From Paenibacillus sp. 32352 (GTDB lineage Bacteria; Bacillota; Bacilli; Paenibacillales; NBRC-103111): a DNA stretch of 64,000 nucleotides. A program made the translations under genes and the position numbers. Where the stretch lies: contig NZ_MZNT01000001.1 of NCBI RefSeq assembly GCF_002042965.1, forward strand, positions 868,001 through 932,000. The letters run 5' to 3'. Below the pieces are notes generated by a model. It ran no database searches, had not been told where the DNA came from, and saw only the letters and a list, made by a program, of their open reading frames with translations. Below, one piece after another: positions 1 through 64,000 of the stretch (positions are counted from its first letter, which is position 1; each line of letters opens with the position of its first letter).

Positions 1-1
1 A

Positions 2-1993
2 GGACAGATTCTTCTGCGGGAAGCTGTCCCGGGACAAGCAAACGGCCCGGCTGGCTTGAGGGCAGAATTTGAGCTTAGCGATGAGGAACGATTGTATGGG
101 CTTGGAGATGAATCAAGAGAAGGAATTCAAAAGCGCGGCCATAGGGCTAAGATGTGGGTGAAAAATGTAGATTGCTATGCACCGATACCTTATGTGATGA
201 GCAGCAGAGGGTGGGCGTTTTTCTTCAATACGACCTGGAGGCATTTCTTCGATCTAGGTTATACCAACAAAGAGAGATGGAGCGTGTTCGCCAAACGCGG
301 AGAGCTGGATTACTATTTAATCGCCGGGGAGAGCTTGCCCCAGTTAATTAACCGGTTTACGGACATCACAGGAAAACCTCATGTGCTTCCCATTTGGGCA
401 TACGGTCTAACCTTTGTATGTAACGAACAGGCGGATGCAAAACAAATGCTGGACGATGCATTGAATTTTCGCAGAGAAGGGATCCCCTGTGACCTGATCG
501 GTTTGGAACCGGGGTGGATGGCGCGGCATTACGATTATTCTACAAAGAAAACATGGCATCCGGAACGTTTTTACATTCCGCCCTGGGCGCCAACGGGGCC
601 TCAAAATTTCACAGGGGCACTTGAACGTCTAGGCTTTAAACTAAGTCTGTGGCTATGCAGCGATTATGATGTGACACATCATGAGGAAAGGGAGCGTGAA
701 GGAAGCGAGCAAGAGCTTAATCAAGGTGAACCCCTATATCACCCGGAGGATTTTGAGCAGGATCTTCGCGCCCATACACCAATCTATATGGATCAGATTA
801 CAAACAAAGAAGAGCCTTGGTTTCAACATCTCAAGAAATTCGTCGATCAGGGTGTTTCCGCTTTTAAAATGGATGGGGCCCGTCAAGTGAATGAGCACCC
901 GGACAGGAAATGGGCGAACGGGATGGATGATGAGGAAATGCATAATTTGTACCCAACCATCTTAAATAAGCAGATGCATCAAGGCTACTCGGAGCATACT
1001 GGGCGCAGGTCGATGATCTATAGCTCGGGAGGGTATACGGGAATACAGCAATTTGCTGCAACTTGGGCCGGTGATACGGGCGGTGGTCCCAAGCCGCTGA
1101 TCTCCTTGTTAAACCATGGTCTGTCAGGCCATTCCAACACCAGCTGTGATATGGACGTATTTACACCGGAGGGGATCCATTTCGGATTTCTTCAGCCATG
1201 GTCTCAAGTTAATAGCTGGGCTTATTGGCGCCAGCCCTGGCTCCTTGGGGAGAGATTGCTCCCCATATTCAAAGATTACGCCAGGCTTCGATACAGGCTA
1301 ATTCCTTATATATATTCAGCCGCACACAATGCGGCCCTAACGGGGATGCCGATCCTTCGTGCAATGCCGCTCGTATTGAATGAAGAACCCCAAATAGATC
1401 ATTTAGTAAATCAATATATGTTGGGGGAGCATTTACTGGTAGGTGCATTTACTAATCATATGTATTTACCAAAAGGGAAATGGTGGGATTTTTGGTCGGG
1501 AAGAACCTGGGAAGGCGGCCGGGAGGTCGTTGTCGGATTTCCAGTACACCGTGGAGGACCGCTGTTGGTTAAGGGGGGAGCGATTATTCCCACATGGTCG
1601 GAAAGGGACTACATCGGACAGAAGTCCGCACAAGAAATACACCTGCAGGTCTATACCGGCGGGAGCAGCAGCTTTGTCTTATACGAAGATGACGGTGTTA
1701 GCTATCAATATAAAGAAGGGAAGATAGCTGTAACCGAATTTCTTAGTCAGACCAGAGGCAACGAATTTGTATTAACCATTGGTGTACGCCGGGGAAGCTA
1801 TGATGGAATGCCCGCACATCGATCTTATAAGGTATCCATTTTGGCGGAGGCATGCCCGCTGTCCGTTACCATCGATGGAAATCACGCAGGAGGAGAAGTG
1901 TGGACCTATGACAAACAAGCAAAGTGTATCCAGATCCAAGACCTCCCGGATTCTCTTGAAGATGCAAGCAGAGAAATCATTATTCGGTTTTAA
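2..1993 (+). CDS. GH31 family alpha-glycosidase (5' end cut by window)
   Basis: This is the C-terminal part of a glycoside hydrolase family 31 enzyme, the family of alpha-glucosidases and alpha-xylosidases that cleave alpha-linked sugars with retention. The frame is open to the first bases of the window, so the TTG at 56 is probably internal and the N-terminal beta-domain continues upstream. Counting from 56, the segment FKMDGAR carries the expected nucleophile Asp (about residue 273), and WAGDTGGG carries the expected acid/base Asp (about residue 340). The start of the fragment (ERLYGLGD) is the typical end of the N-terminal beta-sandwich domain. The C-terminal 200 residues are beta-rich, as usual for the family. 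No signal peptide can be judged. The gene is followed 41 bp later by a sugar-binding lipoprotein, which suggests an oligosaccharide-use operon entering from the left. The exact substrate is unknown. Confidence 0.9.
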   Translation, partial: GQILLREAVPGQANGPAGLRAEFELSDEERLYGLGDESREGIQKRGHRAKMWVKNVDCYAPIPYVMSSRGWAFFFNTTWRHFFDLGYTNKERWSVFAKRGELDYYLIAGESLPQLINRFTDITGKPHVLPIWAYGLTFVCNEQADAKQMLDDALNFRREGIPCDLIGLEPGWMARHYDYSTKKTWHPERFYIPPWAPTGPQNFTGALERLGFKLSLWLCSDYDVTHHEEREREGSEQELNQGEPLYHPEDFEQDLRAHTPIYMDQITNKEEPWFQHLKKFVDQGVSAFKMDGARQVNEHPDRKWANGMDDEEMHNLYPTILNKQMHQGYSEHTGRRSMIYSSGGYTGIQQFAATWAGDTGGGPKPLISLLNHGLSGHSNTSCDMDVFTPEGIHFGFLQPWSQVNSWAYWRQPWLLGERLLPIFKDYARLRYRLIPYIYSAAHNAALTGMPILRAMPLVLNEEPQIDHLVNQYMLGEHLLVGAFTNHMYLPKGKWWDFWSGRTWEGGREVVVGFPVHRGGPLLVKGGAIIPTWSERDYIGQKSAQEIHLQVYTGGSSSFVLYEDDGVSYQYKEGKIAVTEFLSQTRGNEFVLTIGVRRGSYDGMPAHRSYKVSILAEACPLSVTIDGNHAGGEVWTYDKQAKCIQIQDLPDSLEDASREIIIRF

Positions 1994-2034
1994 TTAGTAA
2001 AGGTACCTAAAAACAAGGAAAGGGTCGATAAGCC

Positions 2035-3336
2035 ATGAAAATAAAAAAGGGTGTTCTGCCGACGCTGCTTGGGATTCTTCTACTTACTGCTTGCACCAGT
2101 GGACCGCAATCGCCGACAACGGACGTAGACCCAAGGAACAAAACCGCCCTTGAAAGCGGCGAACCTGCCGAGCTAAGTATTTACTTATGGTCATTATCCC
2201 AACAGGAATTTGATTACATTGCCGAGCTAGCTAAAACCCAGTTCCCCAACTTGACGCTAAAAGCGGTTGCACCTCAAACCAGTGGTAACAGTATAGATGA
2301 ACTATTAACCCTTGGAACCATGCCTGACATCTTCGTAAACCGCTTCTCCACTGATCTGAAAAAACGGGACCTTCTGGTTGATCTTGAAGACTATATCAAG
2401 AAATACCACTATGACACGAATCGCTTGGAGCCTGTTACCCTCGAACTGATGAAGAACGATGCAAACGGAATGGTAGCCGGTATTCCGCTTGATTTTGCAG
2501 TGAATGCTCTTCATTACAATAAAGATATCTTTGATAAATTCGGCCTTTCCTATCCTAAAGACGGAATGACATGGGATGAGGTCTATGATCTGGCTAAGCA
2601 GCTTACTCGCAATGAGAACGGTACATTGTATCGCGGCTTCAGCGACCGATGGATGGACACATTCTTTGCACAAAACCCATTCGGTTTAAGCTACTTAGCT
2701 CCCGATGAAGATAAGGCTGCTGTTAATAACGAGGGCTGGAGGAAGGTCGCCGAGAATTGGAAGCGTTTTTACACACTTCCCGGGCTTCAATTCGACTCTA
2801 AAACGATAAACAAGGAGGAGGACCGAAAGGTATTTCAAAAAGGAACATCGGCGATGACGGTATGGGCAATGAATATGCAGGACTGGAATTTCAATTGGGA
2901 TGTGGTCAGTATGCCCACCTATGCTGAGAAGGAGGGCATCGGAGCACCTGCAAGCGTCAGATATCTTTATATTACGAAAAGCAGCAAAAACAAGGATGTC
3001 GCGTTTCAATTTGCCGCCTGGTTAACCCATGATGAGGTTCAAACCGCGCTAGCCAAAAACAAAGGCTTTCTGACAGTCCTTAAAAATCAGGAGATTCAAA
3101 AAGCATACCGCCAAAACGACGAGATTTACCGAGGAAAGCATGTTTCCTCCTTCTATTTCAACAAATATCCGGCGGTGGCAGCTGCCAGAAAACCAGAATT
3201 GGTCACGATAGACGCTCAGAGCTTATTTATCAAGGAATTGGAAAAAGCAATTTTACAGGGTACGGATTTGAATACCGTTATGCGCAGTGCCGAGGAATCG
3301 ATAAACCAGGCTATTCAAACGGAGAAAAGCAAGTAA
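2035..3336 (+). CDS. ABC transporter sugar-binding lipoprotein (family 1)
   Basis: This 433-residue protein is an extracellular solute-binding lipoprotein of ABC importers for oligosaccharides. The N-terminus has a short signal peptide ending in the lipobox LLTAC, so Cys20 would be lipidated and anchor it to the outer face of the membrane. The rest has the typical family 1 pattern, including IPLDFAVNALHYNKDIF near residue 150 and MTWDEVYDLAKQL near residue 180. The start is ATG 2035 with AAGGAAAGG upstream. It lies 41 bp after the GH31 gene and is followed by a strong terminator, and no permease or ATPase gene lies downstream. Its partners must be upstream of the window or elsewhere. The substrate is unknown but probably matches the GH31 product. 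Confidence 0.88.
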   Translation: MKIKKGVLPTLLGILLLTACTSGPQSPTTDVDPRNKTALESGEPAELSIYLWSLSQQEFDYIAELAKTQFPNLTLKAVAPQTSGNSIDELLTLGTMPDIFVNRFSTDLKKRDLLVDLEDYIKKYHYDTNRLEPVTLELMKNDANGMVAGIPLDFAVNALHYNKDIFDKFGLSYPKDGMTWDEVYDLAKQLTRNENGTLYRGFSDRWMDTFFAQNPFGLSYLAPDEDKAAVNNEGWRKVAENWKRFYTLPGLQFDSKTINKEEDRKVFQKGTSAMTVWAMNMQDWNFNWDVVSMPTYAEKEGIGAPASVRYLYITKSSKNKDVAFQFAAWLTHDEVQTALAKNKGFLTVLKNQEIQKAYRQNDEIYRGKHVSSFYFNKYPAVAAARKPELVTIDAQSLFIKELEKAILQGTDLNTVMRSAEESINQAIQTEKSK

Positions 3337-3353
3337 GCATGTATTTAATCACG

Positions 3354-3400
3354 CGAAACGAAGGCAAATCGGTATAGATCGATTGCCTTTATTTCGTTTC
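3354..3400. terminator. Bidirectional intrinsic terminator
   Basis: A long hairpin with arms GAAACGAAGGCAAATCG and CGATTGCCTTTATTTCGTTTC (one bulge) sits between the binding-protein gene and the convergent TetR gene. It could end transcription from both sides. Confidence 0.7.
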
Positions 3401-3418
3401 CGGGCATGGACGGCTCAT

Positions 3419-4027
3419 CTAACGCTCATCTAACTCCTTCACACATAAGGATCTCAAGTAATGATCCAGCAGGTGTTCCACTTGCCCGGCAGTGAGTCGT
3501 GCCGGCCTCATCATTTGATGTATAGCTAGTCCGTCGACAAGCGCATACAATTTCTCCGTTTCCAGATCGGCATCCAGTCCCGGCTTGGCCAGATTGTTCG
3601 TTTGCAAGCATTCAATTACAAATCTAGAGGCATTGTATAACCCATTCTGCATTTCTTCGCTTACATGCTTAAGCTCCGGGTAAATAAATACCTTGGCGTT
3701 AAATAAAAACCAAACCTCCATCTCCATAGTTCTTTCCTCATCCATAGGCAAGAATTGCATGATCAGTTGTTTCAAATCTGGTAAAAACGGTTTCGCAATA
3801 ATAAGCGATTCGACACGCTCTTGAACGCGTTGAACAAAGATGCTCATGCAAAAGGCAAAGAGCTCAGCCTGTGTGGAAAAGTAGTGCCTCATCGACCCTA
3901 CCGACAGACCGGCTTCCTTCGCAATATTTCGTACCGTGGCCTGTTCCAGTCCATATTTCCGAATGACTCTCAGGGCGGCTTGAGCAACAATATGTCTCTG
4001 TTTCTCATGATCAACAATTTTAGGCAT
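3419..4027 (-). CDS. TetR family transcriptional repressor
   Basis: This 202-residue protein has a TetR-type N-terminal helix-turn-helix (residues 9-55, with AALRVIRKYGLEQATVRNIAKEAG and SVGSMRHYF) and an all-helical ligand-binding C-terminal domain resembling the BetI/PksA type. It would act as a cytoplasmic ligand-responsive repressor. It is transcribed divergently from the alpha/beta hydrolase at 4205, and the 177-bp gap holds three copies of ACAATGT or its complement. One copy lies just upstream of its own start (4058-4064) and a perfect pair flanks the hydrolase promoter (4137-4182). This suggests autoregulation and control of the hydrolase. The ligand is unknown. Confidence 0.88.
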   Translation of the reverse strand: MPKIVDHEKQRHIVAQAALRVIRKYGLEQATVRNIAKEAGLSVGSMRHYFSTQAELFAFCMSIFVQRVQERVESLIIAKPFLPDLKQLIMQFLPMDEERTMEMEVWFLFNAKVFIYPELKHVSEEMQNGLYNASRFVIECLQTNNLAKPGLDADLETEKLYALVDGLAIHQMMRPARLTAGQVEHLLDHYLRSLCVKELDER

Positions 4028-4136
4028 AATTTTATTATATCAATTTGATTTCACAATACAATGTGTTAAAAAAACTGCATGATGAATTTCAAAAGGATCT
4101 ATTGCTTCATGAGTGATAGCTCAACATTTCTTTTTA

Positions 4137-4182
4137 TAGTACATTGTGCTATAATAACTTTGTTTATTAATACAATGTACTA
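4137..4182 (+). promoter_or_regulatory. Inverted-repeat operator over an extended -10 promoter
   Basis: TAGTACATTGT (4137-4147) and its exact reverse complement ACAATGTACTA (4172-4182) flank an extended -10 box, TGCTATAAT (4147-4155). A third half-site, ACAATGT, lies at 4058-4064 near the TetR start. The position over the core promoter fits repression of the hydrolase gene by the divergent TetR protein. Confidence 0.65.
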
Positions 4183-4204
4183 AAAAGAGAGGAATCATAC
4201 TTCA

Positions 4205-5215
4205 ATGAATCGTAGGGCTAGACAAAAGAAAACATCAAAGTGGAAAAGATTATCGCTCGGTGTAGTCACTGCCGTTATCATCCTGGCAGGATCCGGGATG
4301 ATTTACGAACGTGTGGCGTCAATGGAGGCAAAGAAGAACTTTCCTCCACCTGGCAAATTAGTGGATGTTGGCGGGCATAGACTACATCTCAAGAAACAAG
4401 GAAGCGGATCTCCGACAATCATTCTTGAAGCAGGAAGCGGAGAAACGAGCCTATCCTGGAGAAATATCCCTGATCGACTGGCGAAGAATGCTACCGTTGT
4501 TGCCTATGATCGCGCCGGCTATGCTTGGAGCGAGAGCGCAAGTACGGAACGAACGGGAGCAAACATCGTACAAGAGCTGCACGCTGCTTTGGAAAAAGAG
4601 GGAGTTGGCGGGCCTTATCTGCTCGTCGGTCATTCATTGGGGGGGCTATATGCAAGATTGTTTGCACAGACATATTCCAATGAAGTCATGGGCTTAGTAC
4701 TTATCGACGCCAGACCCGAAAACGATGAGAGAGAAACCAAACCTATTCTCGAAAAAGAGAATTTTGCTAAAACGCCGCCTGCATCGATTTTAAAGCTTCT
4801 TAAAATGTCAGGAGGCTTCCGGTTATTCCAGAATTATTTGTTGGAAGGGCTGGTTTCGGAAGCCGATCGAGGACAGTTCCTCGATGTTATAGCGACGCCT
4901 AGCTATTTTGAAGCTAAGGAACAAGAAGGGAATTTGGCGCAATCTACGGAGGATGCAGTCCGGGGACAAACCTTGGGATCGCTCCCGGTAAGGGTCATTG
5001 CCAGAGGACTTCCTCAGAATTATACTGCGTTCGGGATTTCAGAAGACGGGGGCAAGCGGCTGGAGGAGATATGGCAGGCGGGCCAGAGAAATATGCTGAA
5101 CATTTCAACCAACAGCGAGCTTATCGTGGCAAAGAACAGCGGTCATATGGTCATTCACGACGAGCCCGATCTGGTTATAGAAACGATACGTAATTTGTTA
5201 CAGCAAAATCAATAG
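4205..5215 (+). CDS. Alpha/beta hydrolase with N-terminal membrane anchor
   Basis: This 336-residue protein has an uncleaved-looking transmembrane segment (about residues 17-35, rich in V, I, L and G) after a basic N-terminus. An alpha/beta hydrolase domain follows. The nucleophile elbow GHSLGG places the catalytic serine at residue 144, HRLHLKKQGSGSPTIILEAGSGE is the usual strand and oxyanion-loop region, and SGHMVIHDEPDLV near the C-terminus carries the likely catalytic histidine. It would hydrolyse an ester, amide or similar bond at the outer or inner membrane face. The start ATG 4205 follows AGAGAGGAATC. Divergence from the TetR gene and the operator pair in its promoter suggest ligand-inducible expression. 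The substrate is unknown. Confidence 0.85.
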   Translation: MNRRARQKKTSKWKRLSLGVVTAVIILAGSGMIYERVASMEAKKNFPPPGKLVDVGGHRLHLKKQGSGSPTIILEAGSGETSLSWRNIPDRLAKNATVVAYDRAGYAWSESASTERTGANIVQELHAALEKEGVGGPYLLVGHSLGGLYARLFAQTYSNEVMGLVLIDARPENDERETKPILEKENFAKTPPASILKLLKMSGGFRLFQNYLLEGLVSEADRGQFLDVIATPSYFEAKEQEGNLAQSTEDAVRGQTLGSLPVRVIARGLPQNYTAFGISEDGGKRLEEIWQAGQRNMLNISTNSELIVAKNSGHMVIHDEPDLVIETIRNLLQQNQ

Positions 5216-5264
5216 CAGCCTGGTTGTTGAAAAAACTATTTAGTGAAAAATGCGAAAGGTGATA

Positions 5265-5309
5265 GGTGGGGTATTCCTTGTAGGAGCGACCGGAGGGGGA
5301 TACCCCACC
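5265..5309. repeat. 10-bp perfect inverted repeat
   Basis: GGTGGGGTAT (5265-5274) and ATACCCCACC (5300-5309) form a perfect inverted repeat with a 25-nt loop and no following T tract. It lies between the hydrolase gene and the convergent TetR gene. It could be a weak transcript end or RNA-stability element. The 5216-5429 gap holds no convincing gene. Confidence 0.4.
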
Positions 5310-5429
5310 GGTTACCAAAGTATGTCCATAGATGACTCGTTTCGTGGCTATTTGAACATTCCGTTAATGGCAATATTCAATGAAATTCCTTACATGATGG
5401 GAATGATCATTCTAATTTATCCCCTCAAA

Positions 5430-6014
5430 TTAGCTACCCTTCTCTAACAAGCTCAGCGACATCGCCGCGATGCGTTCCAGCTTCTCTTTTGGTGCGGTAG
5501 TTCGCGCCAAGACCCGCAGTCCGACTAACGAGTTATGAAGGAATTCGGCGTATAGCTTCGCCTCCTGCTGCGTATTAAATTCACCGTCCCGTTGTCCGCG
5601 GGCGATAATGCCTTCGAGCAAGTGCTCCATCTTCGCAAATCCTTGCTGTGTCTTCGCGTCAATTTCCGGATCGCGTGCTGCCAGCTCCACTGCCGAATTG
5701 ACGATCATGCACCCGGGCGGCGCGTCCTCCTGACCGTAGATCATGAAGTCGAAGATGAAACGCAGTGCCCCCCTTGCCGTTTCGGAGCGGTCCACTCCGC
5801 TTTTTAGCCAGGTGTCGACCCGATTGTCGAAACGCTCTACGGCCTTCAAAAACAACGTCCGTTTGTCGGAAAACGTGTCGTAGAGGCTTCTGCGGTGAAT
5901 GCCCATGTTTTCGACCAGATCTTGCATGGACGTCTTCTCGTACCCTTGCTCCCAGAACAGCTTCATGGCTTTCTCCAATACAGCGTTCTCTTCGAATTGT
6001 TTGCTTCTTGCCAT
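5430..6014 (-). CDS. TetR/AcrR family transcriptional regulator
   Basis: This is a 194-residue TetR-type repressor. The N-terminal HTH covers about residues 8-55 (AMKLFWEQGYEKTSMQDLVENMG followed by RRSLYDTFSDK), and the remainder is a helical ligand-binding domain with a PPGCMIVNSAVELA segment typical of repressors of redox and electrophile-defence genes. I chose ATG at 6014 because AGGAGG lies 10 nt upstream of it; a longer frame to 6038 lacks a good ribosome site. The gene is divergent from the oxidoreductase at 6244, its likely target. Inducer unknown. Confidence 0.87.
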   Translation of the reverse strand: MARSKQFEENAVLEKAMKLFWEQGYEKTSMQDLVENMGIHRRSLYDTFSDKRTLFLKAVERFDNRVDTWLKSGVDRSETARGALRFIFDFMIYGQEDAPPGCMIVNSAVELAARDPEIDAKTQQGFAKMEHLLEGIIARGQRDGEFNTQQEAKLYAEFLHNSLVGLRVLARTTAPKEKLERIAAMSLSLLEKGS

Positions 6015-6243
6015 GTTCTTCTTGCCTCCTGAACGCAATATAACATATTGAGAACGAAAGGTAAAGAAAGGTTCTTTTATTGCTACAGAGGGTCTAAGTC
6101 TTTCTGTAAGACATGTTTAAAAGCAGTAACAGTATAAATATTGATACTATATAACACGAATGTGCGTACTTTTTAAAATATGGTGTATAAACTATACTTC
6201 GATCATAATCAATTCAACAAAACATTTGAAGGAGAGATGTAAA

Positions 6244-7275
6244 ATGGCAGCAGAAAAAATGAAAGCAGTAGGTCTTTACAAGTATTTTCCTATTGAAAAT
6301 CCGGATAGTCTGATCGATGTGGAGCTGGATAAGCCAAGACCGGCAGGAAAGGATCTTCTCGTGAAGGTAAAGGCAATCTCCGTAAATCCTGTCGATTACA
6401 AGGTCCGGTCGCCCAAAGAGCGTGAGGAGAGTGCACCGAGGGTGTTGGGTTGGGATGTTGCGGGCGTGGTCGAACAGGTGGGCCCCGACTGCTCCTTGTT
6501 CCGCCCTGGCGATGAAGTCTTCTATGCCGGCAGCATTACGCGCCCCGGGGGGAATAGCGAGTTTCACCTGGTGGATGAACGCATCGTTGGAAGGAAGCCT
6601 TCCAGACTCGATTTTGCACATGCGGCGGCTTTGCCTTTAACATCGATTACGGCTTGGGAAAGCTTGTACGATCGGCTGGGAATTTCACCAAATAAAGCTG
6701 ATAACGCCGGCAGGACTATCCTGATTATTGGAGCAGCAGGGGGCGTAGGCTCGATTGCCACGCAATTAGCGAAATATTCGGGATTGACTGTCATCGGTAC
6801 GGCTTCCCGCCCTGAATCAGCCGAATGGGCAAAGGAACTTGGAGCGGATTACGTTATTAACCATTTTGAGGCGTTCGTGCCGCAACTAAAGGCTGTCGGA
6901 TTCGATCAAGTTGACTATATTCTCTGCTTGAACAGCACGGAGAAGCATTGGACGAACATGGCCGAAGCGATTGCACCACAAGGCAAAATTTGCTCAATCG
7001 TTGAGACCGATGAATTATTAAATCTGACATTGCTGAAAAACAAGAGTGTCACGTTCGTGTGGGAATTGATGTTTACCCGTTCCATGTACCAAACCCCGGA
7101 CCTGATCGAACAGCACAAGCTGTTGAATGAAGTCGCGCGTCTCGTGGACGAAGGAGTGCTTCGGACTACCACAAACGTAACGCTGAGGCCGATAAATGCC
7201 GAGAACCTGCGAAAAGCGCATGCCATGCTGGAAACGGGTCGAACCGTCGGAAAAGTGGTTTTGGAAGGTTTTTAA
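6244..7275 (+). CDS. Zinc-type alcohol dehydrogenase-like / quinone oxidoreductase
   Basis: This 343-residue protein belongs to the medium-chain dehydrogenase/reductase family, in the quinone-oxidoreductase branch usually annotated as zinc-type alcohol dehydrogenase-like. It would reduce quinones or activated double bonds using NADPH in the cytoplasm. The GroES-like domain spans about residues 1-125 (VSVNPVDYKVR-type segment, VLGWDVAGVV, FRPGDEVFYAG). The Rossmann domain follows, with the nucleotide-binding motif GAAGGVGSIATQLAK near residue 160. Classical catalytic-zinc ligands are not evident, which fits the quinone-reductase branch. ATG 6244 is preceded by GAAGGAGAG; the frame extends further upstream without a ribosome site. 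It is divergent from a TetR gene that probably controls it. Confidence 0.88.
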   Translation: MAAEKMKAVGLYKYFPIENPDSLIDVELDKPRPAGKDLLVKVKAISVNPVDYKVRSPKEREESAPRVLGWDVAGVVEQVGPDCSLFRPGDEVFYAGSITRPGGNSEFHLVDERIVGRKPSRLDFAHAAALPLTSITAWESLYDRLGISPNKADNAGRTILIIGAAGGVGSIATQLAKYSGLTVIGTASRPESAEWAKELGADYVINHFEAFVPQLKAVGFDQVDYILCLNSTEKHWTNMAEAIAPQGKICSIVETDELLNLTLLKNKSVTFVWELMFTRSMYQTPDLIEQHKLLNEVARLVDEGVLRTTTNVTLRPINAENLRKAHAMLETGRTVGKVVLEGF

Positions 7276-7513
7276 CTTTATAGAAGCGAGTCGGTCAATC
7301 GCATGCCGCAGCCTCAAGCGCAATTTACTTAATCCAGAGTCATTTTGTGACTGGTACGGGTTTGGATTTGGAAACGGACATCATCGAATCCATCACAAGG
7401 AGCTCCTCATGATTGGAAAATCTTCTTTTCCCTTGGCATCCACGGCGAATTTATTTATATTGAACATAAGTGTTGGGATGAGCAGGAAACCTGGATTGAG
7501 GAGCTGAGTATAC

Positions 7514-7876
7514 ATGCGAGACCGTAAAAGCGGGTACGGGCATTGTCCAAATGACGAGGGCTGCCCCGTTGAATTCACTTTGGATGTTATTGGGGGGAAA
7601 TGGAAAGGGGTATTGCTTTATCATCTGATGGAAGGACCCAAGCGCTTTAATGAATTTCGTCGAATTTGTCCGACCATTACCCAACGGATGCTTACGCTGC
7701 AGCTTAGAGAGCTGGAGGAAGACGGAGTCGTACACCGGGAAGTGTATCACCAGGTACCGCCCAAGGTAGAATATTCCCTAACGGCATTCGGGGAAACATT
7801 GACTCCGATTATTGCCGCTATGAAGGAATGGGGGAACAACTACAAGAGGACCATTCGCAATCCTATGGAAAAATAA
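7514..7876 (+). CDS. HxlR family winged-helix regulator
   Basis: This 120-residue protein is a HxlR/DUF24 winged-helix regulator, a family that often senses quinones, diamide or aldehydes through a conserved N-terminal cysteine. The match is clear: [22 protein letters not shown] at residues 16-37 and [27 protein letters not shown] for the recognition helix. Cys16 precedes the conserved VIGGKWK motif as in redox-sensing members, with another Cys at residue 11. GAGGAG lies 10 nt before ATG 7514. It follows the quinone-reductase-like gene by 238 bp, in a neighbourhood of flavin and NAD(P) enzymes. Its target is not shown by the sequence. Confidence 0.92.
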
Positions 7877-7969
7877 TGAGTTGTGGATTGTGCCGCGGCC
7901 CGGGAACGGTGTTCCAATTCTTGGCACGAGGGAGTCATGATGGCTGGGTGATTTGAAAAAAGCATAAGA

Positions 7970-8007
7970 GAATGATCGGTAAAAAAATAATTCTTTACCG
8001 ATCGTTC
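7970..8007. promoter_or_regulatory. Imperfect 14-bp inverted repeat upstream of the 8124 gene
   Basis: GAATGATCGGTAAA and TTTACCGATCGTTC form an inverted repeat with one mismatch and a 10-nt centre. The outer part (GAATGATC / GATCGTTC) resembles the GAATGATCATTC palindromes at 8065 and 8775, so it may bind the same regulator. Confidence 0.45.
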
Positions 8008-8064
8008 CCAATATGTTACGATACTTTTCGAAAAGAAGGAAACAAATAAATCATCTTCAAAATA

Positions 8065-8076
8065 GAATGATCATTC
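8065..8076. promoter_or_regulatory. GAATGATCATTC palindrome (operator-like)
   Basis: This perfect 12-bp palindrome lies 47 bp upstream of the ATG at 8124. The same 12-mer recurs at 8775-8786, and a variant (GAACGGTCGTTC) at 8585-8596. Confidence 0.55.
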
Positions 8077-8123
8077 TCAAATGGAAAAACCAGCTGTTAC
8101 CAGATGAAAGGAGATGGAATGAA

Positions 8124-8564
8124 ATGAGTTATTTTGAATCGGCACACGGGGTAGTAAGCTGGAGTGATGATCTGCAGAGCGTGATCATGGAATGGAGAGG
8201 CTTCGCTTACGGTCAGGAGTTTCAAACCATTTTTCTCAAGGGAGCGGAGCTTCTGCAAATAAAGAACGGCAGCAAAGTGTTGATGGATATCCGTCACGGC
8301 TCGGCCATCAAGGCGGAGGACAAACTTTGGATTGGGGAGATCTTCATCGAGCGTGCCTACGAAAGCGGCCTACGCCATCTTGCAATGGTTCAGCCGGAGA
8401 GCGTGATAGCCAAGCTGAGCGTCAATCGAACCGTAGAAGGTCTCGGCTCGCTGCCTTACCAGCAAGAAAGCTTCACCGATTGGGACGAAGCCGTGCTATG
8501 GCTCTCGAATCAGCCGCATCAGCAAGCAGCGCTACCGGTTGAACGTGCGGAGCGAACAGCCTAA
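8124..8564 (+). CDS. STAS/SpoIIAA-like small protein
   Basis: This is a 146-residue cytoplasmic protein with no signal peptide or membrane segment. The pattern of alternating strands and helices, with KVLMDIRHGSAI in the middle, LRHLAMVQPESVIAKLSVNR, and the ending FTDWDEAVLWL, resembles STAS/SpoIIAA-like proteins. The assignment rests on pattern only. I chose ATG 8124, which has GAAAGGAGATGG upstream; the frame extends to 8013 but without a ribosome site. It lies between operator-like palindromes and upstream of two oxidoreductase genes, so it may belong to the same stress regulon. Function unknown. Confidence 0.6.
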   Translation: MSYFESAHGVVSWSDDLQSVIMEWRGFAYGQEFQTIFLKGAELLQIKNGSKVLMDIRHGSAIKAEDKLWIGEIFIERAYESGLRHLAMVQPESVIAKLSVNRTVEGLGSLPYQQESFTDWDEAVLWLSNQPHQQAALPVERAERTA

Positions 8565-8584
8565 TCTTTAACGTTCTAATTGGA

Positions 8585-8596
8585 GAACGGTCGTTC
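8585..8596. promoter_or_regulatory. GAACGGTCGTTC near-palindrome (operator-like)
   Basis: This 12-bp near-palindrome is flanked by A and T, giving AGAACGGTCGTTCT. It matches the 8065 and 8775 palindromes at 9 of 12 positions. It lies just after the 8124 gene and about 230 bp before the flavoprotein gene. Confidence 0.45.
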
Positions 8597-8773
8597 TAAT
8601 AGAATGATGGTGTTCTCTAGGGCCGGACAAATGATCATAGACCCATCTTTACATAGATCCGATGCAGGCGGTAAAACTAATCTGACGTTTCCGCACTGCT
8701 TGATAACGGACCTGCAGGCAGATTCCTGCTTCCGGATCATTATTACTAACATAATAACCGCTGCTTCATTTTT

Positions 8774-8787
8774 AGAATGATCATTCT
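8774..8787. promoter_or_regulatory. AGAATGATCATTCT operator overlapping a promoter
   Basis: This perfect 14-bp palindrome lies directly before a TTATAAAT -10-like box and about 35 bp upstream of ATG 8821. Its position suits repression of the flavoprotein/SDR operon. The core equals the palindrome at 8065-8076. Confidence 0.6.
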
Positions 8788-8820
8788 TATAAATGAAGCA
8801 CATGATAAGGAGCGATTTCC

Positions 8821-9381
8821 ATGAAAACTTTAATTATCGTTGCACATCCCCATTTGCAGAGTTCCCGAATCAACCGGTTTTGGACAGAAACCATGAAGCA
8901 GCAAAAGGATACGACCGTTCACGAGCTGTATGACACGTATCCGGATCACAATATCGATGTCGCGCATGAACAGCAGCTCTTGGACAGCCATGACCGCATC
9001 ATTTTCCAATACCCGCTCTATTGGTACAGTACACCTCCTCTGCTCAAGCAATGGTTTGATGAAGTCTTGGCTTATGGCTGGGCTTTCGGTCCGGGAGGGG
9101 AGCACTTAAAGGGCAAAGAAATTGGCATAGCCATCTCCACAGCAGGCACTGCAGCCTCTTATCAGCCGGGCGGATACAATTTGTTCACCATACGGGATAT
9201 CGCCAAACCAATGGAGGCACTTGCCAATTATGTAAGCGCCCATTACCTTCCGCCGTTTGCATTACATAATGCACATCACTTGACGGATGAGCAGATCGCT
9301 TCCAGTGGGGCTGCTTATGTAAAGCACTTGGCATCTGTGCAGCATGTTCAATCGAGCGAACCCATCGTCATATTAAACTAA
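8821..9381 (+). CDS. NAD(P)H oxidoreductase, NQO1/KefF-like flavodoxin fold
   Basis: This 186-residue flavoprotein belongs to the flavodoxin-like NAD(P)H quinone oxidoreductase family (PF02525 type; YrkL/YwrO/KefF relatives). It would carry FMN or FAD and reduce quinones by two electrons in the cytoplasm. The N-terminus KTLIIVAHPHLQSSRIN is the flavin phosphate-binding loop. IIFQYPLYWYSTPPLLKQWFDEV (about residues 60-82) is the signature isoalloxazine-contact segment, and FGPGG follows. AAGGAG lies 8 nt before ATG 8821. The gene is followed after 24 bp by an SDR gene, giving a two-gene operon, and its promoter carries the AGAATGATCATTCT operator. Confidence 0.92.
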   Translation: MKTLIIVAHPHLQSSRINRFWTETMKQQKDTTVHELYDTYPDHNIDVAHEQQLLDSHDRIIFQYPLYWYSTPPLLKQWFDEVLAYGWAFGPGGEHLKGKEIGIAISTAGTAASYQPGGYNLFTIRDIAKPMEALANYVSAHYLPPFALHNAHHLTDEQIASSGAAYVKHLASVQHVQSSEPIVILN

Positions 9382-9405
9382 TCTAAAACTAGGAGGACAA
9401 TGTCC

Positions 9406-10116
9406 ATGACTAAGAAAATTGCATTGATCACAGGAGCAAGCAAAGGACTTGGATTTGAAATTGCCAGACAACTGGGCCAGCAAGGCATCACGGTATTAGT
9501 AACAGCAAGGACACAAGGCGCAGCTGATGAGGCTGCAGTTCAATTACAGGATGAGGGCATTCAAGCCGTCGGTCTTCAGCTTGAGGTGACGAACGCGGAA
9601 CATATCGCTGAAACGGTACGGTTTATCGAGAAGGAATATGGACGGCTGGATATTCTGGTGAACAATGCGGGAATTTGGGTGGAAAAGCCAGGCTACGAAG
9701 GGGATGCATTCCGAGATACGTTTGAAGTCAACACCTTCGCCCCTTACTTGATCACAGAGGCATTGCTGCCGCTGCTGCTAAAAAGCGATGCCGGACGGAT
9801 TGTCAACCAGAGCAGTGCACTCGGATCGATACAAATGCTGCTAACGAATGAACTGGCTCAGCGCATCGCCACTCCTGCCTACTCGGCCTCCAAGGCGGCT
9901 TTAAACATGCTTACAGCCTACTGGGCGCAAAAATACAAGTCGACCAAGCTGAAAATTAATTCTGTACACCCGGGCTTGGTAAAAACGCGAATAGGCGGCG
10001 ATAAGGCGGAGCTGTCCGTAGAGGAGGGAGCGAAGACTGCTGTTCGTTTAGCTGTATTGCCGGAAGACGGACCAACGGGCGGTTTCTACTACATGGAGGA
10101 AAAGCTTCCTTGGTAA
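9406..10116 (+). CDS. Short-chain dehydrogenase/reductase (SDR)
   Basis: This 236-residue classical SDR reduces or oxidises a carbonyl/alcohol substrate with NAD(P)(H) in the cytoplasm. The cofactor motif TGASKGLG lies near residue 9. NNAG follows at about residue 85, then the catalytic serine region (NQSSALGS), and YSASK places the catalytic Tyr at residue 159. The frame has two possible ATGs; I chose 9406 because AGGAGG (9391-9396) is 9 nt upstream, while ATG 9400 is only 3 nt away. The length (about 240) is typical of carbonyl-reductase-like members. It is co-transcribed with the flavoprotein at 8821 and ends in a strong terminator. Confidence 0.93.
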   Translation: MTKKIALITGASKGLGFEIARQLGQQGITVLVTARTQGAADEAAVQLQDEGIQAVGLQLEVTNAEHIAETVRFIEKEYGRLDILVNNAGIWVEKPGYEGDAFRDTFEVNTFAPYLITEALLPLLLKSDAGRIVNQSSALGSIQMLLTNELAQRIATPAYSASKAALNMLTAYWAQKYKSTKLKINSVHPGLVKTRIGGDKAELSVEEGAKTAVRLAVLPEDGPTGGFYYMEEKLPW

Positions 10117-10155
10117 AAATATTTTAGGATCTCGCCTGTTGACGATCCGCATTGC

Positions 10156-10193
10156 AAAGAACAGCCGATTTCAAAAGAAAGAGGCTGTTCTTT
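10156..10193 (+). terminator. Intrinsic terminator after the SDR gene
   Basis: AAAGAACAGCC (10156-10166) pairs perfectly with GGCTGTTCTTT (10183-10193). The stem ends the 8821-10116 operon. Confidence 0.75.
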
Positions 10194-10273
10194 AACATCC
10201 TTATACTCCGAATTTTGTTATAAACGGATGTCGATCCAATTTGAATGCGGTTAAGAGTTGAAGGGATATTCGT

Positions 10274-10567
10274 CTAACCCAAGCTTAACGCGGTTTGAGC
10301 ATTTTGAATATCCAATTGGATTTGCTGCTTCACCTGAGTAGGGTGATAGAATCCATTTTGAATCATATAATTGGATATTTGCTCATGCGCCATAATTGCA
10401 TGATCCAATTGTTTACGAAGAATTTGTCTTACTTCCGGAGTACTTGTCTCGGAAAGAGCAGCAGCATAAGACTTAATGCCGCTTTTTGCTGAAATCAGCA
10501 TGTCATTGGCTATTACTTGATCCGTCATTTGACCCATTCCAGCCATATTTTGGACAAGTGTATTCAT
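10274..10567 (-). CDS. CotF-family spore coat protein
   Basis: This 97-residue protein matches the CotF-type spore coat family: a four-helix pattern with MTDQVIANDMLISAKSGIKSYAAAL, a short helix of the type STPEVRQILRKQLDHAIMAHEQI, and an ending MIQNGFYHPTQVKQQIQLD. Such proteins are made in the mother cell and assemble onto the spore coat. I chose ATG at 10567 over a GTG at 10582 because the GTG lies inside the ribosome site. It is the second gene of a two-gene operon, 23 bp after the small gene at 10797. Its presence supports a spore-forming host. Confidence 0.88.
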   Translation of the reverse strand: MNTLVQNMAGMGQMTDQVIANDMLISAKSGIKSYAAALSETSTPEVRQILRKQLDHAIMAHEQISNYMIQNGFYHPTQVKQQIQLDIQNAQTALSLG

Positions 10568-10590
10568 TCCATTCTTCCTCACTTTCTGTT

Positions 10591-10797
10591 TTAAACTTTA
10601 GCCAGCACGTTTTGAAGCTCTTGGATATCCTGTTTAGATTGAGTGATATCCTGAACAATGATGCTCTTTAAGTTGGGATCCTGAACTAAATTTTGCATCG
10701 CAGCGGACTTAGTTAAACATACATTTTTAAAGGACAAGATTTCATGCAGCTCCAAAATCTCGTGTGTTCCCAAATTTCCTGCAATGGGGCTATTCAA
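10591..10797 (-). CDS. Small coat-associated protein, CotF-operon partner
   Basis: This 68-residue protein looks like the short partner often found before CotF-like genes, similar in pattern to small YraG-type proteins. It has no signal peptide. The text IAGNLGTHEILELHEILSFKNVCLTKS followed by SIIVQDITQSKQDIQELQNVL suggests two helices. I chose TTG at 10797 because GGAGG lies 8 nt upstream, while a GTG at 10806 overlaps the ribosome site. It is probably expressed late in sporulation with its neighbour. No promoter could be assigned with confidence. Confidence 0.65.
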   Translation of the reverse strand: MNSPIAGNLGTHEILELHEILSFKNVCLTKSAAMQNLVQDPNLKSIIVQDITQSKQDIQELQNVLAKV

Positions 10798-11034
10798 TGA
10801 CCTCACCTCCTTCTCCTTATATTGACTCTAATACTGTATACGTAGTACCTTGGAATTAATCTTCCAAAATAATCCAGAATCGTGAAGACTGAATTTAATA
10901 GAAAAATGGATGCTAGCTGCGAATATAATTGAAGGCATCACTGAATAGACGTTTGCTCCTAAATAGCTTCCGTACTTACCCTAAGCGTGGTTCTGTTGAA
11001 GCGATTGCTGTAATTTTTGAAATTTATCATGAAT
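10798..11034. other. Intergenic region, no convincing gene
   Basis: This gap holds the upstream region of the coat operon on the minus strand. A 35-codon open frame on the plus strand (10929-11036) lacks a ribosome site and was not accepted. Nothing else is recognisable. Confidence 0.5.
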
Positions 11035-11092
11035 AAGAAAGCCCCCAAGGCTCGTGCTTTTTTTCGATGGCACAAACCTCGGGGGCTTTCTT
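11035..11092 (-). terminator. Strong intrinsic terminator of the ECF sigma gene
   Basis: AAGAAAGCCCCC and GGGGGCTTTCTT form the outer stem of a long hairpin immediately downstream of the minus-strand sigma-factor gene. Confidence 0.75.
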
Positions 11093-11129
11093 GTTGTTTG
11101 AAGGATCAAATGCCGTGCACCGGGAACAG

Positions 11130-12008
11130 TTAGTCGCCAGCGCTCAGAACGGCAAGATCCATCTGACCGATTTGCTCCTTGTCGGAGATGATATGGAACC
11201 CGGTGATTTTGCCGTCTGCGATCGCCACCTTGATTACGAACAGCAGCTCGCCGCGCGGAGCAACTACAATGCCCACGGCTCCGTCGATGAGCATCGGATG
11301 AGCGGCCCGGGCTCCACCTGCGACCACCTGCCCCGAAACGGCCTGCACGCCGCGTATCACTCTTGCTGCGCTGTCCACACCCCGGTCGTCCTGCAGCACG
11401 ACGTTCGGGTCGAGCACCTTGAGCAGCGCTTCGAAATTGCCCGCGCGAGTCGCCGCGAGGAAGGCGTCGACAAGTTCCCGCTGATGCGCCAGATCGGGGC
11501 GTTGGTCCGTCCCCGTCCCCTGCACCCGTCGCCGCGCACGGCTGGCCAGCTGCCTTGCCGCCTCCTTGGAACGCCCGACGATCGGGGCGATCTCCTCGAA
11601 AGGCAGCGCGAACACATCATGCAGCACGAACGCGATCCGTTCGGCCGGATTCAAGCTGCCAAGCACGACGAGCATGGCGAGTCCGACGGAGTCGGCCAGC
11701 AGCGCCTCTTGCTCGGGATCGCTCCCGTCTCCGCGGCTTGAGCCGGGCTCGGACGCGTACGTCGCGAGAGGCTCCTCGCGCCTTGATTTGCGCGAGCGAA
11801 GCATGTCAAGGCATACCCGCGAAACGACGGTCGTCAGCCAGCCGCCAATATTCCCGATGCCGCTCGTGTCAGAGCGGCTGAGGCGGAACCAAGACTCCTG
11901 AACGGCGTCGTCCGCCTCACTAAGCGACCCCAGCATCCGGTAAGCTACTGCCTGAAGATGACTCCGGTGCGCCTCGAATTGCTCCGCCAACCATTCCTGT
12001 GTCTCCAT
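11130..12008 (-). CDS. ECF RNA polymerase sigma factor with SnoaL-like tail (SigJ/ECF41 type)
   Basis: This 292-residue protein is an extracytoplasmic-function sigma factor fused to a SnoaL-like domain, the SigJ/ECF41 architecture. Region 2 spans about residues 10-80 (YRMLGSLSEADDAVQESWFRL, then WLTTVVSRVCLDMLRSR). Region 4 spans about 110-160 (LNPAERIAFVLHDVFALPFEEIA, then SKEAARQLASRARRRV). The SnoaL domain covers about 170-290. In ECF41 proteins this tail modulates sigma activity in place of a separate anti-sigma factor. The gene has no neighbouring anti-sigma gene, which agrees. Its base composition is visibly richer in G and C than the neighbours, which may point to transfer. Nearby FMN-reductase and SnoaL genes could be targets, but this is inference. 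Confidence 0.92.
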   Translation of the reverse strand: METQEWLAEQFEAHRSHLQAVAYRMLGSLSEADDAVQESWFRLSRSDTSGIGNIGGWLTTVVSRVCLDMLRSRKSRREEPLATYASEPGSSRGDGSDPEQEALLADSVGLAMLVVLGSLNPAERIAFVLHDVFALPFEEIAPIVGRSKEAARQLASRARRRVQGTGTDQRPDLAHQRELVDAFLAATRAGNFEALLKVLDPNVVLQDDRGVDSAARVIRGVQAVSGQVVAGGARAAHPMLIDGAVGIVVAPRGELLFVIKVAIADGKITGFHIISDKEQIGQMDLAVLSAGD

Positions 12009-12451
12009 TCGATCTTCCCATTCCTCTCTATTTATTACTACATCAGAATGTTTAAGTTCATTGCAGCGGCTAATGTGGTAGGAGCCGCATTCTGATTGGC
12101 GATAAAAACTACCTTTGAACGCGGTCGAACATCCATACTAGGACGCCGATAAACGTTGATCTCATAATAATGACGTATAAGACCCGATGAATGTGACCAA
12201 AAGTCTTAACCAGCGGGCCGTTCTCCGGCCGCCAATTTTTTTTACTCGGATCGGTCACATCTTCGGAATGCGCTCCGTCAATGTAGTGAACAACGAAAAC
12301 GGCGGGCAGCGAGGGGGGACCGGCCGGCTCCCGAAGCGCTCCGATGATTCGTTTCCGATTCCATCTTCCGAATATTTCGCACGAAAGCGATAGCTGCGCC
12401 GGAGTGCCTGGATAACGATACAACGATACCATAGTGAAAGGTGATATGAAA
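12009..12451. other. Gene-poor spacer between sigma factor and FMN reductase
   Basis: This 443-bp gap shows only conflicting open frames on both strands (for example a minus-strand frame 12109-12430 and a plus-strand frame 12187-12393). None has a good ribosome site or a recognisable family. It may be decayed coding sequence. The right end carries the ribosome site of the 12452 gene. Confidence 0.5.
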
Positions 12452-13006
12452 ATGAAAATAACAATGATAGCAGGAAGTAACCGGGAAGGTGCGGCGAGCA
12501 CGATGCTTCTCCGATATATCGAACGCCAGTTGAAATCAAATGGTATTTCCGTTTCATTCATAGATCTATACGAGCTGCCCTTGCCCCTATTTTCGCCTCA
12601 ATCGGGGGAGCTTCATCCGAATGCCGGCATGGTAGTGGAGGAGGTCATCAGTGCAGACGGTTTGGTTCTGGCGACGCCGGAATATCATGGGTCCATCTCG
12701 GGGGCGCTCAAGAATGCTCTGGATTATCTTCAGCCCAGTCAGGTTGCAGGAAAGACGGTGCTTGCCGTCAGCTCCGCCGGCGGTCCGGTGGGAGTCGGCT
12801 CGCTGCTGCACTTGCAAAGCATTGTGCGCAATTTGCACTGCGTCAATAACCCGGAATGGATTTCCACAGGAGGCGGCTACCTCAGCTGCGATGCCGACAG
12901 TACCCCACTCGATGAAGACCTGAAGGCGAGGATCCAATCCGCAGTCACGTCGTTCGTGCGGCTGACCCGGGCGATTGCCCCTGGCATCACAGCGGCTCAA
13001 GGATAA
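12452..13006 (+). CDS. NADPH-dependent FMN reductase / azoreductase-like flavoprotein
   Basis: This 184-residue protein is an NADPH-dependent FMN reductase of the flavodoxin-like fold (PF03358 type). The flavin phosphate loop is AGSNREGAAS near the N-terminus. ADGLVLATPEYHGSISGALKNALDYL (about residues 67-92) is the family signature, and AVSSAGGPVGVG follows. It would reduce FMN, quinones or azo compounds with NADPH in the cytoplasm. I chose ATG 12452 because AGGTGA lies 7 nt upstream; two earlier in-frame starts (12434, 12446) overlap or crowd this ribosome site. A disturbed SnoaL-like gene follows after about 20 bp, so they are probably co-transcribed. Confidence 0.9.
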   Translation: MKITMIAGSNREGAASTMLLRYIERQLKSNGISVSFIDLYELPLPLFSPQSGELHPNAGMVVEEVISADGLVLATPEYHGSISGALKNALDYLQPSQVAGKTVLAVSSAGGPVGVGSLLHLQSIVRNLHCVNNPEWISTGGGYLSCDADSTPLDEDLKARIQSAVTSFVRLTRAIAPGITAAQG

Positions 13007-13027
13007 CCATATAAAGGAGATGAAAGA

Positions 13028-13162
13028 ATGATGCAAACGATCGAACAGAAAAATACGGAAACGGCTGTCGCGTTCATTGAGGTGCTGAACGTTGATATCG
13101 GTAGAACAGCAAAATATCGAGACGGTGACCGCGTTTATCAAGGATTTTTGGAACGAGAGTGA
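13028..13162 (+). pseudogene. Remnant N-terminus of a SnoaL-like gene
   Basis: ATG 13028/13031 has a strong ribosome site (AAGGAGATGAAAGA) but encodes only about 44 residues. Its first 16 or so (TIEQKNTETAVAFI) closely resemble the start of the downstream SnoaL frame (SVEQQNIETVTAFI), and the DNA is also similar. The two frames differ by one base and overlap. This looks like a truncated first copy of a tandem duplication, or a frameshift at the start of the gene. Confidence 0.5.
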
Positions 13163-13463
13163 TTTTGACTGTATAGATCGGTTTTTGTCAGAGGATTATC
13201 AGGAGCTTGCCTACGGGTCCCGGGAAGGGCTGAAGCAGTTTGCCGGCAAAATATTGGAGGCTTTCCCGGACAAACACTACACGGTGGAAGATATCGTAGC
13301 TCAAGGGGAGAAGGTTCTCGTGAGAATGACAGTGAGGGGTACGCATGAGGGGGTGTTTTTCGGAACGCCGCCTACTGGCCATTCGATCGACGTCACGTTG
13401 TACCGCCAATATCGGCTGGCAAAAGGCAAGATCACCGAGCACCGCGGCTGGATCGATAGGTGA
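13092..13463 (+). CDS. SnoaL-like ester cyclase family protein
   Basis: This 123-residue protein has the SnoaL/ester-cyclase cone fold pattern: an N-terminal helix (QQNIETVTAFIKDFWN), EDYQELAYGSREGLKQFAGKILEAFPDKHYTVEDIVAQGEKVLVRMTVRGTHEG in the middle and TLYRQYRLAKGKITEHRGWIDR at the end. Such proteins are small enzymes or binding proteins with diverse substrates. The only start in this frame is TTG 13092, which lacks a clear ribosome site. A well-formed ribosome site and ATG lie upstream in another frame (13028), so translation may depend on coupling, or the gene may be broken. A terminator follows. Confidence 0.7.
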   Translation: MISVEQQNIETVTAFIKDFWNESDFDCIDRFLSEDYQELAYGSREGLKQFAGKILEAFPDKHYTVEDIVAQGEKVLVRMTVRGTHEGVFFGTPPTGHSIDVTLYRQYRLAKGKITEHRGWIDR

Positions 13464-13504
13464 CCATATGGAGTCAAATTAAGGGCGCGTAGCCCGCGGT
13501 TAAG

Positions 13505-13543
13505 GCCAGGAATCCTCAAAGCAAGAGGGTCCTGGCTTTTTTT
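13505..13543 (+). terminator. Intrinsic terminator after the SnoaL gene
   Basis: GCCAGG...CCTC pairs with GAGG...CCTGGC, followed by seven T residues (13537-13543). Confidence 0.85.
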
Positions 13544-13663
13544 GCTGTTGCAACAAAATCTGATGGGTTCCCGTTATTTAGCTTACAGGGAATGATTGCA
13601 AAAAAGTTCCACTGCTAACGATAGAATTACTTATAAAGCTGCATCTCAAACGATTGGGGGGAT

Positions 13664-14104
13664 ATGATGAAAAAAATCTTTATTGCCGGTGTGCTGCTGT
13701 TTATCTTGCATATCGCAGTTGCTTGCAGTCAAAAAGAATTATCATATGAGCAGAAGCTAGATCCTCGTTTCCCTAAACCTGTACATCTTCATGTCAGCAA
13801 ACCCGATGGGCAGGGCTACATGATTTATAAGAAAATTGAAGATAATGAAACAGTCCAAACGATATTGGATATTTTCATACATGTGCCATGGGCAAATGAA
13901 AAAGTATCCATGCTGGGACAGCCTGATTATAAAATTACAACCGTCAATATAGACCCAACAGTTAGTTATGAACCAGTAACTTATGCCATTTGGCTCTCGC
14001 CAAAGAAAGACATACTAGAAGTGATTATTGAAGGACAGTCCAAATTTGGAAGAATTTCAGAAGAAGACACTGCAAAGTTACTTTCCATTTTGGGATCGCC
14101 CTGA
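13664..14104 (+). CDS. Small lipoprotein of unknown function
   Basis: This 146-residue protein has a signal peptide with a lipobox ending at Cys21 (IAVAC), so it should be anchored to the outer face of the membrane. The mature part begins SQKELSYEQKLDPRF and contains alternating strands and helices. It is similar in pattern to YhfM-type small lipoproteins, but this is only a resemblance. ATG 13664 follows GGGGGGAT. A terminator stands on each side (13505 and 14209), so it is a single-gene unit. I do not recognise a function. Confidence 0.75.
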   Translation: MMKKIFIAGVLLFILHIAVACSQKELSYEQKLDPRFPKPVHLHVSKPDGQGYMIYKKIEDNETVQTILDIFIHVPWANEKVSMLGQPDYKITTVNIDPTVSYEPVTYAIWLSPKKDILEVIIEGQSKFGRISEEDTAKLLSILGSP

Positions 14105-14208
14105 CGGAGGTTTTCGTTCGAATAAATCAACAACAATGAAATCGGTAAGAATGGATTCACTCGGATAATAGAAAAAGTCAAATCAGGTATTGAATAATTT
14201 ATTTCCCC

Positions 14209-14240
14209 AGTGCACCCATGAGTGCACTTTTTATTTTATT
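14209..14240 (+). terminator. Intrinsic terminator before the ytf-like operon
   Basis: AGTGCAC (14209-14215) pairs with GTGCACT (14222-14228), followed by a T-rich run. It ends the lipoprotein unit. Confidence 0.7.
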
Positions 14241-14284
14241 GGTGTATTCCTATTCAAAACAGTGACCACTGATTCCGTATGACT

Positions 14285-14307
14285 GAATAAAGCAAAAAAT
14301 GACTTTT
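14285..14307 (+). promoter_or_regulatory. 23-bp shared element, copy 1 (upstream of importer operon)
   Basis: The element starts GAATAAAGCAAA and ends ACTTTT. It matches the copy at 24120-24142 at 20 of 23 positions, and a TNTAAANAC motif follows 25 bp after the first AATAAAGCA in both. It lies about 75 bp upstream of the binding-protein start. It is a candidate operator of the YesN-type regulator encoded at 20920. Confidence 0.55.
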
Positions 14308-14379
14308 GCGTGTAAAGACGCTGTCCTTCATCCAATTTACAATAAATGTGTAATTACTTAATTGGAGGAGGAAGCGCAA

Positions 14380-15393
14380 ATGGCAGAAAGAAAAAATTTC
14401 ATGGGGGCACTTGTTGCAGCAGCTGTTTTAATATCGCTTGTAACCGGCTGTGGAGCAAAAACAACGGAGACGACGGCGACTCCCAAAGCGTCTGATGCTG
14501 CTAAGCCGGCGAGCGGCAAAGTCGTTGTAGGCTTTTCTCAGGTTGGTGCTGAGAGTGGCTGGCGGGGCGCGGAGACACAATCGATTCAAGATACGGCAAA
14601 GGCGGATCCGACGATTGAGTTGAAATTCTCCGACGCACAGCAGAAGCAGGAAAATCAAATTAAAGCGATCCGTTCCTTCATTGCGCAAAAAGTCGATGTG
14701 ATTGCGATGGCACCGGTGGTAGAAACGGGATGGGAGGCTGTGCTTAAAGAAGCGAAGGATGCCAAAATCCCTGTGATCTTGGTTGACCGCGGCATCGACA
14801 AGAAAAATGAAGACCTGTACACCACGTTCATTGGCTCCGATTTTATTCTCGAAGGCCAAAACGCCGCTAAGGCGATGGCAGAGCATATCGGGGATAAGGG
14901 GAATATCGTTGAGCTTGAAGGGACCGTCGGCGCAAGCGCCGCAATCGACCGTAAAAAAGGCTTTGACGATGAAATAAAGAAGCATCCGAACATCAAAATT
15001 GTGAAATCCCAAAGCGGTGATTTTACACGCGCACAAGGCAAGCAAGTCATGGAAGCGATTCTAAAATCGCCGGAAGGCAAAGATATCCAAGGCGTGTATG
15101 CCCATAACGACGACATGGCGTTGGGAGCTATTCAAGCGATTGAAGAAGCGGGCAAGAAACCCGGAGTAGACATTAAGCTGGTTTCCGTGGACGGCATCAA
15201 AGAAGCGTTTGAAGCCATTAAGGCAGGCAAGCTGAATACGGTTGTCGAGTGCAACCCGCTGCTAGGACCTCAATTATTCCAAGCAGCCAAAGACTTGAAG
15301 GCAGGCAAAGAAGTGCCAAAATGGATTAAATCGAATGAAGATGTATTCTCCGGTCAAAAGGCTATCGACGCTTTGCCAAACCGCAAATATTAA
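14380..15393 (+). CDS. Sugar ABC transporter binding protein, YtfQ-like
   Basis: This 337-residue lipoprotein is a pentose/hexose-type periplasmic-binding protein closely resembling Escherichia coli YtfQ, the galactofuranose-binding protein. Shared segments include VGFSQVGAESGWRGAE, QQKQENQIKAIRSFIAQKVDVI, APVVETGWEAVLKEAKDA, ELEGTVGASAAIDRKKGF and YAHNDDMALGAIQAIEEAG. The lipobox ends at Cys24 (LVTGC), so it is tethered outside the membrane. I chose ATG 14380 because GGAGGAGG (14364-14371) lies 8 nt upstream; a TTG at 14362 sits inside the ribosome site. It is the first gene of the importer operon. The ligand may be a furanose sugar, by homology only. Confidence 0.93.
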   Translation: MAERKNFMGALVAAAVLISLVTGCGAKTTETTATPKASDAAKPASGKVVVGFSQVGAESGWRGAETQSIQDTAKADPTIELKFSDAQQKQENQIKAIRSFIAQKVDVIAMAPVVETGWEAVLKEAKDAKIPVILVDRGIDKKNEDLYTTFIGSDFILEGQNAAKAMAEHIGDKGNIVELEGTVGASAAIDRKKGFDDEIKKHPNIKIVKSQSGDFTRAQGKQVMEAILKSPEGKDIQGVYAHNDDMALGAIQAIEEAGKKPGVDIKLVSVDGIKEAFEAIKAGKLNTVVECNPLLGPQLFQAAKDLKAGKEVPKWIKSNEDVFSGQKAIDALPNRKY

Positions 15394-15421
15394 GCCTAAC
15401 GCTTGCCAATATAGATAAAAG

Positions 15422-15460
15422 CGAAATCAAGAGTGAGCACCGCGCTCTTGATTTCGTTTC
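15422..15460 (+). terminator. Intercistronic hairpin (attenuator) after the binding-protein gene
   Basis: A perfect 12-bp stem, CGAAATCAAGAG (15422-15433) with CTCTTGATTTCG (15445-15456), is followed by a short T stretch. It probably raises binding-protein mRNA relative to the ATPase and permeases, a common arrangement for binding proteins. Confidence 0.65.
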
Positions 15461-15485
15461 ATAATTGACAAAGGAGTGGAGTTGG

Positions 15486-17018
15486 ATGCAGGAGCCGGTA
15501 TTACTAATGAAAGGGGTCAGTAAGCTATTCCCTGGTGTCAAAGCTTTAACGAATGTGGATTTTCAACTTAGAACGGGTGAGATCCATGCTTTGATGGGGC
15601 AGAATGGGGCAGGCAAATCCACCTTGATTAAAGTTTTGACGGGTGTATATGAAATGGACAGCGGAACGGTCTCTTTGAACGGCAGCAAGGTTCGGATTAA
15701 ATCGCCCAAAGATGCGCAGGCTTTGGGGATCAGTACCGTATATCAGGAAGTCAACCTGTGCCCTAATTTATCCGTAGCGGAAAATTTGTTCATAGGCCGG
15801 CTGCCGAGAAGACGCGGAGGAGCTATCGATTGGAAGGCATTGAACGCTAATGCGGAGGAGCTATTGGATAGGTTAAGCATTTACCTTGATGTTTCCAAAC
15901 CACTGTCCGAATATTCGATTGCGATTCAACAGATGGTTGCTATCGCGCGAGCCGTAGATATCTCATCCGGTCTGCTTATCTTGGATGAGCCTACCTCTAG
16001 TCTGGATCAGCAGGAAGTGCGGGAGCTGTTCCGGATTATGAGGCAGCTGAAGGACGAAGGAATGGCTATCGTGTTCGTGACTCATTTTATGGATCAAGTC
16101 TATGAAGTATCGGACCGGATAACAGTACTTCGCAACGGTGAGCTTGTCGGTGAGTATATGACGGAGGAGCTGCCAAGGATTGAGCTGATTTCCAAAATGA
16201 TTGGCCGGGAGTGGAGCGAGGAGGAACAGACTCGAACCGTTACTGGCAGAAGGAAAGTAGAGGACTGGGTTTCCGTTGCTCAACTGGGGCGACGGGGTTC
16301 GATGGAGCCGTTCAGCCTGGCTATTCGCAAAGGGGAAGTATTAGGTTTGGCCGGACTGCTTGGATCAGGTCGTACCGAAATTGCCAAGCTTATTTTTGGA
16401 ATTGATAAAGCGGACCAAGGGGTCATTACCATCGAGAACGAGAAGATTCGTACCATGTTTCCGAAGAAAGCGATTGAGCGCGGGCTGGCCTTCTGCCCTG
16501 AGGAGCGTAAGGTCGAAGGGATCATCGGCGAACTGACGGTTCGGGAAAATATTGTTCTTGCCCTGCAAGCCAAAAGAGGCTTTCTGAACTATTTATCGCT
16601 GCGCAAGCAGCAGGAGATGGCAGCCTATTATATGGATCTACTCAGTATCAAAGCTTCCGATATGGAGCAAAGGATCGATCAGTTAAGCGGCGGCAATCAG
16701 CAGAAAGCAATTTTGGCCCGATGGTTAGCGACGAATCCGAAGCTGCTTATCTTAGATGAGCCGACACGCGGGATTGACGTTGGCTCGAAGGCGGAAATCC
16801 GCAAGCTGATCCTATCCCTTGCTGCCGAAGGGATGGCCATCATTATGATTACATCTGAATGGGAAGAGATGGTGGGCTGCTGCGACAGGATTATTGTCTT
16901 ACGGGATCGTCATATTATCGGAGAGCTGGCGGATCATGAGATCAGCGAACAGCAGATCATGCAAATGATAGCGGAAGGAGGAGTCCGGGATGCGATTACT
17001 CAAGAGCCAGTATATTAA
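15486..17018 (+). CDS. Sugar ABC transporter ATP-binding protein, YtfR-like
   Basis: This 510-residue protein has two fused ABC domains, the arrangement of RbsA/XylG/YtfR sugar importers. It hydrolyses ATP at the inner membrane face to drive uptake. Domain 1 has Walker A GQNGAGKST (about residues 35-43), and LLILDEPTSSLD is Walker B. Domain 2 has the usual degenerate Walker A (GLLGSGRTEIA), a complete signature LSGGNQQKAILARWL, and LILDEPTRGIDVGSKAEI. Domain 1 lacks a canonical LSGGQ signature and reads LSEYSIAIQQ, as expected in this family. I chose ATG 15486, which follows AAGGAG by 10 nt. The gene overlaps the next by 29 bp, so the operon is translationally tight. Confidence 0.93.
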   Translation: MQEPVLLMKGVSKLFPGVKALTNVDFQLRTGEIHALMGQNGAGKSTLIKVLTGVYEMDSGTVSLNGSKVRIKSPKDAQALGISTVYQEVNLCPNLSVAENLFIGRLPRRRGGAIDWKALNANAEELLDRLSIYLDVSKPLSEYSIAIQQMVAIARAVDISSGLLILDEPTSSLDQQEVRELFRIMRQLKDEGMAIVFVTHFMDQVYEVSDRITVLRNGELVGEYMTEELPRIELISKMIGREWSEEEQTRTVTGRRKVEDWVSVAQLGRRGSMEPFSLAIRKGEVLGLAGLLGSGRTEIAKLIFGIDKADQGVITIENEKIRTMFPKKAIERGLAFCPEERKVEGIIGELTVRENIVLALQAKRGFLNYLSLRKQQEMAAYYMDLLSIKASDMEQRIDQLSGGNQQKAILARWLATNPKLLILDEPTRGIDVGSKAEIRKLILSLAAEGMAIIMITSEWEEMVGCCDRIIVLRDRHIIGELADHEISEQQIMQMIAEGGVRDAITQEPVY

Positions 17019-18030
17019 TATGGTCCGCTTAAAGCTGCTGTGGCCATCCATCGGGATTGCTGTTATTTTGCTGTTCAATGCGTTTTTTACACCCGGATTT
17101 TTTCATATTCGTATACAGGATGGCCATTTATTCGGCAGTCTGATTGATATATTAAACCGCGGAACGCCGATATTAATTATCTCATTAGGCATGACGCTTG
17201 TTATTGCCAAGGAAGGGATTGATATTTCCGTAGGCTCGGTGCTTGCGATTGCTGCCTCCATGGCTGCATTTTTGCTGCAGAAGCAGCTTCCATTTGTTAC
17301 CGCTTTGGCCGCAGGCTTAGGAATCGGCGCTTTGTGCGGCTACTGGAATGGCTTGCTGGTCGCTAAGTTGAAAATACAGCCCATGATCGCAACGCTGATC
17401 TTGTTAACAGTTGGACGGGGAATTGCACAGCTTATTTCCGGCGGGAAAATTATTACGATCTCCGATCCAGCTTACCGTTTTGTAGGCGGAGGCTATTGGC
17501 TGGGGTTACCCTTCGCGGTCATACTGGCTGCCTTTGTATTTATTATTTTGTACTTTGTCACCAGAAAGACAGCGTTCGGCCTATTTCTCGAAGCTGTCGG
17601 TTCCAATCGTATATCAAGCGAATTCGCAGGGATTCGGTCCACGCGTATTATGATTACGGTTTATGTCATTTGCGGATTTTGTGCAGCACTTGCAGGTATT
17701 ATTGTCAGCTCCAATATAACCGGTGCCGACTCGAACAACGCCGGCTTATGGTTTGAACTGGACGCTATATTGGCGGTAGTTATCGGAGGTACCTCCATGC
17801 GTGGCGGGCGATTTTATTTGGGCGGCACGGTTCTTGGGGCACTTTTTATCCAAACCCTAACAACAACGATTTACACCCTTGGGGTTCCTTCCGAATCGGT
17901 TATGGTCGTCAAGGCATTTGTCATTCTATTTATCAGTTTGATTCAATCCGAAGTGCTTCGGGTTAAGCTCAGCCGCATGATCCGCAAAAAAATCAGGAAG
18001 AAGGTGCTCGTCAATGAAGCTGCCGCTTAA
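16990..18030 (+). CDS. Sugar ABC transporter permease, YtfT-like
   Basis: This 346-residue integral membrane protein is a BPD_transp_2 type permease of the RbsC/YtfT family. About eight to ten hydrophobic segments are visible. The family signature GTPILIISLGMTLVIAKEGIDISVGSVLAIA lies at about residues 55-85, and VGSNRISSEFAGI marks the cytoplasmic loop that touches the ATPase. It forms one half of the channel, with the next gene product as the other. The start ATG 16990 lies inside the end of the ATPase gene, preceded by GGAAGGAGGA. It overlaps the next gene by 17 bp. Confidence 0.92.
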   Translation: MRLLKSQYINMVRLKLLWPSIGIAVILLFNAFFTPGFFHIRIQDGHLFGSLIDILNRGTPILIISLGMTLVIAKEGIDISVGSVLAIAASMAAFLLQKQLPFVTALAAGLGIGALCGYWNGLLVAKLKIQPMIATLILLTVGRGIAQLISGGKIITISDPAYRFVGGGYWLGLPFAVILAAFVFIILYFVTRKTAFGLFLEAVGSNRISSEFAGIRSTRIMITVYVICGFCAALAGIIVSSNITGADSNNAGLWFELDAILAVVIGGTSMRGGRFYLGGTVLGALFIQTLTTTIYTLGVPSESVMVVKAFVILFISLIQSEVLRVKLSRMIRKKIRKKVLVNEAAA

Positions 18031-19042
18031 TGTTACATCGTCCAATATCACTATTCTGGCTACGGTGGTATTATTTTTCTCTTTATATGCGGCCGGCTCC
18101 GCGATGTTTGACAGCTTTTTCTCTATTCAAGTATTTCTTAATCTGTTTGTAGATAATGCGTTTTTAATTATTGTGGCTACCGGCTTGGCTTTTGTTATTA
18201 TTACGGGAGGTATAGATCTTTCTGTCGCTTCATTAATTGCTTTGGTGAGTGTCGTTTCGGCGATCATGCTGAAGGCAGGCGTACATCCCTTTATCGTCAT
18301 GCCGGTCATGCTGCTCCTAGGAACGCTGTTCGGTTTACTGCAGGGCTATCTCATATGCAAATTCCATATTCATCCATGGATTGTAACGTTAGGAGGCATG
18401 TTTCTGGCAAGGGGGACTTGCTTTTTAATCAGTCCGGAAAGCATTGTCATCGACAACCCTACCTATAGCGCCATATCGAACTATCGCATTCTGTTGCTGG
18501 GTGAAGGTAAGATTTCGATCGGTGTTGTGGTTGCTCTCATCACGGTAATTGCTGCGGTGTATGTATCCAGATACACGGCATTCGGCCGGAATGTATATGC
18601 GATTGGCAGCAATGAACGATCGGCTGAATTGATGGGTCTTCCCGTGTTTGCGACGAAGTTGGCCGTTTATACGCTAAGCGGCTTCTGCTCGGCAATAAGC
18701 GGCATTGTGTTTACCTTTTATATGCTGTCCGGATATGGGCTTCACTTGATGGGTGGAGAAATGGATGCAATTGCCGCATGCGTCATTGGAGGGATTTTGC
18801 TTACCGGGGGGTTCGGCTATGTGATTGGTCCTATGCTGGGGGTATTGAGCACAGGAGTCATCCAAACCATGATCATGTTCCAAGGAACATTAAGCTCCTG
18901 GTGGACCAAAATTGTAATCGGATTTTTGTTGTTTGCTTTTATTGCTTTGCAAAGGGTCATTGTCTCGCGAAAGGAACGAAGCCGCAACCCGCAAAAACCA
19001 AAAAAACGGAAAAGCCATATCGCTAATACGGCTCACCTGTGA
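18014..19042 (+). CDS. Sugar ABC transporter permease, YjfF-like
   Basis: This 342-residue permease is the second channel subunit, of YjfF type. Signature segments are ATGLAFVIITGGIDLSVASLIALVS and IYAIGSNERSAELMGLPV-like text near residue 195. About ten hydrophobic segments are visible, and the C-terminus is basic. ATG 18014 overlaps the upstream permease by 17 bp and has GAAGGTG before it. It closes the importer operon; the kinase gene starts 75 bp later with no visible terminator, so all may be co-transcribed. Confidence 0.92.
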   Translation: MKLPLNVTSSNITILATVVLFFSLYAAGSAMFDSFFSIQVFLNLFVDNAFLIIVATGLAFVIITGGIDLSVASLIALVSVVSAIMLKAGVHPFIVMPVMLLLGTLFGLLQGYLICKFHIHPWIVTLGGMFLARGTCFLISPESIVIDNPTYSAISNYRILLLGEGKISIGVVVALITVIAAVYVSRYTAFGRNVYAIGSNERSAELMGLPVFATKLAVYTLSGFCSAISGIVFTFYMLSGYGLHLMGGEMDAIAACVIGGILLTGGFGYVIGPMLGVLSTGVIQTMIMFQGTLSSWWTKIVIGFLLFAFIALQRVIVSRKERSRNPQKPKKRKSHIANTAHL

Positions 19043-19117
19043 TATTATGATTCTGCGATCATTACATAAAATGCTGAAATTGTAATATATTGTCGAATAA
19101 CCGAGGAGAGGATTGCA

Positions 19118-20908
19118 GTGAAGGCCTATCTTCATTACTGGCAAGACCGCAGCATTCGATTTAAGCTGAACTGCATCTTTCTCTTAATTATTCTTATCTC
19201 GATCTTGTCGTTAGGCTTCTGGGGAAGCCGCACCTATAGTACGTATTCCGAGAATCAAGCGGACCAGAGTACGCTCCAAATGATTCATCAGGTAGAAAGC
19301 CATGTCGATTTGTATATCAAGCACCTAAACGATGTACTGCATTACTTGGGTGAGGATTCGTCGATACTGGAATTTGTTAACCTGAATGGGAGAGAGCCTC
19401 AGGAAGCGATGGTATTGCAGATTCAAAAGACCATGTCCATGTATGCGTCGCATAACAAGGAAGTGACCGGTGTTATGCTGGTCAATAGAAACGGTGCCTT
19501 CGTGTCGCACGAAATGTACCGGATTACGCGAGACCCGTTAACGGAAGAGAGCTGGTACCGGGAGGCTGTGTTGAGGCCGGACGAAACGCTTATTATCAGC
19601 AATCCGATTGGCCGCAATGTATCTGCCTATCAAAATTACAGCTCCTATGACGTCTTGTCGCTCGTCCGCGCCGTTAGGGATCCGAAGACACAGCAGATTG
19701 CCGGTGTTATTTTAATGGACCTGCGAATGGACATGCTGAAGTCGATTTTTGAAAATATTAAGCTTGGCAAGTCCGGATTCATTTATATTTTAGATGAGAA
19801 AGGCGAAATTGTATACGCTCCCACGAACGGAATCGTCTACCGGATTCAAAGCCACTCGCTGCAATTCGGATTTCAGGGAAGTGTGACGCAAAACATTAAA
19901 GGGCATGATTACCGGATTTTATACAATGACTCGGACCCATCGACTAATAAGTGGAAGTTTATCGGAGTCATTCCGAATGACGATTATTTAAGGGTGGTCA
20001 AGGATATTCAGCTCTATACCATCATTGTCACCTGCATCACGATTGTACTGGCATCGTTATTGTCAACGTATTTTACAGGAACGCTGGTACGTCCGATCCG
20101 CAAGCTGATGAGCTTGATGAGTAAGGTCCGCTACGGGGGATTAAATCAGCGATTTGTCTCCGAAACCAAAGATGAAATCGGTCAGCTGGGTCACAGCTTT
20201 AACCATATGCTGGAGGAAATCAACAATCTAATCCATCTCGTTTATAACGAGCAGAAGCAGAAGCGCGAAGCGGAGCTCCAGGTGCTTCAGGCGCAAATTA
20301 AGCCTCATTTTTTGTATAATACGCTGGATACGATCCAATGGATGGCTCAGGAATACGAAGCGGACGATATTATTGAAATCATAGGCGCACTGACGAATTT
20401 ATTCCGGATCGGGTTAAACCGCGGACATGAATGGATTCCGATTAGGGATGAGGTGAAGCATGCGGAGAGCTATATGATTATTCAAATGTCACGTTATATG
20501 GATAAGCTGGACTTTCGGTTTGATATCCCTCAGGAGTTGCTCAAATATCATGTGCTTAAGCTGATTCTTCAGCCCATAATGGAAAATGCCATTTATCATG
20601 GCATCAAGGCAAGAACAGGCAAGGGATTGATTACGATCAGTGCAGAGAGACAGGAAGATACTCTTTGTTTTCGGATTACAGATGACGGGGCAGGTATTCC
20701 GCCGGATAAACTCCAGGAGATTAACGAGATCCTGCGCGGCCTCAAGAAGCGAGAAGAGAAATATGGGATTGGCCTATTCAATGTGAATGAGCGCATTCAA
20801 TTGACATATGGAGCGGCCTATGGGCTTCAGATCTATAGTGAGGTTGGAAAAGGGACGACGGTAGAGATCAGGCATCCTATGGTTCAGTTGGGCAATAAAA
20901 CAGGTTGA
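19118..20908 (+). CDS. YesM-like sensor histidine kinase
   Basis: This 596-residue membrane kinase belongs to the LytS/YesM family. It has one transmembrane segment near residues 16-36, a large extracellular dCache-like sensor domain (about 40-300), a second membrane segment (about 302-322), HAMP (about 323-377) and a His_kinase domain. PHFLYN places the phospho-acceptor at His397; QPIMENAIYHGI is the N box and DDGAGIP is the G box. GTG 19118 follows GAGGAGAGG. The response regulator starts 11 bp after the stop. It probably senses a sugar ligand, either directly or through the two-domain binding protein encoded at 22126. Confidence 0.93.
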   Translation: MKAYLHYWQDRSIRFKLNCIFLLIILISILSLGFWGSRTYSTYSENQADQSTLQMIHQVESHVDLYIKHLNDVLHYLGEDSSILEFVNLNGREPQEAMVLQIQKTMSMYASHNKEVTGVMLVNRNGAFVSHEMYRITRDPLTEESWYREAVLRPDETLIISNPIGRNVSAYQNYSSYDVLSLVRAVRDPKTQQIAGVILMDLRMDMLKSIFENIKLGKSGFIYILDEKGEIVYAPTNGIVYRIQSHSLQFGFQGSVTQNIKGHDYRILYNDSDPSTNKWKFIGVIPNDDYLRVVKDIQLYTIIVTCITIVLASLLSTYFTGTLVRPIRKLMSLMSKVRYGGLNQRFVSETKDEIGQLGHSFNHMLEEINNLIHLVYNEQKQKREAELQVLQAQIKPHFLYNTLDTIQWMAQEYEADDIIEIIGALTNLFRIGLNRGHEWIPIRDEVKHAESYMIIQMSRYMDKLDFRFDIPQELLKYHVLKLILQPIMENAIYHGIKARTGKGLITISAERQEDTLCFRITDDGAGIPPDKLQEINEILRGLKKREEKYGIGLFNVNERIQLTYGAAYGLQIYSEVGKGTTVEIRHPMVQLGNKTG

Positions 20909-20919
20909 GGTGACTATAC

Positions 20920-22125
20920 TTGTGGAAATTGTTGATTGCGGATGATGAGCCTCGTATTCGAAACGGACTTTGTAAAGCGCTTCCATGGGCCGAGATGGAT
21001 ATTGAGGTTGCTGCTGAAGCGGAAAACGGCAGAGAAGCATTGGAGCAGGCAGTGGGAATCAACGCCGATCTTATGTTCGTAGATATCAACATGCCATTCA
21101 TGAACGGCCTTGAGCTGATTGAGCAGCTGCAGGTGCATAATCCGGGTTGTCTGATCATTATCATCTCAGGACATGATGAATTTGCTTTCGCGCAGCAAGC
21201 TGTACGATTGAACGTATTCGATTATTTACTGAAGCCTGTTCAGAAATCTGAACTTAGAGCGGTCGTCCAGAAAGCATTGGATGCGTTGAAGAAAGAGCGT
21301 GTCGGTCAAAAATATGCCCAGTGGATACATAATACATTGGAGCATAGCGCATTAACATTGCGTGAAGACTTCTTGCGGAATTGGGTAACGGGTCAGCTGA
21401 CGAAGGAACAGTTTGAGGAAGAGAGGCCGTTTTATCAGCTTCATTTTCATGGAAAGGTAAGCATTCTCCTGGTGAAGCCGCTTAGTAAAATTATGATGAA
21501 CGTGCCAAATAAAACGTGGGATCCGTCGCTGCTGGCGTTCGCAATTAAGAACATTTTAGGCGAAATGCTCCCTCAGCTTCCGGTTTCTGCAGTGTTCAGT
21601 ACGGGGAAGAACATGATTGGCGCACTGACCCAAGTTTCGGATTTAACGGTACTCCGGTCGATCTATCAAGAATTTGAACAAACAGTGATGACTTGTCTAG
21701 GGGTGAATGTGCTGCTGCTCCATAGCGTTACAGACCGGCTTGAGCAGATTCCTGAGCATTATCAAGCACTCCGTGAGGAGCTTGTTCGTGAAAGCGCGTT
21801 GACCCCCATTATCATGATGACCAAAAAATATTTGGAAACCAACTACTATAAAGAGGACCTTTCCTTGACAGAAGTAGCCGATCAGATGAACGTGAATGCA
21901 ACCTACTTAAGTAAACTGCTAAAAAGGGATTTGGGCAAATCATTCGTTGACTATCTCACCGATATCCGAATTAAAAAAGCGATTCAATATTTGAACGATC
22001 CTACCTATAAAATGTATGAAATAGCTAATAAAGTCGGCTATCAATCCCAGCATTATTTCAGTCATGCTTTTAAGAAAATGACGGGTTTCTCACCTATGGA
22101 GTACAGGAAACGCGGGGATAACTAG
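20920..22125 (+). CDS. YesN-like response regulator, AraC-type DNA-binding
   Basis: This 401-residue protein has a receiver domain (residues 1-120; phospho-acceptor Asp55 in FVDINMP, DDE near residue 8, KPV at the end) and a C-terminal AraC double HTH (about residues 305-400; SLTEVADQMNVNATYLSKLLKRDLG, then MYEIANKVGYQSQHYFSHAFKKMTGFSP). It activates genes when phosphorylated by the kinase at 19118. TTG 20920 follows GAGGTGAC. It is directly followed by the gene at 22126 with no gap. Candidate targets are the operons behind the shared elements at 14285 and 24120. Confidence 0.94.
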   Translation: MWKLLIADDEPRIRNGLCKALPWAEMDIEVAAEAENGREALEQAVGINADLMFVDINMPFMNGLELIEQLQVHNPGCLIIIISGHDEFAFAQQAVRLNVFDYLLKPVQKSELRAVVQKALDALKKERVGQKYAQWIHNTLEHSALTLREDFLRNWVTGQLTKEQFEEERPFYQLHFHGKVSILLVKPLSKIMMNVPNKTWDPSLLAFAIKNILGEMLPQLPVSAVFSTGKNMIGALTQVSDLTVLRSIYQEFEQTVMTCLGVNVLLLHSVTDRLEQIPEHYQALREELVRESALTPIIMMTKKYLETNYYKEDLSLTEVADQMNVNATYLSKLLKRDLGKSFVDYLTDIRIKKAIQYLNDPTYKMYEIANKVGYQSQHYFSHAFKKMTGFSPMEYRKRGDN

Positions 22126-24021
22126 ATGAAGAGGTCATTCAAAAGAGAGCTAATATGGATTGTCATTGCCGGTTTACTTATCTTTACGGTTGCTCTTGTA
22201 TCGCACAGTATCTTGAAGATGAAGCCTGCGGATACGAAAGGAATCTTCCTGATAGGGATCAGCCAGCCCAACTTGAATGAACCCCGGCAGGTTGTGATGA
22301 ATAACGAAATCCGCAAAGAGGCGGAAAAGCACAAGAATGTACGGCTTATTTTTACGGATGCGGCTGAAAATAGCGAGAAGCAAATTCATGATGTTCAGAA
22401 GTTGTTGGACTATGGCATTGATCTGCTTATTATTTCATTAAATGATTCTGAGAAGCTGACGCCTATTGTGACTGAGGCGTATAAAAGCATACCGGTCATT
22501 GTCCTGGGACGCGGGGTGACAGGCTATAATTATACGATGTTTATAGGCTCGGACAACTTTTCAATAGGCAAAATATCAGGCAAGCTGGCATCGGATTTAC
22601 TCGAAGGGATGGAAGCCGAAATCCTGGAAATTAAGGGAGCTATGAATTCTAAGTCCGAGGAGGAAACGAGCCGTGGCTTTAAGGATTATGTAACTCGAAA
22701 TCCGTTGATTCACATTACCCGGGAAATCGACGGAAACTGGCAGCGTGACCGGTCGGAGGATGAGTTAAGAAGCATTTTGCCGTTGCATCCGGAAATTAAA
22801 CTTGTATTCGCCCATAGTGACGCTATGGCGCTTGGAGCCTACCGTGCGATCAAATCGCTAGGCTTATCCGATATCCATATTATCGGGATTGATGGATTGG
22901 ACACGGTAAACGGCGGGTTTGATATGGTTCAACAGCGGATCCTGAGCGGCAGCGTGACGAGTCCGACGGGGGGCAGGGAATCGATTCAATATGCAATCGA
23001 TATTTTGAACGGGGAGAAGGTAATCCCCAAAAAAATCATTTTGCGCAGTCATTTGATCACCAATAAAAGCGAAAAATCTGACATGACCGATAGCTATCGT
23101 TATGTTACGAAGCCGCAGCCCAATCTCGATGGATACAAGCAAAAAATGAAATTAGGCGTCGCTATTGTCGGCTCGGAGAGCAGCTGGCGGGAGGCGAATA
23201 CAGAATCTATTAAATCAGCGGCCAGGCAGGATCTCGATATCGACCTTTTGACACAGAATGCAGAGGGCAGTCAGGAGAAGGAAATTGAAATCATACGTAG
23301 TTTTATTCAAAAGAAAGTGGATGTCATAGTGTTCACTCCTATTGTAGAGACGGGTTGGGAAGACGTTCTGAAGGAGGCACGGGAAGCAGGGATTCCTGTT
23401 ATTTTGACAGACAGGAAGGTCAAAGTGGAGAATGACTCATTGTGGACTACGTTCATCGGCTCCGATTTTGTTGAGGAAGGCCGGCGGGCGGCCCGGTGGC
23501 TTATCGAGAATAAAGAAAAGGATGAGAGCTTGAGCACCATCGTAGAGCTGCAAGGAACAGCTGGTTCAGCTCCAGCTATTGAGAGAAGACAAGGCTTCAA
23601 TGAGGTTCTATCGCAAAATGCCTCCTTCAGCATTGTTGCTTCAGAGATCGGCGAATTCACTTATGACAGCGGCTTACAATTAATGAAGCAGGTCATTGAC
23701 AAAGGAATTGTCCCGCAGGCTGTATTCGCTCATAATGACGATATGGCGTTAGGCGCCATCAAAGCGTTGGAGCAGGCGGGATTGAAGCCGGGCAAGGATA
23801 TCATTGTTATTTCTGTAGATGCCACCAAGCTGGCTTTTCAGGCTATGCTTGCAGGAAAGCTCAATATGTCTGTTGAATGCAATCCTTTGCTAGGTCCGCA
23901 AATTATTAAGGCGGCGAAGGAGCTTGCGGCCTCGAAGGAAATTCCCGTCAATATCATTACGGCGGAAGGAATTTTCTCGCAGGAAACAGCGAAGCGGGAT
24001 ATTGCTATGCGGAAGTATTAA
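22126..24021 (+). CDS. Membrane-anchored tandem sugar-binding protein (probable co-sensor)
   Basis: This 631-residue protein has one N-terminal membrane segment (about residues 9-28) with no lipobox, followed by two consecutive periplasmic-binding-protein domains (Peripla_BP_4 type). Domain 1 spans about residues 38-330 (GISQPNLNEPRQVV, FIGSDNFSIG, AHSDAMALGAYRAIKS) and domain 2 about 338-631. Domain 2 is very close to the transport binding protein at 14380: VGSESSWREANTESIK, EIEIIRSFIQKKVDVIVFTPIVETGWEDVLKEA, AHNDDMALGAIKALEQAG and VECNPLLGPQ all have direct counterparts. The ATG follows the response-regulator stop codon directly. Its place next to the kinase suggests it presents ligand to the sensor, as XylFII does for LytS in clostridial xylose sensing. 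That role is inferred. Confidence 0.85.
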   Translation: MKRSFKRELIWIVIAGLLIFTVALVSHSILKMKPADTKGIFLIGISQPNLNEPRQVVMNNEIRKEAEKHKNVRLIFTDAAENSEKQIHDVQKLLDYGIDLLIISLNDSEKLTPIVTEAYKSIPVIVLGRGVTGYNYTMFIGSDNFSIGKISGKLASDLLEGMEAEILEIKGAMNSKSEEETSRGFKDYVTRNPLIHITREIDGNWQRDRSEDELRSILPLHPEIKLVFAHSDAMALGAYRAIKSLGLSDIHIIGIDGLDTVNGGFDMVQQRILSGSVTSPTGGRESIQYAIDILNGEKVIPKKIILRSHLITNKSEKSDMTDSYRYVTKPQPNLDGYKQKMKLGVAIVGSESSWREANTESIKSAARQDLDIDLLTQNAEGSQEKEIEIIRSFIQKKVDVIVFTPIVETGWEDVLKEAREAGIPVILTDRKVKVENDSLWTTFIGSDFVEEGRRAARWLIENKEKDESLSTIVELQGTAGSAPAIERRQGFNEVLSQNASFSIVASEIGEFTYDSGLQLMKQVIDKGIVPQAVFAHNDDMALGAIKALEQAGLKPGKDIIVISVDATKLAFQAMLAGKLNMSVECNPLLGPQIIKAAKELAASKEIPVNIITAEGIFSQETAKRDIAMRKY

Positions 24022-24057
24022 GTGAAATACCTTATTATATTAGGCTTATCTGTGGGG

Positions 24058-24099
24058 CATGATTCTCGGTAAGGTACCAGGGGATCATGTCTTTTTTTT
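24058..24099 (+). terminator. Intrinsic terminator after the tandem binding protein
   Basis: CATGAT (24058-24063) pairs with ATCATG (24084-24089) around a longer imperfect stem, followed by eight T residues. Confidence 0.7.
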
Positions 24100-24119
24100 G
24101 TTTGGATTCCCAAATAGCC

Positions 24120-24142
24120 GAATAAAGCAAATTATTACTTTT
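24120..24142 (+). promoter_or_regulatory. 23-bp shared element, copy 2 (upstream of cohesin operon)
   Basis: This copy matches 14285-14307 at 20 of 23 positions (GAATAAAGCAAA... ACTTTT) and is also followed by a TNTAAANAC motif at the same 25-bp spacing. It lies 207 bp upstream of the cohesin/SLH gene. Confidence 0.55.
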
Positions 24143-24348
24143 TAATCTAAATACTTCGTGAACAAAGTTACTTATATTTAAAACATAGGGTGAAATTAAT
24201 GCTTAGGGGGGACGCTAATGCAGGAGAAAGCTTGCGCTTAAGGCTTTTCCAAAATAGCCAGACTCAGTCTTGATACATATCGTATCTGAAAGGGGTTGCT
24301 GAACAAGGATTAGTATCACAGATACCATGCAGAAAGGAGCCAGCCATC

Positions 24349-25419
24349 GTGAAATTGTCAAAAAAGATGTCGTTGTCGCTGTCGTGCTATCTCATTCTAA
24401 TGTTAACCGCTCTAGCAGTCATACCTGAAAGAACAGCTTCAGCTTCAACGGATACGGCACCGCCTACCTTCAGTCTTACACTGTCTACCGATAAGCCGTC
24501 AAAGGGGGAAAATGTGGAGGTTGTTGTCAAAGGACATCAGCTTAAGGATGTTTACGCCTACGAGGTGAATTTGGATTTTGATCCCAGCCTGTTGCAATTG
24601 AAGGAAGCTACTACAGAGATTCCCGGCTTCTCTGTTTCCCCTATAGTGAAGGACAATCGTATTCAGCTTGCACACACACGAATTGGTAGGGTCAGGGGAG
24701 ATGAGGGGGAACAAACCTTGTACACGCTAAAGTTCGAAGCACTAGAGCAGGGAGCAACGACTTTAACTATTGAGAAAGTCAAATTGGTTGATTCTATCCT
24801 GACAAGCAACGTGCTGCAAACAGATACCCAGGTTGCCTTAGCGATTGACAGCTCCTTTCCTTTCGATGATCTGGGGGATTATGGCTGGGCAAAAGAGGCT
24901 ATTGCTTACTTGACGAACAAAGGAATTGTTAATGGCACATCCGACCATACCTTCAGTCCGGGTCAGCCTGTAACCCGTGCCGATTACCTGCTGCTGCTTA
25001 TGAGAGCGCTTCAGATTAAGGGGAATACGGCGGACCCATTCGTCGACGTGCCGCCAGGAGCCTATTATGAGCAGTCTGTGGCGGCTGCCAGAAGCTTAGG
25101 TATTGTGGAGGGGGATGAATACAATCAATTCCATCCTCAGCAACCTGTCACCCGGGAAGACATGATGGTTTTGACGGATCGTGCACTGCGTGCCGTCAAT
25201 AAACAGTTGACACGGGCAGATGAGTCCATTTTGAAGAGCTATACGGATAAAGCGGATATTTCAGGCTATGCCTTGGAAAGCATCACAGCACTTGTGGGAT
25301 CAGGCATCGTCGAAGGCTACAATCAGGGGATTTATCCCAAAGAAACGACGAATCGAGCGCAAGCGGCGACGCTGATTTACAAGCTCTTGATTTCCAAGCT
25401 ATCTGCAGCAAAGGAATAA
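24349..25419 (+). CDS. Surface anchor: cohesin-like domain plus three SLH repeats
   Basis: This 356-residue secreted protein has a signal peptide (residues 1-32, ending near ASAS), a cohesin-like beta-sandwich (about 38-165) and three S-layer homology repeats (about 167-350). Cohesin features are FSLTLSTDKPSKGENVEVVVKG, YAYEVNLDFDPSLLQLKEAT, and TLYTLKFEALEQGATTLTIEKVKLVD. SLH motifs include FDDLGDYGWAKEAIAYLTNKGIVNG and FVDVPPGAYYEQSVAAARSLGIVEG. SLH repeats bind pyruvylated secondary wall polymer. The protein would therefore display a single cohesin on the cell surface, like a minimal anchoring scaffoldin. The next two genes encode glycosidases ending in dockerins. GTG 24349 follows AAAGGAG. 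It is 18 bp before the next gene. Confidence 0.88.
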   Translation: MKLSKKMSLSLSCYLILMLTALAVIPERTASASTDTAPPTFSLTLSTDKPSKGENVEVVVKGHQLKDVYAYEVNLDFDPSLLQLKEATTEIPGFSVSPIVKDNRIQLAHTRIGRVRGDEGEQTLYTLKFEALEQGATTLTIEKVKLVDSILTSNVLQTDTQVALAIDSSFPFDDLGDYGWAKEAIAYLTNKGIVNGTSDHTFSPGQPVTRADYLLLLMRALQIKGNTADPFVDVPPGAYYEQSVAAARSLGIVEGDEYNQFHPQQPVTREDMMVLTDRALRAVNKQLTRADESILKSYTDKADISGYALESITALVGSGIVEGYNQGIYPKETTNRAQAATLIYKLLISKLSAAKE

Positions 25420-25437
25420 AATGAAGGAGTGAACAGG

Positions 25438-28400
25438 ATGAGGAAAAAAGGATTCATGTCTGTTCTCCTCGTTACGGCGTTATGTCTAGGCATGCTGACT
25501 TCACCTGCCTCCGCTGTTACTGCAGATGAAGTAGATATAGATTACGCCGTGGATAACGGGACATCGAATCAGGTTGCCAGCGGTTTTTTACACGGGATTA
25601 CAGGGGAGGAGCCCGCGCAATACTTGATTGACGGGGTTAAGGTCCGTGCGATACGCGGATCTGACCACCACCCGAATCTGCCTAGTCTCTTTGAAGAGAA
25701 AACCTATACCCGGGTCAAAGAAACTGGCGCGAAGCTGATGGTAGGGCTTTATTATTACACCAGCCAACCCGGCAATACGTATTGGCCAGGGGATAATGGG
25801 GACTGGAAAACATGGGAAAGCGTTGTGGAAAGTGTCTATCAGGAATCGGTGACGAAGGGACTCGACGTTTATTCCTGGATTCCCTGGAATGAACCTCGGC
25901 TGCAATGGACAACCGCGGTCAGGAACGTGGATAAATATTTGGAAGCTCATAAAGTGGCTTATCGTAAGATGAAGTCGCTGAATCCTTCAGCGAGGATCCA
26001 GGCACCAGAGGATAATTCCTATAACTTTGAATTCATGAAAAAGTTTCTGACCTATTGCAAGGAACAGGGCTGTCTCCCCGATATTCTGAGCTGGCATGAG
26101 CTGTCAGAAGGAGCATCGGACATAGAAGCTCACACGGCGGAGATCAAGAATTGGATGCTGGCGAACGGGATTACCCCGATGCCCATTGCAATCACGGAAT
26201 ACCAAGGTTGCTGCACTTACAACAATATCAACGGTTGGGAAAGCGGTATGGCAGTTTCCTATATCGCGAGACTGGAAAGATCCGTGAAGAACGGGCTGGC
26301 GTACGGACTCAAATCGGCCTGGGATTATTCGGGAGACGATCCCAAATTCGCAGCGAGCCTGGGAGATCTTGCGGACCGGAACAGCGTCACGATGCCTAAA
26401 GGCATATGGTGGGTGTACAACGCCTATAAAGATATGTCAGGACGTTTAGTGGAAGCGCGATCATCCAATAAGAACAAGATCGAAGTATTGGCGAGTCAGG
26501 ATCCGGTCATGAACCGTTCTGTCATCTTAATCGGTAGTGAACATTGGAGGGAGCCTGAGGAAATTACTTTGCGTCTGAATCACCTGGATCATGCCTCCTA
26601 TTTGCTCCGGAATGGCAAGCTGCATCTGAAGGCGGAGATGGTACCTACTGCTGATACGCTGATGTCTCCTTATACGATGCTGGAAGGGGATTATGCCGCA
26701 GCTAACGGCTCGGTGTCGATCAAGCTGCCGCCCTTGTTACCGAAGGCAGCCTACCGGATTTATGTTTCATCCGGCACAGCGGAGGCTCCATCCTATACAG
26801 TAGAGGCCGAATCGCTCCAGGCTCAAGGAACCGCCGGCCGAGTGTACCGGACGTTCGAGGAAAAGGAAGCAAGCGGAGGAAGAGCTGCCATTCTGGAGGC
26901 AACTTCTGCTGGCGATTCACTTACTTACACAATACCGGTAGCTTCCGCAGGGATCTACGATGTAAAAGCGAGAGTGAAGTCGGAAGCGAACCGAGGTATC
27001 TTTCAGTTGTATGTCAATGATCAGGCGTACGGGGGACCGAAGGATACTCACGGACCGTTCGACTACTATACCGTAGATTTCGGACATATTCCGGTTCAAG
27101 GCAATGCTCTTGAGCTGAAGTTCAAAGCCGTCGGCAAGAACAGCTCCTCCTCGAGCTATAACATGGTATTCGACTCGTTCACGTTAAGCAAGCTCGGCGA
27201 GATGAAGCTGTCTCCGCCACAAGGCTTAACCGCCACTGCCGGGGATGCACAGGCTCAGCTCACCTGGACTCCGTTAACGGGAGCCGACAGCTACAACGTA
27301 TACCGGGGATTGACGGCGGAAGGACCGTTCGTAAGCATTGCTTCGCAAATCAGCAAACCTGAATTTACAGATACGGGCTTGGTGAACGGCACAACATACT
27401 ATTACGTAGTATCGGGAGTCAATGCTAACGGGGAGAGCGGTTATTCAGTGCCCATCAAGGCTGTGCCGCAGGGGCTTCTCCCAGTTGCAATCAAACTTGC
27501 CAACATACCTGCGCAGCTAAAGGTGGGCGATACCGTGGCATCCGTTGTATATGCAACCTATAGCGATATGAGTACGAAACCTATCACGGAAGGGGTTGTG
27601 TATGGAAGCAGTGACAGGCACATTGTTGATATTGATGGGAAAGGCATCCTCAGGGCCATCAGTCCGGGCCAAGCCACGATTTCAGCGGCTGTCGGCAGTT
27701 TGCAGACAACGTTTACTCTAACCGTTACGGAGAAGACGCCTTCCACGCCGCAAGCGATATTGACCGGAGCAGACACAGTAAGCGCCGGAGCTGAATTTAC
27801 AGTCGGTTACCAGCTCAAGCATGGTGAGGGTATCTATGCTCAGGATCTCACCTTCACGTATGATCCGAGTCAAATGGATTTCATTTCGGCGGAGACGGTC
27901 AAGAATGGATTAGTGATTGCGGATCAGGCCGTGAAGAACGGTCAAGTCCGAATACTTGCAGCGAGCACGAATCCTGCCTCCGCTGGTGCGGATGGCGATC
28001 AAATCGTGCTGCATTGGAGAGCTAAGCCGAGCTCTCAACCGCAAGTCGCAGTCATTACGCTGTCCAAGGTTATGATTGCCAATGCATCTGGACACGAGAC
28101 ATCATTGCCTGCTGTATCTCACAGCGTGCAAATCATGGCAGTTGATAAGAAAGCGCTTCTGGATTTGATCGGAGATGCGCAAGCCAAGCTGGATGCGGCT
28201 GTAGAAGGTACTCATCCGGGACAATATCCCGCAGGCTCCAAGGCAGTGCTCCAATCCGCCATCAATAAAGCCAGAGCGGTAGCTGAGTCACCGGAAGCAA
28301 CACCGCTTGAGGTACAGCAAGCCGTTACTGATTTGACGGCTGCCATACAAGCCTTCATCCATTCCGTCCATGTGCTTCAGGGCGATCTTAATGGGGACGG

Positions 28401-28563
28401 CAAATATTCCATTGGAGATTTGGGAATAGCTGCTGCGGCATACGGTAAGACATCTGCGGATACAGACTGGGAAGCTTACCGCAAAGCGGATATCAATCAG
28501 GATGGCCGAGTCGATATTATCGATTTGGCAGCCATAGCGGCTAATATCGCTCTGGTACGTTAA
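25438..28563 (+). CDS. Secreted clan GH-A glycosidase with CBM, Fn3, cohesin, FIVAR and dockerin
   Basis: This 1041-residue protein has a signal peptide (1-26) and a TIM-barrel glycosidase domain (about 30-345) with clan GH-A features. IPWNEP places the acid/base at Glu152, and ITEYQG places the nucleophile at Glu254. GH39 or a relative is plausible, but the family is not certain. Then follow a beta domain (345-440), a CBM6/35-like module (445-585), Fn3 (590-680), a bacterial Ig-like module (682-762), a cohesin-like domain (772-900), a FIVAR-like helical spacer (903-980) and a type-I-like dockerin (981-1041). The dockerin has two calcium loops, DLNGDGKYSIGD and DINQDGRVDIID. ATG 25438 is 8 nt after AAGGAG; a GTG at 25429 overlaps it. 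Cohesin and dockerin in one chain suggest self-assembly. Confidence 0.88.
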   Translation: MRKKGFMSVLLVTALCLGMLTSPASAVTADEVDIDYAVDNGTSNQVASGFLHGITGEEPAQYLIDGVKVRAIRGSDHHPNLPSLFEEKTYTRVKETGAKLMVGLYYYTSQPGNTYWPGDNGDWKTWESVVESVYQESVTKGLDVYSWIPWNEPRLQWTTAVRNVDKYLEAHKVAYRKMKSLNPSARIQAPEDNSYNFEFMKKFLTYCKEQGCLPDILSWHELSEGASDIEAHTAEIKNWMLANGITPMPIAITEYQGCCTYNNINGWESGMAVSYIARLERSVKNGLAYGLKSAWDYSGDDPKFAASLGDLADRNSVTMPKGIWWVYNAYKDMSGRLVEARSSNKNKIEVLASQDPVMNRSVILIGSEHWREPEEITLRLNHLDHASYLLRNGKLHLKAEMVPTADTLMSPYTMLEGDYAAANGSVSIKLPPLLPKAAYRIYVSSGTAEAPSYTVEAESLQAQGTAGRVYRTFEEKEASGGRAAILEATSAGDSLTYTIPVASAGIYDVKARVKSEANRGIFQLYVNDQAYGGPKDTHGPFDYYTVDFGHIPVQGNALELKFKAVGKNSSSSSYNMVFDSFTLSKLGEMKLSPPQGLTATAGDAQAQLTWTPLTGADSYNVYRGLTAEGPFVSIASQISKPEFTDTGLVNGTTYYYVVSGVNANGESGYSVPIKAVPQGLLPVAIKLANIPAQLKVGDTVASVVYATYSDMSTKPITEGVVYGSSDRHIVDIDGKGILRAISPGQATISAAVGSLQTTFTLTVTEKTPSTPQAILTGADTVSAGAEFTVGYQLKHGEGIYAQDLTFTYDPSQMDFISAETVKNGLVIADQAVKNGQVRILAASTNPASAGADGDQIVLHWRAKPSSQPQVAVITLSKVMIANASGHETSLPAVSHSVQIMAVDKKALLDLIGDAQAKLDAAVEGTHPGQYPAGSKAVLQSAINKARAVAESPEATPLEVQQAVTDLTAAIQAFIHSVHVLQGDLNGDGKYSIGDLGIAAAAYGKTSADTDWEAYRKADINQDGRVDIIDLAAIAANIALVR

Positions 28564-28715
28564 AGCTTGTCACGGAGGAGGTTTCCGTCTCCTTTCGTTT
28601 TGTCACATGACGTACTTGAAGCAACCGCAGCATTTTCATTCTAAAGCATGGAGGGAGCCGTAACCGGCTTTCTCTTGCTCATAAAATTATGGATTCTAAG
28701 GAGGATGCAAAAAAG

Positions 28716-31700
28716 ATGAAGCTCAAACGAACGCTTAGCAAGCTGCTTGTCATTGCCACTGCGTTGGCCGGATTAACGACAGGCGGCCTGCTATCCCCAA
28801 CCGTACAGGCAGCGGATACCAATCCCGTTGTTCATGGGCTGAAAGGGGAGTACTACACCAATTCGGGTTCCCCGTCGTTTAATTTCGGGACGTTGAAGTC
28901 AACTGTGCTGGATCCGAATCTGGACTTTGGAAGCTTGGAGACCGCATTCGGTATTCTCACAGGGCAGCAGGACAAAGTCAATGTACGCTGGAGCGGGTTT
29001 ATCGAACCGGAGTTTTCTGAGGATTATACTTTTTACATTATTGGGGATAACGGATTTCGCCTTTGGGTAGATAACAAGCTCGTGATCGACCATTGGGTAA
29101 ACGATTGGGATAAGGAACAGGTCGGTACACCGATTCATTTGACAGCTGGCCAAAAATATCCGATTAAAGTGGAGTATTTCGAAGATACCGGCGGCTCCAA
29201 TATTCATCTGCGCTGGTCCAGCCCGTCAGTAGCGAAAAGCGCAGTGCCCTCAGAAGCTTTGACACCGCCAAGCGGATTTTCCTACGGAGGCAAAGTTTCT
29301 GTGGACGGGAATACCGCTGAGGTGAAGCTGGATCAGGCAGTTCAAGCGCTCCCTGCGGGAGCTGCAGATCATTTCAAGGTGAAGATTATGGGCACAAATT
29401 GGCCGATCACTTCAGCAGCTCTGAAGCCCGGCGACGATAGCGCATTGCTCCTGAACTTCGAGTATCCTGTATATTCGAAGGATGTGTGGCTGGTTAATGC
29501 AAGCTATGACGGTCAAGGAGGGCTGAAAGGAAAGGACGGAGCAGCTGTTCCGGCATTTGAGAAATGGCTTCAGAATGATTCCAAATATCAGATTATGACG
29601 CCGTGGGCGAATCAGGTGACCAAAGAAAATGTGCTGCCTGAATATCCTAGACCGCAGCTTGTCCGGGAGCAGTGGCAAAACTTGAACGGCGAATGGGAGT
29701 TTCAAACGGCAAAAGCGGGAGAGGCCATACCTACAGGGCAAACCCTGAAAGAAAAGATTGTCGTTCCATTTGCCACGGAATCCGTGCTCTCGGGTATCCA
29801 TCGCGTGGAGAACCTAATGTGGTATAAGCGTTCCTTCACGGTACCAGACAATTGGAAGGGTCAAAGGGTGATGCTGAATTTTGGCGCTGTCGACTATTTG
29901 GCAACGGTCTACGTCAACGGCAAGCAGGCTGGTACGCACAAAGGCGGCTACACTTCGTTCAGCCTGGATATTACCGACCAATTGAAGCCAGGAGAGAATG
30001 AGCTTATTGTTCACGTAATGGATAACACGGATATGGGCGAGGACCAGGCGGTCGGTAAGCAAACGGTGAAAAAGCTGGGCGGCATCTGGTATACGTCCGT
30101 ATCAGGCATTTGGCAGACCGTATGGCTGGAGCCTGTGGCACCAGCACATATCGCCAAGCTGGATATGACGCCTGACATTCAGAATCAGGTGCTGAAATTT
30201 ACTGTACCTTCCGAACAGGCGGGCAATCTGACCGTAGAAGCGATTGCTTTCAAGGAGGGGCAGGAAGCAGGAAGAATTAGCGGGCCTGCTGGTCAGGAGC
30301 TCAAGCTGCCGGTGCCGAATGCGAGGCTTTGGTCTCCGGATGACCCGTTCTTATATGATTTGCAGGTTCGATTAAAAAACGGGGATCAAATCGTGGATCA
30401 GGTCAAGAGCTATTTCGGTATGAGAGAAATTAAGCTTGGCAAAGTCGATGGTATTACAAGACCTCTCTTGAACGGCAAGTTCGTCTTCCAAATGGGGCCG
30501 TTGGATCAAGGTTTCTATCCAGACGGTATTTATACGGCGCCAACCGATGACGCATTGAAATTTGATATTCAAACAGTGAAACGCATTGGCATGAACACGA
30601 TCCGCAAGCATATTAAGGTTGAGCCTGCCCGCTGGTACTATTGGGCCGACAAACTGGGTGTGCTGGTATGGCAGGATATGCCGAGTCTGGAGGATCGCCA
30701 AGGCAACCATGGCTCCGATATTTCGCAAGCGGCCAAAACCCAATGGCTTAAGGAATATAAGGAAATGGTCGACCAGCTGCGAAGTGTGCCGTCTATCATA
30801 GAGTGGACTGTATTTAACGAAGGCTGGGGAGAATTCGATTGGGGCGGACAGCAGACGAAGGACGCCGTCAATTATGTAAAGAGTCTCGATTCTACTCGCC
30901 TCATCAATAACGCAAGCGGCTGGCAGGATTCAGGAACTGGCGATTTGGTCGACATGCACTCCTATCCTGCTCCTAATTCGCCGGTACCTACAGATGCTCG
31001 GGCAGCCGTTCTGGGGGAATATGGAGGACTTGGCATACACACGCCGGGGCATGAATGGAGCCCACTCGTATTCTCTTATCAGGAAATGAAAAATAAGAAG
31101 GAAATTACGGATAAGTACATCGACTTCATAAACCAATTGAAGAATCTTAAGGTCAGCCCTGGCCTTAGCGCTGCGATCTATACCCAAATCTCCGATGTGG
31201 AATATGAGATTAATGGCTTGCTGTCTTATGACCGCAAAGTGGAGAAGCTGGACTTTGACCGTATTGCCAAAGCGCATCGCGAATTAATCGGGACAACTAA
31301 CACCGAGGATTTGTCTAAGGGCATTCAGTCAGCAGAGCAGTTTTTTACTACGTTGAAAGCAGGGGATAAGCCTGGCGAATATGCGCCGGAAGTGCTGAAT
31401 CGCTTCCGTGACGCCATCAATGCTGCCAGACAGGTGCTTGCCGCCCCTGGGTCAACTGCAAGCGATTATCAAGCATCACTGAACAGTTTAGCGACGGAGC
31501 AGCAGCTTCTATTTACACTGGTGCATGATCCGATTCCAAAAGGTTCTGTCGTAGATAACTTCGACAGCACGACACTGAACAGCGCTTGGAGCATTTATCG
31601 GCCGAATAATGATAATTGGAGCCTAACCTCGAATCCTGGCAATCTTACCATTCAGACCCAAACTGGGGACAGCTTCGAAAAATCAAATGCGCTTAAAAAT

Positions 31701-32951
31701 GCATTTTTACAAAATGCTCCTTCCGGCGATTTTGTTATAACGGCGAAGGTAAATGCATCGGTAAGGAAAAACTTCCAGCAGGCCGGACTCCTCGTTTGGC
31801 AGGATGAAGATAACTATGTGAGATTCGGTCACGTCTGGGATACGCAGGGAGCTACAGGCAAGTCGCTGGAAACGGCATATGAGAAAAATGCAAAGTATAC
31901 TAAAGCAACGAACATGGCACTGCATCCGGGCTACGATACCTCCTACATGCAAATCCGCAAGGTAGGTAACGTATATACCACTTATTATTGGGATGGCTCC
32001 AGCTGGAAGCAAGCAGCAGATCCGATGACAGTAGAAATATCGAATCCTAAGGTCGGTTTCTATGCCATTTCGGCATCGGACGGAACATCTATTCAAGCGA
32101 AGTTTGATTATTTCTCGGTCGGTCCGGTCACAAATGATCCTGCAGCAGTGCTTACAGGTCCTGCCTCAGTTACGAGGGGGCAAACCTTCGATACCGCTGT
32201 CCGCTTGGATAGCGTGACAGGCAGCGTCTATGCGCAGGATTTGAACTTCACTTATGATGCGAATGAACTGGAGTTCGTCTCCGCCGATAGTTTGATGAAT
32301 GGTTGGATCATCGTCGATAAGAAGGCTGAGCCCGGACATGTCCGTTTGATCACTGCGAATATTAACGGAGCTGCCGCTTCCGGTGAATTGTTCAAGCTTC
32401 AATGGAAAGCGAAAGATGCAGGTGCACAAAATAGCAGCACGATTTCGCTCAACAAGCTTATCATTGCGAACGGACAGGGGAAAGAGACGGAGCTTGAGCC
32501 AGCATCGCTTAGCATTCGTATCGAGGCAGGCGTGGATAAGAGCGCATTGAGCTCATTGATCGCAACGGCCCAAAGCAAGCATGATGCTGCAACGGAAGGT
32601 ACTGCGATTGGTCAATATAAGCCTGGCTCCAAAGCGGCGCTGCAAGCAGCGATTGATCTGGCACAGGCTGTTTATAACAATGCGGCAGCTACTAAGGCAC
32701 AAGTCGAGCAGGCAGTTAACGATTTGAATGCGGCCCTGCAAACGTTTATTCATTCGGTTAATACTCCGCATCATGGCGATGTCAATGGTGACGGCAGGTT
32801 CTCCGTCGGCGATTTGGCGATTGTTGCCGCGGCATACGGCAAAACTTCCGCTGATCCTGATTGGGCTCAATACCAGCAAGCGGATATCAACAACGACGGC
32901 ATCGTTGACCTTGTAGACTTGGCGACACTTGCCCAAAAAATATTGGAATAA
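28716..32951 (+). CDS. Secreted GH2 glycosidase with PA14, lectin-like, cohesin, FIVAR and dockerin modules
   Basis: This 1411-residue protein has a signal peptide (1-32), a PA14 domain (about 33-185; FRLWVDNKLVIDHW), a short Ig-like part, then a complete GH2 core: sugar-binding domain (308-478), Ig-like domain (478-575) and TIM barrel (575-858). VFNEGWGEFDW places the acid/base at Glu702, and LGEYGGLG the nucleophile at Glu768. A helical spacer (865-945), a concanavalin-like module of DUF1349 type (945-1138), a cohesin-like domain (1140-1268), a FIVAR-like spacer (1270-1350) and a dockerin (1350-1411; DVNGDGRFSVGD and DINNDGIVDLVD) follow. The tail parallels that of the preceding enzyme. I chose ATG 28716, 11 nt after AAGGAGG. 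The substrate is unknown; beta-galactosidase or galactofuranosidase types are possible. Confidence 0.9.
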   Translation: MKLKRTLSKLLVIATALAGLTTGGLLSPTVQAADTNPVVHGLKGEYYTNSGSPSFNFGTLKSTVLDPNLDFGSLETAFGILTGQQDKVNVRWSGFIEPEFSEDYTFYIIGDNGFRLWVDNKLVIDHWVNDWDKEQVGTPIHLTAGQKYPIKVEYFEDTGGSNIHLRWSSPSVAKSAVPSEALTPPSGFSYGGKVSVDGNTAEVKLDQAVQALPAGAADHFKVKIMGTNWPITSAALKPGDDSALLLNFEYPVYSKDVWLVNASYDGQGGLKGKDGAAVPAFEKWLQNDSKYQIMTPWANQVTKENVLPEYPRPQLVREQWQNLNGEWEFQTAKAGEAIPTGQTLKEKIVVPFATESVLSGIHRVENLMWYKRSFTVPDNWKGQRVMLNFGAVDYLATVYVNGKQAGTHKGGYTSFSLDITDQLKPGENELIVHVMDNTDMGEDQAVGKQTVKKLGGIWYTSVSGIWQTVWLEPVAPAHIAKLDMTPDIQNQVLKFTVPSEQAGNLTVEAIAFKEGQEAGRISGPAGQELKLPVPNARLWSPDDPFLYDLQVRLKNGDQIVDQVKSYFGMREIKLGKVDGITRPLLNGKFVFQMGPLDQGFYPDGIYTAPTDDALKFDIQTVKRIGMNTIRKHIKVEPARWYYWADKLGVLVWQDMPSLEDRQGNHGSDISQAAKTQWLKEYKEMVDQLRSVPSIIEWTVFNEGWGEFDWGGQQTKDAVNYVKSLDSTRLINNASGWQDSGTGDLVDMHSYPAPNSPVPTDARAAVLGEYGGLGIHTPGHEWSPLVFSYQEMKNKKEITDKYIDFINQLKNLKVSPGLSAAIYTQISDVEYEINGLLSYDRKVEKLDFDRIAKAHRELIGTTNTEDLSKGIQSAEQFFTTLKAGDKPGEYAPEVLNRFRDAINAARQVLAAPGSTASDYQASLNSLATEQQLLFTLVHDPIPKGSVVDNFDSTTLNSAWSIYRPNNDNWSLTSNPGNLTIQTQTGDSFEKSNALKNAFLQNAPSGDFVITAKVNASVRKNFQQAGLLVWQDEDNYVRFGHVWDTQGATGKSLETAYEKNAKYTKATNMALHPGYDTSYMQIRKVGNVYTTYYWDGSSWKQAADPMTVEISNPKVGFYAISASDGTSIQAKFDYFSVGPVTNDPAAVLTGPASVTRGQTFDTAVRLDSVTGSVYAQDLNFTYDANELEFVSADSLMNGWIIVDKKAEPGHVRLITANINGAAASGELFKLQWKAKDAGAQNSSTISLNKLIIANGQGKETELEPASLSIRIEAGVDKSALSSLIATAQSKHDAATEGTAIGQYKPGSKAALQAAIDLAQAVYNNAAATKAQVEQAVNDLNAALQTFIHSVNTPHHGDVNGDGRFSVGDLAIVAAAYGKTSADPDWAQYQQADINNDGIVDLVDLATLAQKILE

Positions 32952-33028
32952 GCTTTTGGAAGGAACGCAGCTTGGAAACGGCCGGTAGATGCAGGCTGTA
33001 ACAGTTGCGTTTCTTTTTCTATTGAGAT

Positions 33029-33062
33029 AGAAGCACCCCATAATTTATTTCGGGGTGCTTCT
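33029..33062. terminator. Terminator hairpin between convergent genes
   Basis: AGAAGCACCCC (33029-33039) pairs perfectly with GGGGTGCTTCT (33052-33062). It separates the cohesin/dockerin operon from the convergent gene at 33095. Confidence 0.7.
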
Positions 33063-33094
33063 GAGTGTTTAATGAAACGAACAGGCTCGTCTTT

Positions 33095-34774
33095 TTACTC
33101 TAACAGATCTTCGATATTCAGGGTGACGCCGCCATAGGAAGCATATCCGTAGCTTTTGGGCTTTCCGTCTGCATCGGTATCGAACAGCAGCTTAGCAGGT
33201 GTCGCACCACCAAGCGCGGAAAACGTTGCTCTAAACTTCATTTCACCCTGTTTTGGACCGGTCAATTGTACATTTGCTTCATAACGGCTTTCCCCGCCTG
33301 CATTAATATTGGTCTTCTCAAATCCATTGTAGAAGTTCACGCCATCATCACTATAATTCACATATTGTACTTCCGTTTGTCCTGAGAAGATAGACGAGGC
33401 ATTTCGAACATAAGAGAGGTACCCGGAGGCTTTTCCTGCAATCTTCCCATTTACATTGGGATTAACGGAATTGAGTACGGTTAAGTCTTTGATCCCATAC
33501 GGGATATTATCTGTAGTGGGTTTAATCGGTACTGTCGGTTTAGGCTTATAATCAAGCAGGCTTACTTTCTGAATCCGCATTTGCGAGCCGCCACTGCCCC
33601 TGTATACTTCCAGCCACATCGCACGCTTGCCGTTCGGATGCCAGGACATTGGCGAGTAGTACACCCAATTTGGATCCGTAGTAAGCTGTATTCCTTTATA
33701 CCCTGATTCGTTTGTAGAACGATCAATGTCGATCAATACGGGACCTATGTTACCCTCCCTGAAATTCCGAACCCCAGTTACTGCATATGTATACAGCGGC
33801 CACATCATATCCGTAAAGGTATATATACCGTAGGGTCTTGGCATAAGCCCAAATATGGCCGGGTCCGTATGGTTTGAGAATCGGGTGCTCATGACCATAC
33901 CCAATCGTTCATCCGGGGAAAAGATAGTTGTTTCATCGTAACCTGGAGTATAAGTAATTTGCGTAGTATTTTCAGTATTCAAATCCTGTACAACAGAATC
34001 TGGAGTGCTGAATGCCTTCCCTCCGACAACGGATATGGCATTTCCTCCCTTTACAAACTGCTTCACTTCTCCTCCTCTTAACGGATTAGGAATCATATAG
34101 CCCGGTTTGTTCGGATCGTCCTTGAAGGTGGGGATACTGCTGATAAGCTGAGCCTTTTCAATTACATAGGTATCCGTTTTACGTGTCAGGACACCGATAG
34201 CTGCTGCACCGCCAATATCCGAGCGGAGTATCGTCCAGCTCATGTGTTTATTGTCAGGCGCTATGATTATTTCTGACCAATGGGCGGTTATGCGTGCATC
34301 ATCTACCAAGGTCGATGGATAGACGACAGGTATTAATTTAGCGCTGGTGCTGCTGTCGATGCTGGGCCCGCATTCAAGCACGTAATCTCCCAGCAATATC
34401 CGCTTATTATCCTGAAAGGGCATAATCCGGATACCAGGTGACTTTGGCTTTGTAGGTATGACCCCAGAGAAGATGACTTTGAAATTCGTTCCATCATCGT
34501 TCATTACCGCTATGTTCCAATAATCCGGAGTATGGATATCCGTTTCCGTTTTATAAATAAGGAGTACTTTTCCAGAGTACGTATAAGTGCTGCTCTCCAG
34601 CTTCTTAACCGAACCCGGCAGTGGAATAGTGCTTATAGCTACCCTTCCAATTCCATTGCTGCTGGCTTCCAGACTGTTACTGTCAGAAGGTGCGTTCGAA
34701 GCCGATGCCGGTGCTGCCACGGAAAATAAAAGACTCATCGCTACCAGTACAGGAACGATTCTTTTTTTCATCAT
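33095..34774 (-). CDS. Secreted protein of unknown function, beta-propeller-like
   Basis: This 559-residue protein has a signal peptide (about 1-26, ending ASAS). The middle shows repeated units resembling TolB/WD40-like propeller blades, such as YWNIAVMNDDGTNFKVI, MSWHPNGKRAMWLEV and TIFSPDERLGMVM. The C-terminal 140 residues (after a Pro/Lys/Thr-rich stretch, about residues 410-425) look like a separate beta-sandwich. No catalytic motif is recognised. ATG 34774 follows GGAGG by 5 nt; ATG 34771 is an alternative. It stands alone on the minus strand between two sugar loci and could bind or process an extracellular polymer. I do not recognise a specific family. Confidence 0.7.
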   Translation of the reverse strand: MMKKRIVPVLVAMSLLFSVAAPASASNAPSDSNSLEASSNGIGRVAISTIPLPGSVKKLESSTYTYSGKVLLIYKTETDIHTPDYWNIAVMNDDGTNFKVIFSGVIPTKPKSPGIRIMPFQDNKRILLGDYVLECGPSIDSSTSAKLIPVVYPSTLVDDARITAHWSEIIIAPDNKHMSWTILRSDIGGAAAIGVLTRKTDTYVIEKAQLISSIPTFKDDPNKPGYMIPNPLRGGEVKQFVKGGNAISVVGGKAFSTPDSVVQDLNTENTTQITYTPGYDETTIFSPDERLGMVMSTRFSNHTDPAIFGLMPRPYGIYTFTDMMWPLYTYAVTGVRNFREGNIGPVLIDIDRSTNESGYKGIQLTTDPNWVYYSPMSWHPNGKRAMWLEVYRGSGGSQMRIQKVSLLDYKPKPTVPIKPTTDNIPYGIKDLTVLNSVNPNVNGKIAGKASGYLSYVRNASSIFSGQTEVQYVNYSDDGVNFYNGFEKTNINAGGESRYEANVQLTGPKQGEMKFRATFSALGGATPAKLLFDTDADGKPKSYGYASYGGVTLNIEDLLE

Positions 34775-35279
34775 GCTCGCCTCCAAATGAATAATTGACC
34801 AGGTTACTGCGTAGGGCTCAATCCATTTTTCCCAATGAAGAGCCTAGCTTGCTTTAGAACTATCCAAACCTGCAAATGTAAAATTACCTTGACCCAATTC
34901 ACCTCCCGTCAGGAAATTGTATCCGGTTACAAAATTCAATATATGATTTGGTAAAAAATTACTCAACAGGTCGTTTTTAAGTTTTTGCAGGGTCATTTTT
35001 AAGGTTGCATAATAACATTGTTGGAGTAGCAGCTCCAAAAAACAGACTTAACAGGACTATGAAGCTGCTCAGGATCTAATAGAAAATCATAAAAATGCCC
35101 TTGTATAAACTTAAAATTGCCCCTTTGATAAATGAATCCTCTTAAAGTATATTTCATGTAAACGGATACAAAAAAAGAACAATGGCCATTGCCATCTTCT
35201 ACCATAGAACTTTGGTAGCGTCGATACATCGCGGCATGTACAATAGTTAGAAAAGGCGTTTGACAAGAAGGGGCAGGGT
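34775..35279 (+). other. Long intergenic region with regulated promoter
   Basis: This 505-bp gap has no convincing gene. It holds the promoter and operator of the kinase gene at 35280 (35088-35153) and a leader of about 120 nt. The left part would contain the minus-strand promoter of the 34774 gene, which was not resolved. Confidence 0.6.
35088..35153 (+). promoter_or_regulatory. Predicted YesN-type operator and promoter (site A)
   Basis: Two direct repeats, CATAAAAATGCCC (35088-35100) and CTTAAAATTGCCC (35110-35122), start 22 bp apart. Two bases later comes TTGATA (-35, 35125-35130), then exactly 17 bp, then TATATT (-10, 35148-35153). The same design recurs at 38812 and 45224. It would drive the kinase/regulator genes at 35280. 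Confidence 0.75.
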
Positions 35280-37097
35280 ATGGAGCGTAGAAGCCGGATG
35301 CGAAGGATTATGTTCATGATAAGAAACATGAGATTCCAAAATAAATTGTTGGCAGGCTACCTTCTGGCCTGTGTCATTCCGCTGCTAGGTGTAAGCGCCA
35401 TCATTTTCCACCAATCGGCAGCTGGACTTGAGGATTCCTCTCAAGAATTCGCTTCACTGTATACATCCCAAATCAGAACCACCTTGAACGAATTCATCAA
35501 AGAATACGACAAGGTCACGAAGTCGGTGCTGGTTGACAACGATTTAATCTATAAAATCGGACAAGAGCGAAGCTTGCCCATGGACGAGTTGATTATCCAG
35601 AAGGTTGCCGTCCAGCGGCTCCTGATGCGGGTCGCCTTGCTTAAACCGGAGATCAGTACCGTGATGCTGATAAGCCGCGATAACAGTGTATATCAGTATA
35701 CGACGACAACAAGCAGAGTGAATGAGAACATGTTACTATCCCGTGACTGGTACAAGGGGCTTCGCGGCTCGGAGGATACCTTTTTCATTACCGGACTGCA
35801 TGACCGTTCTTATTACGAGGATAAAGGTGCTGGAGCCGTAGTAACGGTAGGAAGGGTTCTATTTAGCTACGACGGCGCCTATGCGGGCATCCTGCTCATC
35901 GATCTGGATCCGTTTACATTGCTCCAGCTCGATCATGATTTTGTATTGGCTCGTGATAAGTACGGCATGAGTGTCATCATAAGCAATCGGCAAAACGAAA
36001 TCGTCTATCATTCCGATGCGGCCAGCGGCCGGTTGTCCTGGCAGCAGGTGCTTGAATCCGGAGCGGAGTACCTCAAGGATGACAACAGCCATGACCAGAT
36101 TGTATTATCGGGAAGCACCTCGCAGGGGAACCTGTTTATCAAAACCGAGATTCCGCGCTCGAAGCTGCTTCAGAAGATCAATCGGATCAAAGGAATGACG
36201 GTGGCCGTTATTCTGATGAGCTGTCTGGTCATAACTCTTATCTCGCTTGGGTTGAGCTATACGATCACAAAGCCTATTAAGTCGCTCCGCCGAAGCATGA
36301 AGCAGGCGGAAGCAGGCCAATATCTGCCCATAGAGAAGGAGCAGGCTAATGATGAGATTGGAAGTCTGGTTTATAGCTATAACAAAATGATTATAACGAT
36401 CCGAACCCTGATTGAAGATGTGTATATTGCTGAGATCAAGCAGCGTCAAGCCAAATTCATCGCGCTTCAGAATCAGATCAACCCCCACATGCTGTATAAT
36501 ACCCTGGAATCCATCCGCATGAAAGCGCTGGTGAAGGACGACGAGGAGACAGCCGGCATGATTAAAATTTTGGCCCGCATGTTTCGGCTGGCATTGGGTA
36601 AAGAAGGCAAGCACCATTCTGTGAGGCATGAACTGGATTATACGACGAATTACTTAGAGCTTCAAAACATCCGGTTTGATAATATGTTCAGGCTGCATAT
36701 CAGAATCCCCGATGAGATGCTCGATTGCAGTATGATTCCACTGGTATTTCAGCCTATTGTGGAGAACAGTATTAACCACGGATTCGAGGACTATAGCCGG
36801 CCCATGAATATCGAGATTGAAGGCGTCTGGACCGAAGAGGAGGAAATTCGAATCCGGATCACAGACGACGGAGCCGGTATTCCTATGGAGAAGCGAGAGG
36901 AACTGATCGCCATGCTGGAGGATGCTAAATCGGACAAATACAAGCTGGAAGAAACCGATGTAGCGGAAAGCGGCGGTCTAGGCCTCAAAAATATCGCCGA
37001 ACGGATTAAACTCCATTACGGCGACCGGTATTATCTGACGATTCGTCCTGGAGCGGAGCGCGGAACGACGGTCGAAATCTTAATCCCTAAGCTTTAG
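35280..37097 (+). CDS. YesM-like sensor histidine kinase
   Basis: This 605-residue membrane kinase has a transmembrane segment (about residues 20-40), an extracellular cache-like sensor (about 45-290), a second membrane segment (about 300-322), HAMP (323-375) and a His_kinase/HATPase part. The phospho-acceptor is His403 in NPHMLYN, with Met in place of the usual Phe. QPIVENSINHGF is the N box, and DDGAGIP the G box. The start ATG 35280 follows AAGGGGCAGGGT. The response-regulator gene lies 43 bp downstream. Its own promoter carries the operator repeats shared with its presumed transporter targets, which suggests positive autoregulation. Confidence 0.92.
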   Translation: MERRSRMRRIMFMIRNMRFQNKLLAGYLLACVIPLLGVSAIIFHQSAAGLEDSSQEFASLYTSQIRTTLNEFIKEYDKVTKSVLVDNDLIYKIGQERSLPMDELIIQKVAVQRLLMRVALLKPEISTVMLISRDNSVYQYTTTTSRVNENMLLSRDWYKGLRGSEDTFFITGLHDRSYYEDKGAGAVVTVGRVLFSYDGAYAGILLIDLDPFTLLQLDHDFVLARDKYGMSVIISNRQNEIVYHSDAASGRLSWQQVLESGAEYLKDDNSHDQIVLSGSTSQGNLFIKTEIPRSKLLQKINRIKGMTVAVILMSCLVITLISLGLSYTITKPIKSLRRSMKQAEAGQYLPIEKEQANDEIGSLVYSYNKMIITIRTLIEDVYIAEIKQRQAKFIALQNQINPHMLYNTLESIRMKALVKDDEETAGMIKILARMFRLALGKEGKHHSVRHELDYTTNYLELQNIRFDNMFRLHIRIPDEMLDCSMIPLVFQPIVENSINHGFEDYSRPMNIEIEGVWTEEEEIRIRITDDGAGIPMEKREELIAMLEDAKSDKYKLEETDVAESGGLGLKNIAERIKLHYGDRYYLTIRPGAERGTTVEILIPKL

Positions 37098-37140
37098 ATC
37101 AACGCGCTGGATACAAACAGAGAAGGAGAGGTGCTTTGGG

Positions 37141-38721
37141 ATGAGGTTGATCTTGGTGGATGATGAGAAGGGCATTGTAGATGGTCTCAAAATAATGATA
37201 AGCCGCTATATTCCGGAATGCGAGATTGTCGGCGCAGCTTACAATGGGGTGGAAGGGTTCCAATTAATTCAAAAACTTCGACCCGACATTGTCATTACAG
37301 ATATTCGGATGCCTCAGGCCGACGGGCTCGATATGATTAAGATGCTGAAGGAAAAGGGCAGCCAGGCTAAGTTCATTCTCTTAAGCGGATATGCCGACTT
37401 CGAATATGCCCGAAGGGGTATACAGCTTGGTGTGCAGTTTTATATTAATAAACCGGTTGAGGAGGAGGAGCTCCGCGAATGTGTTTATCAGGTCATCGAG
37501 GCAGTCCGTGCGGACAAGGCAAAGCTGCAGGAGGTCGACGAACTGAAGCAGGAGGTTCAAAGCCGGATTCAAGAGAGCGCCTTGCGCGATATCCTCGATA
37601 TCGGCAGCGATAATACTCTTGCGGAGAAACTGCTTCGAATTGCGCAGATACCAACGGAGGGGACTAATTACGCATGTATCCTGCTTGAATTCTATGGCAA
37701 TGTCGATGCCTTAAAGGAGCATGGTCTTCAGCCGGTATTGGCTCAAATAGACCGAGTCCTGAGGCAATACCGCGGAGTGTATCCGCTGCGTTATTCGGGT
37801 GCGCAATTTGCCATGGTAGTTACTCAGGGAGGAACTATCGGGTATGCAGATCTTGTTCGTTCGGTACGGCGTCTTAAGGAGGAGCTGTTCGGGCAGCTGG
37901 GACTGTCCATGACCGTCGGTATAGGAACGGTTCAGAATCGGGCCGCCGGAATCAGCCAATCCTTTGAGGAAGCCCGTTATGCGTTAAGCTATAAAGTTGT
38001 CAAAGGGGCAGACACCGTAATCCCATTTCCTGAGATCATGAATCTGTCGGGACGCAGCCAGCCTGTTCCCGAAGCCATGATTGCTAAGCTGGAAGCAGGC
38101 ATCGACAATATGGACGAGATGGAATGTGCAGGCATCATCCGCGAGATCTTTCGGGGGATGGAAGCCGAGCCCGGCATGAGTCCGGCTGACCTTCAGCTGC
38201 AGTGCTTGAACATTCTTTTATCAAGTGTCCGGAAGATGTCCTTTCAGCAGCTGCAGCAAAACGATTTCCTGGGCCGGCATATTTTGTCTCTAGAGGGTAT
38301 TTCACGGTTTCAGACGCTGGTCTCTCTGGAGGAATGGATGGTTGAAGTCATCCGAAGAATTATTGCGTTCAAGATTGAGCATAACATACCTAAGAAGAAG
38401 GACATTATCAGTGAGGTCAAGGAATATGTGTCTACACACTATAATGAACCGATTACCCTAGCAGACTTAGCTGCACGGTTTTTCATAAGCCCCTATTATT
38501 TAAGCCAGTTTTTCAAACAAAAGACAGGGGATACTTATGTGAATTTTTTGTCGCAGGTCCGAATCGGCAAGGCAAAAGAGCTGCTCGAGAAGACAGATTT
38601 GAAAGTATATGAGATTTGCCAGATGGTAGGCTACTCCGATTCGCAGCATTTTACCCGGCTGTTCGAGAAATTGACCGGGAGCAAGCCAAGCGAATACCGC
38701 AAGAATCTGTCTAAAATGTAA
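37141..38721 (+). CDS. YesN-like response regulator, AraC-type DNA-binding
   Basis: This 526-residue protein has a receiver domain (1-120; Asp54 in ITDIRMP, DDE near residue 7, NKPVEEEEL at the end), a middle domain of about 200 residues typical of long YesN proteins, and a C-terminal AraC double HTH (about 425-525; TLADLAARFFISPYYLSQFFKQKTG, then VYEICQMVGYSDSQHFTRLFEKLTGSKPSEYRK). Phosphorylated by the kinase at 35280, it should activate promoters with paired direct repeats 22 bp apart, a spacing that fits two AraC-type HTH units on one DNA face. ATG 37141 follows AAGGAGAGG. Predicted targets are sites at 35088, 38812 and 45224. Confidence 0.94.
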   Translation: MRLILVDDEKGIVDGLKIMISRYIPECEIVGAAYNGVEGFQLIQKLRPDIVITDIRMPQADGLDMIKMLKEKGSQAKFILLSGYADFEYARRGIQLGVQFYINKPVEEEELRECVYQVIEAVRADKAKLQEVDELKQEVQSRIQESALRDILDIGSDNTLAEKLLRIAQIPTEGTNYACILLEFYGNVDALKEHGLQPVLAQIDRVLRQYRGVYPLRYSGAQFAMVVTQGGTIGYADLVRSVRRLKEELFGQLGLSMTVGIGTVQNRAAGISQSFEEARYALSYKVVKGADTVIPFPEIMNLSGRSQPVPEAMIAKLEAGIDNMDEMECAGIIREIFRGMEAEPGMSPADLQLQCLNILLSSVRKMSFQQLQQNDFLGRHILSLEGISRFQTLVSLEEWMVEVIRRIIAFKIEHNIPKKKDIISEVKEYVSTHYNEPITLADLAARFFISPYYLSQFFKQKTGDTYVNFLSQVRIGKAKELLEKTDLKVYEICQMVGYSDSQHFTRLFEKLTGSKPSEYRKNLSKM

Positions 38722-38811
38722 ATCGATGTTATATAGCCGTTTGGCCGGAAGGAGTATCCATCAGGGTTCAGGTTTTCAACAATCTCCCACCACTATGTAG
38801 AGGTTTAAATT

Positions 38812-38877
38812 CTTAAAAAAGACCTTGTTTAAACTTAAAAATGCCCCGTTGAGAGCTTTTCCCCCTGAATGTATAGT
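38812..38877 (+). promoter_or_regulatory. Predicted YesN-type operator and promoter (site B)
   Basis: Direct repeats CTTAAAAAAGACC (38812-38824) and CTTAAAAATGCCC (38834-38846) start 22 bp apart. Two bases later comes TTGAGA (-35, 38849-38854), then 17 bp, then TATAGT (-10, 38872-38877). It drives the permease/binding-protein genes from 38922. Confidence 0.78.
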
Positions 38878-38921
38878 TACTGTGTAAGCGAATTTAGCAA
38901 CTAGATATTGGGGGGAACAAA

Positions 38922-39827
38922 TTGAAAGCAGTTGCATTTCATCGAATGAAGGTATATTGGCCGCTATATGTCATGGCGATACCGGGGATCATTTTTCTTA
39001 TTGTTTTTAAATATATCCCACTTGCCGGTGCCGTTATTGCCTTTAAGGATTATTCGGTTTTCAAAGGATTTATCGATAGTCCCTGGGTGGGTCTCAAACA
39101 TTTTGAAACTTTGATTCATCATCCAGACTTCGCAAAAGTGTTCGGTAACACAATGATGCTAGGATTTCTTAAGCTTGTTCTGGTCTTCCCTGTACCTGTT
39201 TTGCTGGCGCTGATGATCAACGAAATTCGAAAATCGGCGCTGAAGAAAGGGATTCAGACCGCTCTGTATATTCCGCACTTCTTGTCTTGGGTTATCGTTG
39301 CGGGTATTATCTTCGATTTTTTCTCTATAAGCGGATTGTTCAATATTGTCATGGGCTGGTTTGGGCATGAACCTTTGCTCGCCATGCAGGAAAGCGCATA
39401 CTTCCGGCCTGTCTACGTGATTGCATCTATATGGAGGGATGCCGGTTGGGGAACTGTGGTATACATGGCTGCGATCAGTGCGATAGATCCTCAGCTTTAT
39501 GAATCAGCAATGATTGACGGTGCATCCAAGTTTAAGCAAATTCGACACATTACGTTTCCGCTTCTTTTACCTACTGTGTTGGTGCTGTTCCTGCTTGAAA
39601 TCGGTAACTTCTTGGATCTGGGCTTTGATCAAGTGTTCAACATGCTCACTCCTATGACTTACAGTGTAGGAGATATTCTCGACACGTATGTGTTCCGAAC
39701 AGGAATTCAGCAGGCCCAATATAGTTTCGCTACGGCGGTGGGATTATTTCAGTCAGTGATTGGATTTATCTTGGTATTCATCTTCAATAAGATGTCGAAG
39801 AAAGTTTCGGATGGGGGGCTCTGGTAG
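38922..39827 (+). CDS. Sugar ABC transporter permease, LplB/YteP-like
   Basis: This 301-residue integral membrane protein is a MalF-type permease (BPD_transp_1) of the LplB/YteP class that serves oligosaccharide importers in Bacillus and Paenibacillus. Six hydrophobic segments are visible; VYWPLYVMAIPGIIFLIVFKYIPL is the first. The EAA loop that docks the ATPase reads YESAMIDGASKFKQIRHITFPLLLP (about residues 195-220). TTG 38922 follows GGGGGAAC. It lies at the head of the operon behind promoter site B. No ATPase gene lies here; members of this class usually share an MsmX-type ATPase encoded elsewhere. Confidence 0.93.
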   Translation: MKAVAFHRMKVYWPLYVMAIPGIIFLIVFKYIPLAGAVIAFKDYSVFKGFIDSPWVGLKHFETLIHHPDFAKVFGNTMMLGFLKLVLVFPVPVLLALMINEIRKSALKKGIQTALYIPHFLSWVIVAGIIFDFFSISGLFNIVMGWFGHEPLLAMQESAYFRPVYVIASIWRDAGWGTVVYMAAISAIDPQLYESAMIDGASKFKQIRHITFPLLLPTVLVLFLLEIGNFLDLGFDQVFNMLTPMTYSVGDILDTYVFRTGIQQAQYSFATAVGLFQSVIGFILVFIFNKMSKKVSDGGLW

Positions 39828-39829
39828 AT

Positions 39830-40699
39830 ATGTTTGAATCTAGAGGGGAAAAAATATTTGTTTCAACAATTACAGTCGTTCTCATCCTACTGTCTATCAT
39901 AGCGCTCATACCGCTCCTGTCCGTGATCTCGACATCGTTCAGTTCCAAAAGCGCAGTCGATATGAACCTGGTCACCATCTGGCCGAAACAATTTACGTTT
40001 GCTTCTTGGGGACATATCATCGACCGCCCCGACCTATGGAAGTCGTTCTTCCTGACGCTCGGCTCGACAGTGATCGGCACTGCACTCGCTTTGCTAATGA
40101 CCGCTTTACTGGCGTACCCGCTGTCAAAACAAGAGTTTACCTGGGGGCCTGTCATTATGGTCGGCGTGGTCATCGCGATGATCTTCAAGGCACCCATTGT
40201 ACCTTACTTTCTAACGGTCCGCGGCATTGGTCTTTACAATAACCCGCTGGTCCTGGTCCTGCCGCATATTTTGAATCCGTTCAACTTGATTATCATGAGA
40301 ACTTTCTTTAAGGGATTTTCCAAGGAATTGGAGGAAGCCGCCTTTCTTGAAGGCTGCGGATATTTCCGGATGCTGTTCCAATTCGTCCTTCCGTTGTCCA
40401 AGGCAGTGCTGGCGACCCTTGCTTTATTCTATGGTGTCGTGCTGTGGAACCAGTTTCAACATCCGCTCCTTTTCTTGCAAAATCCGGACTGGTTCCCGCT
40501 GCAGATCAAGATCCGGCAGTTCATCACCGACGACAATGTGATCATGGCGGGTGCTGTTTCTACGAGTGATCTAAACTTCAATGAGCGGACTTTAAGAGCA
40601 GCGACCGTTATCTTTGCGATTATCCCAATTATCTTGGTCTATCCATTCTTGCAGAAATACTTCGTCAAAGGAGCCATGATTGGCTCGGTAAAGGGGTAA
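39830..40699 (+). CDS. Sugar ABC transporter permease, LplC/YtcP-like
   Basis: This 289-residue permease is the second channel subunit, of the LplC/YtcP class. The EAA loop reads LEEAAFLEGCGYFRMLFQFVLPLSK (about residues 165-190), and six hydrophobic segments are visible. PFNLIIMRTFFKGF and the C-terminal VYPFLQKYFVKGAMIGSVKG are typical of the class. ATG 39830 is 2 bp after the upstream stop. It pairs with the product of 38922. Confidence 0.93.
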   Translation: MFESRGEKIFVSTITVVLILLSIIALIPLLSVISTSFSSKSAVDMNLVTIWPKQFTFASWGHIIDRPDLWKSFFLTLGSTVIGTALALLMTALLAYPLSKQEFTWGPVIMVGVVIAMIFKAPIVPYFLTVRGIGLYNNPLVLVLPHILNPFNLIIMRTFFKGFSKELEEAAFLEGCGYFRMLFQFVLPLSKAVLATLALFYGVVLWNQFQHPLLFLQNPDWFPLQIKIRQFITDDNVIMAGAVSTSDLNFNERTLRAATVIFAIIPIILVYPFLQKYFVKGAMIGSVKG

Positions 40700-40767
40700 T
40701 ACGGCATTTTCGGTTTAAAGGCAAGATCACATCAACAAGAACATTACGATATAAGGGGGAACAACAC

Positions 40768-42345
40768 ATGAATTTTATAAAGATGGGGTTATTATCAGCG
40801 GCAGGTGTCCTTGCGATTACTGCTGTAACCGGCTGCGCCGGAAACTCGAATTCCTCAGCAGATTCATCATCAGGTCAGAACCAAGCGTCGGGGGATGGAG
40901 TTGTCGATATTGAAGTATGGGGAACCAATATCGGCTACAAACCCATCACCAAAGGCAGTAAAACTTATGATTTTCTTAAGGAGAAGCTGGGCGTCGGCGT
41001 GATCAGTCCGTATGTAGAGTGGGGCGGAGGCACCAACTACTTGAACCAGTTGAATCTGAAGATCGCCGCAAACGAAATGCCCGATTTGTTCCTTCCCTAT
41101 AACGGCAGCGAAAGCAGCTTGGCCAAAAACGGCGCTATCGCCGATCTGACCGACCTGCTGCCGAAATATGCGCCGAATGTATGGAATAACATTCCGCAGG
41201 ATGTTTGGGAGGTTGTCAAAGCAAACGACCCTACCGGGCAGGGGAGAATCTATTATATTCCTCAGGTCGTGGACTACGGAAGATACGCTGGCATGATTCG
41301 TCAGGATTGGCTGGACAAGCTGGGCTTGCAAATGCCGAAGACGCAAGAGGATTACGTAAAAGTTCTTGAAGCATTTCGGGATAAGGATCCCAATGGAAAC
41401 GGACAGAAGGATGAGGTGCCTACCGGGGGGCGTCAAGAAGCTCGTTGGATGGACCATTTGTTTGCTATGTACGGTGTGGCCATGTTCGAAGGCCAACCCG
41501 ATTGGGATATGTACGACGGCAAGCTGACTTATTCCGCAGTAACGCCGAATATGAAAGCCGCCTTGGAATTCCTTGCCAAATTGTACAAGGACGGATTATT
41601 GGATAAGGAATCCCTTTTGAACGACAAGCCCAAGTGGGAGGGCAAAGTGAACTCGAATAAGGCAGGTAACTACTTCCAATGGGTAGAAACGCTCAATCTT
41701 AATTTGGACGCTATGCAAAAGAACACGGGCGTGAAGGCCCAGTTCTCTATACTTCCGATACCGGAAGTCCCGGGCTATAAAGGTTTCTATACTTCGAAAA
41801 GAAGGATGTCCCCGCAATGGGTCATCAAAAACAGTAAGGACCAGACGAAGCTGATGGCTTCTTTGAAGCTGCTTAACAATATGTACGACAAGAAGAATTG
41901 GAAGGATCTGTACCTTGGTGTAGAAGGAATGCACTATACGATGAAGGATGGCAAAGCTGTCAAACTTCCGGATGACAAGAGCACACAGGAGAATATTGGG
42001 TTATTTAATCCGGCTTCACCTCTGGCGACCCTTGATTTTACAATCGATCTTCTTAAGAGTACTGCATCGGCAGACGATATGTGGGAGATTGATCAGACCG
42101 TCAAAAATATGCAAGAAGCTCAGAAATATACCAAGCACATTGCTGGCGATGGCTTGCCGGTAAGTGTCTACGACGGCTACCCGGACATCAACAATCGAAC
42201 TCTGTATATCGAATACGCAACCAAGATTATCCTTGGACAATATCCGATTAGTAAGTTCGACGAATTTGTAGACAAGTGGAACAAATCGGGCGGCGAAGAA
42301 GTAACAAAGCGCGCGAGAGACTGGTACGCAAAAATGAAGAAATAA
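40768..42345 (+). CDS. ABC transporter sugar-binding lipoprotein, LplA/YtcQ-like
   Basis: This 525-residue solute-binding lipoprotein has a lipobox ending at Cys23 (AVTGC). Its long form (over 500 residues) and segments such as NQLNLKIAANEMPDLFLPYNG, PTGQGRIYYIPQVVDYGRYAGMIRQDWLDKLGL and DKDPNGNGQKDEVPTGGRQEARWMDHLFAMYGV are typical of LplA/YtcQ-class proteins that bind plant-cell-wall oligosaccharides. ATG 40768 follows AAGGGGG. It is the third gene of the site B operon. A close paralogue lies at 45380 after the glycosidase gene. The substrate is unknown. Confidence 0.92.
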   Translation: MNFIKMGLLSAAGVLAITAVTGCAGNSNSSADSSSGQNQASGDGVVDIEVWGTNIGYKPITKGSKTYDFLKEKLGVGVISPYVEWGGGTNYLNQLNLKIAANEMPDLFLPYNGSESSLAKNGAIADLTDLLPKYAPNVWNNIPQDVWEVVKANDPTGQGRIYYIPQVVDYGRYAGMIRQDWLDKLGLQMPKTQEDYVKVLEAFRDKDPNGNGQKDEVPTGGRQEARWMDHLFAMYGVAMFEGQPDWDMYDGKLTYSAVTPNMKAALEFLAKLYKDGLLDKESLLNDKPKWEGKVNSNKAGNYFQWVETLNLNLDAMQKNTGVKAQFSILPIPEVPGYKGFYTSKRRMSPQWVIKNSKDQTKLMASLKLLNNMYDKKNWKDLYLGVEGMHYTMKDGKAVKLPDDKSTQENIGLFNPASPLATLDFTIDLLKSTASADDMWEIDQTVKNMQEAQKYTKHIAGDGLPVSVYDGYPDINNRTLYIEYATKIILGQYPISKFDEFVDKWNKSGGEEVTKRARDWYAKMKK

Positions 42346-42420
42346 TCGTTTGATCAAGTACAATCCGCCTTGCTTCGATTCGAAGTCGGGCGGATGTTTC
42401 AATAATAGGGGGGCTAACAC

Positions 42421-45072
42421 ATGAGCAATCGAATTAGAGAAGTACTCGAGGGGCAAGAGCATAATTATATCCTTCCTTTTCTCTGGCAGCACGGCGAGGA
42501 GGAACAGGCAATTCGGGAGGAGATGGCCCGTGTTCATGAATCCGGAATCGGGGCCGTTTGCGTGGAGGCGCGACCACATCCTGATTTTCTCGGACCGAAA
42601 TGGTGGAAGGACATGGACATCATTATGGAGGAAGCACGGAATCGGGGAATGAAGGTATGGATGCTCGATGACGACCATTTTCCGACGGGTCATGCGGCAG
42701 GTAAGGTGAAGGAGGCGCCGGAGGAGCTTCATCGCGTGTTCCTGGGTGAGCGATATATCGATACCATCGGTCCGGCTGAGGGCACGTCTCTGCTGCTGGA
42801 AACCCTGCTGCTGCGCGGACTTAGACCGACCATCTCGAATAGCCAAAGCGCGAGTGGCCGAAACAAGCTGGTTTCGGTCGTTGCGGTTCGTCGCAATCCG
42901 TCTAACGGATCATTAACCGATGACTCGATCGATTTAACTGAACTTGTACAAGAGGGTATCCTGTATTGGGATATACCCAAAGGGTATTGGCGCATATTTA
43001 TTATTTCGGAAACTAAGGAAGGCGGCAGCAAGCAGCAGGCCGATTATTTGAACCCGCTGGATCGGGATTCCGTTCGGATTTTGCTCGATACGGTATATGA
43101 GGCTTTTTATGATCGGTACAAGGCGGATTTTGGAAAGACATTCGTTGGCTTCTTTTCGGATGAGCCCGGATTTTACAACGATGAGAAAACGTTCGACTTC
43201 AACTCCAAACCCGGAAAGCAGGGAGTGCCGCTTCCATGGAGCCGGGACATGCCGACCCTGCTGGAGGAAGCTCTGGGGCCTGATTATCGGAAGCATTTGC
43301 ATCTCCTCTGGCATGATGAAGGAGAACGGTCGAATAGGGTACGGTATCACTATATGAATATTGTCAGCAAGCTCTATGCGGAAAGCTTCTGCAATCAAAT
43401 CGGAGAATGGTGCAGAGGCCGCGGAGTAGAGTACATCGGGCATGTCCTTGAAGATAACAACGTTCATGCAAGGCTCGGTCCCGGCACCGGACACTTCTTC
43501 CGCTCGCTCTGGGGGCAAGACATGTCAGGGCTTGATGTGGTACTGTGGCAGATCGTTCCCGGCTTCGATGAAATGTCTTTCCGCCAGCCAACGAGCGGGG
43601 AGACGGATAGTGAATTTTACCACTATGGCCTCGCCAAGCTTGGTGTGTCTTTGGGACACCTCGATCCGAAGAAACAAGGCCGAACGATGTGCGAATTGTA
43701 TGGAGCCTATGGCTGGACGGAAGGCTTAAAGCTGATGAAATGGCTCACAGACCATATGCTCGTCCGCGGCGTAAACTATTTTGTCCCGCATGCCTTTACT
43801 CAAAAAGCTTTTCCGGACCCGGATTGTCCTCCGCACATGTATGCGAGCGGGCAAAATCCGCAGTACCGTTATTATAAGCATTTGAATCACTATATGAATC
43901 GAATCAGTCACTTAATCTCAGGAGGAAGACATGTGGCGACCGCGGCGGTCGTGTACCATGCTGAGGCCGAATGGTCCGGGGAGGCGATGTATTTTCATAA
44001 ACCCGTGAAGAAATTAATGCAGCATCAGATTGACTGCGACGTTCTCCCCATCGACGTGCTTTTGGAAACGGGGAACGTAAAGGACAACAAGCTGCTTGTG
44101 AGTGGCGAGGACTACGAGTGCCTGATCGTGCCCTATGCAGAAGCGCTTCCGGCGGCGATGATTCAGCGTTTGGTCCGGTTTGCCGAACAAGGATTAGCTG
44201 TTCGTTTTGTTGACGGGCTGCCGCTTCGATCGAGTGAGGGCAGCGATGTTTCTGCCGAACTGGCTTGTCTTGCCAATCACCGCAATGTGAAGCTTGCAGC
44301 TCTCGACAACCTGGCACAAGACCTTATTGCGGACGGACATTATGATATTCGAGTTGACCAATACCAGCCTTATCTTCGGAACTATCACTATGTTCATGAT
44401 GGTTCGGATGTGTTTATGTTCTTTAATGAACATCCAAATCAACCGATTAGCACGGAGATTGTTTTGCCCGTTCAGGGTGATGTCTATGCTTATGATGCCT
44501 TCCTGAATCGGTTGATCCTATTAAATGTGGAAAGGGAGAGGGACGCAACGGCGGTACAGCTTGTCCTGCATCCGTATGAATCTATCGTCCTTCTGCATGG
44601 AATTGATCTTGAAGGGTATGCAGCACACCCGCCGCATACAATTGGAACGTCTTTAGAGCTCCAAGGCGATTGGACTGTTTCCACAGCGAATGCTGAGAGC
44701 TACCCTCACTTTACGGAGTGGGGAAAACTGACGGCCTTAGTGAACATGAGCAGGCCTGACCATTTACCACGGTTTACGGGCACCTTCCGGTATGAAACGG
44801 AATTTGAGTGGAGCGAATCCGCAAGCCAGGCTCTATTGGATTTGGGCGAGGTCTATGAGACAGCAGAGGTATGGGTAAACGGCGAACAGGCCGGGGTGCG
44901 CATCTGTCCTCCTTATCACATACAGATAGGCGGTCTAAAGAAGGGCAGCAACAAGCTTGTCATCGAAGTTACGAATACGCTAGTGAAAGATCAGCGTGAC
45001 TTCTTGTCTTCCTTTGCTCAGCAGGAACCAAGCGGACTCATCGGGCCTGTCAAGGTGAAAAGCATCATATAA
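42421..45072 (+). CDS. GH106-like glycoside hydrolase (alpha-L-rhamnosidase family)
   Basis: This 883-residue protein has an N-terminal TIM-barrel region resembling GH106 enzymes: LPFLWQHGEEEQAIREEMARVHESGIGAVCVEARPH near residues 18-55, then KWWKDMDIIMEEARNRGMKVWMLDDDHFPTGHAAGKV. A middle beta region and a C-terminal jelly-roll galactose-binding-like module follow (ALLDLGEVYETAEVWVNGEQAG and the closing GLIGPVKVKSI). GH106 proteins release alpha-L-rhamnose from pectic side chains. There is no signal peptide, so it probably acts in the cytoplasm on imported oligosaccharides. Catalytic glutamates cannot be placed with certainty. ATG 42421 follows TAGGGGGGC. It lies between the two paralogous binding-protein genes. 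Confidence 0.78.
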   Translation: MSNRIREVLEGQEHNYILPFLWQHGEEEQAIREEMARVHESGIGAVCVEARPHPDFLGPKWWKDMDIIMEEARNRGMKVWMLDDDHFPTGHAAGKVKEAPEELHRVFLGERYIDTIGPAEGTSLLLETLLLRGLRPTISNSQSASGRNKLVSVVAVRRNPSNGSLTDDSIDLTELVQEGILYWDIPKGYWRIFIISETKEGGSKQQADYLNPLDRDSVRILLDTVYEAFYDRYKADFGKTFVGFFSDEPGFYNDEKTFDFNSKPGKQGVPLPWSRDMPTLLEEALGPDYRKHLHLLWHDEGERSNRVRYHYMNIVSKLYAESFCNQIGEWCRGRGVEYIGHVLEDNNVHARLGPGTGHFFRSLWGQDMSGLDVVLWQIVPGFDEMSFRQPTSGETDSEFYHYGLAKLGVSLGHLDPKKQGRTMCELYGAYGWTEGLKLMKWLTDHMLVRGVNYFVPHAFTQKAFPDPDCPPHMYASGQNPQYRYYKHLNHYMNRISHLISGGRHVATAAVVYHAEAEWSGEAMYFHKPVKKLMQHQIDCDVLPIDVLLETGNVKDNKLLVSGEDYECLIVPYAEALPAAMIQRLVRFAEQGLAVRFVDGLPLRSSEGSDVSAELACLANHRNVKLAALDNLAQDLIADGHYDIRVDQYQPYLRNYHYVHDGSDVFMFFNEHPNQPISTEIVLPVQGDVYAYDAFLNRLILLNVERERDATAVQLVLHPYESIVLLHGIDLEGYAAHPPHTIGTSLELQGDWTVSTANAESYPHFTEWGKLTALVNMSRPDHLPRFTGTFRYETEFEWSESASQALLDLGEVYETAEVWVNGEQAGVRICPPYHIQIGGLKKGSNKLVIEVTNTLVKDQRDFLSSFAQQEPSGLIGPVKVKSII

Positions 45073-45379
45073 AATGGAATTGCCGGAAGTAGCGAAATGT
45101 CATCCAGTGAGGTTTATTTTCTTTATATGCCATATCAACAGGCCTCGTCCCTTTCCCAGTGGATTGAGGCCGTTTCGCTATGTCTGCAACCCGGTATCAT
45201 AATGTTTCCTGCTTGAATAAATTCTTAAAAATGCCCTTGTTTAAACTTAAAAATGCCCAATTGAGCCTCCTAACCTCCGGTTGTATAGTATCAATGTAAG
45301 CGGATTCAAAGTCTTGAGCAACATGGCACCGTAAAAGGTATTAGAAGCCTCACACATTCATTACGAGGGGGATCGAAAC
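45073..45379 (+). other. Intergenic region with regulated promoter (site C)
   Basis: This 307-bp gap has no gene. An imperfect hairpin (AGCGAAATG... near 45091 with CATTT...GCT-like text at about 45170-45180) may end the GH106-like transcript. The promoter and operator at 45224-45289 drive the second binding-protein gene. Confidence 0.55.
45224..45289 (+). promoter_or_regulatory. Predicted YesN-type operator and promoter (site C)
   Basis: Two identical direct repeats, CTTAAAAATGCCC (45224-45236 and 45246-45258), start 22 bp apart. Two bases later comes TTGAGC (-35, 45261-45266), then 17 bp, then TATAGT (-10, 45284-45289). This is the cleanest of the three sites. Confidence 0.8.
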
Positions 45380-46951
45380 ATGAATTTTAAAAAAATGGGG
45401 TTATTATCGGCGGCAGGCATCCTCGCAATTACGGCAGTCACTGGCTGCAGCGGAAACACGAAATCTTCGGAAGGGTCGACTCAGAGCCCAAGCGCCAATG
45501 CTGATGAGATTGTCGACATTGAAGTATGGGGTACCAACATCGGTTACAAACCGATCACCAAAGGAAGTAAGCTGTATGAATTGTATAAGGAAAAGCTTGG
45601 TGTCGGCGTCATCCATCCGTACGTGGAGTGGAACGGGGGGACCAACTATCTGAATCAGCTGAACCTGAAGATCGCAGCAAACGAAATGCCGGACCTGTTC
45701 CTGCCCCAGCAGGGCATCGAAGACAGCTTGGCAAAAAATGGCGCGATTGCCGATCTGACGGAGCTGCTGCCCAAATATGCGCCGAACCTATGGCAAGCTA
45801 TTCCGAAGGAAATGTGGGATGTGGTCAAGGCTAATGACCCTACCGGTCAGGGGAAAATTTATTACATCCCGGGTATGGTGGACTACGGCAGATACGCCGG
45901 CTTGATTCGCAAGGATTGGCTCGATAAGTTGGGAATGACAATGCCGAAGACTCAGGACGACTACGTCAAGGTGCTGGAGGCTTTCCGGGACAAGGATCCT
46001 AATGGCAACGGCCAGAAGGATGAGCTCCCCACGGGAGGCCGTCAGGAGGCGCGCTGGATGGACCATCTGTTCGCCATGTATGGGGTGGCCATGTTCGAAG
46101 GATATCCGGATTGGGACCTATATGACGGGAAGCTGACTTATTCTGCAGTAACCCCGAATATGAAGGCCGCCTTGGAATTTATCGCCAAGCTGTATAAGGA
46201 CGGTTTGTTGGATAAGGAAACGCTCCTGAACGACAAGGCCAAATGGGACGGCAAGGTGGAGGCGAATAAAGGAGGGAACTATTTCCATTGGGTAGAAACC
46301 GGCTATTTGCCTTTAGAAAATCTGTTTAAAAACACCGGCGTTAAGGCTGAATTTTCCGTTCTCCCAGTACCGGAGGTCGCGGGCTATAAGGGCTTCTACA
46401 CGTGGAAGAGGTTTCAGCCGCCTGCCTGGGTCGTCAAGAATAACAAGGATCAGAAGAAATTGATGGCAACCCTGAAGCTGCTGAACAACATGTATGATAA
46501 AAAGAATTGGATCCCGCTGTATCTTGGCGTGGAAGGCATGCACCATACGATAAAGGACGGCAAGCCGGCTAAACTTCCAGATGACAAAAGCACACAGGAA
46601 AACTTGATTCTTGATCCATATTCCAAAATATCCACACTCGATTTCATGATGGATCTGAATAAGAATACAGCCTCGGAAGACAGAATGTGGGCTATTAATC
46701 AGGTGAACCGAAACATGCAGGAAGCTCAGAAGTATGCTAAGGTCATTGCCGGCGACGGTATGCCAGCCAGTGTGTACGACGGATTCCCGGACATCAACAA
46801 TCGTACACTGTACGTGGAATATGCCACCAAGATTATTCTCGGGCAGTACCCGATCAGCAAATTTGATGAATTCGTAGACAAGTGGAACAAATCGGGTGGC
46901 GAAGAGGTTACGAAGCGTGCCAGAGAATGGTATGCAAAGGTAAAAAAATAA
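45380..46951 (+). CDS. ABC transporter sugar-binding lipoprotein, paralogue of the 40768 product
   Basis: This 523-residue lipoprotein (lipobox ending at Cys23) is a close paralogue of the protein at 40768. The two share nearly the whole sequence, including an almost identical last 40 residues (QYPISKFDEFVDKWNKSGGEEV). Differences cluster in mid-protein stretches such as YLPLENLFKNTGVKAEFSVL, which may alter ligand preference. ATG 45380 follows ACGAGGGGG. It has its own copy of the operator/promoter (site C) and its own terminator, so it can be expressed alone and feed the same permeases at 38922-40699. Confidence 0.92.
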   Translation: MNFKKMGLLSAAGILAITAVTGCSGNTKSSEGSTQSPSANADEIVDIEVWGTNIGYKPITKGSKLYELYKEKLGVGVIHPYVEWNGGTNYLNQLNLKIAANEMPDLFLPQQGIEDSLAKNGAIADLTELLPKYAPNLWQAIPKEMWDVVKANDPTGQGKIYYIPGMVDYGRYAGLIRKDWLDKLGMTMPKTQDDYVKVLEAFRDKDPNGNGQKDELPTGGRQEARWMDHLFAMYGVAMFEGYPDWDLYDGKLTYSAVTPNMKAALEFIAKLYKDGLLDKETLLNDKAKWDGKVEANKGGNYFHWVETGYLPLENLFKNTGVKAEFSVLPVPEVAGYKGFYTWKRFQPPAWVVKNNKDQKKLMATLKLLNNMYDKKNWIPLYLGVEGMHHTIKDGKPAKLPDDKSTQENLILDPYSKISTLDFMMDLNKNTASEDRMWAINQVNRNMQEAQKYAKVIAGDGMPASVYDGFPDINNRTLYVEYATKIILGQYPISKFDEFVDKWNKSGGEEVTKRAREWYAKVKK

Positions 46952-46993
46952 TCATCAAACCCGTTGTGAACAGGGAAGGGCACAGGTAGCAAA

Positions 46994-47030
46994 AAGAGCT
47001 GATAAGAGAAAGGTCTTATCTGCTCTTTTT
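46994..47030 (+). terminator. Intrinsic terminator after the second binding-protein gene
   Basis: AGAGC.GATAAGA pairs with TCTTATC.GCTCT, followed by five T residues. Confidence 0.85.
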
Positions 47031-47075
47031 ATATTTCAAGGAAGAGTGCTGATTCACTTGCGGATCTAGTTCCTC

Positions 47076-47900
47076 TCAATGATGGATCCTTCTGAACTGG
47101 CTGGGACTTAAATGCTCCAGCTGTTTAAAGACGTAGCTGAAGTAGTTCGCATCCTCAAAACCGGTCAAAAAGGCAATCTCCCTAATATGCATCTGCGGGT
47201 TTTGCAAGAGGAGCTCCTTGCTTTTATTTATTCTAACGGAATTAATATACTGGAAGATTCTTATATTCGTTGCTTTTTTAAATACGGTACATAAGTGCTG
47301 CGGCGTCATTCCGGTAATCTCGGCCATGGCTTCCAAAGTGAGAGGCTTGTTAAAGTTTTGATCAATATAAAGGAATAATGGCTTAAGCTTGAAATGCAGA
47401 TTAGACGCGCTATTGTTAGGATTTACAGAGGTATACTGCACCAAGTCCGTGAGAAGGGAATAGATCACGCTGGAGCATTGGATGCTTTTTAAAGCGGAAT
47501 CCGATTGTTCAATGTCCAGCACACTTTGAATTTTGGATAAAAACATATCGGGCCTGGATATATATAACACACCGGATTTTGTAATCCCGGCCGTTTTCAC
47601 TAAAAAGTCTTCTACTTGATGACCGTCGAAAACTATCCAATCCACAATCCAAGAAGGACTAATGGCATAATACTCGTGGGGGGTTCCTTTGAACAAAAGC
47701 ATCGCCATACCTTCCTTCACTCGAAAGGTTCGTCCCTCCGTCAGAAGCTCCCCCTCTCCCTCAATGCACTGAATCCACTGATACAAATATCCATTCGGAC
47801 GTACGACATGCTCCTGATTCCAATTGGATCCCACATCTACAAGATAATAGGGGAGTTCCTTATCGGATTCCGTAATGATAGGTATGCGTCTTTTTACCAT
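47076..47900 (-). CDS. AraC family transcriptional regulator
   Basis: This 274-residue protein has an N-terminal cupin-like sensor (about 1-140; YLYQWIQCIEGEGELLTEGRTFRVKEGMAMLLFKGTPHEY) and a C-terminal AraC double HTH (about 175-272; TLEAMAEITGMTPQHLCTVFKKATNIRIFQYINSVRINKSKELL and IREIAFLTGFEDANYFSYVFKQLEHLSPSQFR). It binds a small sugar ligand and regulates nearby genes. It is divergent from the GH2 gene at 48025, with 124 bp between them, so it probably controls that gene. Confidence 0.93.
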   Translation of the reverse strand: MVKRRIPIITESDKELPYYLVDVGSNWNQEHVVRPNGYLYQWIQCIEGEGELLTEGRTFRVKEGMAMLLFKGTPHEYYAISPSWIVDWIVFDGHQVEDFLVKTAGITKSGVLYISRPDMFLSKIQSVLDIEQSDSALKSIQCSSVIYSLLTDLVQYTSVNPNNSASNLHFKLKPLFLYIDQNFNKPLTLEAMAEITGMTPQHLCTVFKKATNIRIFQYINSVRINKSKELLLQNPQMHIREIAFLTGFEDANYFSYVFKQLEHLSPSQFRRIHH

Positions 47901-48024
47901 TAGATCACCTTAATATTTTAATAAGATACTTAAAATTGTTAGATTGTTCGGCTGATTATTGAACCCTATAATTTGAATATAACAAAGAAATCGCCACGAC
48001 GGCAACGAAAGGATGATATTCATT

Positions 48025-50328
48025 ATGAGCCGGAACGAGATCCAATTAATGAATGGATGGGAATTTACGTTAAAAGAGCCTGAAGATTCTAACTTCGAAG
48101 CGGTCAACCTGCCTCATGATTGGGCTATTCACGCACCCATTAACCGGAATATGAAGCAGGGGGAAGCTCAAGGATTCAGGGACAGATGGGGAATCGGTTG
48201 GTATAGGAGAAATCTTGTATTTCATGAGATAAGGGAGGGGTATGTGTACCAGCTGCAATTCGATGGAGTTTACGAGAACAGTACGGTATGGGTGAACGGC
48301 CGAGAAGCGGGCGGACGAAAATATGGCTATTCCCGGTTTACACTGGATATAACGGATTACATTCATCCGGGAGACAATCTGATTCTGGTTAAGGTGGACA
48401 ACACTTCCTTCCCGGTAGACAGATGGTATTCGGGGGCAGGCATATACCGGACCGTGAAGCTTCTTGAACTCAACAAACACCACCTGAAGCCGGAAGACAT
48501 TCAAGTGAAAACAGCCATCCATGGGGATACGGGTGCAGTGACCATCATGACAGGGGTCTCCTCCTTGGTGAAAGCATGTATTTCGGATGGAGCTTTGCGC
48601 ATGACTGGTGAATCTGAGAACGGGACGATCCGCATTGAAATCCCGCAGGTAAAGCTGTGGAGTCCCGAGCAGCCGTATTTATATCCATTGGAACTGTCAC
48701 TGTATGAAGGAAATCAAGTCGTAGATACGTATGAGTTGCGGATTGGAGTAAGAGACATCCAAATGATTGCAGGCAAAGGGATGTTTATCAACGGCAAAAT
48801 GACGAAGATCAAGGGATTTTGCATTCATCAGGATGCAGGCTGCCTGGGAGTTGCCGTCCCATCGGAAATCTGGAAGGAGAGACTGCTACAATTCAAGGCC
48901 ATGGGGTGTAATGCTATTCGAACGGCTCACCACATCCCTGCATCGGAGCTTCTGGATCTATGTGATGAACTGGGAATGCTTGTATACGAAGAGCCGTTTG
49001 ATAAATGGACCGGCGGTTCCTATAGAAGGTACTTTGAGACGGAGTGGCAAGGCGACCTGGAATGTATGGTGAGAAGGGATCGGAACCATCCGTCTATCTT
49101 TATGTGGGGCGTTGGAAACGAAGTTGAAAACCAAGGGCAGGAATCCATGCTCAAGATTTTGAAAATGCTTAAGGAGCATCTTGTGACGCTTGATGATACC
49201 AGACCGGTTTCTTATGCCATGAACCCCCACTTTAAATACGAGAGTAACGTGGATCTTTCCAAGGTGAAGGATATTCAACAGTTCGTAGATGAAGTGAGCG
49301 ATACGGAAATCTATAATTCCGATGAAAGAGTGGAGCGCATCCGGAGGATTGCCGAACTTGTCGACGTAATCGGTTGTAATTATCAGGAGCAATGGTACCC
49401 GGCCATCCATAAGGCCGTTCCTGATAAGTTGATATTGGGAACGGAGACCTTCCAATATTTCAGGGGGCATCCGGATCAGATGCAAAATTTCAGTGAGGAA
49501 GTCCCATGGATGGATGTGGAAAAGCATGATTATGTCATAGGCGGCATGCTTTGGACAGGCATCGATTATTTGGGCGAATCCATGGGGTATCCTGCCAAAG
49601 GATGGGCAGGCTCCTTGTTCTGGACGAACAACGAGCGTAAGCCGCTTTCCTACCTCTATCAAAGCTATTGGACAGAGGAACCGATGGTCTATTTGGCTGT
49701 GATGGACTATTCTTTGCAGGACGAAGGGGCCAAGGAACATTGGGATGCCCCAAGATACGCAAGCCATTGGAACTTTCCGCAGTTTAACAAGACGGTGATT
49801 CCTTATATGATCGCAACGAACTGTGAAGAAGTCACCGTCGATTTGAACGGCAAACCGTTCTATGTGAATAAACCGTCCTCCTATCCCAATCGAATGATCA
49901 CAGGCTTTCTTCCCTATTCACCGGGAACTATAACGGTCAGAGGTTTTATTAGCGGGCAAGAGGTATGTACGTATACGTTGAAAACTGCAGGGCCTGCCGT
50001 AAAGCTTGGTTTTGATTCAGAAGAGCTCCGTCTGGAAGCCAAAGAGGGCTACCATACATTATTTACCGTTCGTGCCAAGGACAGCGGGGACATACCGGTA
50101 TTCCAGGAGAGTTCAAAAGTCAGTTTTCGTGTAACCGGGCCGGCTGAGATCGTTGCTGTTGATAACGGGGATCTTTGCTCGAGTGAAGCCTACGACAGGC
50201 ATTGGATGCATATGTATCGGGGATGTGTCAGTACGGTCCTCCGGTTTACAGGAGAAAGAGGCCGTGTCGTATTATCCGCCTACTCTGATGGAATGGCTCC
50301 GGGTCAGCTTGTTATCCATGTTATTTAA
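48025..50328 (+). CDS. GH2 family glycosidase (beta-galactosidase-like)
   Basis: This 767-residue protein is a GH2 enzyme without a signal peptide. The N-terminal sugar-binding domain (about 1-150; WYRRNLVFHE, VWVNGREAGGRKYGYSRFTLDIT), an Ig-like domain (150-250) and the TIM barrel (250-560) are in order. MWGVGNEVENQG places the acid/base at Glu366, and LGTETF the nucleophile at Glu474. The C-terminal region (about 560-767) resembles the DUF4982-type and Ig-like modules of cytoplasmic GH2 enzymes. I chose ATG 48025, 11 nt after AAAGGA; ATG 48013 overlaps that site. Probably induced through the divergent AraC regulator. Beta-galactosidase or beta-glucuronidase-like activity is possible. Confidence 0.9.
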   Translation: MSRNEIQLMNGWEFTLKEPEDSNFEAVNLPHDWAIHAPINRNMKQGEAQGFRDRWGIGWYRRNLVFHEIREGYVYQLQFDGVYENSTVWVNGREAGGRKYGYSRFTLDITDYIHPGDNLILVKVDNTSFPVDRWYSGAGIYRTVKLLELNKHHLKPEDIQVKTAIHGDTGAVTIMTGVSSLVKACISDGALRMTGESENGTIRIEIPQVKLWSPEQPYLYPLELSLYEGNQVVDTYELRIGVRDIQMIAGKGMFINGKMTKIKGFCIHQDAGCLGVAVPSEIWKERLLQFKAMGCNAIRTAHHIPASELLDLCDELGMLVYEEPFDKWTGGSYRRYFETEWQGDLECMVRRDRNHPSIFMWGVGNEVENQGQESMLKILKMLKEHLVTLDDTRPVSYAMNPHFKYESNVDLSKVKDIQQFVDEVSDTEIYNSDERVERIRRIAELVDVIGCNYQEQWYPAIHKAVPDKLILGTETFQYFRGHPDQMQNFSEEVPWMDVEKHDYVIGGMLWTGIDYLGESMGYPAKGWAGSLFWTNNERKPLSYLYQSYWTEEPMVYLAVMDYSLQDEGAKEHWDAPRYASHWNFPQFNKTVIPYMIATNCEEVTVDLNGKPFYVNKPSSYPNRMITGFLPYSPGTITVRGFISGQEVCTYTLKTAGPAVKLGFDSEELRLEAKEGYHTLFTVRAKDSGDIPVFQESSKVSFRVTGPAEIVAVDNGDLCSSEAYDRHWMHMYRGCVSTVLRFTGERGRVVLSAYSDGMAPGQLVIHVI

Positions 50329-50694
50329 CAAAAAATGAGCGAAGCGGGGCGTACGGCATGATTGATCACGGTGACAATCAGCGAAATCGTGGTTATCGGC
50401 CGTAACCTGAATGGAAGCGGCTCCGCTTACAGCTTGCCGGTTGTGCAGCCGGTTAAGACAACTGCGCAAGAGGCAAAGACCCAGCAGCCCCGAAAGCTGG
50501 TTCCATTTCGGGTGCGGGGTCTTTTTGCTTTATCTCAATAAGGGACCGACGGAATGCTTGGCTAATCAGATTTGATTGAAGTCGAAATTTTCACTCTTTT
50601 TTCTGCCCTTTTAACGTTCCAATAACAATCATTTGTTAAGTTAGATACAGGATAACAAATTTGAGTTATGGGAACGAAGGGGGAGCGGTATACT
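50329..50694 (+). other. Intergenic region with terminator
   Basis: This 366-bp gap holds a strong terminator (50475-50526) and the promoter region of the GlpP gene. A 59-codon frame begins at a TTG near 50362 and runs through the terminator stem; it lacks a ribosome site and was not accepted as a gene. Confidence 0.55.
50475..50526 (+). terminator. Intrinsic terminator after the GH2 gene
   Basis: AAAGACCC with an inner stem CCCGAAA / TTTCGGG and the closing GGGGTCTTT, followed by T residues. Confidence 0.85.
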
Positions 50695-51294
50695 TTGAAG
50701 CATGAACTGCACAATTATTGGGGCAACGATAGAATCATTCCGGCTGTGCGCAGACCGGAGGATTTATCGGCAGCTTGCCGTGGCGAGTGGCTGGCGGTAT
50801 TTTTGCTGACCGGTGATTTATTTACGGTAGAGGATTATGTCACACAAGTGCAGCGTGCAGGGAAAAAGGTGTTTTTGCACGTCGATTTCATTAACGGGCT
50901 CGGCGGGGACCCGATCGTAATGAAATTTATAGCGGAGCGGGTAAAGCCGACAGGCATTATTTCTACCAAAAGCCATTTCATCAAGCATGCCAAAAAGAAC
51001 GGGCTGCTGGCGATTCAGCGTCTTTTTCTTATCGATACGTCGGCGTTGGAGCATGGAATTCAGAACATCGAACAAAGCGGTCCCGATGCGGTGGAAATTA
51101 TGCCGGGGCTGATTCCGCGCGTCATTACAACATTGAAGAACCGCATTTCATTGCCGATTATTGCCGGTGGGCTGATTCAAGACCGCAGCGAGATTGACAC
51201 CGCGTTGCAGGCAGGGGCTAGTGCGGTTTCGATGGGCAGCAAGCATCTGTGGGTCCCTAGGGAGGAAGGAAATTTACAATTTTTTCAACACTAG
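50695..51294 (+). CDS. glpP: Glycerol-3-phosphate responsive antiterminator GlpP
   Basis: This 199-residue TIM-barrel-like protein matches GlpP, the antiterminator that binds glycerol-3-phosphate and lets RNA polymerase pass leader terminators of glp genes. Characteristic segments are IPAVRRPEDL at the start, GKKVFLHVDFINGLGGD, KPTGIISTKSHFIKHAKKNGLLAIQRLFLIDTSALE and PDAVEIMPGLIPRVI. I chose TTG 50695, 9 nt after AAGGGGGAG; an in-frame ATG at 50668 has no ribosome site. Two leaders with the expected switch structure lie downstream, at 51355 and 57304. It regulates the genes that follow, and probably also glpF/K/D elsewhere. Confidence 0.95.
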   Translation: MKHELHNYWGNDRIIPAVRRPEDLSAACRGEWLAVFLLTGDLFTVEDYVTQVQRAGKKVFLHVDFINGLGGDPIVMKFIAERVKPTGIISTKSHFIKHAKKNGLLAIQRLFLIDTSALEHGIQNIEQSGPDAVEIMPGLIPRVITTLKNRISLPIIAGGLIQDRSEIDTALQAGASAVSMGSKHLWVPREEGNLQFFQH

Positions 51295-51354
51295 TTGATG
51301 CAGCGATAACAAACCGTTGGTAGAGTAGGACTTGTAACGGACAAAAGAATAACG

Positions 51355-51452
51355 AGGGTACGAGTCGAGGAGAAAACCCTTTATGCAACAGATGGAAACG
51401 CCCCTGTCAAAGGGATCCCAGTTTTCGTTTTGTGTTGGATAAAGGGTTTTTT
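51355..51452 (+). promoter_or_regulatory. GlpP-type terminator/antiterminator leader 1
   Basis: The leader has AGGGT (51355-51359) followed by ACCCT (51376-51380), which can pair as an antiterminator. The same ACCCT lies in AAAACCCTTTAT (51373-51384), which pairs perfectly with ATAAAGGGTTTT (51439-51450) as a terminator with T residues behind it. The two pairings exclude each other. The block GGGTACGAG.CGAGGAGAAAA is repeated almost exactly in leader 2. It controls the giant gene at 51576. Confidence 0.85.
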
Positions 51453-51575
51453 GTGTTGAGTAAAAGACAAAGGAGGCGGATAGCCAAAAAAGCCAGCTTT
51501 TAAAAAATACCAGGCGGTGTCAGTTCGGTAAGAGGCTTTACGTGAACCTATCATGAGAAAAAGGAATGAGATCCC

Positions 51576-54500
51576 GTGAAAAGAACATCAACCAAGCTCG
51601 TACGCATGGCTACGGTCACTGCGCTGATCGCTGGTCTTCTTCAGCCTATTGCGGCCCTTCCGCACGCTCAAGCGGCGGATACCGGCAGGAAATCGCTCGA
51701 TGTCCGCAAAACGTTAACCGCTCCTGTTATCGACGGCAAGCTGGATGAAAGCTTGTGGAAAGTCGATCAACCGCTGGCCGTCCAGGTCGGACAAGGCACG
51801 TTTAAGGACGCCAAATTCGGGCTGCTGTGGGACAACCAGTACTTATATATCGGTGTGAAATCGGATGATGACAGCTTGATACATAACGGAACCGGCAATT
51901 GGTTCGAGCAGGATAACATCAATGTGTTCCTTGATCCTACGCTGCATCAATCCGCTCCTTATCAGAATGACGACATGCAGGTCGGCCTTGTATACCAGCC
52001 TAATTCAAGCACGCCGGAATTTCATTTCGGTGCGGCGCTGAATGGACACAGCGGGAAGGACGAGAAGAAAATATTACGAGCCATCAGCCAATCGCCTGCG
52101 GGTTGGTCTACGGAAGTGGCGATACCGTGGGATATGCTAAATTTCGATCCTAATTTGAAAAAACAGCTGGGGATGGAGATCGGAGTGACGGATAGATACG
52201 GTACAGCTGCAGCGGAACAACGGTCAAGCTACTGGAGCGCTTACCAATCCTCCTCCTTTTGGAACGATACATCCGGATACGGCATCTTGAACCTCGTGGA
52301 AGCGAACCCGGTATCCGGGACGGTCAATCCGGTGCTGCTGCAGGAAAATTTCGATGGTGTGCCAGCCGGGCAAATCCCGGCGAACTGGATTTCCGATGTG
52401 AATGCGGGAAGTCCGGAGTTCTCGGTAGTCAAGGATACGTATGGTGATGGAAGAATGACTTTCAATGGCAGCTCGTCCGGCAAGCAGAGCCGGATTACAG
52501 CTCCAGTGCAATGGGACAATTATGCCATCGAAGCGGATATGCGGTTTGAGGCCGTAGTGAACGATGCCAGATGGGCGTCGATTATGTTCCGCGTGCCTGC
52601 AAACGGTAAAAATCCGTACGACCAGATGGCGATTCGCCGCAACGGCACCTATGAGCTGGCTTATCGGATGCCGGATAACAACTGGGCTTCTCCGACGCCG
52701 GTTTCGGGAACGTGGCAGACACTCGCGATGAATACGTATTATACGATGAAGGTGCGCGTGTTCGACAACAATGTAAAAGAATATATTAAAGCCAAGACGG
52801 ACCCGGCTTATACGCTTTTGATGGATAAGAGCTTTACTACCAACCTGCTGGAGCGCGGGAAGATCGGCTTGCAGGCAGACCAGAGCAAGGTTTCGTTCGA
52901 CAATGTGAAGGTGACACGAATTACGGCTGACCGGTTGGACGTGACGATGCCGAGTACACTGGAGGCGCTGACAAGCGGACAGACCGTGACAAGCAGTGTA
53001 TACTACTCCGACGGAATTACGGAGCCGGTTGCAGCCGATCGCGTGAAGCTGTACTCCGGGGATGAGAGCATTATTAAGATCATAAATAATCAGCTGGTGC
53101 CGCTCAAGCCAGGCAAAGTAACGATAAAGGCGGTCTATGCCAACGCAGAAGCGAAGCAGGAGATTACTGTGACGCCTTCTCTGACCGGCTTGAAGACAGT
53201 TGCCTTGAAGCATGACGAAGGTTATTTGCTGGCAGTCACCCATCAGCCTCTCGATTTGAGCAAGGTGACGCTAAAAGCCGAGTATAACGATTTGACGACG
53301 GGCACAACAACCGGAGATCAATTGAGCTGGACCTCGAGCAGCCCGGATGCTGCCGTATCCGGCGGGCAGCTTATCATCAACAAGAAAGGGATTTATACGA
53401 TCACCGGAACGAAGGATAATGCAGCAGTCTCGCTGGTCGTCGTAGCCAAAGACGCGGCAGATGCGGAGTATGTGCTGTATGAGGAAAACTTCGACGCTTT
53501 GCCTGACGGAACCTTGCCTCCCGGCTGGACAAGAAAGGAAGGAGCGACACCGTCGGCAGCGGCTGTAATGAACGGGGCGTTCGAAATCAATGCAGCAGCC
53601 TCACCGGATAACCCCTCCCGGGTGCTGCTCCCTTCCTATTTGGGCTTATTCGGAAACTATAAGATTGAAGCCGATGTTACCCATTTGGCGGCTAACGATA
53701 CGGCAAGATGGCATTCCCTGATGTTCCGAATTCAAAATCACGATTACCCTTATTACCAAATGGCGGTAAGAAAAGATGCGACCGCAGCCAATGGCGTCGA
53801 ATTTGCGGAGAGAACACCGGCTAACGCTTGGAACGTCATCGATCGGGCTTCCAATACGGAAGCGATTGATTCGGCCAAAATGTATTACTATACGGTGAAA
53901 GCTTACGGCAGCAGGGTTCAGGAATCGATTAATAATAAGGTCATTATCGATACAGATGCGGCCACTGCCTATGCGAAAGGCGAAATCGGTTTGCAGTCCA
54001 ACGGAAGTACAATGAGACTCGACAATCTGCGCGTCACGCTGCAGCAGGATGCACTTCCGCCGCTTCCGAACGGACATTTCGCGGATGTGCAGGAGCCTGA
54101 CACGAAGATCGCTATGGCGGCTTCCATTGTAACGGACATTCAAAGCACCGATGATTTGGTGAAGCTGAATCAGCCGATGCTTCCATCCACTGTCATTTTC
54201 CATGTGGCGGAAGGGTTGAAGGTAACCGACAACTCCGGTCAAAAGACGATTGGCAGCCTGGACACGCTTCTTAGCGCGATTGACGGGCGTATGATTCCTG
54301 CTTTTTATGTAACGGATGCCGCAACCGTGGATCAATTGACGGCATTTTTGGCGGATCAAGGCTGGGAGGATGCGGATATCATTTCCGATCAAGCAGCACT
54401 GATTCAAAGGGCGCGGACGGCTTACCCGAGTATCAGGGGCATTCTCGATTTCAGTGCCAACGATAAGCTGACGAAAGCGGAGCTGCTGGATATCCGCAGT

Positions 54501-57182
54501 CAAACGGCTGCAGCCCAAGCCAGAATCGCGATATTGCCGCAAAAGCTGGCTTCGAGAGATAACGTCGCTTATTTGCAGCAGCGGATGATTACGGTTTGGA
54601 CCAAAGCAGGAACGACGGCTTCGGAGTCGGAATCCACAGTCCAAATGCATCAAATGATTACGTCCGGCGTCAACGGCATTGTGACCGCTGCACCGGAAGC
54701 GGCTTGGAAAGCGCTCAAGGTGTATTCCAATAACACGACGCTGATCCGCAAACCCTACATCGTAGCTCACCGGGGAATGCCTGCGAACTCTCCTGAAAAT
54801 ACAATCGAGAGCAATCGGGAGGGCTTAAAAGCCGGCGCTGAATTTATTGAGAATGATATGTACATTTCCAAGGATGGACATATTGTAATCCTGCATGACG
54901 GGTCATTGGAAAGGACGACGAACGGTACTGGAAACATTGAAAATTATACACTGGCGGAGCTGAAACAGCTTAATGCCAACAAGCCGTATCCCGCCGGGTA
55001 TCCGGATGTCAAAATACCTACGCTGGATGAGCAGATTGATCTGGCTAATGAATACGGCGCGATGGTGATGGCTGAAATCAAGACAGCAACACCGGCGGCG
55101 GTCGACGCTTATGTTAAGCTGTTGAAAGATAAAAATGCCGTTGGGATCGTCAATACGATGTCATTTGACCTGAATCAGCTGAAGCGGATGTCGGCGCTGA
55201 TGCCGGAAATGCCGCTTGGCTTGCTCGGCGGCGGCTATGCGAATGAGACGAACGTAAAGAAATCGCTTCGTGAGACATTAAAGGCGCTTCAAGGCATTAA
55301 TGCTTCGTACAACCCTGGTTACGGAGAGATAGGACCTAACTTTATGGAGGCTTCAAAACACCGGGGACTCGTCATTTCTCCCTGGACCTTCAACAAGAAG
55401 AGTGACTTTATTAAATTTATGAAAATGGGTGCTTTCGGCATCACAACGGATTACTCCCTATGGGCATCCGATTGGGCAGCATCCATTCGTCCCGAGAAGG
55501 ACAAATATGAGCTTGCGGCAGACGGAAGTGTAGATGTATCCGCTATAGTGAAATCTTACAAAGGAACAGAAACGAACGTGAAGCCTGCCGTGATTGTGAT
55601 CGAAGGACAAGATACAGTCGAAGTGAACGGATCGAATGTGATTGCCAGGAAAGCAGGGACAGCCCATGTGCTATTGAGATACACGGCTTCGCTGGATGAA
55701 AGCAACGTTTACGATATTTATACGCAGCCTATCACAATTCAAGTGGCAGGCGGCAACACTGGAGGCGGTGATAGTGGCAACACCGGAGGCGGTAACGGTG
55801 GCAACACTGGAGGCGGTGACGGTGGCAACAACGGCAGCGGTAATGGTGGCAATACCGGAGGCGGTGACGGCGGCAACACCGGAGGCGGTGACAGTGGCGA
55901 TTCCGGTAGCGATGATGGTGATTCCGGCAGCAGCACCGGAAGCGGACACAGTCACTCGGGCGGCACAACAACTCCTGGCGGCGACTCGTCTGCATCAACA
56001 CCTGCCGTTCAGGTTGTGGCAGCTATGGAAGGGACAGCGAACGCAGATGAGCTGAAGCGAGCCTATGGCGCCCACGACAAAGTACAAGTGCAATTTACAG
56101 GCCATTCCGTAGAGTTTGCAGCATCAGGGCTTACAAAGGCTGCTCAGGCTGGCGGTAAAACGCTGCAGCTTTCCGGAGAACGGACTTCCTATACAATCCC
56201 GCTGTCGGGATTGAAGCTGGATGCTATTGCCCAGCAACTTGGAACCGGGATTGAGAATGTATGGATCCGCTTTACAGCCAATAAGCAGGGAGGAACGGAA
56301 GCTGCCGATTTACAGAAGCTATCAGCAGCAGCTGGAGGCAAGCCATTGACGGAAGCGGTACGCTTTGATGTGGAAGCTGCTACTAAGGAAGGGAAATCGG
56401 TGGCGATTGCTATGAATACCCAAACGGCAGTAAAAGAGATCAAACTGGATCAAGCCGTTGTTCCAGGCAATGCGACCGTCGTGCAGTTGGTACCGGGAAG
56501 CCATCAACTGCGGTTTGTTCCGGCTGTGTTCACGATGAAAGACGGTCAAATGACAGCTATGTTGAAAGGCGGCAGAGACCAAGCTGCGTTTATGATTATC
56601 GAGAATCATAAGGCATTCTCCGATTTGGACAAGCATTGGGCGAAGAATGACATCGAACTGTTAGCCAATAAGCTTGTTGTGGATGGTGTCGACGAGAAAC
56701 GCTTTGACGCAGACCGTCACATTACCCGTGCGGAGTTTGCGACACTGCTGGTAAGGGCGCTGGGGCTTGACGCAGCTGCAGCAACGAACAAGTCCGGCTT
56801 TAGCGACGTGGCGGCGAACGATTGGTATGCGGAAGCAGTTGAAGCGGCTGCAACCGCAGGCTTGCTTGGCGGATACGAGGACGGAACGTTCCGTCCAAAC
56901 CGTGAAATTACGCGGGAGGAGCAAGCGGCCATGATGGTCCGCGCGCTTCGCAACGTGGGGCTCGAGACTGGAATGACCCAAGCGAAGCAGCAGGAAATGC
57001 TGGCGGCGTTCAAGGATGCCGGACAGATCGGCTGGGCCAAGGCCGACGTGGCTGCGGCGCTGCAGGCCGGATTAATGAACGGCATGACATCCGATACGAT
57101 CGATCCGCAAAGCTTTGCAACTCGGGCACAATCGGCTGTGCTATTGAAACGCTTCTTGGGCAAGGCAGGCTTTATCAATTAA
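51576..57182 (+). CDS. Giant SLH-anchored glycerophosphodiester phosphodiesterase
   Basis: This 1868-residue secreted protein has a signal peptide (1-34), a CBM9-like domain (38-242), two related concanavalin-like modules (252-455 and 635-825), two Ig-like modules between them, a degenerate GDPD-like region (838-1055), an active-looking GDPD domain (1058-1305; AHRGMP with His1065, ENTIES, EFIENDMYIS and LHDGSLERTT), an Ig-like module, a Gly/Asn-rich linker (1391-1470), a beta domain, and three SLH repeats (1678-1868). GDPD hydrolyses glycerophosphodiesters to glycerol-3-phosphate and an alcohol. Anchored in the wall, it could release glycerol phosphate from teichoic acids or lipids for the importer downstream. 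GTG 51576 follows AAGGAATGAG. The GlpP leader upstream ties it to glycerol-3-phosphate supply. Confidence 0.92.
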   Translation: MKRTSTKLVRMATVTALIAGLLQPIAALPHAQAADTGRKSLDVRKTLTAPVIDGKLDESLWKVDQPLAVQVGQGTFKDAKFGLLWDNQYLYIGVKSDDDSLIHNGTGNWFEQDNINVFLDPTLHQSAPYQNDDMQVGLVYQPNSSTPEFHFGAALNGHSGKDEKKILRAISQSPAGWSTEVAIPWDMLNFDPNLKKQLGMEIGVTDRYGTAAAEQRSSYWSAYQSSSFWNDTSGYGILNLVEANPVSGTVNPVLLQENFDGVPAGQIPANWISDVNAGSPEFSVVKDTYGDGRMTFNGSSSGKQSRITAPVQWDNYAIEADMRFEAVVNDARWASIMFRVPANGKNPYDQMAIRRNGTYELAYRMPDNNWASPTPVSGTWQTLAMNTYYTMKVRVFDNNVKEYIKAKTDPAYTLLMDKSFTTNLLERGKIGLQADQSKVSFDNVKVTRITADRLDVTMPSTLEALTSGQTVTSSVYYSDGITEPVAADRVKLYSGDESIIKIINNQLVPLKPGKVTIKAVYANAEAKQEITVTPSLTGLKTVALKHDEGYLLAVTHQPLDLSKVTLKAEYNDLTTGTTTGDQLSWTSSSPDAAVSGGQLIINKKGIYTITGTKDNAAVSLVVVAKDAADAEYVLYEENFDALPDGTLPPGWTRKEGATPSAAAVMNGAFEINAAASPDNPSRVLLPSYLGLFGNYKIEADVTHLAANDTARWHSLMFRIQNHDYPYYQMAVRKDATAANGVEFAERTPANAWNVIDRASNTEAIDSAKMYYYTVKAYGSRVQESINNKVIIDTDAATAYAKGEIGLQSNGSTMRLDNLRVTLQQDALPPLPNGHFADVQEPDTKIAMAASIVTDIQSTDDLVKLNQPMLPSTVIFHVAEGLKVTDNSGQKTIGSLDTLLSAIDGRMIPAFYVTDAATVDQLTAFLADQGWEDADIISDQAALIQRARTAYPSIRGILDFSANDKLTKAELLDIRSQTAAAQARIAILPQKLASRDNVAYLQQRMITVWTKAGTTASESESTVQMHQMITSGVNGIVTAAPEAAWKALKVYSNNTTLIRKPYIVAHRGMPANSPENTIESNREGLKAGAEFIENDMYISKDGHIVILHDGSLERTTNGTGNIENYTLAELKQLNANKPYPAGYPDVKIPTLDEQIDLANEYGAMVMAEIKTATPAAVDAYVKLLKDKNAVGIVNTMSFDLNQLKRMSALMPEMPLGLLGGGYANETNVKKSLRETLKALQGINASYNPGYGEIGPNFMEASKHRGLVISPWTFNKKSDFIKFMKMGAFGITTDYSLWASDWAASIRPEKDKYELAADGSVDVSAIVKSYKGTETNVKPAVIVIEGQDTVEVNGSNVIARKAGTAHVLLRYTASLDESNVYDIYTQPITIQVAGGNTGGGDSGNTGGGNGGNTGGGDGGNNGSGNGGNTGGGDGGNTGGGDSGDSGSDDGDSGSSTGSGHSHSGGTTTPGGDSSASTPAVQVVAAMEGTANADELKRAYGAHDKVQVQFTGHSVEFAASGLTKAAQAGGKTLQLSGERTSYTIPLSGLKLDAIAQQLGTGIENVWIRFTANKQGGTEAADLQKLSAAAGGKPLTEAVRFDVEAATKEGKSVAIAMNTQTAVKEIKLDQAVVPGNATVVQLVPGSHQLRFVPAVFTMKDGQMTAMLKGGRDQAAFMIIENHKAFSDLDKHWAKNDIELLANKLVVDGVDEKRFDADRHITRAEFATLLVRALGLDAAAATNKSGFSDVAANDWYAEAVEAAATAGLLGGYEDGTFRPNREITREEQAAMMVRALRNVGLETGMTQAKQQEMLAAFKDAGQIGWAKADVAAALQAGLMNGMTSDTIDPQSFATRAQSAVLLKRFLGKAGFIN
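55747..55950 (+). repeat. Low-complexity Gly/Asn/Asp linker repeat
   Basis: Imperfect 15-18-bp units of the type GGAGGCGGTGACGGTGGCAAC encode a GGGDGGNT-type linker between the GDPD and SLH regions. It produces long antisense open frames that are not genes. Such repeats vary in length easily by slippage. Confidence 0.85.
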
Positions 57183-57303
57183 TGGAATGCAGATGCTGAA
57201 GTCGGGGCTGCACTTTTACAAATCCTTCACTTTCCCTTGATTTTGCGATAACAGTGGTCGTTTATACTTATAGTGTAAGCAAGAAGCAAGATGAATAGAT
57301 GCA

Positions 57304-57403
57304 AGGGTACGAGACGAGGAGAAAACCCTTTATGCACCGGATGAGAGCTGTACAGGCCAATACTGGCTTGGACGAGGATTATTCGGTGGATAGGGGGTTT
57401 TTT
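57304..57403 (+). promoter_or_regulatory. GlpP-type terminator/antiterminator leader 2
   Basis: AGGGT (57304-57308) can pair with ACCCT (57325-57329). The region 57322-57344 (AAAACCCTTTATGCACCGG...) pairs with 57379-57401 as a terminator, using several G-U pairs, followed by T residues. The block GGGTACGAG.CGAGGAGAAAACCCTTTATGCA is shared with leader 1. It controls the phosphatase gene at 57437, and perhaps the genes beyond it. Confidence 0.85.
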
Positions 57404-57436
57404 GTGTTGTCTTCTAGGGAGGGGGCTGCATGAAAC

Positions 57437-58228
57437 TTGCCGGATGTGAACGAATTTGACGGCTATTTTTTTGACTTGGACGGAACGATTCTGCTAGGGG
57501 AGCAGCTGCTTCCCGGTGTTCCGGAAACATTGGGGGCGCTTCGTGCAGCCGGCAAACAGGTTTTGTTCTTGACGAATACGACAACCCGGACGCGGGCTGA
57601 ATGCAGCCTTCGGCTTCAGAGGCTCGGGCTTGCGGCGGAAGTCGGCGAGATTATGACGGCTGCTTATGCCTCAGCGCTTTACTTGCGCGATCAAGGAAGG
57701 CGTACAACAGTATTCGTAGTCGGTGAGAGTGCTCTTACGAAAGAACTGGAAGCCCAGCAGATTCGGGTTACCGCAGACCCGTTGAAGGCGACTCATGTGC
57801 TTGTTGGTATGGACATGCATTTTCATTATGACAAGCTGCATCAGGCTATGAAAGCTGTGCGCAACGGAGCGGAGCTCATTGCAACCAATCCGGACCCGTT
57901 CTGTCCGATCGACGGGGATGAAATCCCGGATACATGGCCCCTTGTGAAGGCGATTGAAGCGGCGAGCTGTACGGCTTCGGTTGTCATTCTCGGCAAGCCG
58001 TCGCCTCATTACGGCGCCATGGTGCTGGAGCGGAGCGGATTGTCCGCAGAACGGTGCTTAATGGTCGGCGACCGTCTGGAGACCGATATTATGTTCGGGG
58101 TTACCAACGGTATGCGAACCGCCCTAGTGCTGACGGGTGTCACCGATAAGGCGCAGCTGCGCCAGTTTCAGGTACAGCCGGACTACGTATGGGATGCGCT
58201 GAGTGACCTGTTATTGCTCAAGCGTTAA
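57437..58228 (+). CDS. HAD phosphatase, NagD/AraL family
   Basis: This 263-residue cytoplasmic HAD-superfamily phosphatase belongs to the NagD group. The catalytic loop FFDLDGTILLG lies at about residues 11-21, the second motif is FLTNTTTRTR, and LMVGDRLETDIMFG carries the metal-binding aspartates. ATNPDPFCPIDGD is typical of the group, which dephosphorylates small sugar or glycerol phosphates. The start is TTG 57437, 11 nt after AGGGAGGGGG. A mini-frame of 9 codons begins at ATG 57430 with a better ribosome site and overlaps this start. The GlpP leader suggests a role with glycerol-3-phosphate, perhaps as a glycerol-phosphate phosphatase. Confidence 0.9.
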   Translation: MPDVNEFDGYFFDLDGTILLGEQLLPGVPETLGALRAAGKQVLFLTNTTTRTRAECSLRLQRLGLAAEVGEIMTAAYASALYLRDQGRRTTVFVVGESALTKELEAQQIRVTADPLKATHVLVGMDMHFHYDKLHQAMKAVRNGAELIATNPDPFCPIDGDEIPDTWPLVKAIEAASCTASVVILGKPSPHYGAMVLERSGLSAERCLMVGDRLETDIMFGVTNGMRTALVLTGVTDKAQLRQFQVQPDYVWDALSDLLLLKR

Positions 58229-58366
58229 GTGAAAATGAGATCGATATTTAACCCTGTCTTCACACAGTCCTAATCACATGTTTACACTTGTCCGTTACAG
58301 TGGGAATAGACAAAAGTGAAGCGGGGCTTATGCATGCACCTAATTCATTGTATAAGGAGAGATACC

Positions 58367-59707
58367 ATGAGTTCCATGATGAAGAAAATGATTAGCCTCG
58401 CGCTTTGCTGCTCTACCTTGGCGGCTTGCGGGCAAACAGGCACAACTTCCAAGCAGGCAGCGCCACCGGCAGCGTCAACCGCGCCTGCTAGTGAAACGAA
58501 AGCAGACGAAAAAGTCGAGCTGACCTTCTATTACCCTATCGCGGTAGGCGGTCCATTGACGGCAACCATTGAGTCGATGGCGCAAGAGTTCACGAAGCAA
58601 AATCCGAATATTACCGTGAAGCCGGTATATACAGGCAGCTATGCAGATACTGCAGTGAAAACACAAGCGGGCGTACAAGGCAAAAACCCGCCAGATGTTG
58701 CAGTGCTGCAATCGACGGAGCTGTTCAGCCTGTTGGACATGAACGCGGTAATTCCGCTGGACGATTACATAGCCAAAGAGGGCGGGGACAAGTATTTGTC
58801 CGATTTTTACCCGGCATTTATGGCGAATTCCCAAACCGGCGGCAAAACCTACAGCATTCCGTTCCAGCGCAGCACCATCGTGCTTTACTATAACAAGGAT
58901 ATGTTCAAGCAGGCGGGTCTCGACCCGGAGAAGGCGCCTCAGACATGGGCGGAAATGAAGGAATACGCTCAAAAGCTGACCAAGAACGGCACCTGGGGAC
59001 TGGAAATTCCGGTGACAGGCTATGGCTACTGGATGCTTCAAACCTTCGCCCTGCAAAGCGGCAAAAACCTGATGACCGAGGATGGCAAAAAGGTCATGTT
59101 CAACACACCTGAGAACGTTGCTGGCTTGAAGTATTGGTACGATTTGTCCCATAAGGGCAAAGTGATGCCGGAGGGAGTAACCGATTGGGGAACAGTGCCT
59201 TCCGACTTCCTGGAAGGGAAAACGGCTATGATGTACCATACGACGGGTAACCTGTCCAATGTGAAAAAGAACGCCAAATTCAATTTCGGCGTCAGCTTCT
59301 TGCCGAAAAATACAAGCTTCGGCAGCCCGACAGGCGGCGGCAACTTCTACATCTTCAAGGACATCGACAAGAAGAAGCAGGATGCAGCCTGGAAATTCGT
59401 CAAGTTCATGACCGAGACCGAGCGTGCGGCGCAATGGAGTATTGACACCGGTTATGTTGCAGTAAAGAAATCCGCATACGATACGGACCGTATGAAAAAG
59501 TACGCGGCTGACTTCCCTGCGGCACTTGTTGCCCGTGACCAGCTGCAATATTCTGCGGCCGAGCTGTCCACACACAACAACGGGAAAGTAATGAAGACGC
59601 TGAATGACCAGGTGCAGGCAGCGCTGACCGGTGCGGCGACGCCGGAGGAAGCGTTGAAGAAGGCTCAGGAGGAAGCGGACAAAGCGCTAGCTCCGTTCAA
59701 CAAATAA
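58367..59707 (+). CDS. Glycerol-3-phosphate-type ABC binding lipoprotein, UgpB-like
   Basis: This 446-residue solute-binding lipoprotein has a lipobox ending at Cys21 (LAAC). It resembles UgpB-like proteins: LTFYYPIAVGGPLTATIESMAQEFTKQNPNI, IPFQRSTIVLYYNKDMFKQAGLDPEKAPQTWAEM and TGGGNFYIFKDIDKKKQDAAWKFVKFMT. It would bind glycerol-3-phosphate or a glycerophosphodiester outside the membrane. ATG 58367 is preceded by AAGGAGAG. Two permease genes follow. The context (GlpP, GDPD) supports the ligand, but homology alone does not prove it. Confidence 0.88.
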   Translation: MSSMMKKMISLALCCSTLAACGQTGTTSKQAAPPAASTAPASETKADEKVELTFYYPIAVGGPLTATIESMAQEFTKQNPNITVKPVYTGSYADTAVKTQAGVQGKNPPDVAVLQSTELFSLLDMNAVIPLDDYIAKEGGDKYLSDFYPAFMANSQTGGKTYSIPFQRSTIVLYYNKDMFKQAGLDPEKAPQTWAEMKEYAQKLTKNGTWGLEIPVTGYGYWMLQTFALQSGKNLMTEDGKKVMFNTPENVAGLKYWYDLSHKGKVMPEGVTDWGTVPSDFLEGKTAMMYHTTGNLSNVKKNAKFNFGVSFLPKNTSFGSPTGGGNFYIFKDIDKKKQDAAWKFVKFMTETERAAQWSIDTGYVAVKKSAYDTDRMKKYAADFPAALVARDQLQYSAAELSTHNNGKVMKTLNDQVQAALTGAATPEEALKKAQEEADKALAPFNK

Positions 59708-59714
59708 CATTCGG

Positions 59715-59787
59715 AATGGGTTCCGCTGCATGGGGCTAAGCCTTTCGGCTCATACTTGCGCTTTGCGGCGGCAGCCCATTTTCTTTT
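59715..59787 (+). terminator. Intercistronic hairpin after the binding-protein gene
   Basis: AATGGG.T.CCGC.GC pairs with GCGGC.GCCCATT over a long loop, followed by TTTTC. It probably acts as an attenuator between the binding protein and the permeases. Confidence 0.55.
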
Positions 59788-59841
59788 CACAGCTCGACAA
59801 ATCACTTATCGATGGATCGCTTTACTGAAGGAGGTTCCTGT

Positions 59842-60735
59842 ATGGGCGCTACGGCGTTAAAGAAACATTGGAGAACAAACGCCTTTGCTTGGCTGCTGCT
59901 GCTGCCTTCGCTCTTATTTTTGTTCCTATTCACGTTTTACCCGATGGCCAAAACGATCAAGCTGAGCTTGTACCAAGCGGATTTGGCCACTCCGGTCCCG
60001 ATGTTTATCGGGCTGGACAACTACAAGCACTTGGCTGAGGATGAGATCTTCTGGAAAGTAATGAGCAATAACCTGTGGTTTGCCATCGGTACGGTACCTA
60101 CCTCGATAGCGCTAGCCATCGTGATGGCGATTTTCGCCAACAAAGCCATGCGCGGGACCGGTCTCGTGCGCGCCGCCTTTTTTTACCCGACGATGATTCC
60201 TATGATTGCTGTAGCGAACATTTGGCTATTTATTTATACACCGCAATACGGGCTCTTAAGCCGGTTGATGAAAATGATCAGTGTCGGGGAGCTGCAATTG
60301 CTTGGCTCGTCTCAGCTTGTGATGTGGGCGATGGTCATTATGGTTATTTGGAAGGAAGCGGGTTATTTTATGATTTTTTATTTGGCAGGGCTGCAAAATA
60401 TTTCGCCGGACCTGTATGAATCCGCACAAGTTGACGGGGTATCGCGATGGACGATTTTTCGCAAAATCACGTTCCCTCTGCTCATGCCAACCACCTTGTT
60501 CGTCACCATTGTGGCGCTGACCAATTCGTTCAAGCTGGTCGATCACATTATGATCATGACCAAGGGCGGGCCGAACAACGCGAGCAACCTGCTGCTGTAC
60601 TATATCTACGAAACGGCGTTCAGCTTCTGGGATCAAGGGATGGCTTCGACCTTGACGGTCGTCATGATCGCGGTGCTGCTGTTGTTCGCAGCGTTGAACT
60701 TTTTCGGACTGGACAAAAAGATACACTATCATTGA
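59842..60735 (+). CDS. ABC transporter permease, UgpA-like
   Basis: This 297-residue permease is a MalF/UgpA-type membrane subunit with six hydrophobic segments. The EAA loop reads YESAQVDGVSRWTIFRKITFPLLMP (about residues 193-218), and KLVDHIMIMTKGGPNNASNLLLYYIYETAF is typical of UgpA. I chose ATG 59842, which has GAAGGAGGTT 7-8 nt upstream; an earlier ATG at 59812 is weaker. It pairs with the permease at 60757. No ATPase gene is present in this operon. Confidence 0.93.
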   Translation: MGATALKKHWRTNAFAWLLLLPSLLFLFLFTFYPMAKTIKLSLYQADLATPVPMFIGLDNYKHLAEDEIFWKVMSNNLWFAIGTVPTSIALAIVMAIFANKAMRGTGLVRAAFFYPTMIPMIAVANIWLFIYTPQYGLLSRLMKMISVGELQLLGSSQLVMWAMVIMVIWKEAGYFMIFYLAGLQNISPDLYESAQVDGVSRWTIFRKITFPLLMPTTLFVTIVALTNSFKLVDHIMIMTKGGPNNASNLLLYYIYETAFSFWDQGMASTLTVVMIAVLLLFAALNFFGLDKKIHYH

Positions 60736-60756
60736 AGAAGAAAGACAGGCGATACC

Positions 60757-61569
60757 ATGCGGTATAATAAGATAACCTGGGGCCGGGGGCTCCTCTTCCT
60801 ATTCGCGCTGCTGTGGCTCGTGCCGCTGGTTTGGATGCTCCAAACGGCATTCCGGCCGAAGCAGATTGCGCTGAGTCCGGGTTTTTCCCTTGAATTTACT
60901 TTGCAAAACTTCGCGACAGTGTGGTCGGCTGCGCCGTTCGCACAGTATTATTTCAATACGGTCTTGATTGTAGTGGGTGTCTTTGCAGTTCAGATGGTTA
61001 CGGCGACCATGGCCGGGTTCGCATTTGCCCGGGTCAGCTTTGCCGGGAAAAATATCATATTTCTTCTGTTCCTCGTTCAATTGATGGTGCCTGCCGATGT
61101 ACTCATTTTTCCAAACTATACGGTATTAAAGGAATTGTCGCTGCTGGATACGAAGCTGGGCATTATGCTCCCGTATTTCGCCTCGGCCTTCGGCATATTT
61201 TTGCTGCGCCAAATGTTCAAGACGATTCCGCCGGAGCTGGATGAGGCCGCTGTAATGGAAGGATTCTCAAAATGGAGAATCATGTGGCAGATTTATTTCC
61301 CTCTGGCGCGCCCTTCGTATATAGCGTTCGGGCTTGTCTCCGTGAGCTATCATTGGAATAATTTCCTTTGGCCGCTCATAGTCACCAACTCCGTGGAGAA
61401 TCGCCCGCTTACGGTGGGGCTTGCCATTTTTGCGCAATCCTATGAGATCGGTGCTCAGTGGACGGAGGTCAGTGCAGCGACACTGTTGGTCATTGCTCCA
61501 TTAATGGTCGGATTCCTGCTGTTCCAACGTCAGTTCATAAACAGCTTTATCCATTCCGGGATTAAGTAA
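60757..61569 (+). CDS. ABC transporter permease, UgpE-like
   Basis: This 270-residue permease is a MalG/UgpE-type subunit with six hydrophobic segments. The EAA loop reads LDEAAVMEGFSKWRIMWQIYFPLARP (about residues 160-185). VSYHWNNFLWPLIVTNSVENRPLTVGL is characteristic of UgpE-class proteins. ATG 60757 follows GAAAGACAGG, a modest ribosome site 21 bp after the previous stop. With the product of 59842 it forms the channel for the substrate captured by the lipoprotein at 58367. Confidence 0.93.
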   Translation: MRYNKITWGRGLLFLFALLWLVPLVWMLQTAFRPKQIALSPGFSLEFTLQNFATVWSAAPFAQYYFNTVLIVVGVFAVQMVTATMAGFAFARVSFAGKNIIFLLFLVQLMVPADVLIFPNYTVLKELSLLDTKLGIMLPYFASAFGIFLLRQMFKTIPPELDEAAVMEGFSKWRIMWQIYFPLARPSYIAFGLVSVSYHWNNFLWPLIVTNSVENRPLTVGLAIFAQSYEIGAQWTEVSAATLLVIAPLMVGFLLFQRQFINSFIHSGIK

Positions 61570-61631
61570 AGAAGGCACGCAGTTCCCGATTGATAGAAAG
61601 AGAGGATAGGATCCATAAGGAGGAGAATCAA

Positions 61632-62468
61632 ATGAAGGAACAAAGCAAATACTCCGTATCTACCTATGCTTTAATTGAGCTGCCTTTGGAAGAGGCAGTG
61701 CAGCGCCTGCTGCACGAAGGCTGGACAATGATCGAGATTATGGGTGAAGGACGGCATGCCGAAGTGTTCGACTGGCCGGAGGAACGGCTGGATGCGCTGA
61801 AGCGGTTGGGTCAGGACCACAGGGTAATCTGGTCGCTGCATGCGCCTATCACCGGCTTGAATCTAGCCTCCACCAGGGAAGAGGAGGTTCGCACTACCGT
61901 CCAAATGCTCGAGCGCAGCCTGGAGGTGGCACACAAGCTGGAATGTACGCATGTTGTCATTCACCCCGGCGAGCTTGCTCCCGAAGAGGGCGGTGTGACG
62001 TGGTCCGATACGGAAGCAGCGGCGGCGCGTGCTGCTGCCGTGCTATCCGATGCCTTGCGGATTACCGGGGGCACGGATATCATCATGGCGCTCGAAAATG
62101 TGCCTCCTTATCCGGGACTGCTCGGTGCGGATGCAGACTTCTTGCTTCAAGTGCTTCACAAGCTGCCGCCTTCCGGCTTCGGAATTATTTTTGACGTAGG
62201 GCATGTGCATTTGACTGGGGCAGGCAAGTGCATGTCTGCGTTGCGGGAGGTATTGCCTTATGTCGTTGGCATACATTGGAGCGACAACAATGGGGAGCAT
62301 GACGATCACATGAGACTTGGCGCAGGCACAGTGCCATTACGAGAAGTGGTTTATTTACTTCAGGCATCCGATTATACGGGGGCTTGGGTACTCGAGCTTC
62401 GGAGCTTACACGATGTGGAAGCTTCGGCAGCGTGGCTTGATGAACACCGGACCATTCCGGCAAACTGA
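61632..62468 (+). CDS. Sugar phosphate isomerase/epimerase-like TIM-barrel protein
   Basis: This 278-residue cytoplasmic protein is of the xylose-isomerase-like TIM-barrel (AP endonuclease 2) superfamily. Likely metal ligands are Glu in ALENVPP, Asp and His in IIFDVGHVHLTG, His in VVGIHWSDNNGEHDDHMRLGAGTV, and Glu in WVLELR. Such proteins isomerise or epimerise sugars or act on related substrates. ATG 61632 follows AAGGAGGAGAATCA. It is the last gene of the glycerol-3-phosphate unit, but its substrate there is unknown. Confidence 0.85.
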   Translation: MKEQSKYSVSTYALIELPLEEAVQRLLHEGWTMIEIMGEGRHAEVFDWPEERLDALKRLGQDHRVIWSLHAPITGLNLASTREEEVRTTVQMLERSLEVAHKLECTHVVIHPGELAPEEGGVTWSDTEAAAARAAAVLSDALRITGGTDIIMALENVPPYPGLLGADADFLLQVLHKLPPSGFGIIFDVGHVHLTGAGKCMSALREVLPYVVGIHWSDNNGEHDDHMRLGAGTVPLREVVYLLQASDYTGAWVLELRSLHDVEASAAWLDEHRTIPAN

Positions 62469-62939
62469 ATGGGAAGCCTTAGTTTTGTATGGAGCTCAAT
62501 CAAATATGAAACTATTATAACGGAGCCGGGGGTTACGTCATCACGCGCAGATCGAGCGAACTCGAGCGCCCATATCGGGGTTCGATTTCGGAACTGGACA
62601 AAAGCAGGAAAAATGAGGCTTCCGGTTTTGGAAAGAGTTATTATATAAAGTTAGAAGAAGACAGGCGATCTTGCCCTTCATGCCCTCAAAACATTAAAAG
62701 GCGATAATTATATCAAGTAGGATTTAATACAATACGCAGATGAAGGAACTAGATGACTTGGCGAACGTTAAGGGCAGGGGAAATCCTGCTCTTTTTTGTC
62801 ATTATAGAGTTTATAAGTTTCGGGGTCCCCACAAAGTACTGATTTCAGTTTTGAACCCAAGGCTCTTCTTTGTTGGAGTTACATTCGGGGTTCCTCTCAA
62901 TTCTGTGGAAGGAAATGGTCTCAGGCTGCAAGTGCTGTC
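62469..62939 (+). other. Intergenic region, decayed sequence and terminator
   Basis: This 471-bp gap holds a terminator (62772-62797). A 65-codon stretch without stops (about 62512-62706) has no start codon and no ribosome site and may be decayed coding sequence. The part before 62940 gives no sign of the missing front of the alpha/beta hydrolase. Confidence 0.5.
62772..62797 (+). terminator. Intrinsic terminator
   Basis: GGGCAGG (62772-62778) pairs with CCTGCTC (62785-62791), using one G-U pair, followed by six T residues. Confidence 0.8.
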
Positions 62940-63545
62940 ATGCAGATTAACTCTCAAACCGAGTCGCTCTACTATTATACACAGAGACAACCAGACACTT
63001 ACTTTTTTCGATCATGGGAGATCGCAGGTGGTTCACATGCACCAGTAAGAACAATGCAACTCATAAGACAAAAGACAGACCGTGACGGGTTAACAGACTC
63101 TATAAATACTTATTCAGCGATACGATCAAGTGAAGTGAATTGGATATATACAGTCGATGCAGCATTCCAACATATTAATGTATGGATCAACGGAGGTGAT
63201 CCTCCTCCTCAGATGCAACCGATGGAACTATCCTCGACAAAAACCAGTTATATGAATGACCAATACGGGAACGCAAAAGGAGGAATTCGCCTTCCAGAAC
63301 TTGAAGTACCGATTGCCCGATATATAGCTGGACCAACAATTGCCCTTGGTGGATACACCATTCCATTTACAGAAGCACAGCTTAAAGAACTTTACCCAAC
63401 GCATGAGGCATATGTGCAAAAGGTGGAAGCAGCAGCAATTGCAGCTAAAGATGCAGGTGTCATATTGCCATACAGAGTCGAAGAATATGTTAAAGCTGCA
63501 GAAGCAGCACCCATTCCTACGTCAATTATGCCAAATCTAAAGTAA
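62940..63545 (+). pseudogene. C-terminal fragment of an alpha/beta hydrolase-domain protein
   Basis: This 201-residue frame matches the end of large secreted alpha/beta hydrolase-domain proteins (PF20091 type). MQINSQTESLYYYTQRQPDTYFFRSWEIAGGSHA corresponds to the conserved region with the catalytic histidine, and ARYIAGPTIALGGYTIPFTEAQLKELYPTHEAYV to the C-terminus. The nucleophile serine region and the signal peptide are missing, and the text upstream does not resemble the family. It is most likely a remnant of a deleted gene, not a working enzyme. Confidence 0.7.
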
Positions 63546-63891
63546 AAAGAACTGGCGAATTTTATTAGTATCAAAATAGGGCTAACAAGTGCACTGTACT
63601 CGAGGAATATTAATTGGGGATTTTTTATTTGAAAGCACATATGTTTGTGTCGCAGTCTCACGACACAAACATATGTGCTTAACCGTTTTGAGACACAAAC
63701 ATATGCGCATAATCGCGGTAGGCTTTTCGCAGATCGAAAGCAGCGGCTTATTAAGTTTTCGGGATACGATAGCGTGGAGCTTCCACGAGAACAACTCCTC
63801 TGTGATAGAAGTCCCCTTTTATTGGAGAAATAAAAATGTTACAATGCATCCGTTAGAAAGTAATAAAAATTACAACAAATGGAGCCGATCT
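63546..63891. other. Intergenic region with long inverted repeat
   Basis: This 346-bp gap holds a 20-bp perfect inverted repeat and a third partial copy (63633-63705), then the upstream region of the RpiR-type gene. No other gene is visible. Confidence 0.55.
63633..63705. repeat. 20-bp perfect inverted repeat plus third copy
   Basis: AAGCACATATGTTTGTGTCG (63633-63652) and its exact complement (63661-63680) flank 8 bp. GACACAAACATATG recurs at 63692-63705. It is either an operator cluster or the trace of a small mobile repeat. Confidence 0.75.
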
Positions 63892-64000
63892 ATGGACAAT
63901 CCTATCCTTCAGTTAAAAAATAAAATTTCCGAACTGACGGAAACGCAGCGCAAGGTGGCCGACTACATTATTAAAAATCCGGTGGACGTCGCTTTCCTGA
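63892..64000 (+). CDS. RpiR/MurR family regulator (3' end cut by window)
   Basis: The last 109 bp encode the start of an RpiR/MurR-type regulator. NPILQLKNKISELTETQRKVADYIIKNP is the typical N-terminal HTH_6 start, and the frame is open to the window edge. ATG 63892 has GGAG about 9 nt upstream; an ATG at 63879 is in another frame with an early stop. Such proteins couple a winged or HTH domain to a SIS sugar-phosphate-binding domain. Its target is probably to the right. Confidence 0.88.
   Translation, partial: MDNPILQLKNKISELTETQRKVADYIIKNPVDVAFL

Follow-up and report, generated by a model that had tools for sequence, protein, structure and literature searches.

Results

Within the window, the 64,000-nucleotide stretch of the Paenibacillus sp. 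32352 genome analysed here, three adjacent genes on the + strand encode a protein with SLH domains and one cohesin, followed by two enzymes that each end in a cohesin, a FIVAR spacer and a dockerin, an anatomy proposed in a first-pass annotation and confirmed by the open reading frames, Pfam and our own profiles. The first gene (24349..25419) encodes an anchor protein of 356 residues with a signal-peptide-like start, a cohesin of the class that we term CohA (residues 35-165; 24451..24843; Pfam Cohesin E 2.5e-7, above the family cut-off) and three SLH domains (residues 164-349 by our own profile; 24838..25395; Pfam SLH E 1.9e-33, three stretches). By sequence, this CohA matches solved cohesins weakly (best E 0.0014); its predicted fold matches cohesin 2vo8 (VIA Z 17.0, rmsd 1.9 over 127 residues) and that of the SLH region matches 3pyw (Z 17.6). 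The AlphaFold2 model of the anchor has a mean pLDDT of 73, with the cohesin blocks mostly at 80-93 and one at 65. Pfam, our own profiles and the fold match thus place a cohesin and SLH domains on the same chain, as in class 4 of PMC11557425, the SLH-anchoring scaffoldin, defined in the available part of that source by at least one cohesin and an SLH domain on one chain.

The second gene (25429..28563) encodes link enzyme 1 (1044 residues), with a GH39-like catalytic region, fn3, Big_2, a cohesin of a second class (CohE), FIVAR and dockerin. A Pfam scan returned no family above cut-off for the catalytic part. The stretch searched (residues 31-447; 25519..26769) matches by sequence 5u22 (E 6.5e-28), 8uwt (whose title names family 5/39 of glycosyl hydrolases; E 6.1e-25) and, weakly, several beta-xylosidases, and we accordingly take the enzyme to be GH39-like. 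Its CohE (27748..28134; Pfam Cohesin E 1.3e-9) and FIVAR spacer (28135..28362; Pfam E 5.1e-8) are also found by our own profiles, and a type I dockerin with both calcium loops follows (28375..28548; Dockerin_1 E 3.8e-5, 24.2 bits versus a cut-off of 22.9). Link enzyme 2 (1420 residues; 28689..32951) comprises a PA14 domain (28833..29255; Pfam E 2.2e-22), GH2 sugar-binding, Ig-like and TIM-barrel domains (29679..30977; Pfam E 6.6e-20, 1.4e-12 and 3.5e-9), a GH43_C2-like concanavalin domain (31554..32120; Pfam E 3.8e-19), a CohE (32139..32522; Pfam Cohesin E 1.5e-11) and a FIVAR spacer (32526..32753; Pfam E 6.2e-11), both of the latter also detected by our own profiles, and a type I dockerin, again with both calcium loops (32763..32945; Dockerin_1 E 2.4e-7).

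The cohesin-FIVAR-dockerin module of link enzyme 2 was modelled by AlphaFold2 with confident domains (mean pLDDT 89, pTM 0.59). Its CohE matches the folds of 2vo8 (Z 18.9) and 2jh2 (Z 18.2), and its FIVAR-dockerin part matches 2ozn_B in fold (Z 15.2, rmsd 7.3) and 2jnk in sequence (E 4.5e-14 over query residues 133-269). The enzyme therefore has the hallmarks of the Clostridium perfringens type, a NagJ/NanJ-fold cohesin on a glycosidase (2vo8, 2jh2) and a FIVAR-dockerin pair (2jnk, 2ozn_B). The module is similar to the NagJ cohesin and NagH FIVAR-dockerin of C. perfringens, whose complex has been solved (2ozn), and a C. perfringens cohesin (2vo8) is the best fold match for both CohA and CohE.

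Nine bases separate the first two genes and 125 the second and third. Since promoter and terminator scans gave no excess over shuffles (9 versus a shuffle mean of 10.6, and 7 versus 8.9, respectively), we argue for an operon from spacing and strand. A terminator-like stem lies at 28574-28595, between the second and third genes, and carries no weight for or against the operon. The same trio is syntenic in P. doosanensis (L030), where the full-length enzymes are 74% and 86% identical. This synteny, together with the position of all five anchor genes of the Paenibacillus sp. 32352 genome near dockerin genes, argues against a chance arrangement: 5/5 anchors have a dockerin gene at a distance of at most 500 bp, versus 0.8% expected for a random gene of this genome by a simple length count.

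A whole-genome search and our own profiles revealed 14 cohesin matches (E ≤ 1) on 14 open frames of this genome, five on SLH proteins and nine on dockerin-bearing proteins. Nine of the ten dockerin proteins thus carry a cohesin as well, and the gene for the one dockerin-only protein lies 8 bases from an anchor gene. For three of the enzymes hmmscan gave no Pfam cohesin; the whole-genome search and our own profile both find one, and these two were used. Four enzymes of one cluster share near-identical modules. No open frame on the 70 contigs (listed as 100% complete) has two Pfam-detectable cohesin matches, which bears out the earlier claim that the assembly lacks a scaffoldin. The adjective "minimal" does not survive, because the genome has four anchor loci besides the trio, the whole set comprising five anchors, nine proteins with both cohesin and dockerin, and one dockerin-only protein. 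The notion that the trio is unique was likewise dropped, given the further anchor loci in this genome and in the family. At least 62 SLH open frames were found (150 scored of 199 candidates). When the coordinates of these 62 are compared by eye, only five have a dockerin gene 20 kb away or closer, and all five carry CohA.

The cohesins split into two sequence classes, CohA on anchors and CohE on enzymes, a division that the first-pass annotation had missed. At an identity of only 13-19% to the CohA of the window, CohE sequences are so distant that binding of both classes by the same dockerins cannot be assumed, which we count against the assembly proposed below; a single dockerin class would need to recognise both cohesin classes or be restricted to one. 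Class-specific residues are conserved across 168 cohesins, and an acidic residue in strand 3 is retained in both classes (E in 69/71 CohA; D or E in 96/97 CohE). In our motif alignment this residue aligns with Asp39 of C. thermocellum, which in the available part of PMC5772552 is described as contacting the Ser/Thr motif of the dockerin. Distance correlations over 67 anchor-enzyme pairs (59 after removal of near-duplicates) gave small partial values: CohA with the neighbouring dockerin, SLH removed, r 0.09 (p 0.046), below the 0.20 for SLH with dockerin given CohA. No CohA-specific coevolution signal was seen, and values this small speak neither for nor against pairing. Regions L030-L032 were left out of this analysis because, their contigs being equal in length to contigs of G092, G030 and G035, they were taken to be the same genomes.

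Both calcium loops are intact in both window dockerins, as had been stated, and their positions 10-11 read I-G and I-I in link enzyme 1 and V-G and L-V in link enzyme 2, also as stated. The suggestion that these positions mark a new specificity is weak and was dropped, because position 10 of loop 1 is I or V in 107/108 family dockerins and position 11 is G in 99/108, and because the C. perfringens NagH dockerin aligns with I-G at the same loop-1 positions; position 11 of loop 2 is more variable. Loop 2 is complete in 102/108 dockerins. The key residues of loop 1 are present in 85/108, with gaps in 12/108, a loss that again weighs against the proposed assembly; a GH10 enzyme of the Paenibacillus sp. 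32352 genome is gapped at the loop-1 residues and its dockerin falls below the Pfam cut-off.

The proteins follow an anchor/link/cap grammar. In 60 regions from 42 genomes, hand-picked from the CohA match list and not for their neighbours, SLH domains accompany CohA in 66/66 proteins and a dockerin in 0/66. A dockerin gene occurs in the same stretch for 64/66 of these anchors, at ≤500 bp for 63/66 and on the same strand in 62/64; the two anchors with no dockerin gene in the stretch (L071 and L087, 2/66) count against the assembly. CohE was detected by profile on 89/98 dockerin proteins, and 6/60 regions have a dockerin-only gene separated by 17-39 bases from an anchor gene. The cohesin is absent from such candidate caps by both Pfam and our own profile in L065, L079, L085 and L028:6128-7903, and by our own profiles alone in L067, L068 and L090; as the two kinds of profile disagree on some cohesins, cap status is double-tested for the first four only. 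The L103 protein is dockerin-only by our own profile, yet a Pfam cohesin is present. Two other candidates were discarded, L046:18041-18343 as a fragment of 100 residues and L081:13509-14066 because it overlaps a cohesin frame and is probably part of a split link.

Broader counts, which in rich genomes cover part of the first-look candidates, were obtained for 104 family genomes, for a sample of the class and for genome G042. Among the matches listed, the cohesin-FIVAR-dockerin module (≤ 1e-30) is present in all 46 family genomes that have CohA (E ≤ 1e-20); conversely, CohA at ≤ 1e-20 is missing from 17/63 genomes in which the module reaches ≤ 1e-30, again among the matches listed, which is a point against the assembly. 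Module matches between 1e-30 and 1e-45 may reflect no more than FIVAR arrays, of the kind seen in Cohnella and Brevibacillus proteins, and for this reason a stricter count at ≤ 1e-50 was made, in which 40/42 genomes also hold CohA among the matches listed. The two exceptions are G013, with divergent CohA-SLH genes, and G100, in which the CohA-SLH gene is broken into two frames, in each case adjoining a dockerin gene. In the class sample CohA and the module occur in the same 5/348 genomes, including Paenibacillus sp. 32352. G042 contains at least 64 full-length module rows versus 9 CohA (E ≤ 1e-10), and several of its contigs begin or end at the module.

Discussion

We propose that these genes probably encode a surface multi-enzyme system without a scaffoldin, built from anchors, links and caps and possibly extended into head-to-tail chains. 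An anchor would be an SLH protein that holds one CohA at the cell wall, a link a secreted carbohydrate-active enzyme with a CohE, usually a FIVAR and one dockerin, and a cap, of which there are a few, a dockerin protein without a cohesin. Links and caps are likely to bind CohA through their dockerins, which would place the enzyme on the cell. Somewhat less surely, though still with better than even prospects, the CohE of a docked link would take the dockerin of another enzyme, and short head-to-tail chains would extend from each anchor until a cap terminates them. Putative docking of the enzymes, both to the anchor and to one another, has gained genome-wide and family-wide genomic support.

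Chain growth may be absent from such a system: the dockerin-CohA contact could fix one enzyme per anchor while CohE is closed by its own dockerin before docking, binds another target or acts as a rigid spacer. We regard this as an unlikely but serious alternative, favoured by the separation of CohA and CohE into two classes, by the dockerin genes adjoining 63/66 CohA genes and by the fixed, short CohE-dockerin spacing that FIVAR imposes on one chain. It sits poorly with the excess of modules over CohA (9 versus 5 in the Paenibacillus sp. 32352 genome, at least 64 versus 9 in G042), since at equal expression most enzymes would be left without an anchor, and with the retention by CohE of its class signature and strand-3 acidic residue. 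Observations from C. perfringens bear on the same question: according to the available part of PMC12997984, which reports Adams 2008, only the GH31 enzyme of that species has both modules and its cohesin showed no binding in ELISA, a result that we count against chains. The pTM of 0.59 for the module model of link enzyme 2 is likewise a point against, being compatible with closure of the dockerin on the cohesin of its own chain.

The sequence and fold similarity of CohE and FIVAR-dockerin to the modules of C. perfringens, together with the weak sequence similarity of CohA to solved cohesins, could also be accommodated if dockerins bound the CohE of other enzymes in complexes that are released, with CohA binding another wall ligand and its gene position reflecting co-regulation only. 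This seems improbable to us, because CohA matches the cohesin fold well, strong CohA matches are, among those listed, confined to genomes with the module, and dockerin-only genes directly adjoin anchors. Least probable is a reading in which neither cohesin nor dockerin binds and both serve to span the wall or lend stability, recombination having carried them from one enzyme gene to another. Such a history would suit the near-identical modules that four enzymes of one cluster share, the G042 contigs that begin or end at the module and the loss of loop-1 residues from some dockerins, but the calcium loops are largely kept (loop 2 complete in 102/108, loop 1 in 85/108), as are class-specific residues over 168 cohesins, and co-occurrence with SLH-CohA is strict.

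If the anchored assembly with chains is correct, enzymes that link themselves, plus a small anchor, would be enough for surface assembly and a scaffoldin would not be needed, and the parts would offer simple, genetically encoded means of making enzyme chains. Cohesin-dockerin assembly would then reach from the well-known anaerobic degraders to a family of Paenibacillus-like bacteria. More tentatively, with the balance of our judgement slightly against it, this may be a distinct assembly class of head-to-tail enzyme polymers seeded by CohA-SLH proteins and ended by dockerin-only caps, in the Paenibacillus-containing family and a few relatives of the same order; with the anchor encoded alongside the enzymes in one operon, every substrate programme would produce a surface chain of its own.

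As far as our searches show, the cohesin classes, operon pairing, family-wide co-occurrence and caps are new relative to the literature found. P. guangzhouensis, called a "scaffoldin-containing microbe" in one paragraph on this one species in the available part of PMC11557425, has the same kind of parts list, termed "monovalent adaptors" there, with the suggestion that they may capture foreign dockerins; the largest scaffoldin of that species bears two cohesins, whereas no such protein was found in the Paenibacillus sp. 32352 genome. Sections 6 and 15 of that source contain no two-class cohesin split, operon pairing, family-wide co-occurrence or caps. C. perfringens shares the cohesin on the enzyme, one cohesin per protein, the FIVAR-dockerin pair and loop-1 I-G; both modules meet on one enzyme there, whereas enzymes with cohesin and dockerin are the rule in our genome, where an SLH anchor, of which the available part of PMC12997984 makes no mention for C. 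perfringens, accompanies them. Dockerin enzymes, an SLH-cohesin anchor and a type I dockerin, with two calcium loops in both window enzymes, recall the classical Acetivibrio-type cellulosome, which by contrast has a multi-cohesin scaffoldin; in our genome no protein with two or more cohesins was found and the cohesins are on enzymes. The Limousia mucinolysome, as presented in the same part of PMC12997984, likewise uses cohesin and dockerin in a non-cellulose system and has a wall anchor that bears a cohesin, but it has multi-cohesin scaffoldins, an LPxTG anchor and Sca proteins without GH domains.

Large extracellular complexes occur in the same broad family in P. curdlanolyticus B-6 and "Ca. 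Reconcilibacillus cellulovorans", one of them around an SLH protein. In the available parts of PMC6823336 and PMC6794216 their assembly is ascribed to glycosylation, S1 and Xyn11A being without cohesin or dockerin modules and the CelABC complexes without dockerin or scaffoldin. If our reading holds, it would provide a candidate mechanism for other complex-forming members of this broad family; the introduction of PMC6823336, citing work from 2006, speaks of "distinct cohesin-dockerin interactions".

A cohesin-dockerin gene trio with a putative surface anchor

Pfam searches bore out the domain make-up proposed by the first-pass annotation, namely an SLH-cohesin protein followed by two enzymes ending in cohesin, FIVAR and dockerin. 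All three genes lie on the plus strand of the window; their products are a single-cohesin SLH protein (24349-25419), a GH39-like enzyme (25429-28563) and a GH2 enzyme (28689-32951), both enzymes carrying a C-terminal cohesin, FIVAR and type I dockerin. A signal-peptide-like segment, recognised by eye, starts each of the three proteins, and the two enzymes retain NEP/TEY-type and NE/GEYGG-type motifs, which we take to be putative catalytic motifs of their families. From translations, the upstream genes were read as a sensor kinase, an AraC-type response regulator and a periplasmic-binding-type protein, and the downstream genes as a second two-component pair and sugar-type permeases; with such regulator- and transport-like neighbours, the trio region looks like a polysaccharide-utilisation region. 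Downstream of the transporter-like genes, the window also encodes a GH106-type alpha-L-rhamnosidase-like protein (42421-45072, Pfam E 4.7e-13), and at 51576-57182 an 1868-aa SLH protein with glycerophosphodiester phosphodiesterase, CBM9-like and 3-keto-disaccharide-hydrolase-like domains.

AlphaFold2 modelling gave confident domains for the cohesin-FIVAR-dockerin module of the GH2 enzyme (mean pLDDT 89, pTM 0.59) and a usable cohesin for the anchor (whole-protein mean pLDDT 73, pTM 0.49). The best fold matches of both modelled cohesins, one of the enzyme class CohE and one of the SLH-anchor class CohA, were C. perfringens cohesins (2vo8, Z 18.9 and 17.0, respectively). The FIVAR-dockerin model matched NagH as solved in complex with NagJ (Z 15.2, rmsd 7.3 over 131), and the SLH part of the anchor matched Sap (Z 17.6).

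Cohesins and dockerins across the genome

The assembly containing the window (7.93 Mb, 70 contigs) yielded 14 cohesin matches at E<=1, one per open frame and 13 of them above the Pfam cut-off, along with nine dockerins above the cut-off, one below it and one chance-level match. Nine cohesins share a chain with a dockerin, and the regions around the matches contain five SLH-cohesin proteins: three at 829-856 kb of contig C11, among GH43, GH43-CBM6, GH127, GH10 and weakly GH30-like proteins, the window anchor, and one on contig C30 adjoining a pectate-lyase-type protein. The SLH repertoire is rich (at least 62 open frames), and among the 62 listed a dockerin gene lies within 20 kb only for the five with cohesin. 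A single dockerin protein (L028:6128-7903) combines its dockerin with FIVAR and lacks a cohesin.

The below-cut-off dockerin belongs to a GH10 enzyme (L027:8692-9498) and yet scores 80 bits with our own profile; it keeps loop 2 and lacks the loop-1 calcium residues, and one of its sites may no longer bind calcium. A lone FN3-FN3-cohesin-dockerin protein without FIVAR (L029:6002-7285; G000:C46:228019-228552) has no SLH neighbour within its 14-kb stretch, and the family profiles give low scores to both of its modules, cohesin and dockerin.

Two cohesin classes and one dockerin class

Identity to the cohesin of the window anchor is 28-40% among SLH cohesins and only 13-19% among enzyme cohesins; profile comparison still identifies CohA and CohE as homologues (probability 97.7, E 1.4e-12). 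Strand 3 reads mostly [LV]YAYE in CohA and VYAQD in CohE, its acidic position being E in 69 of 71 CohA sequences, and D in 92 and E in 4 of 97 CohE sequences. In our alignment this position coincides with Asp39 of the C. thermocellum cohesin, which PMC5772552 lists among the contacts of the dockerin Ser/Thr motif. The cohesin 8-3-6-5 face is described in PMC8063739.

Dockerins were aligned from the 60 regions fetched for gene order (n = 100) and from the own genome (n = 8). Key calcium-loop residues are present in loop 2 of 102/108 and loop 1 of 85/108, and both window dockerins have complete loops, as had been claimed. Loop-1 gaps in 12/108 reflect either cut profile matches or real loss, the latter exemplified by the GH10 enzyme. 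In loop 1, position 10 holds I or V in 107/108 and position 11 holds G in 99/108, an inter-loop tryptophan occurs in all 108, and loop-2 position 11 is variable. The earlier suggestion that positions 10-11 might signal a new specificity did not hold up: as I/V-G is common to the family and the C. perfringens NagH dockerin aligns I-G at the equivalent place, these residues are mostly a family constant.

Gene order, anchors, links and caps

Gene order was analysed in 42 genomes other than the own genome, over 60 stretches (12-20 kb each) hand-picked from the CohA match list to spread over genomes. All 66 CohA proteins scoring above 60 bits carry SLH and none a dockerin; anchors in these loci are SLH plus cohesin. 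A dockerin gene is present in the stretch for 64/66 (within 500 bp for 63/66), on the same strand for 62/64; the CohA proteins of L071 and L087 have none within the fetched stretch. By profile, 89 of 98 dockerin proteins are links, that is, they also carry a cohesin. The three-gene set itself is intact in P. doosanensis (L030; enzymes 74% and 86% identical), and in P. alba and P. ferrarius the anchor and the GH2 enzyme are kept (78% each) and have further cohesin-dockerin proteins in their vicinity.

Caps, with dockerin and no detected cohesin, lie 17-39 bases from the anchor in six regions, as a GH43-type protein of 1826 aa (L065, L067, L068) or as smaller proteins (L079, L085, L090); the own-genome cap in L028 lies 8 bases from an anchor. 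No cohesin was found by Pfam and own profiles in the L065, L079, L085 and L028 caps, or by own profiles in those of L067, L068 and L090. A protein in L103, dockerin-only by own profile, has a Pfam cohesin and was rejected as a cap.

Anchors and modules co-occur

CohA matches at least 71 of 104 family genomes (E<=0.001) and the module at least 89. The module (<=1e-30) is present in 46/46 genomes with CohA at <=1e-20; 17 genomes have the module at <=1e-30 without CohA at <=1e-20. CohA is present in 40/42 genomes with the module at <=1e-50, the exceptions being G013, with divergent CohA-SLH genes adjoining dockerin genes, and G100, where the CohA-SLH gene adjoining a dockerin gene is split into two frames. 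In this last case (L113:1378-3092) CohA and SLH lie on adjacent open frames, as if an anchor gene had been split. Among 348 genomes sampled evenly across the class, CohA (1e-12) and the module (1e-30) both occur in the same five, the own genome included. Genome G042 has at least 64 full-length module rows versus nine CohA matches at 1e-10, a module count that is approximate because several modules lie at contig ends; several of its contigs start or end at a module. Five proteins of Cohnella and Brevibacillus (L041-L045) hold between two and four FIVAR domains each; SLH is also present in four of them, and own profiles detect neither cohesin nor dockerin.

A putative surface assembly

PMC11557425 reports 28 cohesin-dockerin proteins, many with GH domains, and five SLH-anchoring scaffoldins in P. 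guangzhouensis, and suggests an enzyme-rich surface with an architecture distinct from conventional cellulosomes; it is a direct precedent for the list of parts. Paenibacillaceae complexes are attributed to glycosylation in PMC6823336 and PMC6794216. A search of mainly open-access literature found no further account of the system; the new content here is the cohesin classes, the operon rule, the co-occurrence and the caps.

The simplest and most likely reading of this grammar is that dockerin-cohesin pairing would assemble enzymes at the cell surface, with anchors sitting at the wall, links docking and being docked on, and caps terminating the chain. That dockerin-only proteins are encoded beside anchors argues for CohA as a putative dockerin receptor, and that modules outnumber anchors argues that CohE may be used as a receptor too. 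Distance correlation between CohA and the neighbouring dockerin gave small partial correlations. C. perfringens cohesin enzymes are described in PMC12997984, which reports that the one enzyme there with both modules showed no binding via its cohesin in ELISA. One 677-aa protein (L083:10820-12853, genome G087) consists of two cohesin-FIVAR-dockerin sets and little else, with no obvious catalytic part, and is a possible branching adaptor.
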